The translations under genes were made by a program, and so were the position numbers. Shown here in pieces: positions 1-43,714 of a DNA stretch of 43,714 bases. Positions within the stretch are counted from its first letter, which is position 1. Each line of letters starts with the position of its first letter. The DNA lies in contig JAKBZR010000018.1 in NCBI GenBank assembly GCA_021842405.1, positions 1-43,714 on the forward strand, given 5' to 3'. The stretch is from a bacterium. Its GTDB lineage: Bacteria > Armatimonadota > Chthonomonadetes > Chthonomonadales > JAMCWF01. The notes under the pieces are model-generated. The model was not told where the DNA came from. It did not search any database and worked only from the letters and a program-made list of their open reading frames with translations.

Positions 1-100
1 TGCTCATAGGGTAAAAAGTTATGGCGCATCAAATACCTCGTTTGGAGATTATATGATTGCGATTATACCACATGGTGCCAACAATGTCAATATCACTTTG

Positions 101-460
101 TTATGGGTTTGTCGGACAGGCTCTAATGCTGCTATTACTCCTATTACTATTGCTACCTACTATCTCAACCATTAAGAGTATGAAAAATACTATGCCAGAT
201 GTAACTCCTACTAATTTAGGATGTGCGTTAATTGTGCCTGCAACCTTATGCCCAATCTTACTAAGTACGCCTTCAGCTCTTTGCATAACCTTATTAGGTT
301 GCGCATCTAAGCTACCTTGATGCTCCCTCAATGTAATTGCTTGCTCGACGGTAATCTTAGCCTCTCTAAATACAAGCGCCTGCTTTAAGGTAAATCCGGC
401 ATTCCTCCATGCCAGCGCCTCCGCTTCGCTAAACCAAGCATTTGTCCACTCTTCATGCAT
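101..460 (-). CDS. Small membrane protein with three 13-residue helical repeats (shorter paralogue)
   Basis: 119 residues from the ATG at 460, chosen over an upstream in-frame start because GGGAGGA lies 11 bases before it. The N-terminal ~45 residues are nearly identical to those of the upstream gene and consist of three 13-residue units (WFSEAEALAWRNA, GFTLKQALVFREA, KITVEQAITLREH). A hydrophobic segment (about residues 82-98) follows, then a short Ser/Asn-rich tail. It lacks the beta-rich extracellular domain of its neighbour. It lies two bases after that gene's stop, so the pair is a tandem duplication read as one unit. The function is not recognised; the helical repeats could be a protein-binding module on the inner face of the membrane (inference). 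The tail may be what remains of a longer C-terminus. Confidence 0.65.
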   Translation of the reverse strand: MHEEWTNAWFSEAEALAWRNAGFTLKQALVFREAKITVEQAITLREHQGSLDAQPNKVMQRAEGVLSKIGHKVAGTINAHPKLVGVTSGIVFFILLMVEIVGSNSNRSNSSIRACPTNP

Positions 461-461
461 T

Positions 462-1118
462 TTAATTTTGTCCTCCCGAAGATTGATCTCTTTGCAGTTG
501 GATCGAAAGCGATATGAGATTGCTGGAAGGATCGGGGGATGTAATCTTAAGATTGCCGGTAATCTCATTCCCCGCTACCGTTCCGGTCAGCTCAGCCGTT
601 GTTTGGGGCACATTGACTGGCTTCCATGTGATATCGATATTATTACCATCAACGTTTCCCGTAAATGGCGTTCCGTCATCAAACTGACCGCTAATGCTTC
701 CCGAATTTTCCTGGTTAATCTCCATTGTGACAGAAGGGCCAGCCGTGCCCAAAATTGTGGCTTGACCGCTCCAGTCTCCAATAACATTGACTGGGTTACT
801 ATCATAATGTCCTATTACAACCACTAAGATTATGACCAATATTATACTAGTTGTGCATCCTATTAATTTAGGATATGCCTTAATTGTGCCTTCAATCTTA
901 TGCATAATCTTACTAAGTATGCCGTCAATCTTTTGTATAGCCCCATCCATAGAGGGATGGACATCTAAGCTACCTTGCTGCTCCCTCAACGCAATGGCTT
1001 GCTCGACGGTAATCTTAGCCTCTCTAAATGCAAACGCCTGCTTTAAGGTAAACCCAGCACTCCTCCATGCCAGCGCCTCCGCTTCGCTAAACCAAGCATT
1101 TGTCCACTCCTCATTCAT
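462..1118 (-). CDS. Membrane-anchored protein, helical repeats plus extracellular beta domain
   Basis: 218 residues; ATG at 1118 preceded by AGGAGA at a good distance. Domain order: three 13-residue helical units at about residues 8-46 (WFSEAEALAWRSA, GFTLKQAFAFREA, KITVEQAIALREQ), an amphipathic linker (about 55-80), one transmembrane helix (about 85-103, ILVIILVVVIG), then about 110 outside residues with alternating polar/hydrophobic strands and many G-N-I-x-G turns (GQFDDGTPFTG, GTVAGNEITG). The last part resembles small beta-barrel or lipocalin-like domains, but I cannot assign a family. First gene of a two-gene unit with the shorter paralogue at 101-460. The substrate and role are unknown. 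Confidence 0.7.
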   Translation of the reverse strand: MNEEWTNAWFSEAEALAWRSAGFTLKQAFAFREAKITVEQAIALREQQGSLDVHPSMDGAIQKIDGILSKIMHKIEGTIKAYPKLIGCTTSIILVIILVVVIGHYDSNPVNVIGDWSGQATILGTAGPSVTMEINQENSGSISGQFDDGTPFTGNVDGNNIDITWKPVNVPQTTAELTGTVAGNEITGNLKITSPDPSSNLISLSIQLQRDQSSGGQN

Positions 1119-1238
1119 TTTAATTTCGCTCTCCTATGTAAAATAATTTACCTTGAGATTGTCCCAGCCTTATTGGAAAATGATTGGCAACTTGCCATCA
1201 AGTCTACGCCACTTTTTCCGGAATTGTCAACGACGAAA

Positions 1239-1303
1239 GAGTTCAGTTTTGTGGGAATGATTTTCGCTCGCCCTCACCCCAACCCTCCCCCGAGGGGGGA
1301 GGG
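1239..1303 (+). repeat. Family A element, left end only
   Basis: Starts with GAGTTCAGTTTTGTGGGAAT, the terminal repeat shared with copies at 3014, 9247, 10408, 21111 and 40859. It is followed by the C/G-rich core CCCTCACCCCAACCCTCCCC and its inverted partner. No right terminal repeat is found; the element runs straight into a GTCATTGCGAG palindrome at 1305. Confidence 0.7.
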
Positions 1304-1304
1304 C

Positions 1305-1393
1305 GTCATTGCGAGAAGCCGCGAAGCGGCGACGAAGCGATCCCCTTTTTGCCGAGGGGGATTGCTTCGCTCTTTGCGGTCGCTCGCAATGAC
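1305..1393. repeat. Palindromic GTCATTGCGAG repeat (REP-like)
   Basis: Begins GTCATTGCGAG and ends CTCGCAATGAC, with internal inverted segments (GCGACGAAGCGATCCCC / GGGGGATTGCTTCGC), so the whole block can fold as one long hairpin. Partial copies lie near 15094 and 21213. This type of element is widespread in bacterial genomes. Confidence 0.75.
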
Positions 1394-1424
1394 AAGAGGC
1401 AAATGTTCGGATTTTCAGATAGAT

Positions 1425-1526
1425 ACTCGACTGGATTCCGGGTTCCGCGTTGCGGCCCCCTATCTGCTCAGGCAGGCGCACAGGCAGGCGGAATGACGAC
1501 CCGGTGTGCGTTACCGTATCTTCCAA
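1425..1526. repeat. Family B element, right part
   Basis: Contains TGGATTCCGGGTTCCGC and the right end GGAATGACGACCCGGTG..TTACCGTATCTTCCAAC, matching the right end of the complete copy at 15151-15308. The left end is missing, so this is a truncated copy. With the two preceding repeats it fills most of the gap between 1119 and 1743, in which no gene is seen. Confidence 0.6.
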
Positions 1527-1670
1527 CACCCCCGTAGATGATCCATTCAAGCCGTCAACGCAACTTTTCCACCCGAATTGATCACGACCGTCGCCTGAGC
1601 TGCGAACCCTGCATCAATTGCCGAAATTTAATTTGTTAGATATTTCGCTCATTTTATAAACGCAAACCGC

Positions 1671-1699
1671 TTGCAATTCGTTTAAATATGCGATACAAT
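1671..1699 (+). promoter_or_regulatory. Sigma-70-type promoter for the 1744 gene
   Basis: TTGCAA (1671-1676), a 17-base spacer and TACAAT (1694-1699), in an AT-rich stretch. Transcription would start near 1706, just ahead of a GGAGGG ribosome-binding site. Confidence 0.6.
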
Positions 1700-1743
1700 T
1701 AGGACGCTGCGATGAAATATCCTAACCGGAGGGAATAGGTACA

Positions 1744-1971
1744 TTGGCAGGAATCAGGAGCGAGGTATCACCCGTTGTCGCCTGGGTCGTCATTGCCGTT
1801 CTCGTCGTGGTGGTGGGAATGTTGATCTTGCATTTCACGGCCGGGAACGGTGGTCGGACCATGACCCCTCAAGAATGGTCGAAAATTCAGGCCCGAGCCG
1901 GCGTTCCAGCAGCGCAAATCAATACCAAAATGAATCAGAAGGCAAACCCAGCTTCACCCGGCGCGCGCTGA
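1744..1971 (+). CDS. Small single-pass membrane protein
   Basis: 75 residues, starting at a TTG with GGAGGG 12-16 bases upstream. Residues about 11-31 (VVAWVVIAVLVVVVGMLIL) form one strong transmembrane helix. The tail is polar (MTPQEWSKIQARAGVPAAQI) and probably soluble. A sigma-70-like promoter sits directly upstream and the prepilin-like gene follows 74 bases downstream, so the two may be co-transcribed. Small membrane proteins with this layout often sit beside prepilin-like genes in Armatimonadota (recollection, not checked). The function is unknown. Confidence 0.65.
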   Translation: MAGIRSEVSPVVAWVVIAVLVVVVGMLILHFTAGNGGRTMTPQEWSKIQARAGVPAAQINTKMNQKANPASPGAR

Positions 1972-2045
1972 TTTTGGGCTAGCAGCGGCAGCCGAATTCA
2001 CTCAATCCATTCATTTAGGCCCAATAGAAAGGATTAGTAATCATC

Positions 2046-2834
2046 ATGAAGAAGAAGGGATTTACCCTTATTGAGTTGCTCGTCGTTATTGCGATAATCG
2101 CAATACTTGCGGCTATTCTTTTTCCGGTCTTTGCCCAAGCCCGCGAACAGGCTCGAGCAACGGCCTGCCTCTCTAACGTAAAACAGCTTGGTCTTGGGCT
2201 TCTGATGTACACGCAGGACTACGACCAGCGGTTCCCGACCTGGAACTGGGGGTTTTTCTGCAACGGCGGTAACAATGGCGCTCCCCGCGATTCATCCGCC
2301 TTCTGGACGATGGCGATTTACCCCTACGTCAAGAGTGTCGGTCTTTACCAGGATCAGGATGATATCATGCACTGGAACGATACGTGGGCCGGATGCAGCG
2401 ATGACGGCGGGCGTAATGATATATTCAGCTCCGCCTACAACATTCATAACTACGTCTCTTACGGCCTGGCCGAAGACCTGGACCCCCCCAGTCCCAGCAA
2501 CCGAATGGCCGGCATTATCACGCCTGCCAACTGGGCGATGCTGATGGATTGCGCCTCCCAACTGGCCGATATCTGGGTCTGGCAGCTCCCCAATGCCGGC
2601 AATGCCAATCTGCTGACGGCCCGCGCTGCCTTCGCCAACAACACCAGCCAAAACGTAATGTGGAACTGCTGCCAAACCGCAGCGCAGTATACCGCCACTT
2701 ATGGCTCGCCTTTCCTCGATTCCCAAACCCGGCATCACGGCGGTGAAAACGTTACCTTCGTGGACGGCCACTCTAAATATATGACCTGGTCGCAAATGAC
2801 TTGGGCCAACTTAACTGACTCGAGCTGGCAGTAA
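2046..2834 (+). CDS. Type IV prepilin-like protein (DUF1559/H-X9-DG type)
   Basis: 262 residues; ATG with AAAGGA upstream. The start [18 protein letters not shown] is a classical class III signal: short basic leader, cleavage between Gly5 and Phe6, and Glu at mature position 5 for assembly. [13 protein letters not shown] follows and then [23 protein letters not shown], the usual start of the globular domain in this family. Near the C-terminus [17 protein letters not shown] carries the H-x9-DG signature. Such proteins are processed by a prepilin peptidase and assembled into pseudopili, or displayed at the surface. They are greatly expanded in Armatimonadota and Planctomycetota. A strong terminator ends the unit at 2885-2914. 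The exact role (adhesion, secretion or surface structure) cannot be read from the sequence. Confidence 0.92.
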
Positions 2835-2884
2835 GAGCAGACACTTAAATAACCGCGACAAACGATTTATTTCATGATTCATTG

Positions 2885-2914
2885 GGGCGGAGAGTCAATC
2901 TCTCCGCCCTTTTT
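2885..2914 (+). terminator. Intrinsic terminator after the prepilin-like gene
   Basis: Perfect 10-bp stem GGGCGGAGAG / CTCTCCGCCC with a 5-base loop, followed by five T. Confidence 0.9.
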
Positions 2915-3013
2915 CATTGCCGGTATTCAATTTGAAATCGGCCCCGAAATTGGAATGAAGGGAAAACTTCTCCCGTTGGCGAACCCCCCATTTTAAAGAA
3001 ACGCAATAAGAAA

Positions 3014-3090
3014 GGGTTCAATTTTCGGGGAATGATTTATAGCAGCATTTGTCGCCTCCCAACCTAACCCTCCCCCACGAGGGGGAGGGA
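3014..3090 (+). repeat. Family A element, degenerate left part
   Basis: GGGTTCAATTTTCGGGGAATGA matches the family A terminal repeat with a few changes. It is followed by the CCTCCC..GAGGGGGAGGG core. No right end is recognisable. Confidence 0.6.
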
Positions 3091-3158
3091 GTTGATAATT
3101 ACGGTAGGGGTAAGAGCCGACTACCTAGATTACCCCGATATCCGAACTCATTCGCAGA

Positions 3159-3266
3159 ACCCGGAATCCAGGGCATCATTTTGCCAGCCTGTCGATAGGC
3201 AGGGAACTGGATTCCCGCTTTCGCGGGAATGACGAAGCGGCAGTATCCAGCGACTTTTTCAACAAT
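3159..3266. repeat. Family B element, right part
   Basis: Holds a GGATTCCCGCTTTCGCGGGAATGACG palindrome (inner core GGATTCCCGC/GCGGGAATGA) and ends AGTATCCAGCGACTTTTTCA. The same end occurs in the copy at 18347-18557. Together with the terminator and the family A fragment this accounts for most of the gap 2835-3354; I see no gene there. Confidence 0.6.
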
Positions 3267-3354
3267 CTGCTAATGGGTATGGCTGGCTGGTTAAGTCTGC
3301 TTGCAGAACGAATTTCGAACTATCCACCGCCAGCGAACAGGAGGTACGGTTTCG

Positions 3355-5685
3355 ATGGATCTCTCCCAAGCTGCCATTGTAACGGCGGGCGATACAGCCC
3401 ATCGTGCTGAACGGCAAGCGGCCCTCATGCTACAGCACTATATCCGCCAGGGCAGCGGAGTGGTGCTGCCGATCCGCGAGTCGCCGATTGAGGGACGGCC
3501 GGCCATAATCCTTGCAAACTGTGAGCGTGTTCCGGCCGGGATGTCAATTCCCGCCGATGCACAAGCCCCATCCGATTCGGCTGAAGGTTACACGATCTAT
3601 CACGAAATAGCCTCCGATCTGCAGCATCGTATCTGGTTGATCGGCGGGAGCGGCAGAGCAGCGTTGTTCGCGGTCGGACGACTGCTGCGCTGGCTCGAGA
3701 TGGATTCGGTCGGGGGCATCATCTCGCTGCCGCAAGAAGCACCCGGCCGACTTATTTCCACCCGACCTCGCTTTCTCCTCCGCGGCCACCAGCTCGGTTA
3801 CCGCAGCGTACCCAATACCTATGACGCCTGGGACGTCAACCAGTTTGAGCAACACATCCGTGACCTGGCCATCTTCGGCGCCAACAGCATCGAGCTGATC
3901 CCAACCGTTTACGAGGATGAACCGCCCAGCGCTATCATGCCGCTTTCACCGTGGGAGATGAACTGCCGTCTCTCCGAACTGCTCGATTCTTATGATCTCG
4001 ATGTTTGGGCGTGGCTGCCGAGTGAGGATTGGGATGCATCTCATCCCGAAGATATGGATACGATGCTGGTAAGGCGGGACAAGATTTTTCAGGCGATGGT
4101 AAGGCTGGATCACCTCTTTATTCCGGGCGGCGACCCTGGTGAGATGCCGGTTGAAATTTTACTGTCGTTTTTGGAAAAGATATCCGTCCTACTTCGCCGC
4201 AGCCATCCGAATGCCGGCTTGTGGGTCTCACCGCAGGGCTTTCATCAGTCGAAACTGGACGTCTTTTTGCAATATCTTCAGGAGAAGCAGCCGGAGTGGC
4301 TCACCGGAATCGTCTACGGCCCTTGGGTTCACTACAACGGCTCGCTGGAGAGCTTCCGCAAAGCGATACCGAGCCGCTATCCGCTCCGCCGCTACCCCGA
4401 TATCACCCATTGCGTTCGCTGCCAGTATCCGGTCAACGAATGGGACAGCGCCTTCGCCTTTACCTTGGGCCGTGAGCCGATCAACCCAAGACCGGTCGAG
4501 CAGGCTTATATTCACAACCTCTTTATGGATTGGGCGATCGGCGCGCTGACCTACTCCGAGGGCGTCCATGATGACGTGAATAAGTTCATCTGGTCGGAAC
4601 GGCTCTGGGATCCTGAGCGCCCAGCTCGTGAGATTTTAGTGGAATATGGGCGCGTCTTCTTCGGCCATCGCCTCGCCGAATCGGCCGCCGATGGTCTGCT
4701 CGCGCTGGAACAAAACTGGAAAGGCCCCTTGCTGAACAATCCTCTTCCCCGAAAAACGCATGGGCAGTGGGGACGTATCTGGAAGGAGGCCGGCGTGGCC
4801 GGACAATCCAATTGGCGGCTGCAACAACCCTATTTCCGCGCCATCTACGATCTTTACGTGCAAGAGCGATTAAAGGGAGAGACCGCACAAGAGCATGAGG
4901 CGCTGAAAGCGCTGGCGGAGGCGGGACGGGCCGGAGCGCAAGTTGCCGCTCAACAGGCGAAATCCATCCTCACAGACCGCTACACAACACCCGAAATTGA
5001 GGCGATGCGTGTCGAGATATTGGATCTGGGCAAGGCGCTTTGGAAAAGCATCGGCATGCAGTTGAGTGTTCCTATGTATCACGCCGACGAGGAGGAGCGG
5101 GGCGCAGTGTTGGATTGCCTGGACACTCCCTTGAACAATCGCGGCTGGCTACTTCCCCGCATTGACGCCGCGCTGCAGTTGAGCAGCGAGTCGGAACGGG
5201 CCGCCGCACTAGAGAAGCTGGCGTACTGGACCGATCCCGGACCGGGCGGTTTTTACGATGACCTGGGCAACGCCACCCAGGAGCCTCATCTGGTGCGCGG
5301 TGAGGGCTGGGAGCGGGACCCCGGATTTTTGCGCTCCGCATTTGACGAATTTTGGAACGAAATTCCCGGTTATCGCTACTCCTGGAACCGGCAAGCCGCC
5401 ACTCTTTACGATACGCCGCTGGAGATGCATTACAACGGCCTCGACCCGCACGCCCGCTACCGCCTGCGCGTAATTTATACCGGCCGTTATCAAGCGATGA
5501 TGCGCCTCCACGCCAATGACGGTTATGAGATACACGGCCCGCTGCGCGGTAACTATCCACCTTCGGTGTTGGAGTTCGCGATACCACCGGATTTAACCCG
5601 CGGCGGCACACTGCATCTTCGCTGGAGCATCGTCGAAGGGCGCGGTTGCCAGGTATCTGAGGTTTGGCTGGTTCGGGAGGCTTAA
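3355..5685 (+). CDS. Putative glycoside hydrolase (GH67/GH20-like N-terminal domain plus TIM barrel)
   Basis: 776 residues. I chose ATG 3355 over the in-frame TTG at 3301 because AGGAGG stands 10 bases upstream. Residues ~1-115 (AERQAALMLQHYIRQGSG.., IWLIGGSGRAALFAVGRLLR) resemble the alpha/beta domain that precedes the barrel in alpha-glucuronidases and family 20 hexosaminidases. From RPRFLLRGHQLGYR (about residue 138) a (beta/alpha)8-type region begins, with FGANSIELIP and later LFIPGGDPGE, WVSPQGF and YGPWVHY. The last ~130 residues (LEMHYNGLDPHARYRLRVIYTG) look like a beta-sandwich. There is no signal peptide, so it is probably cytoplasmic and acts on imported oligosaccharides. The substrate is not known, and I cannot name the catalytic acids with confidence. 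Similar proteins are frequent in Armatimonadota and are often left as hypothetical. Confidence 0.6.
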   Translation: MDLSQAAIVTAGDTAHRAERQAALMLQHYIRQGSGVVLPIRESPIEGRPAIILANCERVPAGMSIPADAQAPSDSAEGYTIYHEIASDLQHRIWLIGGSGRAALFAVGRLLRWLEMDSVGGIISLPQEAPGRLISTRPRFLLRGHQLGYRSVPNTYDAWDVNQFEQHIRDLAIFGANSIELIPTVYEDEPPSAIMPLSPWEMNCRLSELLDSYDLDVWAWLPSEDWDASHPEDMDTMLVRRDKIFQAMVRLDHLFIPGGDPGEMPVEILLSFLEKISVLLRRSHPNAGLWVSPQGFHQSKLDVFLQYLQEKQPEWLTGIVYGPWVHYNGSLESFRKAIPSRYPLRRYPDITHCVRCQYPVNEWDSAFAFTLGREPINPRPVEQAYIHNLFMDWAIGALTYSEGVHDDVNKFIWSERLWDPERPAREILVEYGRVFFGHRLAESAADGLLALEQNWKGPLLNNPLPRKTHGQWGRIWKEAGVAGQSNWRLQQPYFRAIYDLYVQERLKGETAQEHEALKALAEAGRAGAQVAAQQAKSILTDRYTTPEIEAMRVEILDLGKALWKSIGMQLSVPMYHADEEERGAVLDCLDTPLNNRGWLLPRIDAALQLSSESERAAALEKLAYWTDPGPGGFYDDLGNATQEPHLVRGEGWERDPGFLRSAFDEFWNEIPGYRYSWNRQAATLYDTPLEMHYNGLDPHARYRLRVIYTGRYQAMMRLHANDGYEIHGPLRGNYPPSVLEFAIPPDLTRGGTLHLRWSIVEGRGCQVSEVWLVREA

Positions 5686-5791
5686 AGAAAACCGCTTCAT
5701 AAAGGAAAAATCGGACTCGATCGCTGAATATCACAATATGAGTTTGGGTATCGGCCTCTGCAATACGATCGCGGATTGGAGGTGTGGGAAG

Positions 5792-6379
5792 ATGGCATCC
5801 ATCATTTTAGCCGGTGGACCGAGCAGCCGAATGGGGCAGGATAAGGCAATGCTGATGTTCAATGGACAAACGCTGTTGGAGCGCGCGGTGAGAATTGCGG
5901 CTGATGTCAGTCAACCGATATGGGTGGTGGCCGACCGAGCCGGTCATTACCACCCAACTGGGGCGTTCGTGATCGGCGATGAGCACCTCGGCGTGGGGCC
6001 GCTGGGCGGACTGATTACCGGCTTGAAGGCGGCCGGACCTGGAATCCACATCGCGATGGCCTGCGACACACCGCTGATGGAGCCAAAGGTTTTATCGCTG
6101 CTCTTGTCTAAAATAGGCAAATATGATGCCGCGTTGTTTAACCTTGAGGACGGCTTGCAGCCGCTGGGAGCGGTGTATCGTGACAAAGCCTTGCCGGCGC
6201 TGATCGCCTCCTATGAGGCCGGAAATCGAGCGCTGCACGCCGCCGTCAAATCATTGAAAACGCTGATTTTAGACACCGGCGACCTGCTTCACGTTGATCC
6301 TGAAGGGCTGAGCTTCACCAATATCAACGATCTCGATGATTATGCCGATCTTTTAGGCGAGCCAAAGGAAGAGCTTTAG
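5792..6379 (+). CDS. mobA: Molybdenum cofactor guanylyltransferase
   Basis: 195 residues from ATG 5792 (GGAGG at 5778-5782). The longer reading from 5738 lacks a ribosome-binding site and would put residues ahead of the expected start. MASIILAGGPSSRMGQDKA is the nucleotidyltransferase signature LAGGxSxRMGxDK (Lys18 binds the triphosphate). GPLGGLITGL and ACDTPLM follow; the Asp in ACDTP is the metal ligand. MobA joins GMP from GTP to molybdopterin, making the cofactor of DMSO-reductase-family enzymes such as nitrate reductase and formate dehydrogenase. No molybdoenzyme lies in the window. It sits between two glycoside hydrolase genes, which do not explain it, but it fits the anaerobic respiratory genes downstream. 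Confidence 0.9.
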   Translation: MASIILAGGPSSRMGQDKAMLMFNGQTLLERAVRIAADVSQPIWVVADRAGHYHPTGAFVIGDEHLGVGPLGGLITGLKAAGPGIHIAMACDTPLMEPKVLSLLLSKIGKYDAALFNLEDGLQPLGAVYRDKALPALIASYEAGNRALHAAVKSLKTLILDTGDLLHVDPEGLSFTNINDLDDYADLLGEPKEEL

Positions 6380-6385
6380 GAGGAT

Positions 6386-6502
6386 GTTGAAAAACATGGG
6401 AAAACCCACCGGATCGTCATCGTGCCGGACTACCGATCGGGAGGCGAGCGGATTCCCGCCATCCACTCCACTGGAGTGGAGCCATGCGGGAATGACGAAG
6501 CG
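6386..6502. repeat. Family B element, left part
   Basis: Starts GTTGAAAAACATGGGAAAAC then CCACCGGATCGTCAT, as in the full copy at 15151. It contains CTCCACTGGAGTGGAGCCAT, also found near 18466, and ends in GGGAATGACGAAGCGG. It starts 6 bases after the mobA stop. Confidence 0.65.
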
Positions 6503-6554
6503 GTGGACACCGGCCGCTTAAACTCGACCCTTTAACGCTTGGAGGTGCCGACTG

Positions 6555-9164
6555 ATGGGTAGAAAGGATGTTGTGATGGGAATCGTGCCAATCGCGATGG
6601 CGGTCGCGCTGCTGGCCTTGGCGGCGGTAGTTGCGGATGCGGATGCCGGGGCGATGTTTCCCTTCGTCATTCCTTGGAACGATGCCAGCAAAACGATCAC
6701 CGATGTATCGTACTTAAACGACGGGCCGGCCGGCTCCCACGGCTTCATCGTGGTGAAGAACGGCCACTTCGTTGAGAGCGATACCGGTCAGCGAATCCGG
6801 TTTCTGGGTGTGAACCTGGTTGCCGGCAGCGCATTTCCCAATCACGCCGATGCCCGAATCGTGGCGAGAAGGCTGGCGAAGTATGGGGTGAACCTGGTTC
6901 GACTGCACCATATGGATAACTGTTGGAACAACCCGAAGGGCACCATTTGGGACCTCAACGATCCGGATCACCGACACATCAACCCCCGGCAGCTCGACCG
7001 CCTCGATTATCTGATCTATGAACTGAAGCGACATGGTATCTATGTCAACATTAACCTGCACGTTTCGCGACAGTTCTCGCCCGCCGACGGATTCCCGGCC
7101 AGCGTCAGCGATATCCCTTTTTCATTCGATAAGAGGGTGGATTACTTCGACCCCAGCATGATCGAGCTGCAAAAGGAGTACGCCCGACAGCTTTTAACCC
7201 ACGTCAACCCCTACACCCATACCGCCTACACGGACGAGCCGGCGGTGCTTAACGTGGAGCTGACCAACGAGGATTCGCTGGTGGGCGACCCATGGTCCTC
7301 GCTGGGACATGGCTTAAAAGAGCTTCCGCAACCATTTTTGGGTGAATTGCAGCAGCTCTGGAACCGGTGGCTGGCTCAGCGCTACGGCGCCACCACCAAA
7401 TTAAAAGCGGCTTGGTTGAAAAACGTCACCCCGCCCGGCCCCGATCTGTTAAAAAGCGCCACCGATCTGTCAAGCTGGACGCTGGAACAACACCGCAACA
7501 CAAAAGCCGATCTCAGCATCCAGGGCGATGCGCTCAGAGCTGATGTCGCTCAGACGGACGGCACCGACTGGCACATCCAGCTTCACCAGGCGGGGTTGAA
7601 CATCCAGGATGGCGACACTTACACGGTTCGGTTTCGGGCGCGCGCAAACCCCGCCCGCGAGATGTCGGTCTACACTTCGCTGGATGAATCGGATTGGCAT
7701 CACATCGGGCTGGACGTGAGCGCACACCTGACGCCCGAATGGAAGCAGTACACCTATTTCTTCACCGCCCACCACGCCACGCCCGATCATTCGCGGCTCG
7801 TCTTCGTGCTGGGCAATCAGACCGGCGAGGTGGAGCTGGCTCAAGTCAAGCTGAGCGCCGGAGTGGAGGGCGGCGGCCTGCAGCCCGGCCAGACATGCAC
7901 GAATGATACCATCCCGATTCCGGACGGCGGATTGCCACAACAGTGGGCCGACTGGATCGCCTTTCTCACTCATACCGAGCGGGCATATAACCATGAAATG
8001 CGCGATTACCTGAAAAACGACCTCCACCTGCATGCCAACATCATCTGCAGTCAAATTTCCTATGGCGGGCTGTCCGGACCGTATCGTGAGGAAGCGAGCG
8101 AATTCGCCGACGACCATGCCTATTGGGAACATCCCCGCTTTCCGCGCCGACCATGGGATCCGGTGGACTGGCTCATCGGCAATACCTCCATGGTTCCAGC
8201 CATCGGTCAGAGCGATACCCTCACCGCAATGGCGGAATATCGGATCGCGGGCAAGCCGTTTACGGTGAGCGAGTACAACCATCCAGCTCCCAACGACTAT
8301 CAGTCGGAGTGCGTGCCGCTTTACGCCTCCTTTGCCGCTTTTCAAGATTGGGATGCCATCTACCTGTTTGACTACGGGAGCTATGGCGCCAATGCCGCAA
8401 ACGACCAGATACAGAGCTATTTTGGGGTGGGATCCAATCCGGCCAAGTGGGCGTTCATGCCGGCCGCCGCTATGATTTTTCGGGATGATGAGATTGGGCC
8501 GGCGGGCGAGTCGGTTACGGCCTCCATCCCCGCCAAGAACTACGAAGCGGAGCTGGCCCAATTCCCGACCGCCTACGATCTCTGGAATCACTATGGAATA
8601 ACCCGCAAAACGGCCCTATCGCGAAGGATGGGCATCCAGATGGGTGGTGAAGCCGGGATTCACAAAGCCGGCGCAGTTGGAAATTCGACGCTTGAATGTG
8701 AAAACAGCGACCCGGCCACCGCAATCTACACCGCCGACGCGCCGGCGGCAAAGGTGGTGGTGGGCTTTGTGGGCGGCCGAGCGGTAACGGTTGGGAAGGT
8801 GCGGTTTGAGTTCGGCGACACGCCTCACCACTTTGCCGCGCTGATACTGAACTCCCTGGACCGAAAACCGCTCTCCGAAAGCAGCCGAATTTTACTGACG
8901 GCGGCTGATCGGGTGGAGAACACCGATATGATTTGGAACGCCGCTCACAACAGCGTAAACAACCACTGGGGAACCGCGCCTTCCATCGCCGATGGCGTGC
9001 CGGTGACGCTCACTATGCCGGTAAGCGGCCCGCGGAAGGTTTACGCATTGACGGAGACCGGTGCATTAGGCCAGGAAGTTCCAATCACCTATCAGAACGG
9101 CCAAATCACGTTCACGGCCGGCCCGAATTACCGTACGTTGTGGTATGCGATAGTGAAACCTTAA
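6555..9164 (+). CDS. Secreted glycoside hydrolase (clan GH-A, GH5-like) with an inserted carbohydrate-binding module
   Basis: 869 residues; GGAGGT 8 bases before the ATG. A signal peptide spans about residues 1-32 (IVPIAMAVALLALAAVVADADA). The TIM barrel starts with GQRIRFLGVNLV and RLAKYGVNLVRLHHMD (~105-121). The probable acid/base is Glu239 in LTNED at the end of strand 4; the probable nucleophile is Glu573 in FTVSEYNHP. Between them, after WNRWLAQRYGATTKLKAAW, residues ~303-436 form a CBM4/9-type beta-sandwich (DTYTVRFRARAN, EWKQYTYFFTA), so the module is inserted inside the catalytic domain rather than appended. The C-terminus (~700-869) looks like an accessory beta-sandwich. The likely role is cleaving a plant or microbial polysaccharide outside the cytoplasm; the substrate is unknown. 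Confidence 0.75.
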   Translation: MGRKDVVMGIVPIAMAVALLALAAVVADADAGAMFPFVIPWNDASKTITDVSYLNDGPAGSHGFIVVKNGHFVESDTGQRIRFLGVNLVAGSAFPNHADARIVARRLAKYGVNLVRLHHMDNCWNNPKGTIWDLNDPDHRHINPRQLDRLDYLIYELKRHGIYVNINLHVSRQFSPADGFPASVSDIPFSFDKRVDYFDPSMIELQKEYARQLLTHVNPYTHTAYTDEPAVLNVELTNEDSLVGDPWSSLGHGLKELPQPFLGELQQLWNRWLAQRYGATTKLKAAWLKNVTPPGPDLLKSATDLSSWTLEQHRNTKADLSIQGDALRADVAQTDGTDWHIQLHQAGLNIQDGDTYTVRFRARANPAREMSVYTSLDESDWHHIGLDVSAHLTPEWKQYTYFFTAHHATPDHSRLVFVLGNQTGEVELAQVKLSAGVEGGGLQPGQTCTNDTIPIPDGGLPQQWADWIAFLTHTERAYNHEMRDYLKNDLHLHANIICSQISYGGLSGPYREEASEFADDHAYWEHPRFPRRPWDPVDWLIGNTSMVPAIGQSDTLTAMAEYRIAGKPFTVSEYNHPAPNDYQSECVPLYASFAAFQDWDAIYLFDYGSYGANAANDQIQSYFGVGSNPAKWAFMPAAAMIFRDDEIGPAGESVTASIPAKNYEAELAQFPTAYDLWNHYGITRKTALSRRMGIQMGGEAGIHKAGAVGNSTLECENSDPATAIYTADAPAAKVVVGFVGGRAVTVGKVRFEFGDTPHHFAALILNSLDRKPLSESSRILLTAADRVENTDMIWNAAHNSVNNHWGTAPSIADGVPVTLTMPVSGPRKVYALTETGALGQEVPITYQNGQITFTAGPNYRTLWYAIVKP

Positions 9165-9246
9165 GTTTTATTAATGGTAATCCCTAAATCGTCTGAACCA
9201 CGATTTATGGGATTAAAGGATGACCGTGATTGAAACGGGTAGGAAT

Positions 9247-9445
9247 GAGTTCAGTTCTGTGGGAATCATTTACGACCATATTGGATGCACCCCCACCCTA
9301 ACCCTCCCCCGTAAACGGGGGAGGGGATTAAGAGGGACTGGGGGGGGCAAGATAAAAGCGCCGCCGCTAAACTCCCTCTCCCTCCCCGCTTGCGGGGAGG
9401 GCTGGGGTGGGGTCGAACGAAAATCATTCCCGCAAAACTGAACTG
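9247..9445. mobile_element. Family A element, complete copy
   Basis: About 200 bp bounded by inverted repeats: left AGTTCAGTTCTGTGGGAATC (from 9248) and right, read on the other strand, AGTTCAGTTTTGCGGGAATG (ending 9444). The inside holds two opposed CCCTCCCC-type cores. It has no coding capacity. The right end abuts the stop codon (9446-9448) of the NlpC/P60 gene. Confidence 0.8.
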
Positions 9446-10306
9446 TTACACGGGTAGATGCCTCGTCGGCCGCTCTACCGTCTTCCCCGCCAGAACCCGC
9501 CGACTGCATCGCCAGCGGCGCTGGTAGTACTCCTCCGATAGGGAGCTTACATGGACCCCCCAATTCCCTGATGAGTGAATGAAAAGGCCATCGCCGATTG
9601 CCATCCCGACGTGGGTGATCGTGCGCCCGCGGCTATCGGGTTGATCCTGCCCAAAAAAGAGCAGGTCGCCCGCTTGAAGTTCGCCCGCTGAAACACGGAC
9701 CGATCCCTCCCACTCGGCTTGCAGATAGGCGTCCCGCGGCATGAGAATACCATGCTGGCGGTAGACGCGCTGGGTAAATCCGGAGCAATCAATCCCGAAG
9801 GTGGAGATCCCGCCCCACAAATAGGGGACGCCCAGCAGCCGCATGCCCGTCTCAATGACGCGCCGGACATTTGGTCGGTGAGATTCGGGGATTGGGGCGA
9901 GATCCTTTCGTTCCATCCGCCCGGTCCGGCCGTCCGGCAGCGTCACTATAGCCGTGCCACCCTTTTCAAGCTCCACCATCACTATCGAGCCCATTGCCAT
10001 GACCGCCACGGTCTGATCGTGCCGCTCCATTTTCCACAGCGTGGCATAGGCGCTCCGTATTTGGGCGTATCGTGGGTAGCCGGGACAGTGGTTCGAAAGT
10101 TGGGGTGGCGTATATTCCCCCACCAGGCTGTCTGCCCATATCCAGCCGCTGTAACCATATTCGGTGCGGGCCTCCACGAAACCGTTTCGTTCGGATTGTG
10201 CCTCAACCCACTCCCCCATCAATGCCTGGCTGATCCTTTCCGAACGAATATCGGGATATGCCAGCATATCGGTTACCGTGCGGATGACGATTCGGCGAGA
10301 TGGCAT
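9446..10306 (-). CDS. NlpC/P60 cysteine peptidase with SH3-like domains (YkfC-type)
   Basis: 286 residues; ATG at 10306 with AGGGGAG 6 bases upstream. Two SH3-like segments (about residues 8-65 and 80-138; GYSGWIWADSLVGEY is typical) precede the NlpC/P60 domain at ~145-275. The catalytic Cys174 lies in GIDCSGF, His232 in THVGMAIG and a polar third residue near His244 (FIHSSG). No signal peptide is seen, so it probably works in the cytoplasm, as YkfC does, splitting gamma-D-Glu-diamino acid bonds in recycled cell-wall peptides. YkfC relatives are usually slightly longer (~300). Transcribed alone, against its neighbours. A family A element touches its 3' end. Confidence 0.88.
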   Translation of the reverse strand: MPSRRIVIRTVTDMLAYPDIRSERISQALMGEWVEAQSERNGFVEARTEYGYSGWIWADSLVGEYTPPQLSNHCPGYPRYAQIRSAYATLWKMERHDQTVAVMAMGSIVMVELEKGGTAIVTLPDGRTGRMERKDLAPIPESHRPNVRRVIETGMRLLGVPYLWGGISTFGIDCSGFTQRVYRQHGILMPRDAYLQAEWEGSVRVSAGELQAGDLLFFGQDQPDSRGRTITHVGMAIGDGLFIHSSGNWGVHVSSLSEEYYQRRWRCSRRVLAGKTVERPTRHLPV

Positions 10307-10407
10307 ATCGCACTCCCCTTTATAATTAGACCCGGTTCATTCGCGTCGGCCAGATTACCGATTATGGATTATATTGTATCGCAAGTTCCGCCCCTATCGG
10401 TGGGTAA

Positions 10408-10523
10408 GAGTTCAGTTTTATGGGAGTGATTTGTCGTAGCATTAACCGCCCCCTCCGTGGGGAGGGTTGGGGTGGGGTGGGGCGATCAATCCTGCCACAA
10501 ATCATTCCCGTAGAACTGAATTC
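10408..10523. mobile_element. Family A element, short copy
   Basis: 116 bp. Left end GAGTTCAGTTTTATGGGAGT, right end (other strand) GAATTCAGTTCTACGGGAAT. The core is GGGGAGGGTTGGGGTGGGG. It lies between the divergent NlpC/P60 and crp/fnr genes. Confidence 0.78.
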
Positions 10524-10560
10524 TCTCGAACTTTTCCCCCACTTGCCATAATCGGCGCTT

Positions 10561-10574
10561 ATGATATAAATCAT
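10561..10574. promoter_or_regulatory. FNR-like palindrome, distal box
   Basis: ATGAT-ATAA-ATCAT, a perfect palindrome with the spacing of FNR/CRP-family sites (FNR consensus TTGAT-N4-ATCAA). Its centre is 42 bp from that of the proximal box, about four helical turns, so two dimers would bind the same face of the DNA. Confidence 0.65.
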
Positions 10575-10602
10575 ACAGTTGCGCCTGGAGATGTCAAAGT
10601 AT

Positions 10603-10631
10603 ATGATTTAGATCATGATCTGTGTTATAAT
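10603..10631 (+). promoter_or_regulatory. crp/fnr promoter with an FNR-like box over the -35 region
   Basis: ATGAT-TTAG-ATCAT (10603-10616) is the second palindrome. A perfect TATAAT lies at 10626-10631, and the -35 position (10603-10608) falls inside the box. Occupation by the regulator would therefore be expected to block polymerase, meaning negative autoregulation, unless the real start lies elsewhere. The leader to the ATG at 10776 is about 140 bases, longer than needed; I see no known riboswitch in it. Confidence 0.6.
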
Positions 10632-10775
10632 TCACAATTGAAAGAGTGAAATCCTTTTTGCTATGTCCAGCGGATGGATTTCTTACCATAACGGCTAAGG
10701 GATAACGTAGGTTAGTGTGAAAACCGACATTTACGCAATGGATCAACTGCTGAATAGTGTAAAGAAGGTGATAGT

Positions 10776-11570
10776 ATGTCGGACCGGTTGGCTTTTTTGC
10801 AGAGCATTCCGATCCTGGCCGATATGCCGATTGAGGAGATAGCACAACTTGAATCACAAGTTTCCGAGCGGAAATACAAATCGGGCGTAGAGATTTTCAG
10901 CGAAGGGGGCGAAGCCTTCGCAATCGGCGTCATTCTTCGGGGTCGCGCTAAAGTGGTCAAGCACTCAGCGCTCGGGCGCGATATAACGGTTGCGATCCTG
11001 AAGCCGGGCGATATTTTCGGCGAAGTTTGCCTCTTTCTGGCAGACCGAATTTATACCTCATCGGTAATCGCCATCACGCCGATTACCGCACTTTTCATTC
11101 CACATAGCCAGGTTGTCGAGGCCCTCAATGAATCCCCTCTCTTCGCCAAACGCCTCATCGCGGCGGTGTCACGCCGTCTCTGCTACACGCAGGAGATGCT
11201 CCGGTTTTTAGTCACTGAAGCGGTTGATAAGCGCATCGCTCACCTGCTGATCTACTTGGCGAAAACAACCGGCGTTCAAAGCAACGATCGCGCCTTAATT
11301 ACCACTCCACTTACCCGCCACGAGATCGCCGATCTGGCCGGCACCACGGTGGAAACGACCATTCGGGTGTTGAGCCGACTGACGAAGGCGGGGTACATCT
11401 GCACCATCCACGGAAAGCTGGTCCCAAAAGGTTGCCGCCTTTGCGGCATAGATTCATACTGCCATCGCTGTAATAAGATCGTCATTATGCACCTAAGCGC
11501 CCTAAAATCCTTTGCTGAAGATAGTTGCGATTCGAATCAGCAGCTCTGCCCACAACCTTCGATCGTATGA
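10776..11570 (+). CDS. Crp/Fnr-family regulator with a four-cysteine insertion in the wing
   Basis: 264 residues; ATG preceded by GAAGGTGAT. Residues ~10-115 form the cyclic-nucleotide-binding-like sensor (KPGDIFGEVCLF), ~120-150 the dimer helix and ~178-207 the winged helix (TRHEIADLAGTTVETTIRVLSRLTKAG). The recognition segment TVETTIR resembles E. coli FNR TVETISR, keeping the Glu and Arg that read the TGAT half-site. The N-terminal Cys cluster of FNR is absent. Instead Cys220, Cys223, Cys229 and Cys232 form CX2CX5CX2C between the two wing strands, a possible zinc or Fe-S site. It lies upstream of, and reads into, the cytochrome genes, so it probably controls them in response to oxygen, NO, haem or redox state (inference). 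Confidence 0.88.
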   Translation: MSDRLAFLQSIPILADMPIEEIAQLESQVSERKYKSGVEIFSEGGEAFAIGVILRGRAKVVKHSALGRDITVAILKPGDIFGEVCLFLADRIYTSSVIAITPITALFIPHSQVVEALNESPLFAKRLIAAVSRRLCYTQEMLRFLVTEAVDKRIAHLLIYLAKTTGVQSNDRALITTPLTRHEIADLAGTTVETTIRVLSRLTKAGYICTIHGKLVPKGCRLCGIDSYCHRCNKIVIMHLSALKSFAEDSCDSNQQLCPQPSIV

Positions 11571-11700
11571 CGGTTGTCATATTATTTCAGGCCGATCCTG
11601 CGATATGCTAGGTCAACAAAGATTGAAGTGCATCGAACCGATCGTTGTCGTGTTTTGAGATCACCACCGGCTGATGCGGTCCAATTGAGTGGAGGAAATT

Positions 11701-12696
11701 GTGAAATTGAACACAATCAAACAGTTCGGTCAAGGGGTGAAGTACCCCATTATGATGGGTGCGCTGATCGCCTTGGGCGCTCACCTCGCCGCCTCCAGCG
11801 CGCCATCGGATGCCACCTACAAGGGCTCCAAGATTTGCATGATGTGCCACCGTACCATGGATATTTCAAAGACCATCGTCGCCTCCTATGTCCAAACCGC
11901 GCACTACTCCGCGCTGCAGCCGGCAACCAATGCCAATGCGATCGTGGCCGATTTCAGCTCCGCCCCCTTCACGAAAGATAAGGTGGCTTACGTGCTGGGC
12001 GTGGGGCATCGGCAGCAAGCCTATCTGGATGCAAATTTCCAGCTTTTGCCGGCCGAGTGGAGCGTGGCCACCAAGTCTTGGGTGAAAGTGGAACCGGTGG
12101 ATGCGAAGGCTCAGTGCATCCGTTGCCACACGACTGGATTTGACGCGACAAACGACACTTGGGTGGAGATGGGAGTTGGCTGCGAGATGTGCCACGGTCC
12201 CGGCAGCACTCACCTGGCAAAAATGGTATCCGCCCCCGACGCGCAAAAGCTGGAAATCGCCAAGCAAACCATCCTGATGCCAAAGGATCTGCCACCCCAG
12301 CGGCTGGATATGATCTGTGGTCAATGCCACTCGGTGGGTAAAGATAAAGACGGGCATCCGTTTCCAGCCTCCTTCCGGCCGGGAGATGATTTGAATGCCG
12401 TCTTTACCCTGGCCCAAGTTACCGGCCCCGGGCGCAATCAGCAATACAACGATTACATTCAAAGTAAGCACTACGCGGCGGGCATCACCTGTATTACCTG
12501 CCATGACCCGCACGGTAATACGGATCAGCCCGATCAGCTTCGGCAGCCGGTCAACCAATTGTGCTTAACCTGCCACAAATCACAAATCACTGACCCGGCC
12601 GCCCATATTCAGCAGCACAAGGGCGCCGCCGATGCGAAATGCTCGGATTGTCATATGCCGCAGGGCCGCCATCTATTCACCAAGCCGGCACCTTGA
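11701..12696 (+). CDS. Seven-haem periplasmic cytochrome c (c554-like)
   Basis: 331 residues from GTG 11701, with GGAGG 5 bases upstream; the GTG at 11689 overlaps that site and is rejected. The signal peptide ends near AASSAPSDA (about residues 1-38). Seven CXXCH haem sites are visible: CMMCH, CIRCH, CEMCH, CGQCH, CITCH, CLTCH and CSDCH. Extra histidines in NDYIQSKHYAAG and HIQQHKG could be distal ligands. The layout is that of the cytochrome c554 / multihaem group, whose members carry electrons in the periplasm and sometimes act on nitrogen compounds. No catalytic Lys-ligated haem (CXXCK) is present, so a carrier role is likelier than a nitrite reductase. First structural gene after the regulator. 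Confidence 0.88.
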   Translation: MKLNTIKQFGQGVKYPIMMGALIALGAHLAASSAPSDATYKGSKICMMCHRTMDISKTIVASYVQTAHYSALQPATNANAIVADFSSAPFTKDKVAYVLGVGHRQQAYLDANFQLLPAEWSVATKSWVKVEPVDAKAQCIRCHTTGFDATNDTWVEMGVGCEMCHGPGSTHLAKMVSAPDAQKLEIAKQTILMPKDLPPQRLDMICGQCHSVGKDKDGHPFPASFRPGDDLNAVFTLAQVTGPGRNQQYNDYIQSKHYAAGITCITCHDPHGNTDQPDQLRQPVNQLCLTCHKSQITDPAAHIQQHKGAADAKCSDCHMPQGRHLFTKPAP

Positions 12697-12881
12697 TGAT
12701 AGCCGCCGAGATGGCAATGGACTGACCTCTGTCAGCAACCAATACGAAGGTTACCGGCATAAATTTTATACCGTGAACCAGCGAACGGTGGGGCGGCTGG
12801 AAAGCCGAACCGAGCTGAGGTGATCCTTTACCAACCGCTCCATCGGATTTGCAGGCCGGTTATTATTGAAGAGATTAATTG

Positions 12882-14972
12882 GTGAAAACGATGATAGCCA
12901 CGCACCGTCCGCGGTACGCGTGGTGGGCACATACATCGATTCTTTTAATGATGATGCTGTCGGGATTACCGGCAAGGGGCGTATCCATCTCCCTCACCAA
13001 TCGCATTTGTTTGAGCTGTCACTCGCGAACGATCGTAAGCGGTTACATTGACCCGGCACGCTACAGCCAATCGGTTCATCGCAATTTAAAGTGCACCGAT
13101 TGCCACCGTGATTTCAGCATCAATCGCCTGCCTCATCCCGCCACCGCTGCACCGGTGAATTGTGTCTCCTGTCATCTTAAAAACAGCGGGCTCGCCGCTC
13201 GATTTGCCGACATCGCCCATCGTTTTAAGATGAGCATCCACCATCAGATAGCGGTTGCGGAGCACACCACCTTGGCTCCCACCTGCGCTACCTGCCACGG
13301 TCGGCATGAAATTTTGCCGGCTTCGGACCCGCGCTCGAAGGTCAACCGGCGAAACATTCCTTTCACCTGCGCCCACTGCCACAATGATCCGCGGCTGGTT
13401 GACCGGTTTCGCATTCCGAAGGGACATGTTTTAATTGAGTATGAAAGAAGCGTGCACGGACAGTTGCTGCTCGGCCAGGGGATGAACCGCGCCGCCGTTT
13501 GCACCGATTGCCATCGTGCCCATGACATTCAGCCGGCCGACGTTGCCGGCTCATCGGTTTCCCGGAATCATATACCGTATACCTGCGGTCGCTGCCATCC
13601 GGATAAGATGACGCGCTATCTGTCCGGAGTGCATGGCCAGGCGTTCTTAAAGGAAGTTCGGGCCGCTCCGGTGTGCACCGACTGCCATGGAGAGCATACG
13701 ATCCGGGCGCCCACCGACCGCACCTCATCGGTATACCCGACCAACATCCCGAATACCTGCGGACGCTGCCACGCCAACAAAGCGATTGACCTGCGCTTCG
13801 GGCTGCCGGCCGATCGGCTTTCGACTTTCCGCAGCTCCTACCACGGAACAGCTTTGACTTACGGGATCGTGACGGTGGCCAATTGCGCGACTTGCCACCG
13901 TGCTCACGAGGTACTGCCCGCCTCGGATCCACGCTCATCCATCAATCCGAAGAACATACCGGCCACCTGCGGCCGCTGCCATAAACACGCCGGCGCTAAC
14001 TTCGCCCGCGGTGAGGTCCACATGGAGGTTACTCCGGCCGGCAACCTGGGCGTCTATCTGATGACCCTCTTTTACCGCGTCGTGATCTGGTCTATGACGA
14101 TCCTCTTTTTTGGGCTGATTGGGCTGGATCTGTGGGCTCGGCGCCGCGAATCCAAGCGTAATCGGGGGGGCGCCTCCGCGCCGGCGGGCCACTCCATTAA
14201 TACGAGCCACGATGCGGCGCGATTGGAGGCGGGCGGGGCAGAAGGCTCATTGGCGAACACTTACGTCGAGCGAATGCCGCTTCAGGTTCGAATTCAGCAC
14301 GTCATCCTGTTGATCAGCGTGGGTACCTTGATGGCGACCGGATTTTTGCTGCAGTACTCACAAACCGACTGGGCTCGCTTTCTGCTGTCGTTTCCTGGCG
14401 GCTTCGAGCTTCGCGCCTGGCTGCACCGAGCCGGCGCTGTCTTACTGATCACGGCCGCGATCTACCATCTCATCTACCTTGCCGTTTCAAAGTCATCCCG
14501 AAAAGACATCATGATGCTGATGCCGAATCGCAAGGATCTCCGCGATTTCACTCACCAACTTCAATACTACTTTGGCTTAGCCCCAGACCGACCTCAATTC
14601 GGCCGGTTCGGCTACGCGGAGAAATTCGAGTATCTCTCCCTTACTTGGGGGACGATCGTGATGGTGGTGACCGGCGCCGTACTCTGGTTTATGAGCGCCG
14701 CTCTGCACTGGCTCCCGCTGTGGGCATGGCAGATGGCGCTGGTTATGCACGGCTTTGAAGCGCTGCTCGCCTTTATCGCGATCGTTACCTGGCACCTCTA
14801 TTGGGTGCATTTCAATCCTTCCGTCTTTCCGATGAGTTCCGTCTGGATTACCGGCAAAATATCGCTCCATCAGATGCGGGAGGAGCATCCGTTGGAGTAT
14901 GAGGAGCTTATGCAACAGCAGTCACAGTTAATGTTAACGGATATCAATGAAGCCGAGCCGATGAGGGACTAG
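12882..14972 (+). CDS. Eleven-haem cytochrome c fused to a membrane cytochrome b (CbcL-like)
   Basis: About 696 residues; GTG 12882 with GAAGAG upstream. The N-terminus is hydrophobic (SILLMMMLSGLPARG), so the c part is outside. Eleven CXXCH sites follow (CLSCH, CTDCH, CVSCH, CATCH, CAHCH, CTDCH, CGRCH, CTDCH, CGRCH, CATCH, CGRCH), several as CXXCHxxH(D/E/T)I. A transmembrane helix (~395-415) and a charged linker lead to a C-terminal 4-helix cytochrome b of the hydrogenase/formate dehydrogenase gamma type (~470-670), with His in RIQHVILL, WLHRAG, IYHLIY and VMHGFEALLAFIAIVTWHLYW. This is the architecture of Geobacter CbcL, an inner-membrane quinol oxidoreductase feeding periplasmic haems. It lies directly before the Rieske and cytochrome b genes. 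The electron acceptor is unknown. Confidence 0.85.
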   Translation: MKTMIATHRPRYAWWAHTSILLMMMLSGLPARGVSISLTNRICLSCHSRTIVSGYIDPARYSQSVHRNLKCTDCHRDFSINRLPHPATAAPVNCVSCHLKNSGLAARFADIAHRFKMSIHHQIAVAEHTTLAPTCATCHGRHEILPASDPRSKVNRRNIPFTCAHCHNDPRLVDRFRIPKGHVLIEYERSVHGQLLLGQGMNRAAVCTDCHRAHDIQPADVAGSSVSRNHIPYTCGRCHPDKMTRYLSGVHGQAFLKEVRAAPVCTDCHGEHTIRAPTDRTSSVYPTNIPNTCGRCHANKAIDLRFGLPADRLSTFRSSYHGTALTYGIVTVANCATCHRAHEVLPASDPRSSINPKNIPATCGRCHKHAGANFARGEVHMEVTPAGNLGVYLMTLFYRVVIWSMTILFFGLIGLDLWARRRESKRNRGGASAPAGHSINTSHDAARLEAGGAEGSLANTYVERMPLQVRIQHVILLISVGTLMATGFLLQYSQTDWARFLLSFPGGFELRAWLHRAGAVLLITAAIYHLIYLAVSKSSRKDIMMLMPNRKDLRDFTHQLQYYFGLAPDRPQFGRFGYAEKFEYLSLTWGTIVMVVTGAVLWFMSAALHWLPLWAWQMALVMHGFEALLAFIAIVTWHLYWVHFNPSVFPMSSVWITGKISLHQMREEHPLEYEELMQQQSQLMLTDINEAEPMRD

Positions 14973-15093
14973 GAACACGATGATGCTTATGCGATTATTG
15001 AAATACTCGCCGAAGTCCGCCATTCGGTCATTGCCGCGAAAGCGGGAATCCAGACCGATGCTTTGTGGCAGGCGGTGATGTTGATGTTCTTCC

Positions 15094-15150
15094 GTCATTG
15101 CGAGAAGCCGCGTACCGGCGACGAAGCAATCTCCTCTTGCCTAAGGGGAT
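15094..15150. repeat. Partial GTCATTGCGAG repeat
   Basis: GTCATTGCGAGAAGCCGCG and GGCGACGAAGCAATCTCC match the left half of the palindromic repeat at 1305. The right half is replaced by the family B element starting at 15151. Confidence 0.65.
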
Positions 15151-15308
15151 GTTGAAAAATATGGGAAAACCCACCGGATCGTCATTCCCGCGAAAGCGGG
15201 AATCCACTCTCCTGCCGATCGGTGGTCCGGTACGATGGCGCTCTGGATTCCGGGTTCCGCTTTGCGGCTCCGGAATGACGACCCGGTGGGTTTTACCGTG
15301 TTTTCAAC
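15151..15308. mobile_element. Family B element, complete copy
   Basis: 158 bp. Left end GTTGAAAAATATGGGAAAAC followed by CCACCGGATCGTCATTCC; right end (other strand) GTTGAAAACACGGTAAAACC then CACCGGGTCGTCATTCC. This gives terminal inverted repeats of about 37 bp with a few mismatches. Inside is the CCGCGAAAGCGGGAATCC palindrome. It has no coding capacity, so it is MITE-like. With the partial repeat it fills the gap between the cytochrome and Rieske genes (14973-15351). Confidence 0.75.
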
Positions 15309-15351
15309 CGCCACTGCGAGCGGTGTGGGTTCAACTATAAGGAGGTGTGAG

Positions 15352-15846
15352 GTGAAACACCCGAATTCAAACAATCGGAAAACAAATAGGCGGCGATTTC
15401 TCTCCTACCTGGTAGGTCTAGCCGGTTTGTTACTGGTCGGTCTGGTTTCGGTTCCAATGGCCGCGCTCAGCCTATTCCCCGCATTCAAGCGGCGCAAGGA
15501 AACATGGCTGGATATCGGTCCGCTGGCCGATGTGGTGCTCGGTGATCCAACCGCATTCACCTACCGTTACAACAACCGAGATGGCTACCTGGATCAGCTC
15601 ATTCGCGGAACCGTCTATGTGGTGGCCGAAAATCTTCAATCGTTCACCGTGTTTTCCAATATTTGCACTCACGCCGGTTGTGCGGTGCGCTGGGAACCCG
15701 ACAAACAGGTGTTTTATTGTCCCTGCCACAACGGCATGTACAACATTAACGGTCAGGTGGCCGCGGGACCGCCGCCGCGCCCATTGGACCGCTTCCCTTA
15801 TAAGGTGGTCGGTGGCCGAATTCTGATCAAGATAAAAGGAGCCTAG
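15352..15846 (+). CDS. Rieske iron-sulfur protein of a bc-type complex
   Basis: 164 residues from GTG 15352, with GGAGG 6 bases upstream; a longer in-frame reading runs into a repeat and is rejected. TNRRRFLSYLVGLAG is a twin-arginine-like signal anchor, as expected for a Rieske protein exported folded. Cluster boxes: CTHAGC (Cys105, His107, Cys110) and CPCHNG (Cys123, Cys125, His126), giving the two Cys and two His ligands and the disulfide pair. It takes electrons from menaquinol at the Qo site of the cytochrome b encoded 4 bases downstream. The length matches short b6f/Rieske proteins of Gram-positive and green bacteria. Confidence 0.93.
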   Translation: MKHPNSNNRKTNRRRFLSYLVGLAGLLLVGLVSVPMAALSLFPAFKRRKETWLDIGPLADVVLGDPTAFTYRYNNRDGYLDQLIRGTVYVVAENLQSFTVFSNICTHAGCAVRWEPDKQVFYCPCHNGMYNINGQVAAGPPPRPLDRFPYKVVGGRILIKIKGA

Positions 15847-15850
15847 AGGG

Positions 15851-18316
15851 GTGAGAAGTATCCTCCGTTGGATAGATGATCAGACCGGACTGGTCTCCGA
15901 TATCGAGCGATTTCTGGCACATCCATTGCCGTCCGGTGTAAGCTGGCCACAAACGATCGGAGCCGTGATCCTGTTTTTGCTCGCGATTCAGTTCGTCACC
16001 GGCATCTTTCTCGCCCTCTACTACGCGCCGACCCCCGATCATGCCTACGACAGCATTCAGTTTATCCGCAGCATCTATTGGGGAAGGCTGGTTCTGGGAC
16101 TGCATCACTACACCACCGACGCCATCGCCTTCCTGGTCGGCGTTCACATTTTGCGGGTTTTCCTCTGGGGAGCCTACAAAAAGCCGCGCCAGATTATCTG
16201 GGTTATTGGAATCCTGCTGCTGACCCTCACGATGGCCTTCACCATCACCGGTTCACTTCTGCCGTGGGACCAAAACGGATATTGGGCCACCACCATCCGG
16301 ATGAGCTTGGCCGGCTCGCTTCCGATTGTAGGCCACTGGTTGAAAGAGATCATCCTGGGCGGGCATGCGGTGGGCACGCTGACTTTGACCCGATTTTACG
16401 CGATTCACGTCTTTTTCTTGCCGGCCATACTTGTGATCTTGCTTATCTTTCATGTGTTTCAGGTGAGGGTGAAGGGAATCACGCCGCCGTGGCGCCGGGT
16501 GGATGGTGAGCAGGACGTCGAAAAGCCGCTTCTGTTTCATCCGGATCATACGATAAAGATCATGATCTGCTGCACGGTGATTTTTGTGATACTGGTGCTG
16601 GCGACGCTGATTTTGGGATTTCACCTCACGCCGCCCGCAAATCCCAACCTAGCTTATCCGGCTCACACCGACTGGTATTTCCTCTATCTCTTTGAGCTGG
16701 CTCACCTTTTCTCAGGGAAGTGGGAGTTCATCGGCGGCATGGTTATTCCGGGCATCACCTTGCTGGCTTTTATTCTGGTACCCTATTTAGACCGCAACCC
16801 GGAGCGAAAACTGGCTCGGCGCCCCATTTCCATCTTCCTCGCCGGCGGCGTCTTCATCGCGGTGACGGCTTTGTCAATGCGGTCGCTGCCGACGATTGAA
16901 AGCGCTCCAAAATTGACACCGCTACAGCAAGAAGGGCAGAAGCTCTTCCTCGACTTGCATTGTCAGGCTTGCCATGGGATAAACGGCGGCGGCGGTACCG
17001 CCGGTCCGGATTTGGCGTCCGGCGGCAAGCTCACGAAAAAGACGATTGAGGAGGTACTGCTCAATCCCACCCGGTTTAACCCACGCTCGATCATGCCGCC
17101 CTCTCAGTTGAACCCGCATGAGATCATAGCGATGGTGTCATTCATTCAAAGCATCCGTCCAACCTCCACCATGCCATCCACACCACAAATCGGGCCACCG
17201 GAGCCGCAATCGCACCTCGAGGAGGGTTTCATGCTCAATCATCGGTTTGAGGTGATGAAGGATCCTCAATCATGCGCCGAGTGCCATCAACCCCGGTTTT
17301 GCCAGGCCTGTCACCGCAACCGGAAACCCGATTCCCATCTCCACCACTGGTTGCGGTTCCATGCCGGGGCTTCCGCCGCCAACCCTAAATTTTGCCTGGT
17401 CTGCCACTCGCGTCAACAGTGCGACCAGTGCCACCGCAAGCTGCTGCATGGCCCCTACTGGTTGAAGATGCATCGAAATGCCGCATTAAAAAACAAGGCA
17501 ACCTGTTATCGCTGTCACACGCCGACATTCTGCCGAACTTGCCATCAGGGCGCACGGCCGCCGTCGCATCAGCAGCCGGACTTTTTACAAATACATGGCA
17601 AGTTGACGGCCACTCACAATTGTGCGGTGTGCCATACCCCCAATTTTTGCGTACAATGCCATCAAGGGGCGCGGCCCGTTTCACACCGAGCGCCTGATTT
17701 TATAAAACAGCACGGCAGGCTCGCGCTAAGCGGTACGTTGCGATGCAGTGCCTGTCATAAAGTATCCTTTTGCCAGACCTGCCACCGAACCGCCATGCCG
17801 CACCCGGCGGATTGGTTAAATCGAAAGGTGCTGCCGCCGATCGGTCCGGTAAAAACGGCCCAAAGCCCTCATTCGGTCGCCGCTTTGCGGTCGCCGATCT
17901 GCGCCAACTGTCACATCCAGAACTTTTGCATGAATTGCCATGGAGCCGCCATGCCTCACCCGGGCGGATGGATGCAGTCGGGGCATGAACCGGTTGCGCT
18001 GCAAAATCCAGCACTCTGTAAACGCTGTCACCAGTCCTCCGAGTGCTTGACCTGCCACCAGACTCATAAGCCCGCCTCACACGATGCGAATTGGCCGAAA
18101 ACCCATCCAACCGCTGCGAAAGGGCATGAGAAGGTATGCGCCGTTTGCCATGGTCAAAACAGTTGCGATCGCTGCCATCAGACGCCGATGCCGCACCCTT
18201 CCGACTGGGCGATGACGCATGCCAAGGTGGCCTCCTTTAAGGCGAACAGCTTTTGTTTCAAGTGCCATGACCGGCAGAAATTCTGTTCGATGTGCCACAG
18301 CAAAACTTCGCCCTGA
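15851..18316 (+). CDS. Cytochrome b (b6f-like) fused to a mono-haem c domain and an 18-haem doubled-CXXCH tail
   Basis: 821 residues; GTG 15851 with AAGGAG at 15836-15841, 4 bases after the Rieske stop. Residues 1-210 are a b6-type cytochrome b. Haem ligands are His85/His99 (13 between) and His186/His201 (14 between, as in b6f), with LPWDQNGYWA. A subunit IV-like part follows (~230-345), where the Qo motif PEWY is TDWY (273-276). Then comes a mono-haem c domain (CQACH at 371, probable Met ligand in SIMPP). From ~465 to the end there are nine CXXCH pairs, eight spaced X4 and the last X5, each followed by a P-x-SH or MPHP..W..H motif likely to supply distal His. Nineteen c-haems plus the b-haems would make one polypeptide a quinol oxidase and a long haem wire. 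Confidence 0.9.
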   Translation: MRSILRWIDDQTGLVSDIERFLAHPLPSGVSWPQTIGAVILFLLAIQFVTGIFLALYYAPTPDHAYDSIQFIRSIYWGRLVLGLHHYTTDAIAFLVGVHILRVFLWGAYKKPRQIIWVIGILLLTLTMAFTITGSLLPWDQNGYWATTIRMSLAGSLPIVGHWLKEIILGGHAVGTLTLTRFYAIHVFFLPAILVILLIFHVFQVRVKGITPPWRRVDGEQDVEKPLLFHPDHTIKIMICCTVIFVILVLATLILGFHLTPPANPNLAYPAHTDWYFLYLFELAHLFSGKWEFIGGMVIPGITLLAFILVPYLDRNPERKLARRPISIFLAGGVFIAVTALSMRSLPTIESAPKLTPLQQEGQKLFLDLHCQACHGINGGGGTAGPDLASGGKLTKKTIEEVLLNPTRFNPRSIMPPSQLNPHEIIAMVSFIQSIRPTSTMPSTPQIGPPEPQSHLEEGFMLNHRFEVMKDPQSCAECHQPRFCQACHRNRKPDSHLHHWLRFHAGASAANPKFCLVCHSRQQCDQCHRKLLHGPYWLKMHRNAALKNKATCYRCHTPTFCRTCHQGARPPSHQQPDFLQIHGKLTATHNCAVCHTPNFCVQCHQGARPVSHRAPDFIKQHGRLALSGTLRCSACHKVSFCQTCHRTAMPHPADWLNRKVLPPIGPVKTAQSPHSVAALRSPICANCHIQNFCMNCHGAAMPHPGGWMQSGHEPVALQNPALCKRCHQSSECLTCHQTHKPASHDANWPKTHPTAAKGHEKVCAVCHGQNSCDRCHQTPMPHPSDWAMTHAKVASFKANSFCFKCHDRQKFCSMCHSKTSP

Positions 18317-18346
18317 GGGTTGGCAGATTGGGCAACATAGGAGATT

Positions 18347-18557
18347 GTTGAAAAATACCGTAATACCCTACTGGGTCGTCATTCCGGGGCCGCAAAGCGG
18401 AACCCGGGATCTAAATCACCAGCATACCTCCCTGACGATTGGTAAGGAACTGGATTCCCGCCATCCACTCCACTGGAGTGGAGCCATGCGGGAATGACGA
18501 AGGGGAATGACGAAGGGGAATGACGAAGGGGAAGTATCCAGCGACTTTTTCAACAAC
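18347..18557. repeat. Family B-related element
   Basis: Begins GTTGAAAAATACCGTAATAC and ends CAGCGACTTTTTCAACAA, so the outer 9 bases are inverted repeats. It contains CTCCACTGGAGTGGAGCCAT and three tandem GGAATGACGAAGG units. The right end equals that of the copy at 3159. The gap 18317-18689 holds no gene. Confidence 0.65.
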
Positions 18558-18689
18558 CTCGTAAAGGATATGACCGGCATCATACAATGTATAGCAATTG
18601 AAACGTATGATTGGATTTAAACGGTTGAACTTCACTGCGACACGAAGCACCGCTCTGGGTAGCGGAGCTCGAAAGCGAGGTAAGTTAAG

Positions 18690-20990
18690 ATGATATCAAT
18701 GGGCCATTCGGCAATCTATATCGCGCTGATCGCCACACTGGTCGCCGCCTACGCCTATATTACCGTCTTGCGCGGGCAGGCGGAGAGCCTGAAGCTGGCC
18801 CGGTTCAGCCTGGCGCTGGCTGCAACCGGCGTCGTCGTTGCGCTGGGAAGCCTGCTGATGCTGTTTCTGGGCCACCATTTCGAAGTGAGCTATGTCTACG
18901 ATTACAGCTCCTCCGACCTTTCAACTCCGCTACTGGTATCCGCTCTCTGGGCTGGACAATCAGGGAGCCTGCTCTTATGGACGCTGTTGACCGCCGTTAT
19001 CGGCATTGTGCTGGCCCTTAGCTCCGGCAAAGACGAGCCCTATCGGATGCCCTTCTTTCTGCTCGCCCAGCTCTACCTGATCGTGTTGCTGATTTCAAAA
19101 AGCCCCTTCGCCACCCTTCACGGCCCGATACCCCCTGAAGGAAGCGGCCTGAATCCGTTGCTGCAAAATATCTGGATGATCATTCATCCACCGTTTTTAT
19201 TTCTTGGCTATGCGCTGCTGACGGTACCGTTCGCGATGGCGCTCGGTTCACTGCTGAAGCGCGAGTTCAACGATTGGATCGGCAAGTTGATGCCGTGGGC
19301 CGTTATCGGCTGGGTGGCGCTCTTTGTCGGCATCGCGCTGGGAGGGTACTGGGCTTATGAAACGCTCGGCTGGGGCGGCTTCTGGGGATGGGATCCGGTT
19401 GAAAACTCATCATTAGTCCCCTGGCTGGTGCTGACCGCTTTGCTGCATGGTTTGATCATTCAGCGGGTGACCTCCTCCTTTCACCGAACCAACTATGCGC
19501 TGGCCGTATCCCCCTACCTGCTGGCCCTGCTGGCTACCTATCTGACTCGTAGTGGAATACTGGGTGATACCTCGGTTCACTCGTTTGGTCAAGCTAGCTC
19601 TCAATTTAATCTGCTGATGATTGGATTCCCATGCGTGTTTGCCGTGATCGCGCTTCTCCTCTATCGGCGGGCTGCACGCAACATCCAAACCCAACCGGCC
19701 TACACCTCGTTGCTGTCGAAGGGCTTTCTGGTGGCAGCCTCCGTCGTGGTGCTGTTGGCGCTCACCGTTGCGATCCTTTGTGGGACGATCGCGCCCATCG
19801 TAATGGCACAGTTCGGCCACTCATTCGCGGTGTCGCAGAGCTACTATAATCGGGTAAGCACGCCGGCCGCCGTCATTATTTGCGTTTTAATGGCACTCGC
19901 TCCGCTGATCGGCTGGAAACCGGTATCCGCCGCTGAAATCAAGCCCGCACTGGTGTCGCCGCTCTACTTCTCACTGTTGGTATGCGCCGTCGCCTGGGGT
20001 TGCGGCGTGCACTCATGGATATGGCTGATCTGCGCCGGCGCGGCCGCGTTTGCAATCAGCGGGAACGCAATCCGGCTCTACTATGGATATCGGGATCGCC
20101 AGCCGCTGCGCACCGGCGCCCAGCTCGCCCACATCGGGGCCGCTCTACTGGTGGTCGGCGCATTTGTCTCCACCGTATATCAGCGCGAACAGATCGTTTC
20201 GGTCGCGACGGAGCGCCCATCCACCGCTTTCGGCTATCAGCTCAATTTGCAAAGCCTGCACAACCAGCCGACCACGCTGCATCAGCTCAAGCGTCAGCTC
20301 AACCTAGTACTGCGAAGTAACCAGCAGTCGTATAGCGCCCGGATGACGTTCACCTCCACCGCGAACGGCTGGGTTAATTCACCGGCCATTCACCACACCG
20401 CGTTCTACGATCTTTATTTGGCTCCCACACAATTGGAGAGCCATCCTACCATACCGACCATTCTCTTGAAGCTCGGTGTGCCGGTTCAGATCGGCCGTAC
20501 TACTTGGCTGTTCAAGGGCTTTAAAATGTTCGAGCATGGCCAAACCGCCAATCAATTTCGGGTCGGAGCCGTCATCACGATTACCGATCCGCAGGGAACT
20601 CACACACTGATCCCGACGGTGAACGGCCAAAAGCAACCGATTGACGAGCCGTCTTTACCTGACCAACCCCGCATTAAGATTGAGTTGGCAGACTTGATGG
20701 CCGATTCACAGCAGGTAGCGCTCTCATTGGTTGGGATGCCGGCCCCCTCCTCAGCCGCGGTGAGGGTTTGGATGCAGGCGATCTACAAGCCCGGTATCGG
20801 TATGGTCTGGCTGGGCGCTATCTTGATCGTGCTGGGAGGACTGTTGGCCGCGATTCGACGCTCCTCGGATCTGAAGCGAAAATCAACCCCCATCGCTCCA
20901 CCGGCAACCAGCCACAACGGCAGCGGGATCGCGCCATCCCATTCGAAAAAGAGAAAATCGGTTGCGCCGATCATATCCGGGGTATTGTGA
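18690..20990 (+). CDS. ccmF: Cytochrome c-type biogenesis haem lyase CcmF/NrfE
   Basis: 766 residues; ATG with GAGG 9 bases upstream. It is a polytopic membrane protein. The haem-handling WWD motif is intact at residues 228-245 (WGGFWGWDPVENSSLVPW). Other family marks are YVYDYSSSDLSTPLLVSALWAGQSGS near 69-92 and MIIHPPFLFLGY at ~163-173, with the conserved His. A large periplasmic loop (about 505-700) and a last transmembrane helix (~715-735) follow, then a basic tail longer than usual (typical CcmF is ~650). With CcmH/I it joins haem b to apocytochrome thiols in System I maturation. CcmE, CcmG and CcmH are not in the window. Placement after cytochromes totalling 37 CXXCH sites suggests dedicated maturation. 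Confidence 0.93.
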   Translation: MISMGHSAIYIALIATLVAAYAYITVLRGQAESLKLARFSLALAATGVVVALGSLLMLFLGHHFEVSYVYDYSSSDLSTPLLVSALWAGQSGSLLLWTLLTAVIGIVLALSSGKDEPYRMPFFLLAQLYLIVLLISKSPFATLHGPIPPEGSGLNPLLQNIWMIIHPPFLFLGYALLTVPFAMALGSLLKREFNDWIGKLMPWAVIGWVALFVGIALGGYWAYETLGWGGFWGWDPVENSSLVPWLVLTALLHGLIIQRVTSSFHRTNYALAVSPYLLALLATYLTRSGILGDTSVHSFGQASSQFNLLMIGFPCVFAVIALLLYRRAARNIQTQPAYTSLLSKGFLVAASVVVLLALTVAILCGTIAPIVMAQFGHSFAVSQSYYNRVSTPAAVIICVLMALAPLIGWKPVSAAEIKPALVSPLYFSLLVCAVAWGCGVHSWIWLICAGAAAFAISGNAIRLYYGYRDRQPLRTGAQLAHIGAALLVVGAFVSTVYQREQIVSVATERPSTAFGYQLNLQSLHNQPTTLHQLKRQLNLVLRSNQQSYSARMTFTSTANGWVNSPAIHHTAFYDLYLAPTQLESHPTIPTILLKLGVPVQIGRTTWLFKGFKMFEHGQTANQFRVGAVITITDPQGTHTLIPTVNGQKQPIDEPSLPDQPRIKIELADLMADSQQVALSLVGMPAPSSAAVRVWMQAIYKPGIGMVWLGAILIVLGGLLAAIRRSSDLKRKSTPIAPPATSHNGSGIAPSHSKKRKSVAPIISGVL

Positions 20991-21110
20991 AACCCTCTGA
21001 GGCCAACATTTTTGACAACATTTTTAGTCTTAATTGCAACCAATTCAATGCAAGGTCAGTCGAGTTTCACGGGATGGGACCGGTGCTCACCGAAATCAGT
21101 CGTTGCGAAT

Positions 21111-21311
21111 GAGTTCAGTTCCCTGGGCAATTTAAGCAGGAGGTTCTCACTCCCTGTCTACCGCCAGGCAGGCAGGCAACACTTTTCCCAATCCTGAGAG
21201 AGGACTGGTGAAGGAGATTGCTTCGCTTCGCTCGCAATGACACCCTCCCCCGTTGACGGGGGAGGGCCGGGGTGGGGGTCGAACGAAAATCACTCTCGCA
21301 GAACTGAACTC
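21111..21311. mobile_element. Family A element, complete copy
   Basis: 201 bp: left GAGTTCAGTTCCCTGGGCAA, right (other strand) GAGTTCAGTTCTGCGAGAGT. The core holds half of a GTCATTGCGAG repeat (near 21213-21242) and CCCTCCCCCGTTGACGGGGG. It has no coding capacity. Confidence 0.78.
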
Positions 21312-21330
21312 TTTCCACTTGCCGGCTGAA

Positions 21331-21359
21331 TTGCGTCAACTCTTGACCGGTGCTATAAT
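21331..21359 (+). promoter_or_regulatory. Likely promoter for the nitrilase-pyrE unit
   Basis: TTGCGT (21331-21336), 17-base spacer, perfect TATAAT (21354-21359). The start codon is 330 bases further on. I see no convincing gene in that leader or elsewhere in the gap 20991-21688 outside the family A element. Confidence 0.5.
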
Positions 21360-21688
21360 TCCACCCAAAGATAGATGCGCCGATACCGCCGAATAGTTAA
21401 ACGATGCGATGGGTTTATCCCGAGTGGATTGCAACCGCCAGCTTTGGCATGCGCCGACCCCGCCTGCATGTGCGAAGGTACGCACGCAGAAAGGCCCGCT
21501 CGGTGATCGCTTTGGGTAATGTTGCAATGCGGAAGGTATCACAATACCCCAATAGTATCGTGCGTACCTATAAAAATAGGATTTCCCATGCGTCGTATGA
21601 TTCTATGTATTGCAAATAGTTCATTGAAGTTCGAGATTCAAATGGGTAAGGCATAAATGATAAATAGACGATTTCACGGAGAAGAGTC

Positions 21689-22603
21689 TTGACCATTCGA
21701 TTGGCAATCGCGCAGATTGCCCCTAAAAAAGCGGATTATGAGCGAAATCTAGCTCGGATCGGCGGAATTTTCGAACAGGTTGCCGATGAGCCGGCCGACC
21801 TGCTCATCTTACCGGAGACCGCCCTGACCGGCTATTTTCTGGAGGGCGGAGTGCGCGAGGTGGCGCGACCGGCTCACCAGGTATTTCAAGACCTCCTCAC
21901 GACATACCGCGCATCCGGTCCAGCTAAAAGCGGTCATTCGTTGGATATCCTAGTCGGTTTTTATGAGCTTGATGCGGGCCGCTATTACAACTCCGCCCTG
22001 TACGCGACTCTGTCGCCGACGGATTCAGCGGAATCAAAGCTTATCCACGTTCACCGTAAATTCTTCCTGCCGACCTACGGTGTTTTCGATGAGAAGCGGT
22101 TCGTCTCACGCGGGCGCGTGATCAATGCCTACTCGACCCGTTTTGGGCCGGCCGCAACCCTGATCTGCGAGGATGTTTGGCACTCCCTCACCACCGTCAT
22201 TGCGGCGCTGAAGGGCGCTCAGATATTGTTCGTTCCCAGCGCCTCGCCCGGCCGTGAATTTTCCGGCAGCACGATCGGCAATATCGCTCACTACGACCGC
22301 CTGCTCCCAAATATTGCTACCGAGCACAACATCTTTGTCGTTTACGCCGGATTGGTTGGCTTCGAGGGTGGAAAGGGGTTTACCGGCTCATCCCAGGTCA
22401 TTGACCCCTTTGGGAAGGTGCTGGTTCGCGGCCCGGTTATGGAGGAGTACATGGTGAGGGCTGAAATTGACCTGGATGATCTGGCGGTTGCCCGCGCCGC
22501 TTCGCCGATGCTAGCCGATCTGGAGGCAGTCATCGGCGACCTTTTGCTGGAGCTGAACCGTACCGTGCGGCGGGCGCCCGATAACGGCTCATCGCACGAT
22601 TAG
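21689..22603 (+). CDS. Carbon-nitrogen hydrolase (nitrilase superfamily)
   Basis: 304 residues from a TTG with GGAGAAGAG upstream. The Glu-Lys-Cys triad is visible: Glu43 in ILPETALTGY, Lys124 in HRKFFLPTYG and Cys160 in LICEDVWHS. Family members hydrolyse non-peptide C-N bonds (amides, carbamoyl groups, nitriles). The HRKFFLPTYGVFDEKRFVSRG segment is of the type found in glutaminase-like amidase domains of NAD synthetases and related stand-alone amidases, so ammonia release from an amide is plausible. It is cytoplasmic. The next gene, pyrE, starts about 13 bases after its stop, suggesting co-transcription. The substrate is unknown. Confidence 0.88.
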   Translation: MTIRLAIAQIAPKKADYERNLARIGGIFEQVADEPADLLILPETALTGYFLEGGVREVARPAHQVFQDLLTTYRASGPAKSGHSLDILVGFYELDAGRYYNSALYATLSPTDSAESKLIHVHRKFFLPTYGVFDEKRFVSRGRVINAYSTRFGPAATLICEDVWHSLTTVIAALKGAQILFVPSASPGREFSGSTIGNIAHYDRLLPNIATEHNIFVVYAGLVGFEGGKGFTGSSQVIDPFGKVLVRGPVMEEYMVRAEIDLDDLAVARAASPMLADLEAVIGDLLLELNRTVRRAPDNGSSHD

Positions 22604-22615
22604 TTGGAGGATCTT

Positions 22616-23218
22616 TTGAAACAGGCCGAAGTATTGGAGATATTAAAGGAGACCGGCGCGCTGCGCACCGGCCATTTCCGGCTCTCTTCCGGATTGCACA
22701 GCGGTGAGTATATCGAAAAGTTTCAAGTTTTTCGGTACCCGGTAAAGGTGCAGTCCCTCTGCCGCGCCATCGTAAAACGATTTGAGGACGATGAGATCGA
22801 AGTGGTGCTCGGCCCGACGACCGGCGGTATCCTACTGGCTTTTGAGGTGGCGCGCCAGATGAAAATCGCCGCTCTCTACGCCGAAAGGGCGGATGCGCCT
22901 CCCCCCTCAGGCAGTCGCCGAGAACTTCGAAGGGGTCAGGTGCTCAATCCCGGCACGCGCGTGCTGGTCGTGGACGATGTGCTGACTACCGGCGGTGCGA
23001 TTCGGGAGTGCCTCGATCTGGTGCGGAGCACCGGCGCCGAACTGGTGGGAACCGCCGTACTGGCCGATCGGAGTGGCGGCACGGTGGATCTCGGCTGCCG
23101 CCTGGATGCGCTCGTCACCCTCTATATCACCAATTTTCCGCCCGATTTATGCCCGCTCTGCCGCTCCGGTGAACCGTTGACGGAACCGGGCAGCAAGTAT
23201 CTCACCGAAAAAAAATAG
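22616..23218 (+). CDS. pyrE: Orotate phosphoribosyltransferase
   Basis: 200 residues from TTG 22616, because GGAGG (22606-22610) stands 5 bases before it; the TTG at 22604 lies ahead of that site. The PRPP-binding motif is VLVVDDVLTTGGAI (~122-135). RLSSGLHSGEYIEKF near the N-terminus is the usual orotate-side signature, and the flexible-loop region (YAERADAPPP) follows VARQMKIAAL. It makes orotidine 5'-phosphate from orotate and PRPP in pyrimidine synthesis. The C-terminus has CPLC, seen in the thermophile/archaeal-type subgroup. In an operon with the amidase. Confidence 0.93.
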   Translation: MKQAEVLEILKETGALRTGHFRLSSGLHSGEYIEKFQVFRYPVKVQSLCRAIVKRFEDDEIEVVLGPTTGGILLAFEVARQMKIAALYAERADAPPPSGSRRELRRGQVLNPGTRVLVVDDVLTTGGAIRECLDLVRSTGAELVGTAVLADRSGGTVDLGCRLDALVTLYITNFPPDLCPLCRSGEPLTEPGSKYLTEKK

Positions 23219-23439
23219 CACGATTCCACCCGCTGGAACGATCAGTTCAGAGGGGGACACCTTAACCCCCTACTGGGGCGCCTTCGTGAAGCAGGCATTG
23301 GCCGGTAAGCACGAATCGGAATAACCTTCCAAATCATTATAATTATGGCAGAGGTAGCCTTGACATAATTGGGATTTTGATCCCAGAGAAATTAGCCGAT
23401 CTCAACTCAATTTGATCTATTAATTCTCGCCTTACTGAA

Positions 23440-23666
23440 CTATAGGTTTTTCAAGAACTCTTCAGGGGTAACATGCGCAAGCTTGAGTATCCCACGCAGA
23501 GTGCCCAACTTAAGTTCCCGGTGCAAGGGTACGACGCAACCGACTTCACCGATAAGAATGGATTTGTCAGAATAACGTGGCTGCCCCGCTGACGGACTAT
23601 TTTGAATCCAAGCCGTTCAAGAACTTTCACCGCCTCACGCCCAGAAATGGTGGGCAGATCAGGCAT
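23440..23666 (-). pseudogene. hicA: HicA toxin gene with a frameshift
   Basis: From ATG 23666: MPDLPTISGREAVKVLERLG and then VRQRGSHVIL, the double-stranded-RNA-binding-like fold of HicA mRNA interferases with its catalytic His in GSH. After VILT the frame runs into nonsense residues. Shifting by one base gives GEVGCVVPLHRELKLGTLRG and ILKLAHVTPEEFLKNL, ending at a TAG at 23440, which is a perfect HicA C-terminus. One base seems lost near an AAA run (ACAAATCC on the coding strand). The gene is either really inactive or carries a sequencing error. It overlaps hicB by 8 bases. Confidence 0.85.
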
Positions 23667-23871
23667 TTACCGCTATTTCAAAAGTAGTTAAAAGCGGTCT
23701 CTCGACCTCTTTTATCGGGAATTCTTCCAAGTAGAGCTCGGTCGCCTCTTTGAGATTTGAAATTGCCTTCTCGACCGTCTCCCCTTGACTGACGGTTCCC
23801 ACCTCTGGGCATTTTGCCACGTACATATCCTCTTCGCGGTGAATAACAGCCGATAGTATCTTAACCGTCAT
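23659..23871 (-). CDS. hicB: HicB-family antitoxin
   Basis: 70 residues; ATG at 23871 with AAGGA upstream. It has the partial RNase H-like fold of HicB: MTVKILSAVIHREEDMYVAK, CPEVGTVSQGETVEKAISNL, KEATELYLEE. It lacks a C-terminal DNA-binding domain, as in the short HicB class. It precedes and overlaps hicA, the arrangement in which antitoxin is made first. Because hicA is broken, it may now be an orphan. It lies just outside the tRNA-Pro fragment, on the presumed chromosomal side. Confidence 0.88.
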   Translation of the reverse strand: MTVKILSAVIHREEDMYVAKCPEVGTVSQGETVEKAISNLKEATELYLEEFPIKEVERPLLTTFEIAVNA

Positions 23872-23939
23872 TTCAAATTCCTTAACAGCAATCTCGCCAA
23901 CTTAATTAGTGGCGGCATAAGTCAACTTGGGTGTGTCCA

Positions 23940-23989
23940 TGGTCGGGGTGGCCGGACTTGAACCGGCGACTTCTTGCTCCCAAAGCAAG
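23940..23989 (-). other. 3' half of tRNA-Pro (UGG): probable attachment-site remnant
   Basis: Read on the minus strand: anticodon arm CTTGC-TTTGGGA-GCAAG (anticodon TGG), variable AAGTC, T-arm GCCGG-TTCAAGT-CCGGC, acceptor strand CACCCCG, discriminator A and an encoded CCA. All pairs are intact. The D-arm and 5' acceptor strand (expected CGGGGTG) are absent: the sequence changes abruptly at 23990. This is the form of the distal att copy left by an integrase that uses a tRNA 3' end. By that logic the element lies on the 5' side (above 23990) and native chromosome on the 3' side. The rest of 23872-24270 shows no gene. Confidence 0.8.
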
Positions 23990-24270
23990 CGACTAAATTA
24001 CGCTCGATTTCGACGTTTTCACGCTCAAAACGACGGCATCCGCTCCCCCCAAAATGCAAAAAGCAAGTGACATGTTCAGGGTATCCGATTGGAGATTATC
24101 AATATTATAGCAGGGATTTATTAAAAAATGTAATGGCATACAAGGATAAGGCGGGTCGCTTTTTTTTGAGCAGGAAATATCAGGCAGCCGGTTGAAACAC
24201 CGGTTAGCCGGTATTACCTTTCACTCCAAATACTCCGGCAGGCCAGCGTCAGTGAAAAGGAGAATTGGCA

Positions 24271-24888
24271 ATGAAGACCGATTGGGTGACCAAAGGGCTG
24301 CTGGTATTCGTGGGCAGTGGATTATGGGCGATGGCGCTGATGCACGGCCTGCCGGCGGCCAGGGCGCAGACATCCGCCATTCCAGACGTGATAAAGGCGC
24401 ATAAGTTCGAGTTGATAGACGCGCAGGGAAAGGCCAGAGCAAAACTGTATATTGACGAGTACGGCCCGGTGTTAGCCCTCAACGATGCAAAAGGGAAGCA
24501 TAGGGCGGTGCTTTACATTGACAGTTTTGGCGGCACGGATTTAGCCATCAACAATGCCAACGGGGAGCCTAGGGCGGTGCTTAAAGTTCTCGGTGGTAGT
24601 CCAGAGTTAATCCTCTACGATGCAAACGGGAATTACGGGGTGGTACTTGACATTCGCAAGCACGGCCCAGATTTAGACCTCTGTGACGCAAACGGGAATG
24701 ACAGGGCTGTACTCAGTGTTGATAAGGACGGCCCAGGGTTAGACCTGTTGGATGCGAACGGCAACGACAGAGCGGTGCTCGGCTCGACGTGGACGGTCAG
24801 TAAGGTCACCGGTGCAACCAACCCGACCGCACCATCCACGATCACGCTCTTTGATAAGAACGGCAGCGTGCTTTACCAACGACCGTAG
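24271..24888 (+). CDS. Secreted protein of six ~22-residue DANGN repeats
   Basis: 205 residues; ATG 24271 with AAGGAG 8 bases upstream. A signal peptide covers ~1-33 (GLLVFVGSGLWAMALMHGLPAARAQ). Residues ~46-177 are tandem units of the form L-x-L-x-DANGNDRAVLxVDxxGPxLDL. The last copies are nearly perfect (LDLCDANGNDRAVLSVDKDG, LDLLDANGNDRAVLG), the first degraded (FELIDAQGKARAKLYIDEYG). This suggests a beta-solenoid or beta-sheet stack, perhaps binding Ca through D-x-N-x-N. The tail LFDKNGSVLYQRP repeats the motif once more. Function unknown. A 41-residue membrane peptide follows. First gene inside the presumed island. Confidence 0.75.
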   Translation: MKTDWVTKGLLVFVGSGLWAMALMHGLPAARAQTSAIPDVIKAHKFELIDAQGKARAKLYIDEYGPVLALNDAKGKHRAVLYIDSFGGTDLAINNANGEPRAVLKVLGGSPELILYDANGNYGVVLDIRKHGPDLDLCDANGNDRAVLSVDKDGPGLDLLDANGNDRAVLGSTWTVSKVTGATNPTAPSTITLFDKNGSVLYQRP

Positions 24889-24903
24889 AAAGGAGTTTCG
24901 GCA

Positions 24904-25029
24904 GTGAAGGATTGGTTGAAGGCAACTTGGATTCCGTTCGCCGGCTGGGCTTTCGCCTACATGTGCTTGGGGATCGGTACCTTGGCGTTCATCATAGCTT
25001 GGTACATGCTCGCCAGTGGTGCTCCATAA
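24904..25029 (+). CDS. 41-residue membrane peptide
   Basis: GTG start 8 bases after AAAGGAG, 15 bases after the stop of the repeat protein. The product begins VKDWLKATWIPFAGWAFAY and continues MCLGIGTLAFIIAWYMLASG, AP: an amphipathic start followed by one transmembrane helix. The good ribosome-binding site and tight spacing support translation. No family is recognised. It may anchor or assist the preceding secreted protein. The gap from here to 25284 shows only a GACCGCAA triple repeat and no gene. Confidence 0.55.
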   Translation: MKDWLKATWIPFAGWAFAYMCLGIGTLAFIIAWYMLASGAP

Positions 25030-25284
25030 CCCTGCCGGCCCGCCATCCCTTTGAGCTGAGGAGTTCCTTCACTCAAGCCATCCGTCACGACACCCCCGCA
25101 ACCGCTCTAAATGACACGCATACACCATCCTGCGCCTTTAACCCCACAATTTTCCGCCGCCGGCGACCGCAAGACCGCAAGACCGCAATACTGCTTCAAC
25201 CTCGCGAATACAATCGGCACCAAATGTGCAGGATTTAAGGGCAGTTTCGTCGAATGACAAATATAAGGAGGAGGGAATGGGCAG

Positions 25285-25734
25285 GTGAAGACCATTTACG
25301 AAGCTTGTGATCTGCGTTCCGAAGTGCTTGAAGGCGAGTTGGACGATGCAATATTTGCCGCTGACTTCGGTCATATTGTGGAAGGAGGCGGCGCTGAGGT
25401 CTATCGTAACCCCCATACTTTTTTCAAGAACACCTATCCTACCAGTCGGCTGAAGAAGGTGGTATCCCACATCTTTGAACGCCTGGCCAATTCGGTCGAA
25501 GCAGGGGCGTTGGTTCGGCTCAGCACCGGCTATGGCGGCGGGAAAACCCATACGCTGATCGCCCTCTGGCACCTGGCCAAAAACATCGCTGATACGACGC
25601 TCGGTACCGAGCTTTTACCGGCGGCCGGCCGCCCCAGCACGGTGGCGGTTTCAACCGATCATACCGACTACGAGAACTTTTTGACCTTCGTCCAGCCGCA
25701 CAAGATCGCGATGACCTACAAGCTGAAGGATTGA
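25285..25734 (+). pseudogene. N-terminal remnant of a DUF499 ATPase
   Basis: 149 residues; GTG with AGGAGGAGGG upstream. KTIYEACDLRSEVLEGELDD, PHTFFKNTYPTSRLKKVVSH and RLSTGYGGGKTHTLIALWHL reproduce the start of DUF499 proteins, including the Walker A motif GYGGGKTH. These are normally about 1000 residues and occur in defence clusters with DUF1156 methyltransferases. Here the similarity stops near residue 120 and a short unrelated tail (about VSTDHTDYENFLTFVQPHKI) leads to a stop. No Walker B is left, so it cannot be an active ATPase by itself. It is probably a deletion scar joined to other DNA. Confidence 0.7.
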
Positions 25735-25755
25735 TATGATGTGCGAGGGTGATAG

Positions 25756-27009
25756 TTGATCAATTCTTACATACGATGCCCAGTTCACGGTTTTATCGAG
25801 ATGGACGATTGGGAGCTGGAGATCATCGCCCAGCCTGCATTCCAGCGTCTCAGACGGATTAGGCAATTGGGTTGGACTGATTATATTTATCCGGGTGCGA
25901 TGCACACTCGATTCGAGCATTCACTGGGGGTTATGGACGTGGCAACACGACTGTACGATGCTATTGCTGCTCGTTCAAGCGAAGTGCTTAAGTCGGAGTT
26001 TGGCTACAACGATGATGGACTTCGGAGAGATCGCCGCCTGGTGCGATTAGCAGCACTGCTTCATGACCTCGGGCATGGGCCTTTCTCCCACGCAGCGGAG
26101 GAGGTATTCCCTAAACGGGATAACGGAGAGAGATTCCAGCACGAAAACTATTCTGCTGCAATTGTCCGTCTTCGCCTCAAGGACGCAATCGAGAACCATC
26201 CCGGTAATGGCAACTACGGGATCGAGGCCGAAGATGTTGCTGCCTTTCTTGAAGGTAGCGTCAAGATGGCGAAAATGCTATTCTGGTGGGAGCTAATCAA
26301 CGGGAAGATGGACGCGGATCGTATGGACTACCTATTGCGTGACTCCCTTCACCTCGGGGTTCGCTATGGAACCTACGATATTGACCGGCTCATCAACACG
26401 ATCTGCGCAGTTCCAGACACCAATGAAGAAAATGGAGCTCCGAGGGTGGGAGTGATGGAAGGTGGCTGGCACGCTGCAGAAAGTATGGTCTTGGCTCGAT
26501 ATTATATGTTTACACAGGTCTACTTTCACAAAACCCGTGTCGCATATGATTACCACATTGGTGAAGCGCTACGCAAAGTACTGCCGAAAGGATCGTTTCC
26601 CAAGCCGCAAGGGAGTGAATTGGAATCGTATTTGGAGTGGGACGACTGGAAAATGTTAGGCCTCATCGCAGAAAACAAGGCAGGAGATCATGGCAAGAGG
26701 ATCCTAAATCGAAACCACTATCGGAAGATCTACGCAACCAAGGAGGTGCCGGATGAGGACGACCTCACACAATTCGATGATGCGAAAACAAAGTTGGGGA
26801 ATATGCTCGGCTTCGAGAGCGTAGCGGAGAAGTCTTGGTACAAGGTGGATAAGACTGATATCCCAGTGCTGATGGACCAATCACAGAAAAAGTCACTATC
26901 AGAGCTTTCTTCTCCGATTTACAATATGGCTCCAAACAAACAACAGCTTTTGTATGTCAAACCGGAAGACAAAGACAAGGCGGAGACTATACTGAGGAAG
27001 AGTACATGA
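25756..27009 (+). CDS. HD-domain phosphohydrolase (YwfO/dGTPase-like, COG1078)
   Basis: 417 residues from a TTG with GAGGGTGAT before it; there is no ATG near. YIRCPVHGFIEMDDWE, FQRLRRIRQLGWTDYIYPGA and MHTRFEHSLGVMDVATRLYD are the usual opening of this family. Metal ligands: His55 (FEHSLG), His103-Asp104 (LLHDLGHGPFSH) and Asp186/188 (KMDADRMDYLLRD). Related enzymes (YwfO, SAMHD1, dGTPases) remove triphosphate from dNTPs. The C-terminal ~150 residues are family-specific. It overlaps the next gene by 4 bases (ATGA). The YwfO-YwgA pairing is known in Bacillus, and here the pair sits among defence-like genes, so a nucleotide-depletion defence role is possible (inference). Confidence 0.85.
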   Translation: MINSYIRCPVHGFIEMDDWELEIIAQPAFQRLRRIRQLGWTDYIYPGAMHTRFEHSLGVMDVATRLYDAIAARSSEVLKSEFGYNDDGLRRDRRLVRLAALLHDLGHGPFSHAAEEVFPKRDNGERFQHENYSAAIVRLRLKDAIENHPGNGNYGIEAEDVAAFLEGSVKMAKMLFWWELINGKMDADRMDYLLRDSLHLGVRYGTYDIDRLINTICAVPDTNEENGAPRVGVMEGGWHAAESMVLARYYMFTQVYFHKTRVAYDYHIGEALRKVLPKGSFPKPQGSELESYLEWDDWKMLGLIAENKAGDHGKRILNRNHYRKIYATKEVPDEDDLTQFDDAKTKLGNMLGFESVAEKSWYKVDKTDIPVLMDQSQKKSLSELSSPIYNMAPNKQQLLYVKPEDKDKAETILRKST

Positions 27010-27563
27010 ACGAAGAAGTCGATTTTGTAAAAAGGATGGCGGTGGTTACCAAACTAGCGACTGACAATCCAGGGATAGGTCGAACCGCGTTAATGAAGTG
27101 CATGTATTTGCTGCAGACGGTTAAAGGCGTTCCCCTTGGTTACCGGTTTCAATTGTATGCCTACGGGCCTTATGATTCTACGGTATTGGATGATCTGGGC
27201 ATGGCGGAAGTATGGAACACTGTCGAGGAGCGGGTTGAGCAATATTCGAGAGGATATAAATATGCAATCTTTCCTGGAACGAAGTATGGGGAATTCCTTG
27301 AAAGCACAGCGATATTCTTGGAGAAGCACGCTGAAGCTATCAAATGGGTGATTGACAACTTCAAGGAGTATACCGCCGCAGGCTTCGAGTTGTTAGGCAC
27401 TATGGTGTGGGCGGACCGTGAGGCCCAGCGAAGTCAGGAGAAGTGGAGCAAAGATGAATTGATTAGGCTGGTGCTGGAGATCAAGCCGCGTTTTTCGAAG
27501 GATCAGGCTGATCAAATTTTTGAAAAGTTGAAGCGATTGGGTGTGTTTGTGGCAATAGCATAG
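27006..27563 (+). CDS. YwgA-like / DUF4065-like partner of the HD protein
   Basis: 185 residues; ATG overlaps the HD-gene stop (ATGA), so translation is coupled. DNPGIGRTALMKCMYLLQTV, PLGYRFQLYAYGPYDSTVLD and GYKYAIFPG match the compact all-alpha fold shared by YwgA and DUF4065 (SocA/Panacea) proteins: a T-x-L-x-K-x-x-Y-L-L helix, then F.LYAYGPYD. Panacea domains act as chaperone-type antitoxins for varied toxins; YwgA has no settled function. Paired with the HD hydrolase it may restrain or direct that enzyme (inference). The region has lower G+C than the methylase operon to the right. Confidence 0.72.
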   Translation: MNEEVDFVKRMAVVTKLATDNPGIGRTALMKCMYLLQTVKGVPLGYRFQLYAYGPYDSTVLDDLGMAEVWNTVEERVEQYSRGYKYAIFPGTKYGEFLESTAIFLEKHAEAIKWVIDNFKEYTAAGFELLGTMVWADREAQRSQEKWSKDELIRLVLEIKPRFSKDQADQIFEKLKRLGVFVAIA

Positions 27564-27693
27564 GGAGCTGTGGGGCTTTTGATTACATGATTCACATTTT
27601 CCTGACTATGGGCGGGACGGTTCAGCGGTGCCGAATGTTGCGAAAATGAGATGTCGTGCTGCATTCGGGAGTAATTGGGAAGGGGGAGGAGGT

Positions 27694-28374
27694 ATGACAC
27701 GATCAGGAGAGCACAATAACCCTGGATTATACGAAGGCGTATATACGTATCAAGAAGCTGCGCGTTTACTGAACGTAACCGTCTCACGTGTCTCCCGTTG
27801 GGCCGATGGCTATGTGTATCCATTGAGGTATGGGACGAGGTCATCTAGACCGATTTTGCAAGCCAGGGAGCACAAACCGCGGGTACTTTCGTTTAACGAG
27901 TTAATGGAACTCTTCTTTGTGCGTGAGTTCTTGGCGTTTGGGGTTTCCGTACCGCATATTCGCAATACCGCGGAGGCTTTAGCAAATGTGGTGGGCGAGT
28001 TTCCCTTTACCAAACGGAAGGTGTTAGTTAACGGGCGCGAGCTTCTGGTGCGATATACCGACGAAATCCTGCAAAGACCTGATATCGGCCAATTGGTGGC
28101 CGGATTTGCAGAGGAGTTCTGCAAGCAAGTAGAGATCGCAGACGATGTGATCAGCCGGTATTATCCGCAGGGGTTTGAGCGCCAGATCCTCCTTGCCAAG
28201 GGGCTGCGTGGCGGAGAGCCGGTCGTTTCATCCTCTGGTATTCCAACGCGAATTATCTATGCATTGTGGGAACAAGAAAAAGATGTTGACACTGTTGCCG
28301 AGTACTACGACGTGACCTCGGCTGAAGTGTCTTCGGCACTGCGATACGAAGGCGAATGGCGGCTCGCGGCGTAA
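27694..28374 (+). CDS. MerR-type HTH plus DUF433 antitoxin
   Basis: 226 residues from ATG 27694; a G-rich GGGGGAGGAGG precedes it, and a longer in-frame start at 27628 has none. The N-terminal helix-turn-helix is EGVYTYQEAARLLNVTVSRV followed by SRWADGYVYPLRYG. A central helical part contains ELMELFFVREFLAFGVSVPH. The C-terminal DUF433 domain (~170-226) includes GIPTRIIYALWEQEKDVDTV and AEYYDVTSAEVSSALRYE. DUF433 proteins are antitoxins that bind DUF5615 PIN-like toxins, and the next gene is exactly that. The two genes overlap by 19 bases. It probably represses its own operon through the HTH. Confidence 0.85.
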   Translation: MTRSGEHNNPGLYEGVYTYQEAARLLNVTVSRVSRWADGYVYPLRYGTRSSRPILQAREHKPRVLSFNELMELFFVREFLAFGVSVPHIRNTAEALANVVGEFPFTKRKVLVNGRELLVRYTDEILQRPDIGQLVAGFAEEFCKQVEIADDVISRYYPQGFERQILLAKGLRGGEPVVSSSGIPTRIIYALWEQEKDVDTVAEYYDVTSAEVSSALRYEGEWRLAA

Positions 28375-28754
28375 AACTGCTTTTTGACGAAAATATCTCT
28401 CAGCGGCATGTTTCGTTCCTTGCACAGGAATCACGGCTTGCGGAGATGCAGCACCTCACCTCTCGGGGTTGGCGGGGTACGCCCGATGTGGTGTGGATTC
28501 GATTGGCTGCTCAACAAGGCTTTGTGATCATAACTGGGGATCGGAACGAAAGGACACGTGGCTATACGGTGCAGGACATGAAGGGGCTCGGGGCGCAGGT
28601 TGTATTACTGGGCGGCTTCTGGGACCATATGTCACGTTGGGAACGTGCGAAGTGGTTGGTATCGAATATTGAAAAGGTACTAGCAGTTGTACAGCGCACC
28701 TCCGGAGCTTTCGTGTATCTTATGGATCGATACGCCAGAGTTAAACACCTTTAA
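28356..28754 (+). CDS. DUF5615 PIN-like toxin
   Basis: 132 residues; the ATG lies inside the end of the antitoxin gene. VKLLFDENISQRHVSFL supplies the first acidic residues (Asp11, Glu12), GTPDVVW the central Asp and VIITGDRNE the last one, the layout of Mut7-C/PIN-like nucleases of toxin-antitoxin modules. The expected action is RNA cleavage, restrained by the DUF433 partner. At 132 residues it is a little longer than the common 110-120. No frame damage is seen, so the module may be active. Confidence 0.85.
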   Translation: MAARGVKLLFDENISQRHVSFLAQESRLAEMQHLTSRGWRGTPDVVWIRLAAQQGFVIITGDRNERTRGYTVQDMKGLGAQVVLLGGFWDHMSRWERAKWLVSNIEKVLAVVQRTSGAFVYLMDRYARVKHL

Positions 28755-28770
28755 GACGGATGTCTTTTTC
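28753..28770. terminator. Weak hairpin between convergent genes
   Basis: AAGAC-GGAT-GTCTT followed by TTT, overlapping the toxin stop. The stem is short. The following ~220 bases up to the res stop (28994) show no gene. Confidence 0.35.
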
Positions 28771-28993
28771 CCGTATGTTTAACCAGTTCTTCCGATATGA
28801 CCATTAGCCAATTTATGCAGTGCAGGTCTTATCACTATCCCGCGCTGTTACCGCTTTTGACCTGCCAACGTGAGGAACGCACTGGTAGCGATGTATAATA
28901 CCATGTTGTATCCATTAGCGTTTTGGTAGATGGTATCTGCGCACCGGTGCTTTTGCATTAGTTCCCCTTATTCAGCCGATGTTGGGAGTCGCT

Positions 28994-31750
28994 CTATTCA
29001 GCGATGAGATCCACTAGCCAGGTTGACGTGCGCCCGTCAAAGTCGGATTGGCTGATCCGCTTGAAGCGCCATACAATGCCGCTTGTAGCGCTGATGCGGT
29101 CACACCAGTGGCGTATGGCTTCGTCCTTAGCCTCCGTGCCTTCCCAGACCCGTCCCTTCGTCTCGATGATCCAGTTCACTTCGCATTCCGACTGTTGCAC
29201 GACGACCCAGTCGGGGTGGTAAAAGCCAATCGCCCCGCTGGGCTTGATGTAGTCAACGCGGAACTGCGTCCCTGATTCGCCCTGTTCCGTGGTGCCGAGC
29301 GCCGCGAAGCGCAGCACGTCGGTCGCCTTATCCAGGAACTCGGCGAAGCGACGCTCGAAATCGTTGTAGGTCGCGACGTAGTTGAAGATCGTCTTCTCCG
29401 CCTCGATAGGCGGGAGGTTCCGGCGCCAACTGAATGGCTTCGTCTCCGAGAGGCGAAAGTCCGCCTTGTCGAACTCAATGGCGCGGCGCTCGATCGTCAA
29501 CTCGGCAATCTTGCGAGCTAGGTACTTCGCGATGCCTTCTTGAATATCGAGGCGCGCGAGGTGTGAGCGTAGCGTCTCCTCGTCCACGTTGACGGGCCTG
29601 CCGAAGCAGCGTGTGGTGACGTAGTCGCGCACAGCGGGATAAAGCTCGGCGAAGCGGTTGGGAAGCCTGGCCCGGTCGATGACTTTGTTGGTGATGCTCG
29701 CGAGCAGCTCCTGAGCCGCCGGCAACTCGCCGCCAGCGATGTCAGTCTGGTGAACCTCGGTCTCCGTGGTCGCGAACTCGAGTCGAAGCTTCACGCGGAA
29801 GGGCTCGGCCAGTTCCTCCTGCTCGTAGATGGCGTCCAGCTTGCTGACGTCGAGTTCTGACAGCTTGCGAATGTCGTGCTCAAGGCTCGGCTTCGTGATC
29901 GGGATCGTGATGTCGTACTTTAGACGCTCCATAAGCGGCGCGATAATGATGGGTGGCGGTGGGTCCGTCTTCGTGCTCGCGACGCCCACACCCTCGGCTT
30001 CGAGCTGCGTCCGAAGGACGTTCAGCAGGTTCCGGGTGCCAAGGACCTCCAGCGTCTGCGTACGGTCCGGGCTTACCTCGGTCATCAGGCGCAGGCCGCG
30101 CCCGATCACCTGCTCGGGTAGGATCTCAGCCTTCGCGGTGAAGGGGCGCAGACCCAGCACGACGGTGACGTTCCGAACGTCCCAGCCCTCGCGCAGCATC
30201 ATCACGCTGACGATCGCCTTGATCCGGCTCTCGGCCCTATCGATGTCGCGCGCGGCCTCGCGGGCCACGTCGAGGTCCCTCTTCGTGATCTCACCCGCGG
30301 CGTCGGTGTGGATGACCAGCACCTCCGCCTTCCTAAGCCCGAACTCCTTGGTCTTCCACAAATACTCGCCGATCGCGTCGGCATAGACATTCTTCTCGGC
30401 CATGATGAAAAGCACCGGCCGCGTGCAGAGCTGTTTGTATACCTGATGGTGCTCCTTCCAGCGCTGCACCGCCGCCCGCAGCCAGTAGCCGTACTTCTCA
30501 CCGACGTTGTCCGCGGTGACGCCGTCGGGGTCCTCCTGGGCTTGCTTCGGGTCATCCTCCTTGGTGACGATGAGCGGCGCCTTGACGATGCGGTCCTCCA
30601 CCGCCTGGGCGAGCGGGTAGTCGCAAACCGTCCAGGGGAAGTACATCCCGTTCTGGTCCTTGGGCGTGGCCGAAAAGTCGAGCCAGAGCGCGAGGCCCTT
30701 GGGCAGCGCGCGGTGGATCGCGAGGAGGGACTGGCTCCACTGGAGGTCCTCATCGTGGACGTGGTGAGCCTCGTCGTTCATCACCACGAGATCCTTGAGC
30801 GACTTCACCCGCTCCAGCATAGAGCGCTGGCCCGAGGCGGCCAGGTCCTTCGCAGGCTTCTTGCCGAGGAGCGCTTCGATGGCGTTCGCGGGCGTCCACT
30901 GGTCGTCACGTGATTCGTAGAGCTGATGGATGTTGGTGAGGAAGAGGTTCCCGGATGGGTCAGGCTCGGCGGCCTCGCCACGCAGGATAACTTTCTGTCC
31001 AAATGCGCCGCGCCACTCCGGTGGTATCAAGGGCAGCTCGTAGAAGATGCGGTTGGCCGCGAAGTCCTTTTCGAGCCGCTGATACACGATCACGTTCGGC
31101 GCGACGATCAGGAAGTTCGTCGACAGTTCCGAGCCCGGCACCCGCTGCTTGTGGAAGCGGGCCCAGACGATGGCCATCGCGATCACCCACGTCTTGCCCG
31201 AGCCGGTGGCCATCTTGAAAGCAAAGCGCCGCAAGTCCTCAGGCGGTAGGTCCTGCACGCCCTCGTCGTCCAGCTCCGGCACGTAGCGCCGGAGCTGGCG
31301 GCGCCCGTCCATCGTGGTCTGGAACGTGATGTTCTTGGTGAAAAGGTCCTTCTCGAAGATCGTCGCGTGCGCCTGAATGAGCTTCTGCGCGTCGCGCTGC
31401 CCAGCGATCTCCACCAGCCACGCCAGCGTCTCGATCGCCTCTCGCTGGCAGAAGTAGTAACGGAATGGCACGCCGAAGCCGGGGACTTCGTGGTCCTCGT
31501 CGAACCAGTACTCGAACAGGCGCCGCGTGATATCGGACGCGCCCTCGTAGCCGCCCTCGCGCCACGCATCTACCGCGGCGCGGATCTTGGGGACCAGCAG
31601 CAGACGGCTCGGGCGGCGACCGGAGGTCTCCTCCCGCCAGCCGGTCGCGGCCGCGTCGTCCTTGATCAGGTAGGACGTGGGCTTCTCCCATGGCCGCCGC
31701 CCTGGGATCTCCGGCAGGTCCTTGTCGTAGGCGATAACGGCCTTGGCCAT
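28994..31750 (-). CDS. res: Type III-like restriction subunit: SF2 helicase plus PD-(D/E)XK nuclease
   Basis: 918 residues; ATG at 31750, two bases after the mod stop. Helicase motifs: Walker A MATGSGKT (~180-187), DEAH at 326-329 (VVMNDEAHHVHDED), motif III LDFSATPKD (~358-364) and motif VI EQVIGRGLRLM (~546-556). The C-terminal nuclease has Asp847 (YHPDWVVVQ) and Glu863-x-Lys865 (WIIETKGR), the type III Res pattern. Res with Mod translocates or slides on DNA and cuts at unmodified asymmetric sites. The size fits known Res proteins (~900-1000). It is the last gene of the six-gene operon that starts at 40776. G+C is visibly higher than in the HD/YwgA region. Confidence 0.9.
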   Translation of the reverse strand: MAKAVIAYDKDLPEIPGRRPWEKPTSYLIKDDAAATGWREETSGRRPSRLLLVPKIRAAVDAWREGGYEGASDITRRLFEYWFDEDHEVPGFGVPFRYYFCQREAIETLAWLVEIAGQRDAQKLIQAHATIFEKDLFTKNITFQTTMDGRRQLRRYVPELDDEGVQDLPPEDLRRFAFKMATGSGKTWVIAMAIVWARFHKQRVPGSELSTNFLIVAPNVIVYQRLEKDFAANRIFYELPLIPPEWRGAFGQKVILRGEAAEPDPSGNLFLTNIHQLYESRDDQWTPANAIEALLGKKPAKDLAASGQRSMLERVKSLKDLVVMNDEAHHVHDEDLQWSQSLLAIHRALPKGLALWLDFSATPKDQNGMYFPWTVCDYPLAQAVEDRIVKAPLIVTKEDDPKQAQEDPDGVTADNVGEKYGYWLRAAVQRWKEHHQVYKQLCTRPVLFIMAEKNVYADAIGEYLWKTKEFGLRKAEVLVIHTDAAGEITKRDLDVAREAARDIDRAESRIKAIVSVMMLREGWDVRNVTVVLGLRPFTAKAEILPEQVIGRGLRLMTEVSPDRTQTLEVLGTRNLLNVLRTQLEAEGVGVASTKTDPPPPIIIAPLMERLKYDITIPITKPSLEHDIRKLSELDVSKLDAIYEQEELAEPFRVKLRLEFATTETEVHQTDIAGGELPAAQELLASITNKVIDRARLPNRFAELYPAVRDYVTTRCFGRPVNVDEETLRSHLARLDIQEGIAKYLARKIAELTIERRAIEFDKADFRLSETKPFSWRRNLPPIEAEKTIFNYVATYNDFERRFAEFLDKATDVLRFAALGTTEQGESGTQFRVDYIKPSGAIGFYHPDWVVVQQSECEVNWIIETKGRVWEGTEAKDEAIRHWCDRISATSGIVWRFKRISQSDFDGRTSTWLVDLIAE

Positions 31751-31752
31751 GG

Positions 31753-33675
31753 CTACTTCACCTCCACGTCGAAGGCCTGCGAGGTGTCGTTGCCGAAGAT
31801 GTCGATCACCTTGACGAGGATGCTGTACCTGCCCGGCTTCTCGTAGGTGTGCGTGTCAGAGGTGAGAAGGAGCTTGCGCTCCTTGCGCGTGCGGTAAGCC
31901 ACCCAGCCCTGCATGAAGGTGTCGTTCCGGAAGTCCCAGTCCACCGCCCAGTAGTCGATGTAATCCGACCACTTCTTCACCTTGCTGCGCACGTCCTCGG
32001 GAATCATCTCGGTGTTGGGGATGACGAAGTCCTTGAGCGCCACCTGCGCGGTGAGCTTCTTCGGCTGCTTGATCTCGGCCTCGAGGTAGGCCAGCTCGAA
32101 GAAGCGCACGTCGCCCTTGGCGGCGGCCTGCTGCTCCATCACCTCGCGCGGGATCTGAAGGAGCAGGAGCTTCACGCCCTTCTTCTTCGCCGCCTCGACC
32201 ATCAGGTCATAGAGGCCCATCTCCCACTCCCAGCCGAGGACGTGCAGTTCGCCCTGCTTGAGCTTCGCGCACTCGTCCACTGCCGCGTCGATCTCGGCGA
32301 TGGTCACCGGCGCATCCACCGCGCCGATGTGGACCATGGCCTTGCCCATCTTCCCGTGCAGGTGTTCCATCCCGGCCACCGGCTGCGCGCCGTAGAGCTT
32401 GAGGATGAAGGCGAGATACTCGTAGAGTGCTTGCTCGGTGAGCGACTTGTCTTTCTTTTCGCCGAACGTCACGCCCTGCCAGTACTGGCGCTCGTACTTG
32501 CCGAGGTTCAAGACTTCAAAGGGCTTGCAGTTCTCGATGCCGAGCAGCCGCTTGCGGGTGACGTGGATGCCCCAACGGCCGAGGTCGCAGCCGATCCAGC
32601 GGCGGCCCAGCTTCTCGGCTACGGCCAGCGTGGTGCCTGATCCGCAGAAGAAGTCGGCAACCAAGTCCCCCGGTTCCGATGAGATATCGAGAACACGCTC
32701 AAGGAGCTTCTCAGGCTTCTGTGTCGCAAAGCCGGTGATTTCTGACGTCGTGCCGATCTTGTATGCCCGCGGGTCGGCATACGCCTGCTGGATATCCGAC
32801 CAGACCGTCGATGCAGGAACTCCCTTGCTCTCGTCCAAGTACTGCTTTTCCCAATAGCGCTTGCCCGTCTCCTTTTCGATCCTCTGCCGCTTTCGGAATC
32901 GCCGACCATCTGCATCCACGTGACGAAACCAGTCGTTGATGTACTTCTCTGAGTAGGCCAGGTGATAGACCTTGTACCTGTGGTTGCCGTACTGCTTGGC
33001 GAAGGCCAGCAGGAAGTCGTGGGCCTTTACCAGCTTCGATCCCGAGACACGGCCGCCCGAGGGCGAACCGTATGCCCAGACTATCTCACCTAAGGAATTG
33101 TCCTCGCCAAACACCTCGTCGAGGACAGGCCGAAGGTGGTGTCCCACGTACCAGTCCAAGTGGACGTAGAGCGTCCCTCGTTCGCTCAACAGGTCCCGCA
33201 TCAAGCGAAGTCTTGCCCCCATCATCTCGAACCAGGAATCTCTCCCACGACCCCAGGTGTCGCGATACGCCTTCTCCTCGATGACCGACTGGGCCTTGGC
33301 GACTTCCCCCCCCGATTCGCCGATTGGTGCCGTAAACGAGAAATCGGCTCCTGTCGCAAACGGCGGATCGATGTAGATAAGATCAATCTTCCCCGCAAAC
33401 TTCTCCAAGAGTGACCCCATCACCAGAAGGTTGTCGCCCCAGATCAGCTTGTTCCGCCAGCCGGCTTCGAACGTGTCGCCTTCCTTCCCCTCGTAAACGT
33501 CGAAGAGCGTGCCCTGCATGCCTCCCTTCCTGGCCTCCCGGGTGGCGCGGCTCTCGTTGACGGTCTCGATGACCTGGAAGGGCAGGCTGACGCGCGGCAC
33601 TTCCTTGAGCGTGCCGTCCTCGTTGTACTTGCCGGGCCACACCAGTTCGGTTTTGGTGATGTCGATCTTCGCCAT
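31753..33675 (-). CDS. mod: Type III-like adenine-N6 DNA methyltransferase (Mod)
   Basis: 640 residues; ATG at 33675, five bases after the stop of the gene before it. The order of motifs is that of beta-class adenine methylases: catalytic DPPF at 103-106 (IYIDPPFATG) before the AdoMet motif FCGSG at 343-347 (VADFFCGSGTTLAVAEKLG). Between them lies the target-recognition region (~200-320). After ~400 there is a long non-catalytic part, which presumably contacts Res. The last ~35 residues (TYEKPGRYSILVKVIDIFGN) look like an Ig/PKD-type strand pattern. It methylates one adenine in the site that Res would cut. The recognition sequence cannot be predicted here. Confidence 0.9.
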   Translation of the reverse strand: MAKIDITKTELVWPGKYNEDGTLKEVPRVSLPFQVIETVNESRATREARKGGMQGTLFDVYEGKEGDTFEAGWRNKLIWGDNLLVMGSLLEKFAGKIDLIYIDPPFATGADFSFTAPIGESGGEVAKAQSVIEEKAYRDTWGRGRDSWFEMMGARLRLMRDLLSERGTLYVHLDWYVGHHLRPVLDEVFGEDNSLGEIVWAYGSPSGGRVSGSKLVKAHDFLLAFAKQYGNHRYKVYHLAYSEKYINDWFRHVDADGRRFRKRQRIEKETGKRYWEKQYLDESKGVPASTVWSDIQQAYADPRAYKIGTTSEITGFATQKPEKLLERVLDISSEPGDLVADFFCGSGTTLAVAEKLGRRWIGCDLGRWGIHVTRKRLLGIENCKPFEVLNLGKYERQYWQGVTFGEKKDKSLTEQALYEYLAFILKLYGAQPVAGMEHLHGKMGKAMVHIGAVDAPVTIAEIDAAVDECAKLKQGELHVLGWEWEMGLYDLMVEAAKKKGVKLLLLQIPREVMEQQAAAKGDVRFFELAYLEAEIKQPKKLTAQVALKDFVIPNTEMIPEDVRSKVKKWSDYIDYWAVDWDFRNDTFMQGWVAYRTRKERKLLLTSDTHTYEKPGRYSILVKVIDIFGNDTSQAFDVEVK

Positions 33676-33680
33676 GCGTG

Positions 33681-36600
33681 TCAGTCCTCTCGTTCTTCTG
33701 ATGAGGGATCGACCTCGGCAACGTCAAGCCAGCCGTGGTCGAAGGTAAAGGTGCGGGCCTTTCCGACCGGATCCTGGATGCGGACGATTCGAGCGCCGGC
33801 AGTGCCCGCGTGCTCCACGGCGTAGAGCCAATACTTCTCCCGGTGTTCGCGAGCGCACTCGAACTGCGTGCGCGACAGCCCAACCGGACGGTCGTCGAGG
33901 CTTCCAGTCATTGCCTTCACCTCGCACCAGCGAATCGGGTGGCCGTCCGGCCCAGGTTCGAAGAGATCGAAGCCGGGGTTGTGGGTCGTTGTGGTCTGCC
34001 ATCTTTTCTCGCGCTTGCAAATGAGCTCGATGGCTTTCGCTTCGAGCGCCATGCGCGCCGCCTGATCGAGGCCATCCGGATCGGGGCCTTCGCCGGGGTG
34101 GACCGCGACATATGAAACGAATGGTCGACCTCCGGCGCTTCCTGGAGTGCGCTTGCCGTCACCAGCGTTTGAATGAGATCCCGTCAATTGTCCTCCATGG
34201 CCGGCCGTCGTTCCTTCGCCCGGTCCTCGCGAACTCGGTGATCCTGCGCGATTGGACGCAGCGCTCCATCCTTTGCCATCGCCGACGCGCTGTGTACTGT
34301 CACCGTTGGCCCGGTCGGAGCCGTTAGGATCATTCGCCGCTGGATCCGGAACCGGTGCAGTCGGTTGCGTTCCGATGCCCAAGCGGTTCTTGATAGCGTC
34401 GTCAACGGGCTCGGGCGCATCATCGGCGACGGCGACATCAGAATTCTCGACAATGCCGGAGCCGGAGGGAATTTGTGCAATAGCGTCTTCCACCTCTTGG
34501 CTTTCGCCGATTGCGGCGATCAGGTCTTCGACGCGTGTCAGGCCGCGCTTCTTGAGAATTTCGATTACTTTGGGCTCGATGCCGGCCTCGGTTGCGAGCT
34601 GGTCGAGGATAGGCTTCTTGAATATGATCTTTGTGGCTAAGAACGCGTGCCGGGACCACCCCAGCGACTCAAGCGTGACAACCTCGGGCCGCTGGAGTTC
34701 GCCATCGGAGTCTGGAACCCAAGCGGTGCTATTAAGCGCTCGGACAAAGGCGGGGTCAAGCATCGTCCATCGGTGGCGGTAGTAGTACCAGTTGTAGCTC
34801 GCGGAGAAAGCACCCGTGCCGCGACGATCCTCGACATCCTTCAGCGCTTCCCACAGCAGTTGCGCGCGTGCGCGTTTCGCTTCTGGATCGAGCGACGAAA
34901 ACAGGGTAAGGAGTTGAGGCAGACCGCGAAGCGTATGGTCCTGGATGAGTTCTTCAGACGACATGCTCTCACACCCAGCGGACCGCCTAAGTTCGGCGCG
35001 TTGCTCCCACGAGAGCGCACACTCGACCTGTTCCTGGACGAGGGAACGGCTAGCCCCACAGGACTCAAGTAGGTCGCGGACCGCATTGCCGCGCAGGCAC
35101 TCATAGGAGTCATCGACAACCATCGCGCCAGCTACGCCGGCGAGCAGCGCGGTCAGCCGCTCGGTCGCGAGATACAAGTCGGCCGGCTTGGAGATATGCT
35201 TGCGCCCGTCTCCGAGGTCCACCGACTTGACGAATGGAGTATCGCGCAGCGCCGCCGAGAGTTTTTCGCGCTGACCACGGTGCTGCGTGCCGAATGCGTT
35301 GAGGATTCGCTTGAGGTCGGCCTCGTACTCGTCGCCGTCGGCCTCGACAGGCTCCTTCTTGTACTTTGGGATGATGTTGCGCACGACATCGTCAACGACG
35401 TCCGGCTCGGTCAGTCCCAGTGCCTTGAGGAACTCCAGGGCCTTCTCCGTGCTGCACACCGATTTCGGGACCGTCGGGAAATCGGTCCTGATCCCGCTCG
35501 GCAGGAAAGCCTGGGGTTGCCCGCCCGATTCCGCCACCACGTGGGTCCCGCCCTCGATGCGCACCAGAGGGATGTTGCTGACTCGCCCCTGGCGCACAAG
35601 GGCCGACTGGCCGCCCAGAAACTCGTAGAGCTTGAGGATCCACTCGTCGGGCTGGGCCTCCAGAAACTTCTTGTTGAGCCGCGGCAGAATCTGTTCGGGC
35701 GTCAACTCGGTGACCTTTAACTCGTACAACAGGTAATTGCGCAGCGTGGATGCCGTATCGCGGGTGATGTCGCCGCTGAGCCAGTGCACTTCTTCGGTTG
35801 AATCGAGTAGCGTCGCCAATTGCTTCGAGTCGAAGAGTTCTCGCAGCTCTTGTGTCCTTGCGAGTCGAGCGTTCTTTGCCGCGGTCCACCCGCCGCCAGC
35901 GCGTGGCAGCAACGGATTCGAAGCCAGCGCCGTTCGCACCGCATCGAAGAGCGGTGCAAACATGCTGCCTTCGGGGTACTTGGTCCGTTCAATCGGAAGG
36001 CTCTGCAGTGCCGCAACATCGAGAAGATTCTGCGACTTGAGAACCTCCAGGGAATCAAGCAGGAGCGTGGCCGTTTCTTGGACGAGCTTAACGCTCCAAG
36101 GGTCTCGCGGCGGCACATTGTCGCGGCTCGGCGTCGTGCGATAGGGCCCCTGCACGAGAAACCCAAGGTGAGTCGTCACGACCGTCGGGAAGAACGCGTT
36201 CAGTGGTGACGCGTCAACACGCTGGATCGTCCACTGCTTGCTTTCCTTGTCCTCTTGAAGAAGAAAGGCAATCTCGATGAATCCGGCCAGTGTGCCTGCT
36301 TCGGTTCTCGCCTCCCTGGAGAAGACTAGCCAGGTTTCGTCGACGACGGGTTCTCCCTCGCGTTCACCTACGAGTGTCACGCGACGACTGCCGTCACCCG
36401 TACTCTCGGCCTTCCCCTTGAGATAGAGCCCGCTCGCCCCTCCGTTCACCGACCACCCGATCTCCTCAATCTGGCGCAAAAAGAGCAGCGTCCTCGCTCC
36501 AAGCTTGCTCAAACTGTCCGATACCGAAGATCTGAGTCCTGCATCCCCAGCACGGAGCGGAAGCACGATCTCCGTCTGATCTGCCGCACGCCGGGTAGAC

Positions 36601-37013
36601 GGTGCCTTCGTGGGGAACACGAAGCTGTCGATGGCGAAGTCTTCGTCACCGGAGTGCACCTCAGGACGATCGGTAATCGCGTAGACCGATTTGAAGCCAA
36701 TGCCGAACCGACCGATGTCCGTCAGGTCCTTGGTTGTCTCGCCGACGCCGCATACGCCCTTCACGTCTTCGAGCGTGAACGGATTACCGTAATGTACGAT
36801 TCGAAGGCTAGTCGGAGTCAGTTCGAACAGAACTTCTCGCGAACCTTTCCAATCTTTTCGCCGCTTCAGGGCATCCTCAGCGTTTTGCAAGATTTCGAAG
36901 ATGAAATGCGCGCTGCTGTCGTAGCGATTGACGAGGAGATCACGTCCCCAACGGCCAACGTTGCCATACTCGGCACGGTTGGCGTCACGAATGGCGGCGT
37001 AGTCTGAAGGCAT
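33681..37013 (-). CDS. Large Bergerat-fold ATPase (sacsin/HATPase_c_3 type) with C-terminal DUF3883 (NOV) domain
   Basis: 1110 residues from ATG 37013, which overlaps the helicase stop by one base (TAATG). A longer in-frame reading to 37268 is only an extension into the helicase gene. The N-box is FIFEILQNAEDALKRR (Asn44, Glu46, Asp47), G1 is degenerate (VHYGNPF) and the G2 lid is DIGRFGIGFKSVY, as in Hsp90/sacsin-like ATPases. A long middle part has no family I know. A low-complexity Gly/Ser/Asp linker (~940-985) leads to DUF3883: NPGFDLFEPG (Asp1016), then WCEVKAMTG (Glu1031, Lys1033), a D..ExK arrangement like PD-(D/E)XK nucleases. Such proteins recur next to helicases and methylases in defence islands; the mechanism is not established. 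Confidence 0.85.
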   Translation of the reverse strand: MPSDYAAIRDANRAEYGNVGRWGRDLLVNRYDSSAHFIFEILQNAEDALKRRKDWKGSREVLFELTPTSLRIVHYGNPFTLEDVKGVCGVGETTKDLTDIGRFGIGFKSVYAITDRPEVHSGDEDFAIDSFVFPTKAPSTRRAADQTEIVLPLRAGDAGLRSSVSDSLSKLGARTLLFLRQIEEIGWSVNGGASGLYLKGKAESTGDGSRRVTLVGEREGEPVVDETWLVFSREARTEAGTLAGFIEIAFLLQEDKESKQWTIQRVDASPLNAFFPTVVTTHLGFLVQGPYRTTPSRDNVPPRDPWSVKLVQETATLLLDSLEVLKSQNLLDVAALQSLPIERTKYPEGSMFAPLFDAVRTALASNPLLPRAGGGWTAAKNARLARTQELRELFDSKQLATLLDSTEEVHWLSGDITRDTASTLRNYLLYELKVTELTPEQILPRLNKKFLEAQPDEWILKLYEFLGGQSALVRQGRVSNIPLVRIEGGTHVVAESGGQPQAFLPSGIRTDFPTVPKSVCSTEKALEFLKALGLTEPDVVDDVVRNIIPKYKKEPVEADGDEYEADLKRILNAFGTQHRGQREKLSAALRDTPFVKSVDLGDGRKHISKPADLYLATERLTALLAGVAGAMVVDDSYECLRGNAVRDLLESCGASRSLVQEQVECALSWEQRAELRRSAGCESMSSEELIQDHTLRGLPQLLTLFSSLDPEAKRARAQLLWEALKDVEDRRGTGAFSASYNWYYYRHRWTMLDPAFVRALNSTAWVPDSDGELQRPEVVTLESLGWSRHAFLATKIIFKKPILDQLATEAGIEPKVIEILKKRGLTRVEDLIAAIGESQEVEDAIAQIPSGSGIVENSDVAVADDAPEPVDDAIKNRLGIGTQPTAPVPDPAANDPNGSDRANGDSTQRVGDGKGWSAASNRAGSPSSRGPGEGTTAGHGGQLTGSHSNAGDGKRTPGSAGGRPFVSYVAVHPGEGPDPDGLDQAARMALEAKAIELICKREKRWQTTTTHNPGFDLFEPGPDGHPIRWCEVKAMTGSLDDRPVGLSRTQFECAREHREKYWLYAVEHAGTAGARIVRIQDPVGKARTFTFDHGWLDVAEVDPSSEERED

Positions 37014-39874
37014 TAGCCTCGGGCCTCCTTTGAGATCACGCCCTCGGCGTGGCACAGCATCCGCAGGTCGCATTCCTTGCAGATCGCCGCCTCGGGGGGC
37101 GTCGTCACCGCGAACTCGCGCGCCTGGATGCGGCGCACGGTCTCGTCGAAGTGGCGGCCGGCTTCCTCGACCAGCGTGGGATCGTAAGGCAGGACCATCA
37201 GAGCATTTTCCTTGTGTGGCTCCGACGTCCAGTAGAGGAGCAGCCGGTCCACGTGCCGGCCGTGGCAACGCTCCAGGATGTGCGCATAGGTGCAGAGCTG
37301 GCGCTCGTAGGCCGCGATCAGCTCCGGGCTGTCCTTGGGCCGCGGCGAAGTCTTGAAGTCGAGCAGCTCGAGCTTGCCGTCGCCGCCAAGCAGCAGGTCC
37401 ACCTTGCCGACCAGGATGTAGCCGTCTTTCTCCAGCGACACGTCCACCTCAGTCTGGATCACCCGGCGCATCTCGTCGCGATTCTGGCGGAAGTAGTTCA
37501 TCACCTGCTCGAACGCGGACTCCTTCGCCGCGTCGCCGATCGGACGCACGTCCGAGAGCGTGAGGAAGCGGAAGGTCCGCTCGAAGAGCTCGCGGATACG
37601 CGACTCATCCAGCGTGTCGAGCTTTCCGTCGAGCGCGATGCGATGGATCTCTTCGATGGTCTGGTGCACCAGCAGGCCGAAGAAGATCACCGCCGAGCGG
37701 GAGGGCGTGAAGTCGTACTCGCGAAAGAACTGGTACTGGCGTGGACAAGTCTCGTAAATCTTGAGGTCGCCCGTGAAGCTGTAGGTCTTCTTGACCGGCA
37801 TGCGCTCACGCACCTCGAAGCGCTGCGCCGCAAGCAGCTCCTTCTCAACGTAGGGCCATTGGGGGAGCCCCTGCCAGATGAGGGTGAAGTGGTCCTTCGG
37901 CGTCTCGTGCGCGGTGAGGACCAGCACTTTCTGGGGACGCGAGAAGGCAACGTAGTGCAGGCGCATCCGGTCGAAGAGCGTGATGCGGCTTTCCGGCTCG
38001 AAGGGCGGCCGGTGGTAGAAGGGGCCCAGGTCGCGGTCGATCTGCTTGGGGCTGGGGAGCTGGGTCGCGAGCGAGCCGACCACGACCACCGGGAACTCGA
38101 GCCCCTTGGCCTGGTGGATGGTCATCACCTGCACATGGCCCTTGGGGAAGGGCTGGTCGGGGTCTTCGTACTCGTTGATGCCGCCGTCGTAGAGCAGACG
38201 GAGGAAGCTGTTGAAGAAGTGCAGGCGGAGGGACTCGCGGTTCCGATGCGTGACGACGGTGTAGTGGTAGTAGCTCTGAAAGACGTTCAGGAGCTGGGAG
38301 AAGATCGCGAGGCTGCGGGCCGTGTTCTCGTTGCGCGCGGCGCTGCGAAACGGTTCGAGCGCGAGCAGATGGTAAAGGTAGTCGGCCGGGCGGAGGTCAA
38401 GCGCCTCGTCCTCGCCCAAGTCCGCGATCTCGCCGGTCCAGCGCTGGAGCGCCTCCGCGAGTGGGTGGGGCGACGCAAAGCGCCGGCCAAGCTGCACGAT
38501 AGCGTCGTCCACGTAAGCCGCGAGCGCCGCCACGGCGCCTGCGACCTGGCCCCGGCCCTCCCCGAACCAGCCGAAGATCACCGCGAAGCAACCAACGAGA
38601 TCGCGAACCTCCGCGTCCTTGAAGTACGCCCGCGCGCGCGGGCAGAATGCGGGGATACCCTTTGCGCCGAGCGCGGCGAGGTAGGGCCCGCTGTGGTCCT
38701 CGCGAACGCTGTGGAGCAGCAACGCGACCTGGCTGTAGTCGGCAATGACGCCGTCTGCCTTCAGGAAGGCGACGAGATCCGCGAAGCGTGCGGCCTCGTC
38801 CCGCTGGTCCCGCCCCCAGATAGCGATAGCGGCCGGGTAATCGGGTTGCGGCGTGTTGGCGTCGGCCTGGATCGTCTTGTCGTAGCGGAATGGAGTGCCG
38901 CTCGGATTCGCCCAGTCGGCAGACGCCATCCAGCGGTCGTAGCGCTCGACGATCGTTCGGTGGGAGCGGTAGTTCGTTGTCAACTTGACGATCTCGCAGT
39001 CTGGCATACGTTGCGGGAATTCAAGGATGTTACGAACCGTTGCACCCCGGAAGCGGTAAAGACCCTGGTCCTCGTCACCGACGACGCAAAGGTTCCTTGT
39101 CTTCTCGGTGAGCTTCAGCAGAAGCTGCTCCTGGACGTAGTTCGTGTCCTGGTACTCGTCCACGAGGACGTACTTGATCCTACTGGTTTCGGCCGCTATA
39201 ATGTTGGTGTCAGCCAAAAGGTCAAGGGCATCCCTTTGGAGGTGAGCGAAGTCCACGCGGTTGTCATGGCGCAACGCACGCTGGTAGGCGAGATAGGCCT
39301 CCCCAATCGCGCGCAGAAAATTATCGGTCGAACGGATGAGTACTTCTGGGTCAACCAACTCCTCGGTGATCTTGTCGAAGTAGGCGCGGACCCCTTCGAT
39401 TGCGGTCCACCGCGTCTTCCAATGATCGAGGTAGACACCTTCCCGAGCTTGCCCGATAATCTCGTCAAAGTGCTCGAAGATGAAGAGGAGCTGGGTCAGC
39501 TCATCCAGCGTCTCATAGTTGTGCCCCAGGTGCGTCCTGTGCCGGTATCGCTGAAGCAGGCTGTTGCTCAGCCCATGGATGGTCGAGGTGGTGAGTTCAG
39601 AAAGGTCGCCCTTGTAGCCGATCTTGCGTGCGGCGGCGGCAATTCGATCACGCATCTCGAAGGCGGCCTTTTCCGTGAACGTGCAAAGAATCACTTCATT
39701 TGGGGCTGCCTTGTCAAAGAGTAGGAGGTTCAGAGCCCGGAGGATGATGCTGTAGGTCTTTCCTGAGCCGGGTCCGGCCACTACAAGCAGAGGGCCATCC
39801 AGATACCCGATCACCGACCGTTGCGCATCGTTCAGATTCGGGTAGCCCTCAGCGATGGCGGGAGCGATCATCAC
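37013..39874 (-). CDS. UvrD/Rep-type helicase fused to a Cas4/AddB-like Fe-S nuclease domain
   Basis: 953 residues; GTG at 39874 (ATG follows as codon 2) overlaps the radC stop. Superfamily 1A motifs: LNDAQRSVI, Walker A AGPGSGKT (33-40), TFTEKAAFEMRDRI, VLVDEYQDTN, VVGDEDQGLYRFRGA, LTTNYRSH and VMTIHQAKGLEFPVVVVGSL. The C-terminal ~250 residues are a RecB/Cas4-type nuclease: GKVDLL (Asp ~826), LLDFKTS (Asp ~839, Lys ~841) and QLCTYA. Four cysteines, Cys710 (YETCPRQYQFF) and Cys932/935/941 (CKECDLRMLC), have the spacing of the [4Fe-4S] cluster in AddB and Cas4. One chain can thus unwind and degrade DNA ends. The third gene of the operon. Confidence 0.9.
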   Translation of the reverse strand: MMIAPAIAEGYPNLNDAQRSVIGYLDGPLLVVAGPGSGKTYSIILRALNLLLFDKAAPNEVILCTFTEKAAFEMRDRIAAAARKIGYKGDLSELTTSTIHGLSNSLLQRYRHRTHLGHNYETLDELTQLLFIFEHFDEIIGQAREGVYLDHWKTRWTAIEGVRAYFDKITEELVDPEVLIRSTDNFLRAIGEAYLAYQRALRHDNRVDFAHLQRDALDLLADTNIIAAETSRIKYVLVDEYQDTNYVQEQLLLKLTEKTRNLCVVGDEDQGLYRFRGATVRNILEFPQRMPDCEIVKLTTNYRSHRTIVERYDRWMASADWANPSGTPFRYDKTIQADANTPQPDYPAAIAIWGRDQRDEAARFADLVAFLKADGVIADYSQVALLLHSVREDHSGPYLAALGAKGIPAFCPRARAYFKDAEVRDLVGCFAVIFGWFGEGRGQVAGAVAALAAYVDDAIVQLGRRFASPHPLAEALQRWTGEIADLGEDEALDLRPADYLYHLLALEPFRSAARNENTARSLAIFSQLLNVFQSYYHYTVVTHRNRESLRLHFFNSFLRLLYDGGINEYEDPDQPFPKGHVQVMTIHQAKGLEFPVVVVGSLATQLPSPKQIDRDLGPFYHRPPFEPESRITLFDRMRLHYVAFSRPQKVLVLTAHETPKDHFTLIWQGLPQWPYVEKELLAAQRFEVRERMPVKKTYSFTGDLKIYETCPRQYQFFREYDFTPSRSAVIFFGLLVHQTIEEIHRIALDGKLDTLDESRIRELFERTFRFLTLSDVRPIGDAAKESAFEQVMNYFRQNRDEMRRVIQTEVDVSLEKDGYILVGKVDLLLGGDGKLELLDFKTSPRPKDSPELIAAYERQLCTYAHILERCHGRHVDRLLLYWTSEPHKENALMVLPYDPTLVEEAGRHFDETVRRIQAREFAVTTPPEAAICKECDLRMLCHAEGVISKEARG

Positions 39875-40569
39875 AGCAGCCCCGCCTTTCGGAAGCTGAA
39901 CACGGTGTCCACCGAGATAATCAGATGGTCAACGATCTTAAGGTGGACGACCTCTGCGGCGAGTACGATTATTCGTGTCAAGAGCTTGTCCTGTTCGGTG
40001 GGATCGACATGACCATTGGGATGGTTGTGGGCCAGCACAAGGGCCACCGCTCCCCTCCGCAGCGCGGACTCCACTACCCGGCGTGGATAGACAGAAGCTC
40101 GGTCGACAGTCCCTTCTTCGAGCCGCTCGATTCCATCGCGCAAGAGGCGGAGGCCGGAGTCGAGGTAGGCTACCTCGAAAACCTCATTACGCAGGGCGCC
40201 GATCCGAGTCCGCCACGTGCGCTCAAGCTCCTCCTCACCCACGGCCGACTCCGCCCCTTCCGCACACTGCTGCAGGTAGAGCGCAGCGGCTGCCCGGATG
40301 ATCTGTAGCGCCACCGGTGCTACAGAGCCGATCCCTTTCACTTGGCGGAGTTCATCGAGAGGGGCGTCCAAAATCGCCCGCAGATTTCCGAACCGTTTGA
40401 TTAGTGCCTTTGCTGGTTGCTTTACATCGGAACGTGGAATCGCTAGGGTGAGGAGGAGCTCAATGACCTCATAGTCAGCGAAGCCCTCTAGACTGAACTT
40501 TAGAAAGCGGTCACGAAGGCGCTGCCTGTGTCCGAGATGGCTGGGGTCGAGCCGGCTCATCAAGATCAC
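39871..40569 (-). CDS. radC: RadC-family JAMM protein
   Basis: 232 residues from a GTG whose first bases overlap the TGA of the preceding HTH gene (GTGA). Residues ~12-98 contain the helix-hairpin-helix UvrC-like part (GNLRAILDAPLDELRQVKGI, then GSVAPVAL). The MPN/JAB domain follows with its zinc site HNHPNGHVDPTEQD: His181, His183, Asp194 (H-x-H-x10-D). The metal ligands are intact. RadC has no proven role in repair; copies on genomic islands are common and sometimes tied to defence. Being the second gene of a methylase/helicase operon, it is probably part of that system rather than housekeeping (inference). Confidence 0.9.
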   Translation of the reverse strand: MILMSRLDPSHLGHRQRLRDRFLKFSLEGFADYEVIELLLTLAIPRSDVKQPAKALIKRFGNLRAILDAPLDELRQVKGIGSVAPVALQIIRAAAALYLQQCAEGAESAVGEEELERTWRTRIGALRNEVFEVAYLDSGLRLLRDGIERLEEGTVDRASVYPRRVVESALRRGAVALVLAHNHPNGHVDPTEQDKLLTRIIVLAAEVVHLKIVDHLIISVDTVFSFRKAGLL

Positions 40570-40776
40570 TTTCTCCGCCGTGGCTTCTCCTTGGTCGTCC
40601 GCCCGCCCACGTTCTTATTCGCCTTAAGCCAAACGTCAACGTCCTCCCTGCGGAAGCGCCACTGGTACCCGACATGGGAGGCCGGAATCGAGCCGGTGTT
40701 CGCCATCCGGTAAACCGTGTCGCTACTAAGGCAAAAGTAGTGGCTACCCCCCCCTCAAACTCATTAGCTTTTCCAT
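40566..40776 (-). pseudogene. Excisionase-family HTH protein, frame broken at a G8 (C8) tract
   Basis: The C-terminal two thirds read YFCLSSDTVYRMANTGSIPA, SHVGYQWRFRREDVDVWLKA, NKNVGG..., a MerR/excisionase-type HTH (HTH_17). The ATG at 40776 gives MEKLMSLRGG and then a TAG, because eight G (C8 at 40747-40754 on the plus strand) put it out of frame. With seven G the ATG frame would join the HTH frame directly. There is no other start before the HTH. The TGA (40566-40568) overlaps the radC GTG, which marks it as the first gene of the operon. It is either a pseudogene, a base-call error or a phase-variable switch. No integrase is next to it. Confidence 0.75.
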
Positions 40777-40819
40777 GGAGGGCACCCCATCTTCAGCGGG
40801 TCTAACCATAACAGATCGT

Positions 40820-40848
40820 ATAATATCAGGATGTTGCGAACTTGTCAA
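40820..40848 (-). promoter_or_regulatory. Sigma-70 promoter of the defence-like operon
   Basis: On the minus strand, TTGACA (40848-40843), exactly 17 bases, TATTAT (40825-40820). Transcription would start near 40813, about 37 bases before the HTH ATG. It is the only strong promoter I see ahead of the six genes. The -35 lies 11 bases from the end of the family A element at 40859. Confidence 0.75.
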
Positions 40849-40858
40849 ACGGGCGAAA

Positions 40859-41059
40859 GAGTTCAGTTTCGTGGGAATGATTTGTGGTAGTATTGGTCGC
40901 CTCCCTCACCTCGGCCTCCCCCGTAGGGGCGCACCTGTGTGTGCGTCCCCTCTCAATGACATCCTCATTGAGAGCGAAGCGAAGCAATCTCATTTCCCAG
41001 GATTGGGAAATGAGTAGGAGTGAGCGCCTGCCCCAAAAATCACCCAGAGAACTGAACTC
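40859..41059. mobile_element. Family A element, complete copy
   Basis: 201 bp: left GAGTTCAGTTTCGTGGGAAT, right (other strand) GAGTTCAGTTCTCTGGGTGA. The inside carries GAGAGCGAAGCGAAGCAATC and a CCCAGGATTGGG hairpin. The same family is found in the left half of the window, so the right part of the window belongs to, or has long lived in, the same genome. Confidence 0.78.
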
Positions 41060-41147
41060 ATTCAAATGGGCGTGGAGGCCGGAAGGGAATCATGTCCGCG
41101 TTGGTAAAATAACATGGTGGAAGGTGATCGGCATTTTCTACTTCATT

Positions 41148-41169
41148 CATCAACTATGACATCAAGTAT
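41148..41169 (+). repeat. 22-bp direct repeat, left copy
   Basis: CATCAACTATGACATCAAGT plus AT. The second copy at 41763 differs at one position. The pair brackets the DUF4258/DUF2283 genes. Confidence 0.6.
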
Positions 41170-41263
41170 AGGATGGGATTGGGCGGCGCAGCGGAAGATG
41201 AGGAGGATGTTTGATGTTATCGAAACCATGCAAGGGACTGCCCGGCAGAATCGCGTGATATGA
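41156..41263 (+). CDS. Possible 35-residue leader ORF coupled to DUF4258
   Basis: ATG 41156 reads MTSSIGWDWAAQRKMRRMFD then VIETMQGTARQNRVI and stops with a TGA that overlaps the DUF4258 ATG (ATGA). The DUF4258 gene has no visible ribosome-binding site of its own, so coupling would explain its translation. The ORF itself also lacks a good ribosome-binding site, hence the low confidence. Confidence 0.3.
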   Translation: MTSSIGWDWAAQRKMRRMFDVIETMQGTARQNRVI

Positions 41264-41514
41264 AACCGGTAAGGCTGACTAAACACGCTCTGGAACAGTG
41301 CGCTGAAAGGGGCACAAACAAAGTGGAGGTTACCTGGGCGATTGAACATGGCGCGCGGGAGCCCGCCAAACAGGGGAGGATGCTTTGCCGGTTCAACTTC
41401 CCGTATAATGACTTGTGGCAAGGCAAGCCCTACGCAATAAAACAGGTGGCACCGGTAATCAAAGAGACATCGCACGAGATCGTGGTTATCACGGTTTACA
41501 CTTTTTACTTCTAA
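41260..41514 (+). CDS. DUF4258 protein (toxin-like)
   Basis: 84 residues. KPVRLTKHALEQCAERGTNK and VEVTWAIEHG are the standard DUF4258 opening (a His, then R-G), with AIKQVAPVIKETSHEIVVIT toward the end. DUF4258 has a BECR/RelE-like predicted fold and is regularly paired with DUF2283, which follows 15 bases later. A toxin-antitoxin role is suspected for the pair, not proven in general. Confidence 0.82.
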   Translation: MKPVRLTKHALEQCAERGTNKVEVTWAIEHGAREPAKQGRMLCRFNFPYNDLWQGKPYAIKQVAPVIKETSHEIVVITVYTFYF

Positions 41515-41529
41515 AAAGGAGACTTCAAA

Positions 41530-41751
41530 ATGAAAATCAGCTACGACCCGGAGGTTGACGCGCTTTATATCCGCTTGATAGAAGGTGAATACGAATGCCG
41601 GACACTGCGTCTGAACGATGAGATCGCGCTGAACATAGGCCCGGGCGAAGTCTTGGTGGGCATTGAGATTCTAGACGCCAAGCGGGTGCTCGGAAAAGGC
41701 AAACTCCCGCCGGTGGTGCTGGAAAACGTGAAACTGTCGGAAGCCGCCTAA
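41530..41751 (+). CDS. DUF2283 protein (partner of DUF4258)
   Basis: 73 residues; AAAAGGAG upstream of the ATG. KISYDPEVDALYIRLIEGEY is the diagnostic DUF2283 start, followed by DEIALNIGPGEVLVGIEILD and AKRVLG. It is a small beta-rich protein, the likely antitoxin or ligand of the DUF4258 protein. The stop lies 11 bases before the right 22-bp direct repeat. Confidence 0.85.
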   Translation: MKISYDPEVDALYIRLIEGEYECRTLRLNDEIALNIGPGEVLVGIEILDAKRVLGKGKLPPVVLENVKLSEAA

Positions 41752-41762
41752 GAAGGCGTCAT

Positions 41763-41784
41763 CATCAACTACGACATCAAGTAT
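41763..41784 (+). repeat. 22-bp direct repeat, right copy
   Basis: CATCAACTACGACATCAAGT plus AT, 21 of 22 bases as at 41148, 615 bp away. After it, 41785-42113 shows no convincing gene, only a TAGGAC-type repeat at 42026. Confidence 0.6.
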
Positions 41785-42025
41785 CGTATGAGGCTTAGCG
41801 ATAGTGCCCGGACAAATCCAGCCAACGCCCGTCAGAATTCACAAAGTCGGCGTACCATGCGAAGGTGGTATGAAGGGGTAAGTCCCGGCACCGAGGTGCT
41901 GAAGTAGTAACCGCCAGCCACCCCCGCGCTGACGCGCGGGTCGTGCAGGTTAGTATAATCCTTGTGTAGTATCGTTTTGTATCGGTTTCACACTGTTTTG
42001 AGCGCAAAAACCAAGCCGCATGGCC

Positions 42026-42073
42026 GGGAGAATAGGACTGATAGGTCGCATAAGTCCTATAAATCCCATTCCC
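42026..42073. repeat. TAGGAC/GTCCTA imperfect palindrome, copy 1
   Basis: GGGAGAATAGGACTGATAGG ... ATAAGTCCTATAAATCCCAT. Related to the copy at 42623 but with a less perfect inverted repeat. Confidence 0.6.
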
Positions 42074-42113
42074 GCCCTCGCGCATGCGCGCGCGAGTAGT
42101 AAAAAGGGGATTA

Positions 42114-42518
42114 TTACCTTTTGCCGCGTCCGCACAGGGGGCACTGGATGTGACAGATAATAGCGCCAATGATAGCCGTTACGAGTGCCATAAATGCCCC
42201 GGCTGTCATCATAACAAGCCCCGTCTCATAACTAATAGTCGATTGGGCTGCCCATACCACTATCAAACCAACGGCTGACCCTACAATCGCGACGGTAGCA
42301 CCCTGATGATTATTACGAGCGACCCCATCTTTCGCGCAGTTCGGATAAATGGATGGATGACCACACCCGGCACAGTACTGCCGAACTGAGGGAAATACCG
42401 CGCCGCACTGCGAGCATGCTTGCTGCCCGTAGGGAAGCCCGGTTGATGGCGATTGCGGCGCCGCTTGCGGCTGCGGGCCAGGTATCGGCGCCTTTGGTGT
42501 AAAGATTATTTGTGTCAT
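42114..42518 (-). CDS. Zinc-ribbon protein with two transmembrane helices
   Basis: 134 residues; ATG at 42518 with AAGGGG upstream. A Pro/Gln-rich start (about 8-30) is followed by a zinc ribbon, QACSQCGAVFPSVRQYCAGC (CX2C-X10-CX2C), two hydrophobic helices (~75-93 and ~98-118) and a terminal CHIQCPLCGRGKR with two or three more cysteines. The layout is that of small cytoplasmic-zinc-ribbon membrane proteins of unknown role. A palindromic terminator lies 54 bases upstream of its start, isolating it from whatever lies beyond. Confidence 0.65.
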   Translation of the reverse strand: MTQIIFTPKAPIPGPQPQAAPQSPSTGLPYGQQACSQCGAVFPSVRQYCAGCGHPSIYPNCAKDGVARNNHQGATVAIVGSAVGLIVVWAAQSTISYETGLVMMTAGAFMALVTAIIGAIICHIQCPLCGRGKR

Positions 42519-42571
42519 TCCCTTACCCCTTGCCGCTCACCAGCGACATTATTATAATACCCTATAACAGC

Positions 42572-42599
42572 AAAAAAGTGCTAATATTAGCACTTTTTT
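42572..42599. terminator. Bidirectional intrinsic terminator
   Basis: A perfect 28-base palindrome (AAAAAAGTGCTAAT and its complement ATTAGCACTTTTTT), so an A/T-flanked GTGCTAAT stem works on both strands. Confidence 0.75.
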
Positions 42600-42622
42600 A
42601 TTGCGAGAGGGGATTATAATAC

Positions 42623-42668
42623 GGGAATAGGACGCATAAGCCCTATAAGTCCTATATGTCCTATTCCC
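42623..42668. repeat. TAGGAC/GTCCTA palindrome, copy 2
   Basis: Starts GGGAATAGGAC and ends GTCCTATTCCC (perfect 11-bp inverted repeat), with CATAAGCCCTATAAGTCCTA inside. Confidence 0.65.
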
Positions 42669-43171
42669 GTTCCACCAGCCATTTTCTGCGCGGAATTGGT
42701 GATAGACCGCCCGTGTGCCCCTTCTTATCTTCTCAGTTAGCCGCACCCACTCGGCACGGCGAGTGCCGAGATGCAGCCCGCCACTTGGATAAAACGGCTC
42801 AGGAGAATCAGGGCGGCGACTAAAAACCTCTAATTCAGTGGGTTCGTATTCGCACGCCGAGATTTCGCAAGGGTATCCCAATTGGCAACGAAATGCAGCC
42901 GCTGGAATAAGAATTTTCTGGGGCCGAAATCGCCAAAACGTATCCTAACCCGTTTTCGGCCCTGGAACGCCTATAAAATCCTTCTAGCCGCTACGCTAGC
43001 CGCTCCCAGCAGATTTCCTGATGGCGGCTAACCGCTGGGCGGCAGCTTTGCCGGCCGCTATCTGGGCGGCGGTTCGTTTGGGCTTCGGATCGAGCGCCCG
43101 TGATTTCCGATACGGCTACCAATAATACAGCTTCATAAGCGCCTTTGCCGATCTCCGGCGCGATGTAAGGG
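42669..43171. other. Gene-poor stretch
   Basis: No reading frame here has both a credible start and family resemblance. On the minus strand a short run without a start (about 42991-43110; KPKRTAAQIAAGKAAAQRLA then AIRKSAGSG) has protein-like, basic composition and could be a decayed gene end. If the array at 43172 has a leader, it would lie at the right end of this stretch, but I cannot recognise one. Confidence 0.4.
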
Positions 43172-43448
43172 CACTCTCCCACGCACGTGGGGGTGAACCG
43201 ACCACTCCCGATTCTTGAGCAAATTGCTCAGCCACTCTTCCACGCACGTGGGGGTGAACCCATATTAGGGTGCCAATATTGCACCCCACTTCCAGGGCAC
43301 TCTCCCACGTGGGGGCGCACCGCCGAAATCTGCCGAATAAGGGTATTATAAAACTCCACGCATGTTTGGTGAACCGCCGAAATTTGCCGAATAAGGGTAT
43401 TATAATAACAGATATTAGACCATTACCCCCTATATGTGGTGAGCCAAT
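43172..43448 (+). CRISPR. Decaying type I-E-like CRISPR array
   Basis: Two good 29-bp repeats (43172-43200, 43233-43261), exactly 61 bp apart, share CACGCACGTGGGGGTGAACC and differ at two positions. 29 + 32 is the type I-E period, and the repeat has the I-E form (palindromic CCCACG..CGTGGG, then GAACCG). A third copy (43298-43322) has lost four bases of its centre; a fourth (43353-43376) and possibly a fifth (near 43425-43445) are more damaged. The spacers after copies three and four are near-identical (CCGAAATYTGCCGAATAAGG). Decay rises to the right, as expected at the trailer end. No cas gene is in the window. Confidence 0.65.
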
Positions 43449-43714
43449 CAGCAGAATATAGTATTACAATAGCGGAATTATATTACGCCGCTGATCGGCT
43501 GGCATCGTTATCTGAAAAATTTTCATGCGCGGAATTTTAGGGGGTGGCGCAGCTAGCTCCCGCCTCTTTTTTTTCAGCGGTCGCCATACCCCCCCCCCGC
43601 CTGTTCTCATGCCCGTCCCCATGTATAGACCGAAGATCACCTTTCCTTTTCCGTGTTTCCGTATACTTCCGAAAAGAGGCATTACCGGAAGTATTACCAC
43701 CCGTTCCAAACCCT
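43449..43714. other. Window end without a recognised gene
   Basis: Contains a run of ten C near 43591 and short T and C tracts. A minus-strand frame across it has no family resemblance. Confidence 0.35.

Follow-up and report, generated by a model that had tools for sequence, protein, structure and literature searches.

The locus raises the question of whether a single gene can encode both the membrane core of a Rieske/cytochrome b complex and a long chain of c-type haems, and, if it does, where such a complex would send its electrons. The window (the whole stretch of DNA analysed, 43,714 nucleotides from the genome of an uncultured Armatimonadota bacterium) contains an open reading frame on the forward strand that starts with GTG, has an AAGGAG-like site just upstream, and had been described in a sequence-only reading as a b6f-like cytochrome b, a subunit IV-like part, a mono-haem c domain and a multihaem stretch in one frame. 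Pfam found the domains in that order: cytochrome b N-terminal (E-values in the 1e-39 range), cytochrome b C-terminal/petD (9e-5) and class I cytochrome c (8e-9), with weak matches only in the haem-rich tail. An exact count gave the proposed 19 haem-attachment motifs (CXXCH): one stands alone at residue 371, and the rest form nine pairs spanning residues 475-816, in which the two motifs are separated by four residues in eight pairs and by five in the last. Since its coordinates, domains, ligands, motif and haem counts were all confirmed, the earlier description of the gene stands in full. The fused gene, its parts and its immediate upstream neighbour are:

15,352-15,846, forward strand: Rieske [2Fe-2S] subunit with a Tat-type signal, NRRRFL (Pfam Rieske, 1.7e-10; ligands CTHAGC/CPCHNG intact)
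15,851-18,316, forward strand: fused cytochrome b / subunit IV / mono-haem c / 18-haem wire, 821 aa
15,851-16,474, forward strand: b6-like cytochrome b domain (Pfam; solved b6 relatives; bc1/b6f fold match; His 85/99 and 186/201)
16,535-16,885, forward strand: subunit IV-like domain with the TDWY Qo motif and the last transmembrane helix (Pfam PF00032, 9.4e-5; Qo alignment)
16,919-17,158, forward strand: class I mono-haem c domain (CQACH, His375, predicted distal Met415; Pfam Cytochrom_C, 8e-9; invariant residues)
17,189-18,298, forward strand: 18-haem wire of nine units of about 40 residues, each with H..H and CXXCH-X4(5)-CXXCH (repeat analysis)

A sequencing or assembly error that joined two genes is virtually ruled out. 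The unusual length of the protein, and nothing else, speaks for such an artefact; against it, no missed stop was found at 17,200-17,300, and 21 further complete fused relatives from other assemblies, one of them 91% identical and 20 more divergent, read through the same junction as one open reading frame. Homologues are not always split, either: a search for the domain chain recovered the same fusion in 23 of the 201 Armatimonadota genomes searched (10 families; 13-21 haems), though split versions also exist.

The same fusion, with six to ten two-haem units, thus occurs in at least 22 other species. We compared 22 complete fused proteins, all of which cross the junction between cytochrome b and wire in one reading frame. 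The closest relative, from another genome of the genus (L001/G179), is 91% identical over all 821 residues; an Abditibacteriales relative (L002) is about 57% identical and has 17 haems, and a third (L003) is about 46% identical and has 15. In a tree of the cytochrome b part, the 22 proteins form one clade (support 100/99.9) against 27 unfused rows, which include the host's own paralogues and proteins of Acidobacteriota, Nitrospirota and Planctomycetota with zero to two c haems; this unrooted tree is compatible with a single fusion event in Armatimonadota. Membrane-embedded multihaem cytochromes, there left without an assigned function, were reported from a night-active hot-spring Armatimonadota of class HRBIN16 (PMC11788075), and these may be relatives of the fused protein.

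By the features that we tested, the fused protein belongs to the Rieske/cytochrome b class, with an output domain of new design. Its cytochrome b domain matches PF00033/PF13631; the histidines that would ligate the b haems (85/99 and 186/201) have the b6 spacing and are invariant in 22 homologues; the closest solved relatives of residues 1-450 are cytochrome b6 proteins; and the predicted model matches bc1/b6f cytochrome b folds. Seven membrane helices are predicted from the hydropathy of close homologues, and this helix count alone would put the wire on the p side, across the membrane from the N-terminus. The class I c domain follows the last helix and is thus a membrane-anchored c-type haem partner (in the role of c1 or f), with its position on the p side likewise predicted. 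Its residues C371, C374, H375 and M415 are invariant among the 22 homologues, and because Met415 is invariant, the haem is probably His/Met coordinated, with Met415 as the predicted distal ligand. The replacement of PEWY by TDWY in the Qo motif, which had been pointed out before, is present at residues 273-276. TDWY was rejected as a signature of function, since clade members differ in this motif (PEWY, PEWF, PDFY, PDLY, and THWY in L002); an acidic residue is kept in all clade members except L002.

The Rieske gene ends 4 bp ahead of the fused gene, and a Rieske gene lies directly upstream in 17 of the 18 relatives for which upstream sequence is available. Because this subunit is encoded by the adjacent gene, the term quinol oxidase used earlier is better replaced by quinol:cytochrome c oxidoreductase, of the Rieske/cytochrome b kind. 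The Rieske gene likely starts at GTG 15,352, which has GGAGG upstream and is followed by the Tat-like NRRRFL, rather than at ATG 15,235, which falls in a REP-like repeat. The cluster ligands are intact, and the serine that hydrogen-bonds the cluster is absent; this serine is quoted as raising the Rieske potential, by about 130 mV in yeast (PMC12954380), and a Rieske protein lacking it would suit a low-potential chain. Loss of Rieske ligands in two families of relatives (f6 and f23) was considered and ruled out, since the alignment shows the ligands intact, with CTHxSC, CTHxNC or CTHxAC replacing CTHxGC. In the loci of these families (L144-L155), such variants of Rieske box 1 occur together with PDFY or PDLY as the Qo motif, a joint drift at the quinol site.

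The part of the protein that follows the mono-haem domain obeys a simple repeat rule. It consists of tandem units of about 40 residues (median period 40), each having two haem-attachment motifs in the arrangement CXXCH-X4-CXXCH and two spare histidines; the repeated P-x-SH and MPHP..W..H motifs noticed before are part of this pattern, the units of the window protein reading approximately (P-x-S/M-P)H-x(2-3)-(W/F)...H...CXXCH-X4-CXXCH. At least two spare histidines precede the CXXCH pair in all 162 units of the 22 proteins, several of them are invariant in all 22, and there is at least one spare histidine per CXXCH haem. The number of wire haems per protein is 12, 14, 16, 18 or 20 and never odd (in total 1+2n, with n = 6-10). 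The window protein has nine pairs among 23 spare histidines, and the chance that a random arrangement places at least two before each pair is 7e-5, a value that covers this protein alone and is not multiplied across homologues, since they are not independent. The array opens with two histidines ahead of its first CXXCH pair and has none behind its last one, which makes the register of the unit H-H-C-C (HHCC). Because all units keep two spare histidines and haems change in twos, the data fit bis-His coordination of every wire haem and growth of the wire by whole two-haem units. The AlphaFold2 model of the wire has a pLDDT of about 40, and we found no clear solved homologue of the module, the best phmmer match being to flavocytochrome c (E 4.5e-4).

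We also looked for the module outside the fused gene. The CXXCH-X4-CXXCH pattern, searched as DNA, has eight matches in the host genome, all within the fused gene, and none in the control. Among the 201 Armatimonadota genomes, 49 have matches to the wire profile (A4), and many of the matches are other proteins. One class has a NapC/NrfH-type head with a single N-terminal helix, about ten HHCC units and 28 haems in all (head matches up to 7e-12 in Pfam and up to 1e-15 to NCBIfam NrfH, the latter below cut-off); a lipoprotein-like class has 13-18 haems (L126, L128); and others among the matched proteins have 25-32. Two further loci, L130 (4,031-8,924) and L132 (3,385-8,762), encode cytochrome b6 and subunit IV in genes of their own. 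After these come genes for a 9-haem and a 26-haem protein, the latter holding the HHCC units; a Rieske gene is seen in L132. As far as their sequences tell, these operons, from two other Armatimonadota families, correspond to the fused gene in split form and speak for a functional link between core and wire. A gene for an HHCC wire comes directly after one for a molybdopterin oxidoreductase in L118 (3-4,456), where an NrfD gene is also present, and in L122 (684-4,481); L143 (3-2,512) has a Mo-enzyme, a 21-haem wire, a Rieske and a fused gene in a row. Because the module is also found behind NapC/NrfH heads, beside unfused Rieske, b6 and subunit IV, and beside molybdopterin oxidoreductases, it is, judging by these contexts, a portable conductor. 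The idea that it is confined to Armatimonadota was rejected in its strict form: stand-alone HHCC repeat cytochromes of up to seven units were found in Planctomycetota (L171) and Nitrospirota (L160-L164). These short proteins score up to 96 bits, versus up to 450 in Armatimonadota, and none of those inspected is fused to a cytochrome b. A search of 247 Acidobacteriota genomes, run without a positive control, gave no match.

Further genes around the Rieske/fused pair bear on its role:

10,562-10,615, forward strand: pair of palindromic FNR/CRP-like boxes, TGATNNNNATCA, at a spacing of 42 bp, ahead of the regulator gene (exact matches)
10,776-11,570, forward strand: CRP/FNR-family regulator with a Cys-rich C-terminal tail, CRLC-X6-CHRC (Pfam cNMP_binding, HTH_Crp_2; 92% conserved in L001)
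11,689-12,696, forward strand: periplasmic 7-haem c-type cytochrome, MHC7, c554/DmsE-related (7 CXXCH; Pfam Cytochrome_C554; NCBIfam DmsE/GSU2203-like below cut-off)
12,879-14,972, forward strand: CbcL-like protein with 11 c-type haems ahead of a b561-type membrane domain (11 CXXCH; Ni_hydr_CYTB 6.6e-8)
18,690-20,990, forward strand: CcmF/NrfE-type haem lyase, c-type cytochrome assembly (NCBIfam NrfE 4e-88, below cut-off; CcmF/NrfE 1e-84; Pfam)

The two boxes are the only exact matches to TGATNNNNATCA in the whole window, and the pair is kept at the same spacing in the 91% identical relative; two exact matches arose by chance in 15 of 100 shuffles, and it is the placement and conservation of the boxes that carry weight. 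The regulator lacks the N-terminal FNR cysteines, and the cysteine cluster in its tail is possibly a metal- or Fe-S-sensing element. The 7-haem cytochrome is a probable partner of the fused complex, as gene order suggests; its homologues adjoin stand-alone wires in six related loci (L121, L124, L125, L128, L130 and L140). The CbcL-like gene adjoins the Rieske/fused pair in about ten related loci; it has a TTG start, and its two halves are separate reading frames in several relatives. This neighbour fits the CbcL layout (a multihaem domain followed by a b561/HydC-type membrane domain), whereas the fused protein does not. Some relatives have no multihaem neighbours, so neither the 7-haem nor the CbcL-like partner is obligatory. 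In L144, an NrfA-type cytochrome c552 nitrite reductase gene (8,164-9,768) adjoins the Rieske/fused pair.

Elsewhere in the window we observed REP-like palindromes (GTCATTCCCGCGAAAGCGGGAATC and longer inverted copies) at 15,027-15,290, 18,367-18,461 and 3,210-3,233; such repeats lie to either side of the Rieske/fused pair. A truncated DUF499/HmaC-like ATPase fragment lies at 25,285-25,734, and the reverse strand at 28,994-40,569 carries a run resembling a defence island: a type III restriction helicase, a type III-like N6/N4 methyltransferase, a RadC-like protein, a Sacsin/NO VEIN protein (PADLOC TmtA models) and a UvrD helicase-nuclease (GajB-like match).

The host encodes two other Rieske/b systems. 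On C6, a Rieske gene accompanies a b-c protein that carries two class I haems; on C86, genes for Rieske, b6 and subunit IV occur together with those for a cytochrome c protein and a COX1/FixO oxidase. C119 holds a second COX1. Because the host has both of these systems, one of them beside a COX1/FixO haem-copper oxidase, O2 respiration seems to be served by these systems, and the wired complex seems to be additional. No MtrB/PioB porin match was found in the host, and control genomes likewise gave none over cut-off. NrfA was considered as an acceptor and set aside, as the host genome gave no match.

Our favoured reading, which we consider rather likely, is that the product of the fused gene forms the membrane part and the electron output of a b6f-like quinol oxidoreductase, in which a covalent haem wire feeds a distant acceptor as a separate respiratory branch. 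The presence of two other Rieske/b systems in the host, together with the locus's own CRP/FNR-type regulator, favours a dedicated quinol-oxidising branch of this kind, which would be separate from the O2-linked bc systems of the same cell. Quinol would be oxidised at the Qo site; one electron would pass to the separately encoded Rieske protein and on to the class I c domain with its His/Met haem, and the other to the b haems, in a normal Q cycle. From the His/Met haem, electrons would enter the 18 bis-His haems, which would lie on the outer (p) side as nine units of two, and would leave the wire for a distant acceptor, most likely the 7-haem neighbour, and from there for a periplasmic reductase or a cell-surface exit. 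That electrons flow outward, to a periplasmic or surface acceptor via this neighbour, we hold with somewhat better than even confidence. The step from a His/Met haem to bis-His haems may be uphill for such a flow. Published porin-cytochrome conduits offer a comparison: in MtrCAB, 20 haems extend over roughly 185 Å. By the same arithmetic, which is not in itself evidence, a linear chain of 18 haems could extend over some 150 Å or more, a distance similar to that across a periplasm. A bolder version can be put forward only tentatively: a complex III-type enzyme wired toward the cell surface, with 18 haems in one polypeptide crossing most of the periplasm and replacing diffusible carriers, and HHCC as a general, length-adjustable block that Armatimonadota plug onto several quinol-oxidising heads.

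The wire could also be used in reverse, importing electrons from an outside or periplasmic donor (Fe(II) or the substrate of a Mo-enzyme), with the Rieske/b core running backwards to reduce quinone. The CbcL/MtrH/MtoC and CymA families are thought to be bidirectional (PMC6295460), molybdopterin oxidoreductase genes precede wires in L118, where NrfD is also present, and in L122, a Mo-enzyme gene lies upstream of the wire and Rieske-bc genes in L143, and the 7-haem neighbour is no known terminal reductase. We nevertheless regard this as unlikely: wires of the same type sit on NapC/NrfH heads, which usually oxidise quinol; the CRP/FNR-type regulator and the CbcL-like neighbour fit outward respiration at least as well; and no iron-oxidase gene was seen in the cluster. 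It is quite unlikely, too, that the 18 haems act as a capacitor, storing electrons to buffer the quinol pool or to serve soluble cytochromes with no distance to bridge. A fixed gap might not allow haem numbers to vary from 13 to 21 as they do, and the host also encodes class I cytochrome c domains; but the invariant unit layout and its attachment to different heads suggest conduction, and the number of haems may vary because envelope width varies among species or the chain folds back.

A further alternative is a supercomplex in which the haem tail would be an arm that docks a single fixed periplasmic partner, either a reductase or a dehydrogenase, rather than a long-range wire. Such an arm would account for the NrfA-type gene beside the pair in L144 and for the Mo-enzyme gene in L143. 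Neighbours vary among species, however, the window contains neither an NrfA nor a Mo-enzyme gene, and the host lacks an NrfA match, which makes a docking arm very unlikely.

To our knowledge, the electrons of known bc complexes go either to small, mobile cytochromes or to multihaem cytochromes that are subunits of their own. The earlier statement that the parts of this gene would usually be separate subunits holds for the long wire, which is unusual, but not for the rest, since proteins in which cytochrome b is fused to subunit IV and to one or two class I haems are common in Acidobacteriota, Nitrospirota and Planctomycetota. Those proteins, and the anammox Rieske-cytochrome b complex Kuste3096-3097, in which the fused cytochrome c has two c haems (PMC12954380), share with the fused protein the b6-type helices, the subunit IV part, the Qo motif and a C-terminal cytochrome c; they carry one or two c haems, whereas the Armatimonadota protein carries 19, including its 18-haem repeat module. 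Two other anammox complexes (Kuste4569-4574 and Kustd1480-1485) combine a b6-like cytochrome b and subunit IV with a hexa- or octahaem cytochrome c that replaces cytochrome f (PMC12954380), but as separate subunits, with NAD(P) oxidoreductase subunits and haem cN; the fused protein lacks a Cys at the b6 Cys35 position. Plastid and cyanobacterial b6f complexes likewise have haem cN (via Cys35), together with cytochrome f, whereas the fused protein gives no Pfam match to cytochrome f and has T35 at the aligned position. Rieske and cytochrome b genes accompanied by several multihaem cytochromes were proposed to serve anaerobic respiration in Geobacter (GSU2930-2937; PMC2825233) and Methanoperedens (MPEBLZ_00816-00823; PMC4683180); there the multihaem cytochromes are separate subunits (2, 10, 12 and 5 haems; two pentahaem proteins), and their likeness to the wire is by description.

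Among the membrane quinol oxidases of extracellular electron transfer (CbcL/MtrH/MtoC, CymA and ImcH; PMC6295460, PMC9129911), CbcL comes closest in plan, as a one-chain enzyme whose multihaem c domain, with nine haems, is in the same chain as the membrane part (PMC9129911); that part has six helices and a di-haem b and works without a Rieske protein, in contrast to the Rieske/b core described here. The Armatimonadota NapC/NrfH proteins with long C-terminal haem chains (L124, L125, L140 and others) share the HHCC module, but their head is a single-helix NapC/NrfH domain and not a cytochrome b. What is new, then, is the long fused wire on a Rieske/b core; Rieske/b complexes with multihaem partners as separate subunits were already known. 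The open-access literature that we searched contains no report of such a core fused to a long haem wire, and the fusion is a real and apparently undescribed way to carry electrons from the membrane toward a distant acceptor.

A bc complex with its own covalent conductor of 12 to 20 haems would tie Q-cycle energy conservation directly to long-range electron transfer. The (HHCC)n repeat offers a natural length series, with 12 to 20 wire haems on the same head, for testing conduction length. Three families of quinol oxidases are recognised for extracellular electron transfer (PMC6295460), and if the acceptor lies outside the cell, the Rieske/b head would join them. For this Armatimonadota lineage, a wired bc complex would suggest the route by which electrons cross the periplasm.

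What the first reader, a model, noticed from the sequence alone, without database searches (positions are those of the whole stretch)
28994..40776. Six-gene operon HTH-RadC-UvrD/nuclease-HATPase/DUF3883-Mod-Res: candidate undescribed defence system
Seen: six frames on one strand joined by overlaps (GTGA, GTGATGA, TAATG) or gaps of 5 and 2 bases, with one strong promoter at the head. Known: Mod/Res form type III restriction systems; UvrD-Cas4-like nucleases, DUF3883 Bergerat ATPases and island RadC proteins each recur in defence islands. Inference: the six act together. Mod would mark self DNA; Res and the helicase-nuclease would destroy foreign DNA; the 1110-residue ATPase may sense or gate; RadC may process DNA or protein. 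I do not know a named system with this complete set, unlike plain type III RM, DISARM, BREX or Druantia.
Basis: partly seen in the sequence, partly recalled or inferred. Interest (0 to 1): 0.88.

Follow-up and report, generated by a model that had tools for sequence, protein, structure and literature searches.

The report
Type III restriction operon, swappable cassette
This is a known kind of bacterial anti-virus DNA-cutting operon (a type III restriction system with a helicase-nuclease) that has a position, apparently not described before, where different extra defence genes are swapped in and out, here a relative of the Tiamat defence protein.

Summary
Five intact, tightly packed genes are confirmed on the minus strand: RadC, UvrD-Cas4-like helicase-nuclease, Hsp90/sacsin-type ATPase with a DUF3883 (NOV_C) nuclease domain, Mod and Res. 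The promoter-like site is confirmed. The sixth gene (HTH) is a frame-broken relic. The gene set is not unique: UvrD-ATPase-Mod-Res recurs in order in several other phyla, and the full five-gene set recurs at 40-61% identity. The idea of a wholly undescribed system is only partly supported. UvrD-Cas4 beside type III Mod/Res was published in 2017 (PMC5704561), and the ATPase belongs to PADLOC's TmtA (Tiamat) family. What looks new is the architecture. A conserved RadC-UvrD / Mod-Res core encloses one slot between uvrD and mod, which in different loci holds nothing, a Schlafen-AlbA ATPase, the short TmtA-like ATPase, full-length TmtA, or two genes. The slot turns over faster than the core: the window's closest core relative (86% identical) has Schlafen there instead. 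Mod's target-recognition region is hypervariable, as expected if Mod sets specificity. Most likely it is type III restriction plus DNA-end degradation plus an exchangeable backup effector. All function is inferred. Verdict: new variant of a known kind, interest 0.45.

The parts
40820..40848 (-). promoter-like site TTGACA-17-TATTAT with extended -10, head of the operon
   Evidence: 11 of 12 consensus matches, 0.2 expected by chance; a consensus match only
40566..40776 (-). frame-broken relic of an AlpA/excisionase-like HTH gene
   Evidence: ATG frame stops after 10 codons, HTH in another frame without start codon; intact relatives (37-45% identity over about 50 aa) precede UvrD in L025, L027, L033, L111, L112
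39871..40569 (-). RadC (HhH + JAB/RadC domain), system-associated subfamily
   Evidence: PF04002 6.5e-29; motif AHNHPNG...EQD kept; 67-73% identical RadC directly upstream of UvrD in L020, L073, L074, L075, L095, L098, L109 and 47% in L113; the genome's other RadC is only 30% identical
37013..39874 (-). UvrD-Cas4-like SF1 helicase-nuclease; helicase motifs, PD-(D/E)XK motifs and Fe-S cysteines present
   Evidence: PF00580 5e-62, PF12705 5e-25; motif alignment
37049..37765 (-). PD-(D/E)XK (RecB/Cas4-like) nuclease domain of the UvrD protein
   Evidence: residues 704-942; (KVDLLLGGDGKLELLDFKT, YERQLCTYAH, CKECDLRMLC)
33681..37013 (-). slot gene: 1110-aa Hsp90/sacsin-type ATPase with C-terminal NOV_C/DUF3883, TmtA (Tiamat)-like
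   Evidence: Hsp90-like fold by model; recurrent at this position, alternatively replaced or absent
33795..34043 (-). NOV_C/DUF3883 domain with intact PD-(D/E)XK-like motif (GFDL...WCEVKA)
   Evidence: D1016, E1031, K1033 invariant in 14 homologues
31753..33675 (-). Mod, type III adenine-methyltransferase subunit (DPPF...FCGSGTT)
   Evidence: PF01555 5e-37; PADLOC MTase_III 4e-119; matches EcoP15I Mod 4zcf
32746..33138 (-). hypervariable target-recognition region of Mod (residues about 180-310)
   Evidence: 19-36% identity in this stretch against about 71-92% in residues 1-120 and 320-640
28994..31750 (-). Res, SF2 translocase-endonuclease of a BPTD_3080-like branch, motifs intact, C-terminal PD...ETKG nuclease

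Best explanation
The locus is a type III restriction-modification operon of the UvrD-Cas4-associated branch, carrying an exchangeable accessory cassette. Shown: a conserved core of (RadC)-UvrD/Cas4 followed by Mod-Res, and one slot between uvrD and mod whose occupant changes between closely related cores. Inferred: Mod recognises and methylates one asymmetric adenine site set by its variable region. Mod-Res cuts DNA lacking that mark. The RadC-UvrD/Cas4 pair unwinds and degrades or processes the broken ends. The slot protein (here a TmtA/Tiamat-like Hsp90-type ATPase carrying its own PD-(D/E)XK domain; in sister loci a Schlafen-AlbA ATPase or full-length TmtA) is a second-line effector or guard that acts when restriction is engaged or blocked, as PrrC does beside EcoprrI.
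For: Same-order UvrD-ATPase-Mod-Res in other phyla. In a Res-centred survey, 8 of 8 close-Res loci with context carry UvrD, against 0 of 14 loci in the distant plain Mod-Res branch. Catalytic motifs intact. Mod variable region near 19% identity within an otherwise about 80-90% identical protein. Slot occupants: ATPase, Schlafen-AlbA, both, ATPase + ImmA/IrrE-HTH, full TmtA, or none, placed directly between uvrD and mod. Slot turnover: the window's sister core L098 is 86% identical (99/98 support) and has Schlafen; L026 (short ATPase) and L109 (full TmtA) are sisters (100/100); 7 changes, no clustering of slot labels. Slot ATPases interleave with stand-alone ones. Precedent for a second effector embedded in a restriction locus: PrrC/RloC (PMC3710099).
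Against: No experiment. The slot protein could act alone like Tiamat, without contact with Mod-Res. The slot is empty in 5 of 8 surveyed loci, so it is not needed for the core. L020 has RadC-UvrD-ATPase with no Res match at E<=1e-15 in its genome. Most loci are from metagenome-assembled genomes. The end-degradation and guard roles are inferred from families only.
Confidence: 0.62

Rival explanations
1. Defence-island packing: an ordinary type III RM system, with RadC-UvrD and a Tiamat-like gene as independent neighbours that share a promoter but no mechanism.
For: Slot and RadC are optional; the ATPase also occurs without the core (L029, L032, L034, L038-L041); L022 continues into SIR2 and HerA defence genes.
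Against: UvrD is constant in the close-Res clade and absent from the plain Mod-Res branch. RadC-UvrD, UvrD-slot and slot-Mod are coupled by overlaps or gaps of a few bases in many loci. An independent architecture (HTH-UvrD-Mod-Res/TnsA divergent from the ATPase) brings the same kinds of partner together at low identity.
Confidence: 0.22
2. One obligatory multi-subunit machine of all five proteins, a wholly new system.
For: One promoter-like site and tight coupling; the complete set recurs in L113.
Against: RadC and the ATPase are missing or replaced in many otherwise intact loci; the HTH is broken here.
Confidence: 0.08
3. The RadC-UvrD part serves DNA repair or recombination of the host, and the restriction genes were inserted beside it.
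For: UvrD-Cas4 resembles AddAB/RecB nucleases; PMC5704561 considers a RecB-like role.
Against: UvrD of this kind travels with Mod-Res on plasmids and viral-collection contigs and across phyla; this RadC differs from the genome's other copy.
Confidence: 0.05

Closest known systems
UvrD-Cas4 / type III RM neighbourhoods of Hudaiberdiev et al. 2017 (PMC5704561)
   Same: UvrD-Cas4 fusion beside Mod and Res; HTH and Schlafen-like ATPase-HTH neighbours in some loci
   Different: The text does not mention the Hsp90/DUF3883 ATPase, RadC, or a single exchangeable slot; I could read the text and legend but not the figure
Tiamat (TmtA; PADLOC models PDLC03964-03972; that TmtA is Tiamat is recalled from Millman et al. 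2022, not readable here)
   Same: SACS/Hsp90-type N-terminus and NOV_C C-terminus; TmtA models hit at 2e-65; full-length TmtA (1510 bits) sits in the same slot in L109
   Different: The window protein is 1110 aa against model lengths of 1063-1782 and matches no model over its whole length; Tiamat is recalled as a single-gene system, here it lies inside a type III RM operon
Type III restriction-modification (EcoP15I type)
   Same: Mod with DPPF and FCGSGTT plus variable recognition region; Res with SF2 motifs and C-terminal endonuclease
   Different: A distinct Res branch (weak to Pfam RE_endonuc, partial to BPTD_3080) tied to RadC-UvrD and a slot gene
Restriction loci with an embedded second effector (PrrC/EcoprrI, RloC; discussed in PMC3710099)
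   Same: An extra effector gene inside a restriction locus
   Different: Here type III; slot occupants are Hsp90-like or Schlafen-type ATPases and several alternatives share one position
Gabija (GajB), DISARM, BREX, Druantia, MADS, Hma
   Same: Helicase, methylase or ATPase plus nuclease themes
   Different: No GajA, PglZ, DrmA/B, DruE or HerA gene inside the operon; only the generic UvrD/GajB similarity scored

Membership tests
Type III restriction-modification | beta-class Mod with DPP[FY] and FxGxG motifs and a recognition region between them | tested here: met
Type III restriction-modification | adjacent Res with SF2 helicase motifs and C-terminal endonuclease | tested here: met
   (GSGKT, DEAH, SAT, PD...ETK); ResIII 1e-16, RE_endonuc 9e-5 just below cut-off (22.7 of 23.4 bits)
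Type III restriction-modification | ATP-dependent cleavage of two inversely oriented unmethylated sites | not testable with these tools
   needs enzyme assay and long-read methylome
UvrD-Cas4 / Mod / Res locus (PMC5704561) | UvrD-like SF1 helicase fused to pfam12705 Cas4-like nuclease | tested here: met
   PF00580 + PF12705; motifs
UvrD-Cas4 / Mod / Res locus (PMC5704561) | gene in a neighbourhood with type III Mod and Res | tested here: met
Tiamat (TmtA) | protein matches TmtA models | tested here: met
   best 2e-65, but only part of each model is covered; PADLOC's own thresholds and pipeline were not run
Tiamat (TmtA) | full-length match to one TmtA model | tested here: not met
   best stretches 39-459 of 1655, 72-909 of 1486, 1291-1511 of 1563; the L109 slot protein does meet it (6-1508 of 1563)
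Tiamat (TmtA) | single-gene anti-phage activity | not testable with these tools
   needs plating assay
Gabija | GajA (OLD-type ATPase-TOPRIM) next to GajB | tested here: not met
   no such gene in the operon

The most novel reading that the evidence does not exclude
The uvrD-mod interval is a dedicated swap site in which GHKL-ATPase effectors (TmtA/Tiamat-like Hsp90-type, Schlafen-AlbA/HATPase_c_4) are exchanged as interchangeable second-line effectors controlled by the Mod/Res/UvrD core, so Tiamat would be, at least here, a restriction-coupled effector rather than a stand-alone system.
Probability: 0.3. Interest if true: 0.66.

Novelty: new variant of a known kind. Interest (0 to 1): 0.45.

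Why it matters
As far as the papers I could read go, Tiamat has no known mechanism and RadC's role is disputed. Finding both beside one sequence-specific restriction core gives each a testable trigger (unmethylated or cut DNA) and partner. A single slot with alternative effectors would offer a natural swap experiment: same core, different cargo, different phage range. It also suggests where to look for new effectors: between uvrD-cas4 and mod.

Tried and rejected
Wholly novel six-gene machine: rejected, because core neighbours were published, RadC and the ATPase are optional and the HTH is broken. Strict co-inheritance of the ATPase with the core: rejected (slot labels not clustered; sister cores differ). 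RadC as the genome's only copy: rejected. Genes of BREX, DISARM, Druantia or Gabija inside the operon: none found beyond generic similarity. A chimeric contig: unlikely, since the same adjacency recurs in independent genomes and the upstream repeat occurs on many contigs of this genome. An RNA gene in the window: none. Flanking repeats marking an island: no clear direct repeats at both ends. A paper naming the whole set: none found in 8 searches of open-access papers; subscription journals and most preprints are not held. The ATPase structure model has low confidence (pLDDT 69.5, pTM 0.51) and was used only for the Hsp90-like N-terminus. The HTH similarity search used one read-through of the broken bacterial HTH peptide as a query, so its percentages are approximate.
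Full report
OBSERVATION. On the minus strand, five long intact frames follow one another: RadC 40569-39871, UvrD/PD-(D/E)XK 39874-37013, the ATPase 37013-33681 (1110 aa), Mod 33675-31753 and Res 31750-28994. A strong promoter-like site with extended -10 lies at 40848-40820. The sixth gene is not intact. The excisionase/AlpA-like HTH between 40776 and 40566 sits in a frame without a start codon, and the frame that starts with ATG ends after 10 codons. The operon has 61.8% GC; the flanks have 54.5% and 52.2%, which fits horizontal arrival.

DOMAINS. Pfam gives UvrD-helicase plus PDDEXK_1 and Cas_Cas4; SACS (Hsp90-like) plus NOV_C/DUF3883; N6_N4_Mtase; ResIII with a sub-threshold RE_endonuc; RadC plus UPF0758_N. 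PADLOC models name the ATPase TmtA (2e-65) and Mod MTase_III (4e-119). That TmtA is the Tiamat protein is my recollection of Millman et al. 2022; that paper is not held. Motif alignments across loci show intact catalytic residues in all five proteins, including the Fe-S cysteines of the UvrD nuclease domain and a complete GFDL...EVK motif in NOV_C. The ATPase model (pLDDT 69.5) matches Hsp90 and sacsin N-domains (sequence profile). Mod's best solved relatives include EcoP15I Mod.

RECURRENCE. A search of GTDB genomes with the ATPase gave 16 loci. UvrD-ATPase-Mod-Res in the same order and strand occurs in Acidobacteriota (L022, L023; L021 with interrupted genes), Chloroflexota (L024), Actinomycetota (L026) and Rhodothermota (L028, with Res on another contig, L100). 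It also occurs in a genome of the window's own phylum (G129, split over two contigs). Nitrospira L020 has RadC-UvrD-ATPase without Mod-Res, and its genome has no Res match at E<=1e-15. A viral-collection contig, L113, carries RadC-UvrD-ATPase-(ImmA/IrrE-HTH)-Mod-Res at 40-61% identity, so the full five-gene set recurs. A second architecture, L027/L033/L111/L112 and partly L025, has the ATPase divergent from HTH-UvrD-Mod-Res(TnsA-like); the ATPase there is 46-51% identical, and UvrD and Mod are about 34-42% identical. UvrD-Mod-Res without the ATPase occurs on plasmids of Blastomonas, Vibrio and Nitrosomonas, and with two small unknown genes in between on one of Spirosoma.

CORE AND SLOT. To avoid selecting on the ATPase, I searched 1,631 genomes of five phylum samples with Res (the E-value limits differed) and read the neighbourhoods. 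Leaving out the centre genomes, eight loci with Res at 56% identity or more had readable context (G129, G158, G470, G489, G551, G587, G1059, G1181). UvrD is upstream in 8 of 8, one of them with a large internal deletion (L095). RadC precedes UvrD in 5 of 7 where that part is visible. The interval between uvrD and mod holds the ATPase in 1, a Schlafen-AlbA/HATPase_c_4 protein in 2 and nothing in 5. In 14 loci with Res at 31-39% identity there is Mod-Res and no UvrD in the stretch read; a few of these contigs are short. Adding the ATPase-selected and viral-collection loci, occupants of the interval are: short TmtA-like ATPase (window, L021, L022, L024, L026, L028, G129), ATPase + Schlafen (L023), Schlafen (L073, L098), ATPase + ImmA/IrrE-HTH (L113), full-length TmtA of 1496 aa (L109; 1510 bits over 6-1508 of 1563 model positions) and none (L074, L075, L076, L095, L099). 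Junction sequences show most occupants beginning within a few bases of the uvrD stop and ending close to the mod start.

TURNOVER. A tree of concatenated UvrD + Mod (without the variable region) + Res places the window beside L098 (86% identical over 2298 columns, support 99/98), whose slot holds Schlafen; L026 (short ATPase) and L109 (full TmtA) are sisters at 100/100. Slot labels need 7 changes, no fewer than shuffled labels, and starred branches force at least 3 for the ATPase label; RadC presence is likewise unclustered. The bootstrap had not fully settled and many forks are open, so the tree is used only for those sister pairs and the lack of clustering. In the ATPase tree, slot members interleave with stand-alone ones. 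So the core is the more stable unit and the slot is exchangeable.

SPECIFICITY. Across 12 core Mods, residues about 180-310 fall to about 19-36% identity to the window protein, with a minimum of 19%, while residues 1-120 and 320-640 keep about 71-92%; Res and UvrD have no such dip, and the ATPase has only a low-complexity linker at about 820-940. This is what sequence-specific recognition by Mod predicts.

RADC. It is 67-73% identical to RadCs in the same position in seven other loci (47% in L113) but 30% to the other RadC of the same genome, so it is a system-associated subfamily. Published views differ: a predicted nucleic-acid-processing JAB domain (PMC5512222), or similarity to metalloproteases rather than nucleases (PMC11981726). 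I assign it only to the UvrD partner role, by position.

MECHANISM (inferred). Mod-Res marks and cuts as in EcoP15I. RadC-UvrD/Cas4 processes ends. The slot protein combines a GHKL-type ATPase with a domain that probably acts on nucleic acids (NOV_C PD-(D/E)XK, or Schlafen AlbA_2) and is most likely a second-line effector, by analogy with PrrC/RloC embedded in restriction loci (PMC3710099). Whether it is controlled by the core is open.

KNOWN AND NEW. PMC5704561 reported UvrD-Cas4 fusions most often next to type III Mod/Res, sometimes with HTH/WYL and Schlafen-like ATPase genes, and proposed a defence role. It names neither RadC nor the Hsp90/DUF3883 ATPase in the text; its figure could not be read. 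The new elements here are therefore the single exchangeable slot, the Tiamat family as one of its occupants, and the recurrent RadC. None of this was found in the papers searched, which cover open-access papers only.

LIMITS. Most loci come from metagenome assemblies; sample sizes are small; the Res survey covers five phyla; no function was tested.

Noticed in passing
window 27628-28754 (+): HTH/DUF433 gene followed by a DUF5615 PIN-like gene, a likely toxin-antitoxin pair directly beside the 3' end of the operon.
   Followed up: partly
window 40850-41080: Dispersed repeat just upstream of the operon promoter; 54 matches in the same genome on many contigs, MITE- or REP-like.
   Followed up: partly
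window 12879-20990 (+): Cluster of multihaem cytochrome, cytochrome b/c and CcmF-like genes next to a Crp-family regulator (10776-11570): an electron-transfer cluster.
   Followed up: no
window 42550-42700 and 43170-43410: Palindromic and direct short repeats (TATTATAATA arms; CACTCT...CACGTGGGG; AAGGGTATTATAA) in a gene-poor stretch at the contig end.
   Followed up: no
L095 10789-16584: RadC-UvrD-Mod-Res locus in which UvrD has lost residues 78-913, leaving its two ends: natural deletion or assembly collapse.
   Followed up: no
L020 6436-13141 (Nitrospira sp. CR1.3): RadC-UvrD-ATPase without a matching Res in the genome: a degraded system, or a sign that this trio works alone.
   Followed up: partly
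L104 (Methanomethylovorans hollandica plasmid pMETHO01): Archaeal plasmid with an Hsp90-like relative (33% identity) directly after a helicase gene and with a methylase, a DEAD helicase and a restriction endonuclease gene nearby on the other strand.
   Followed up: no
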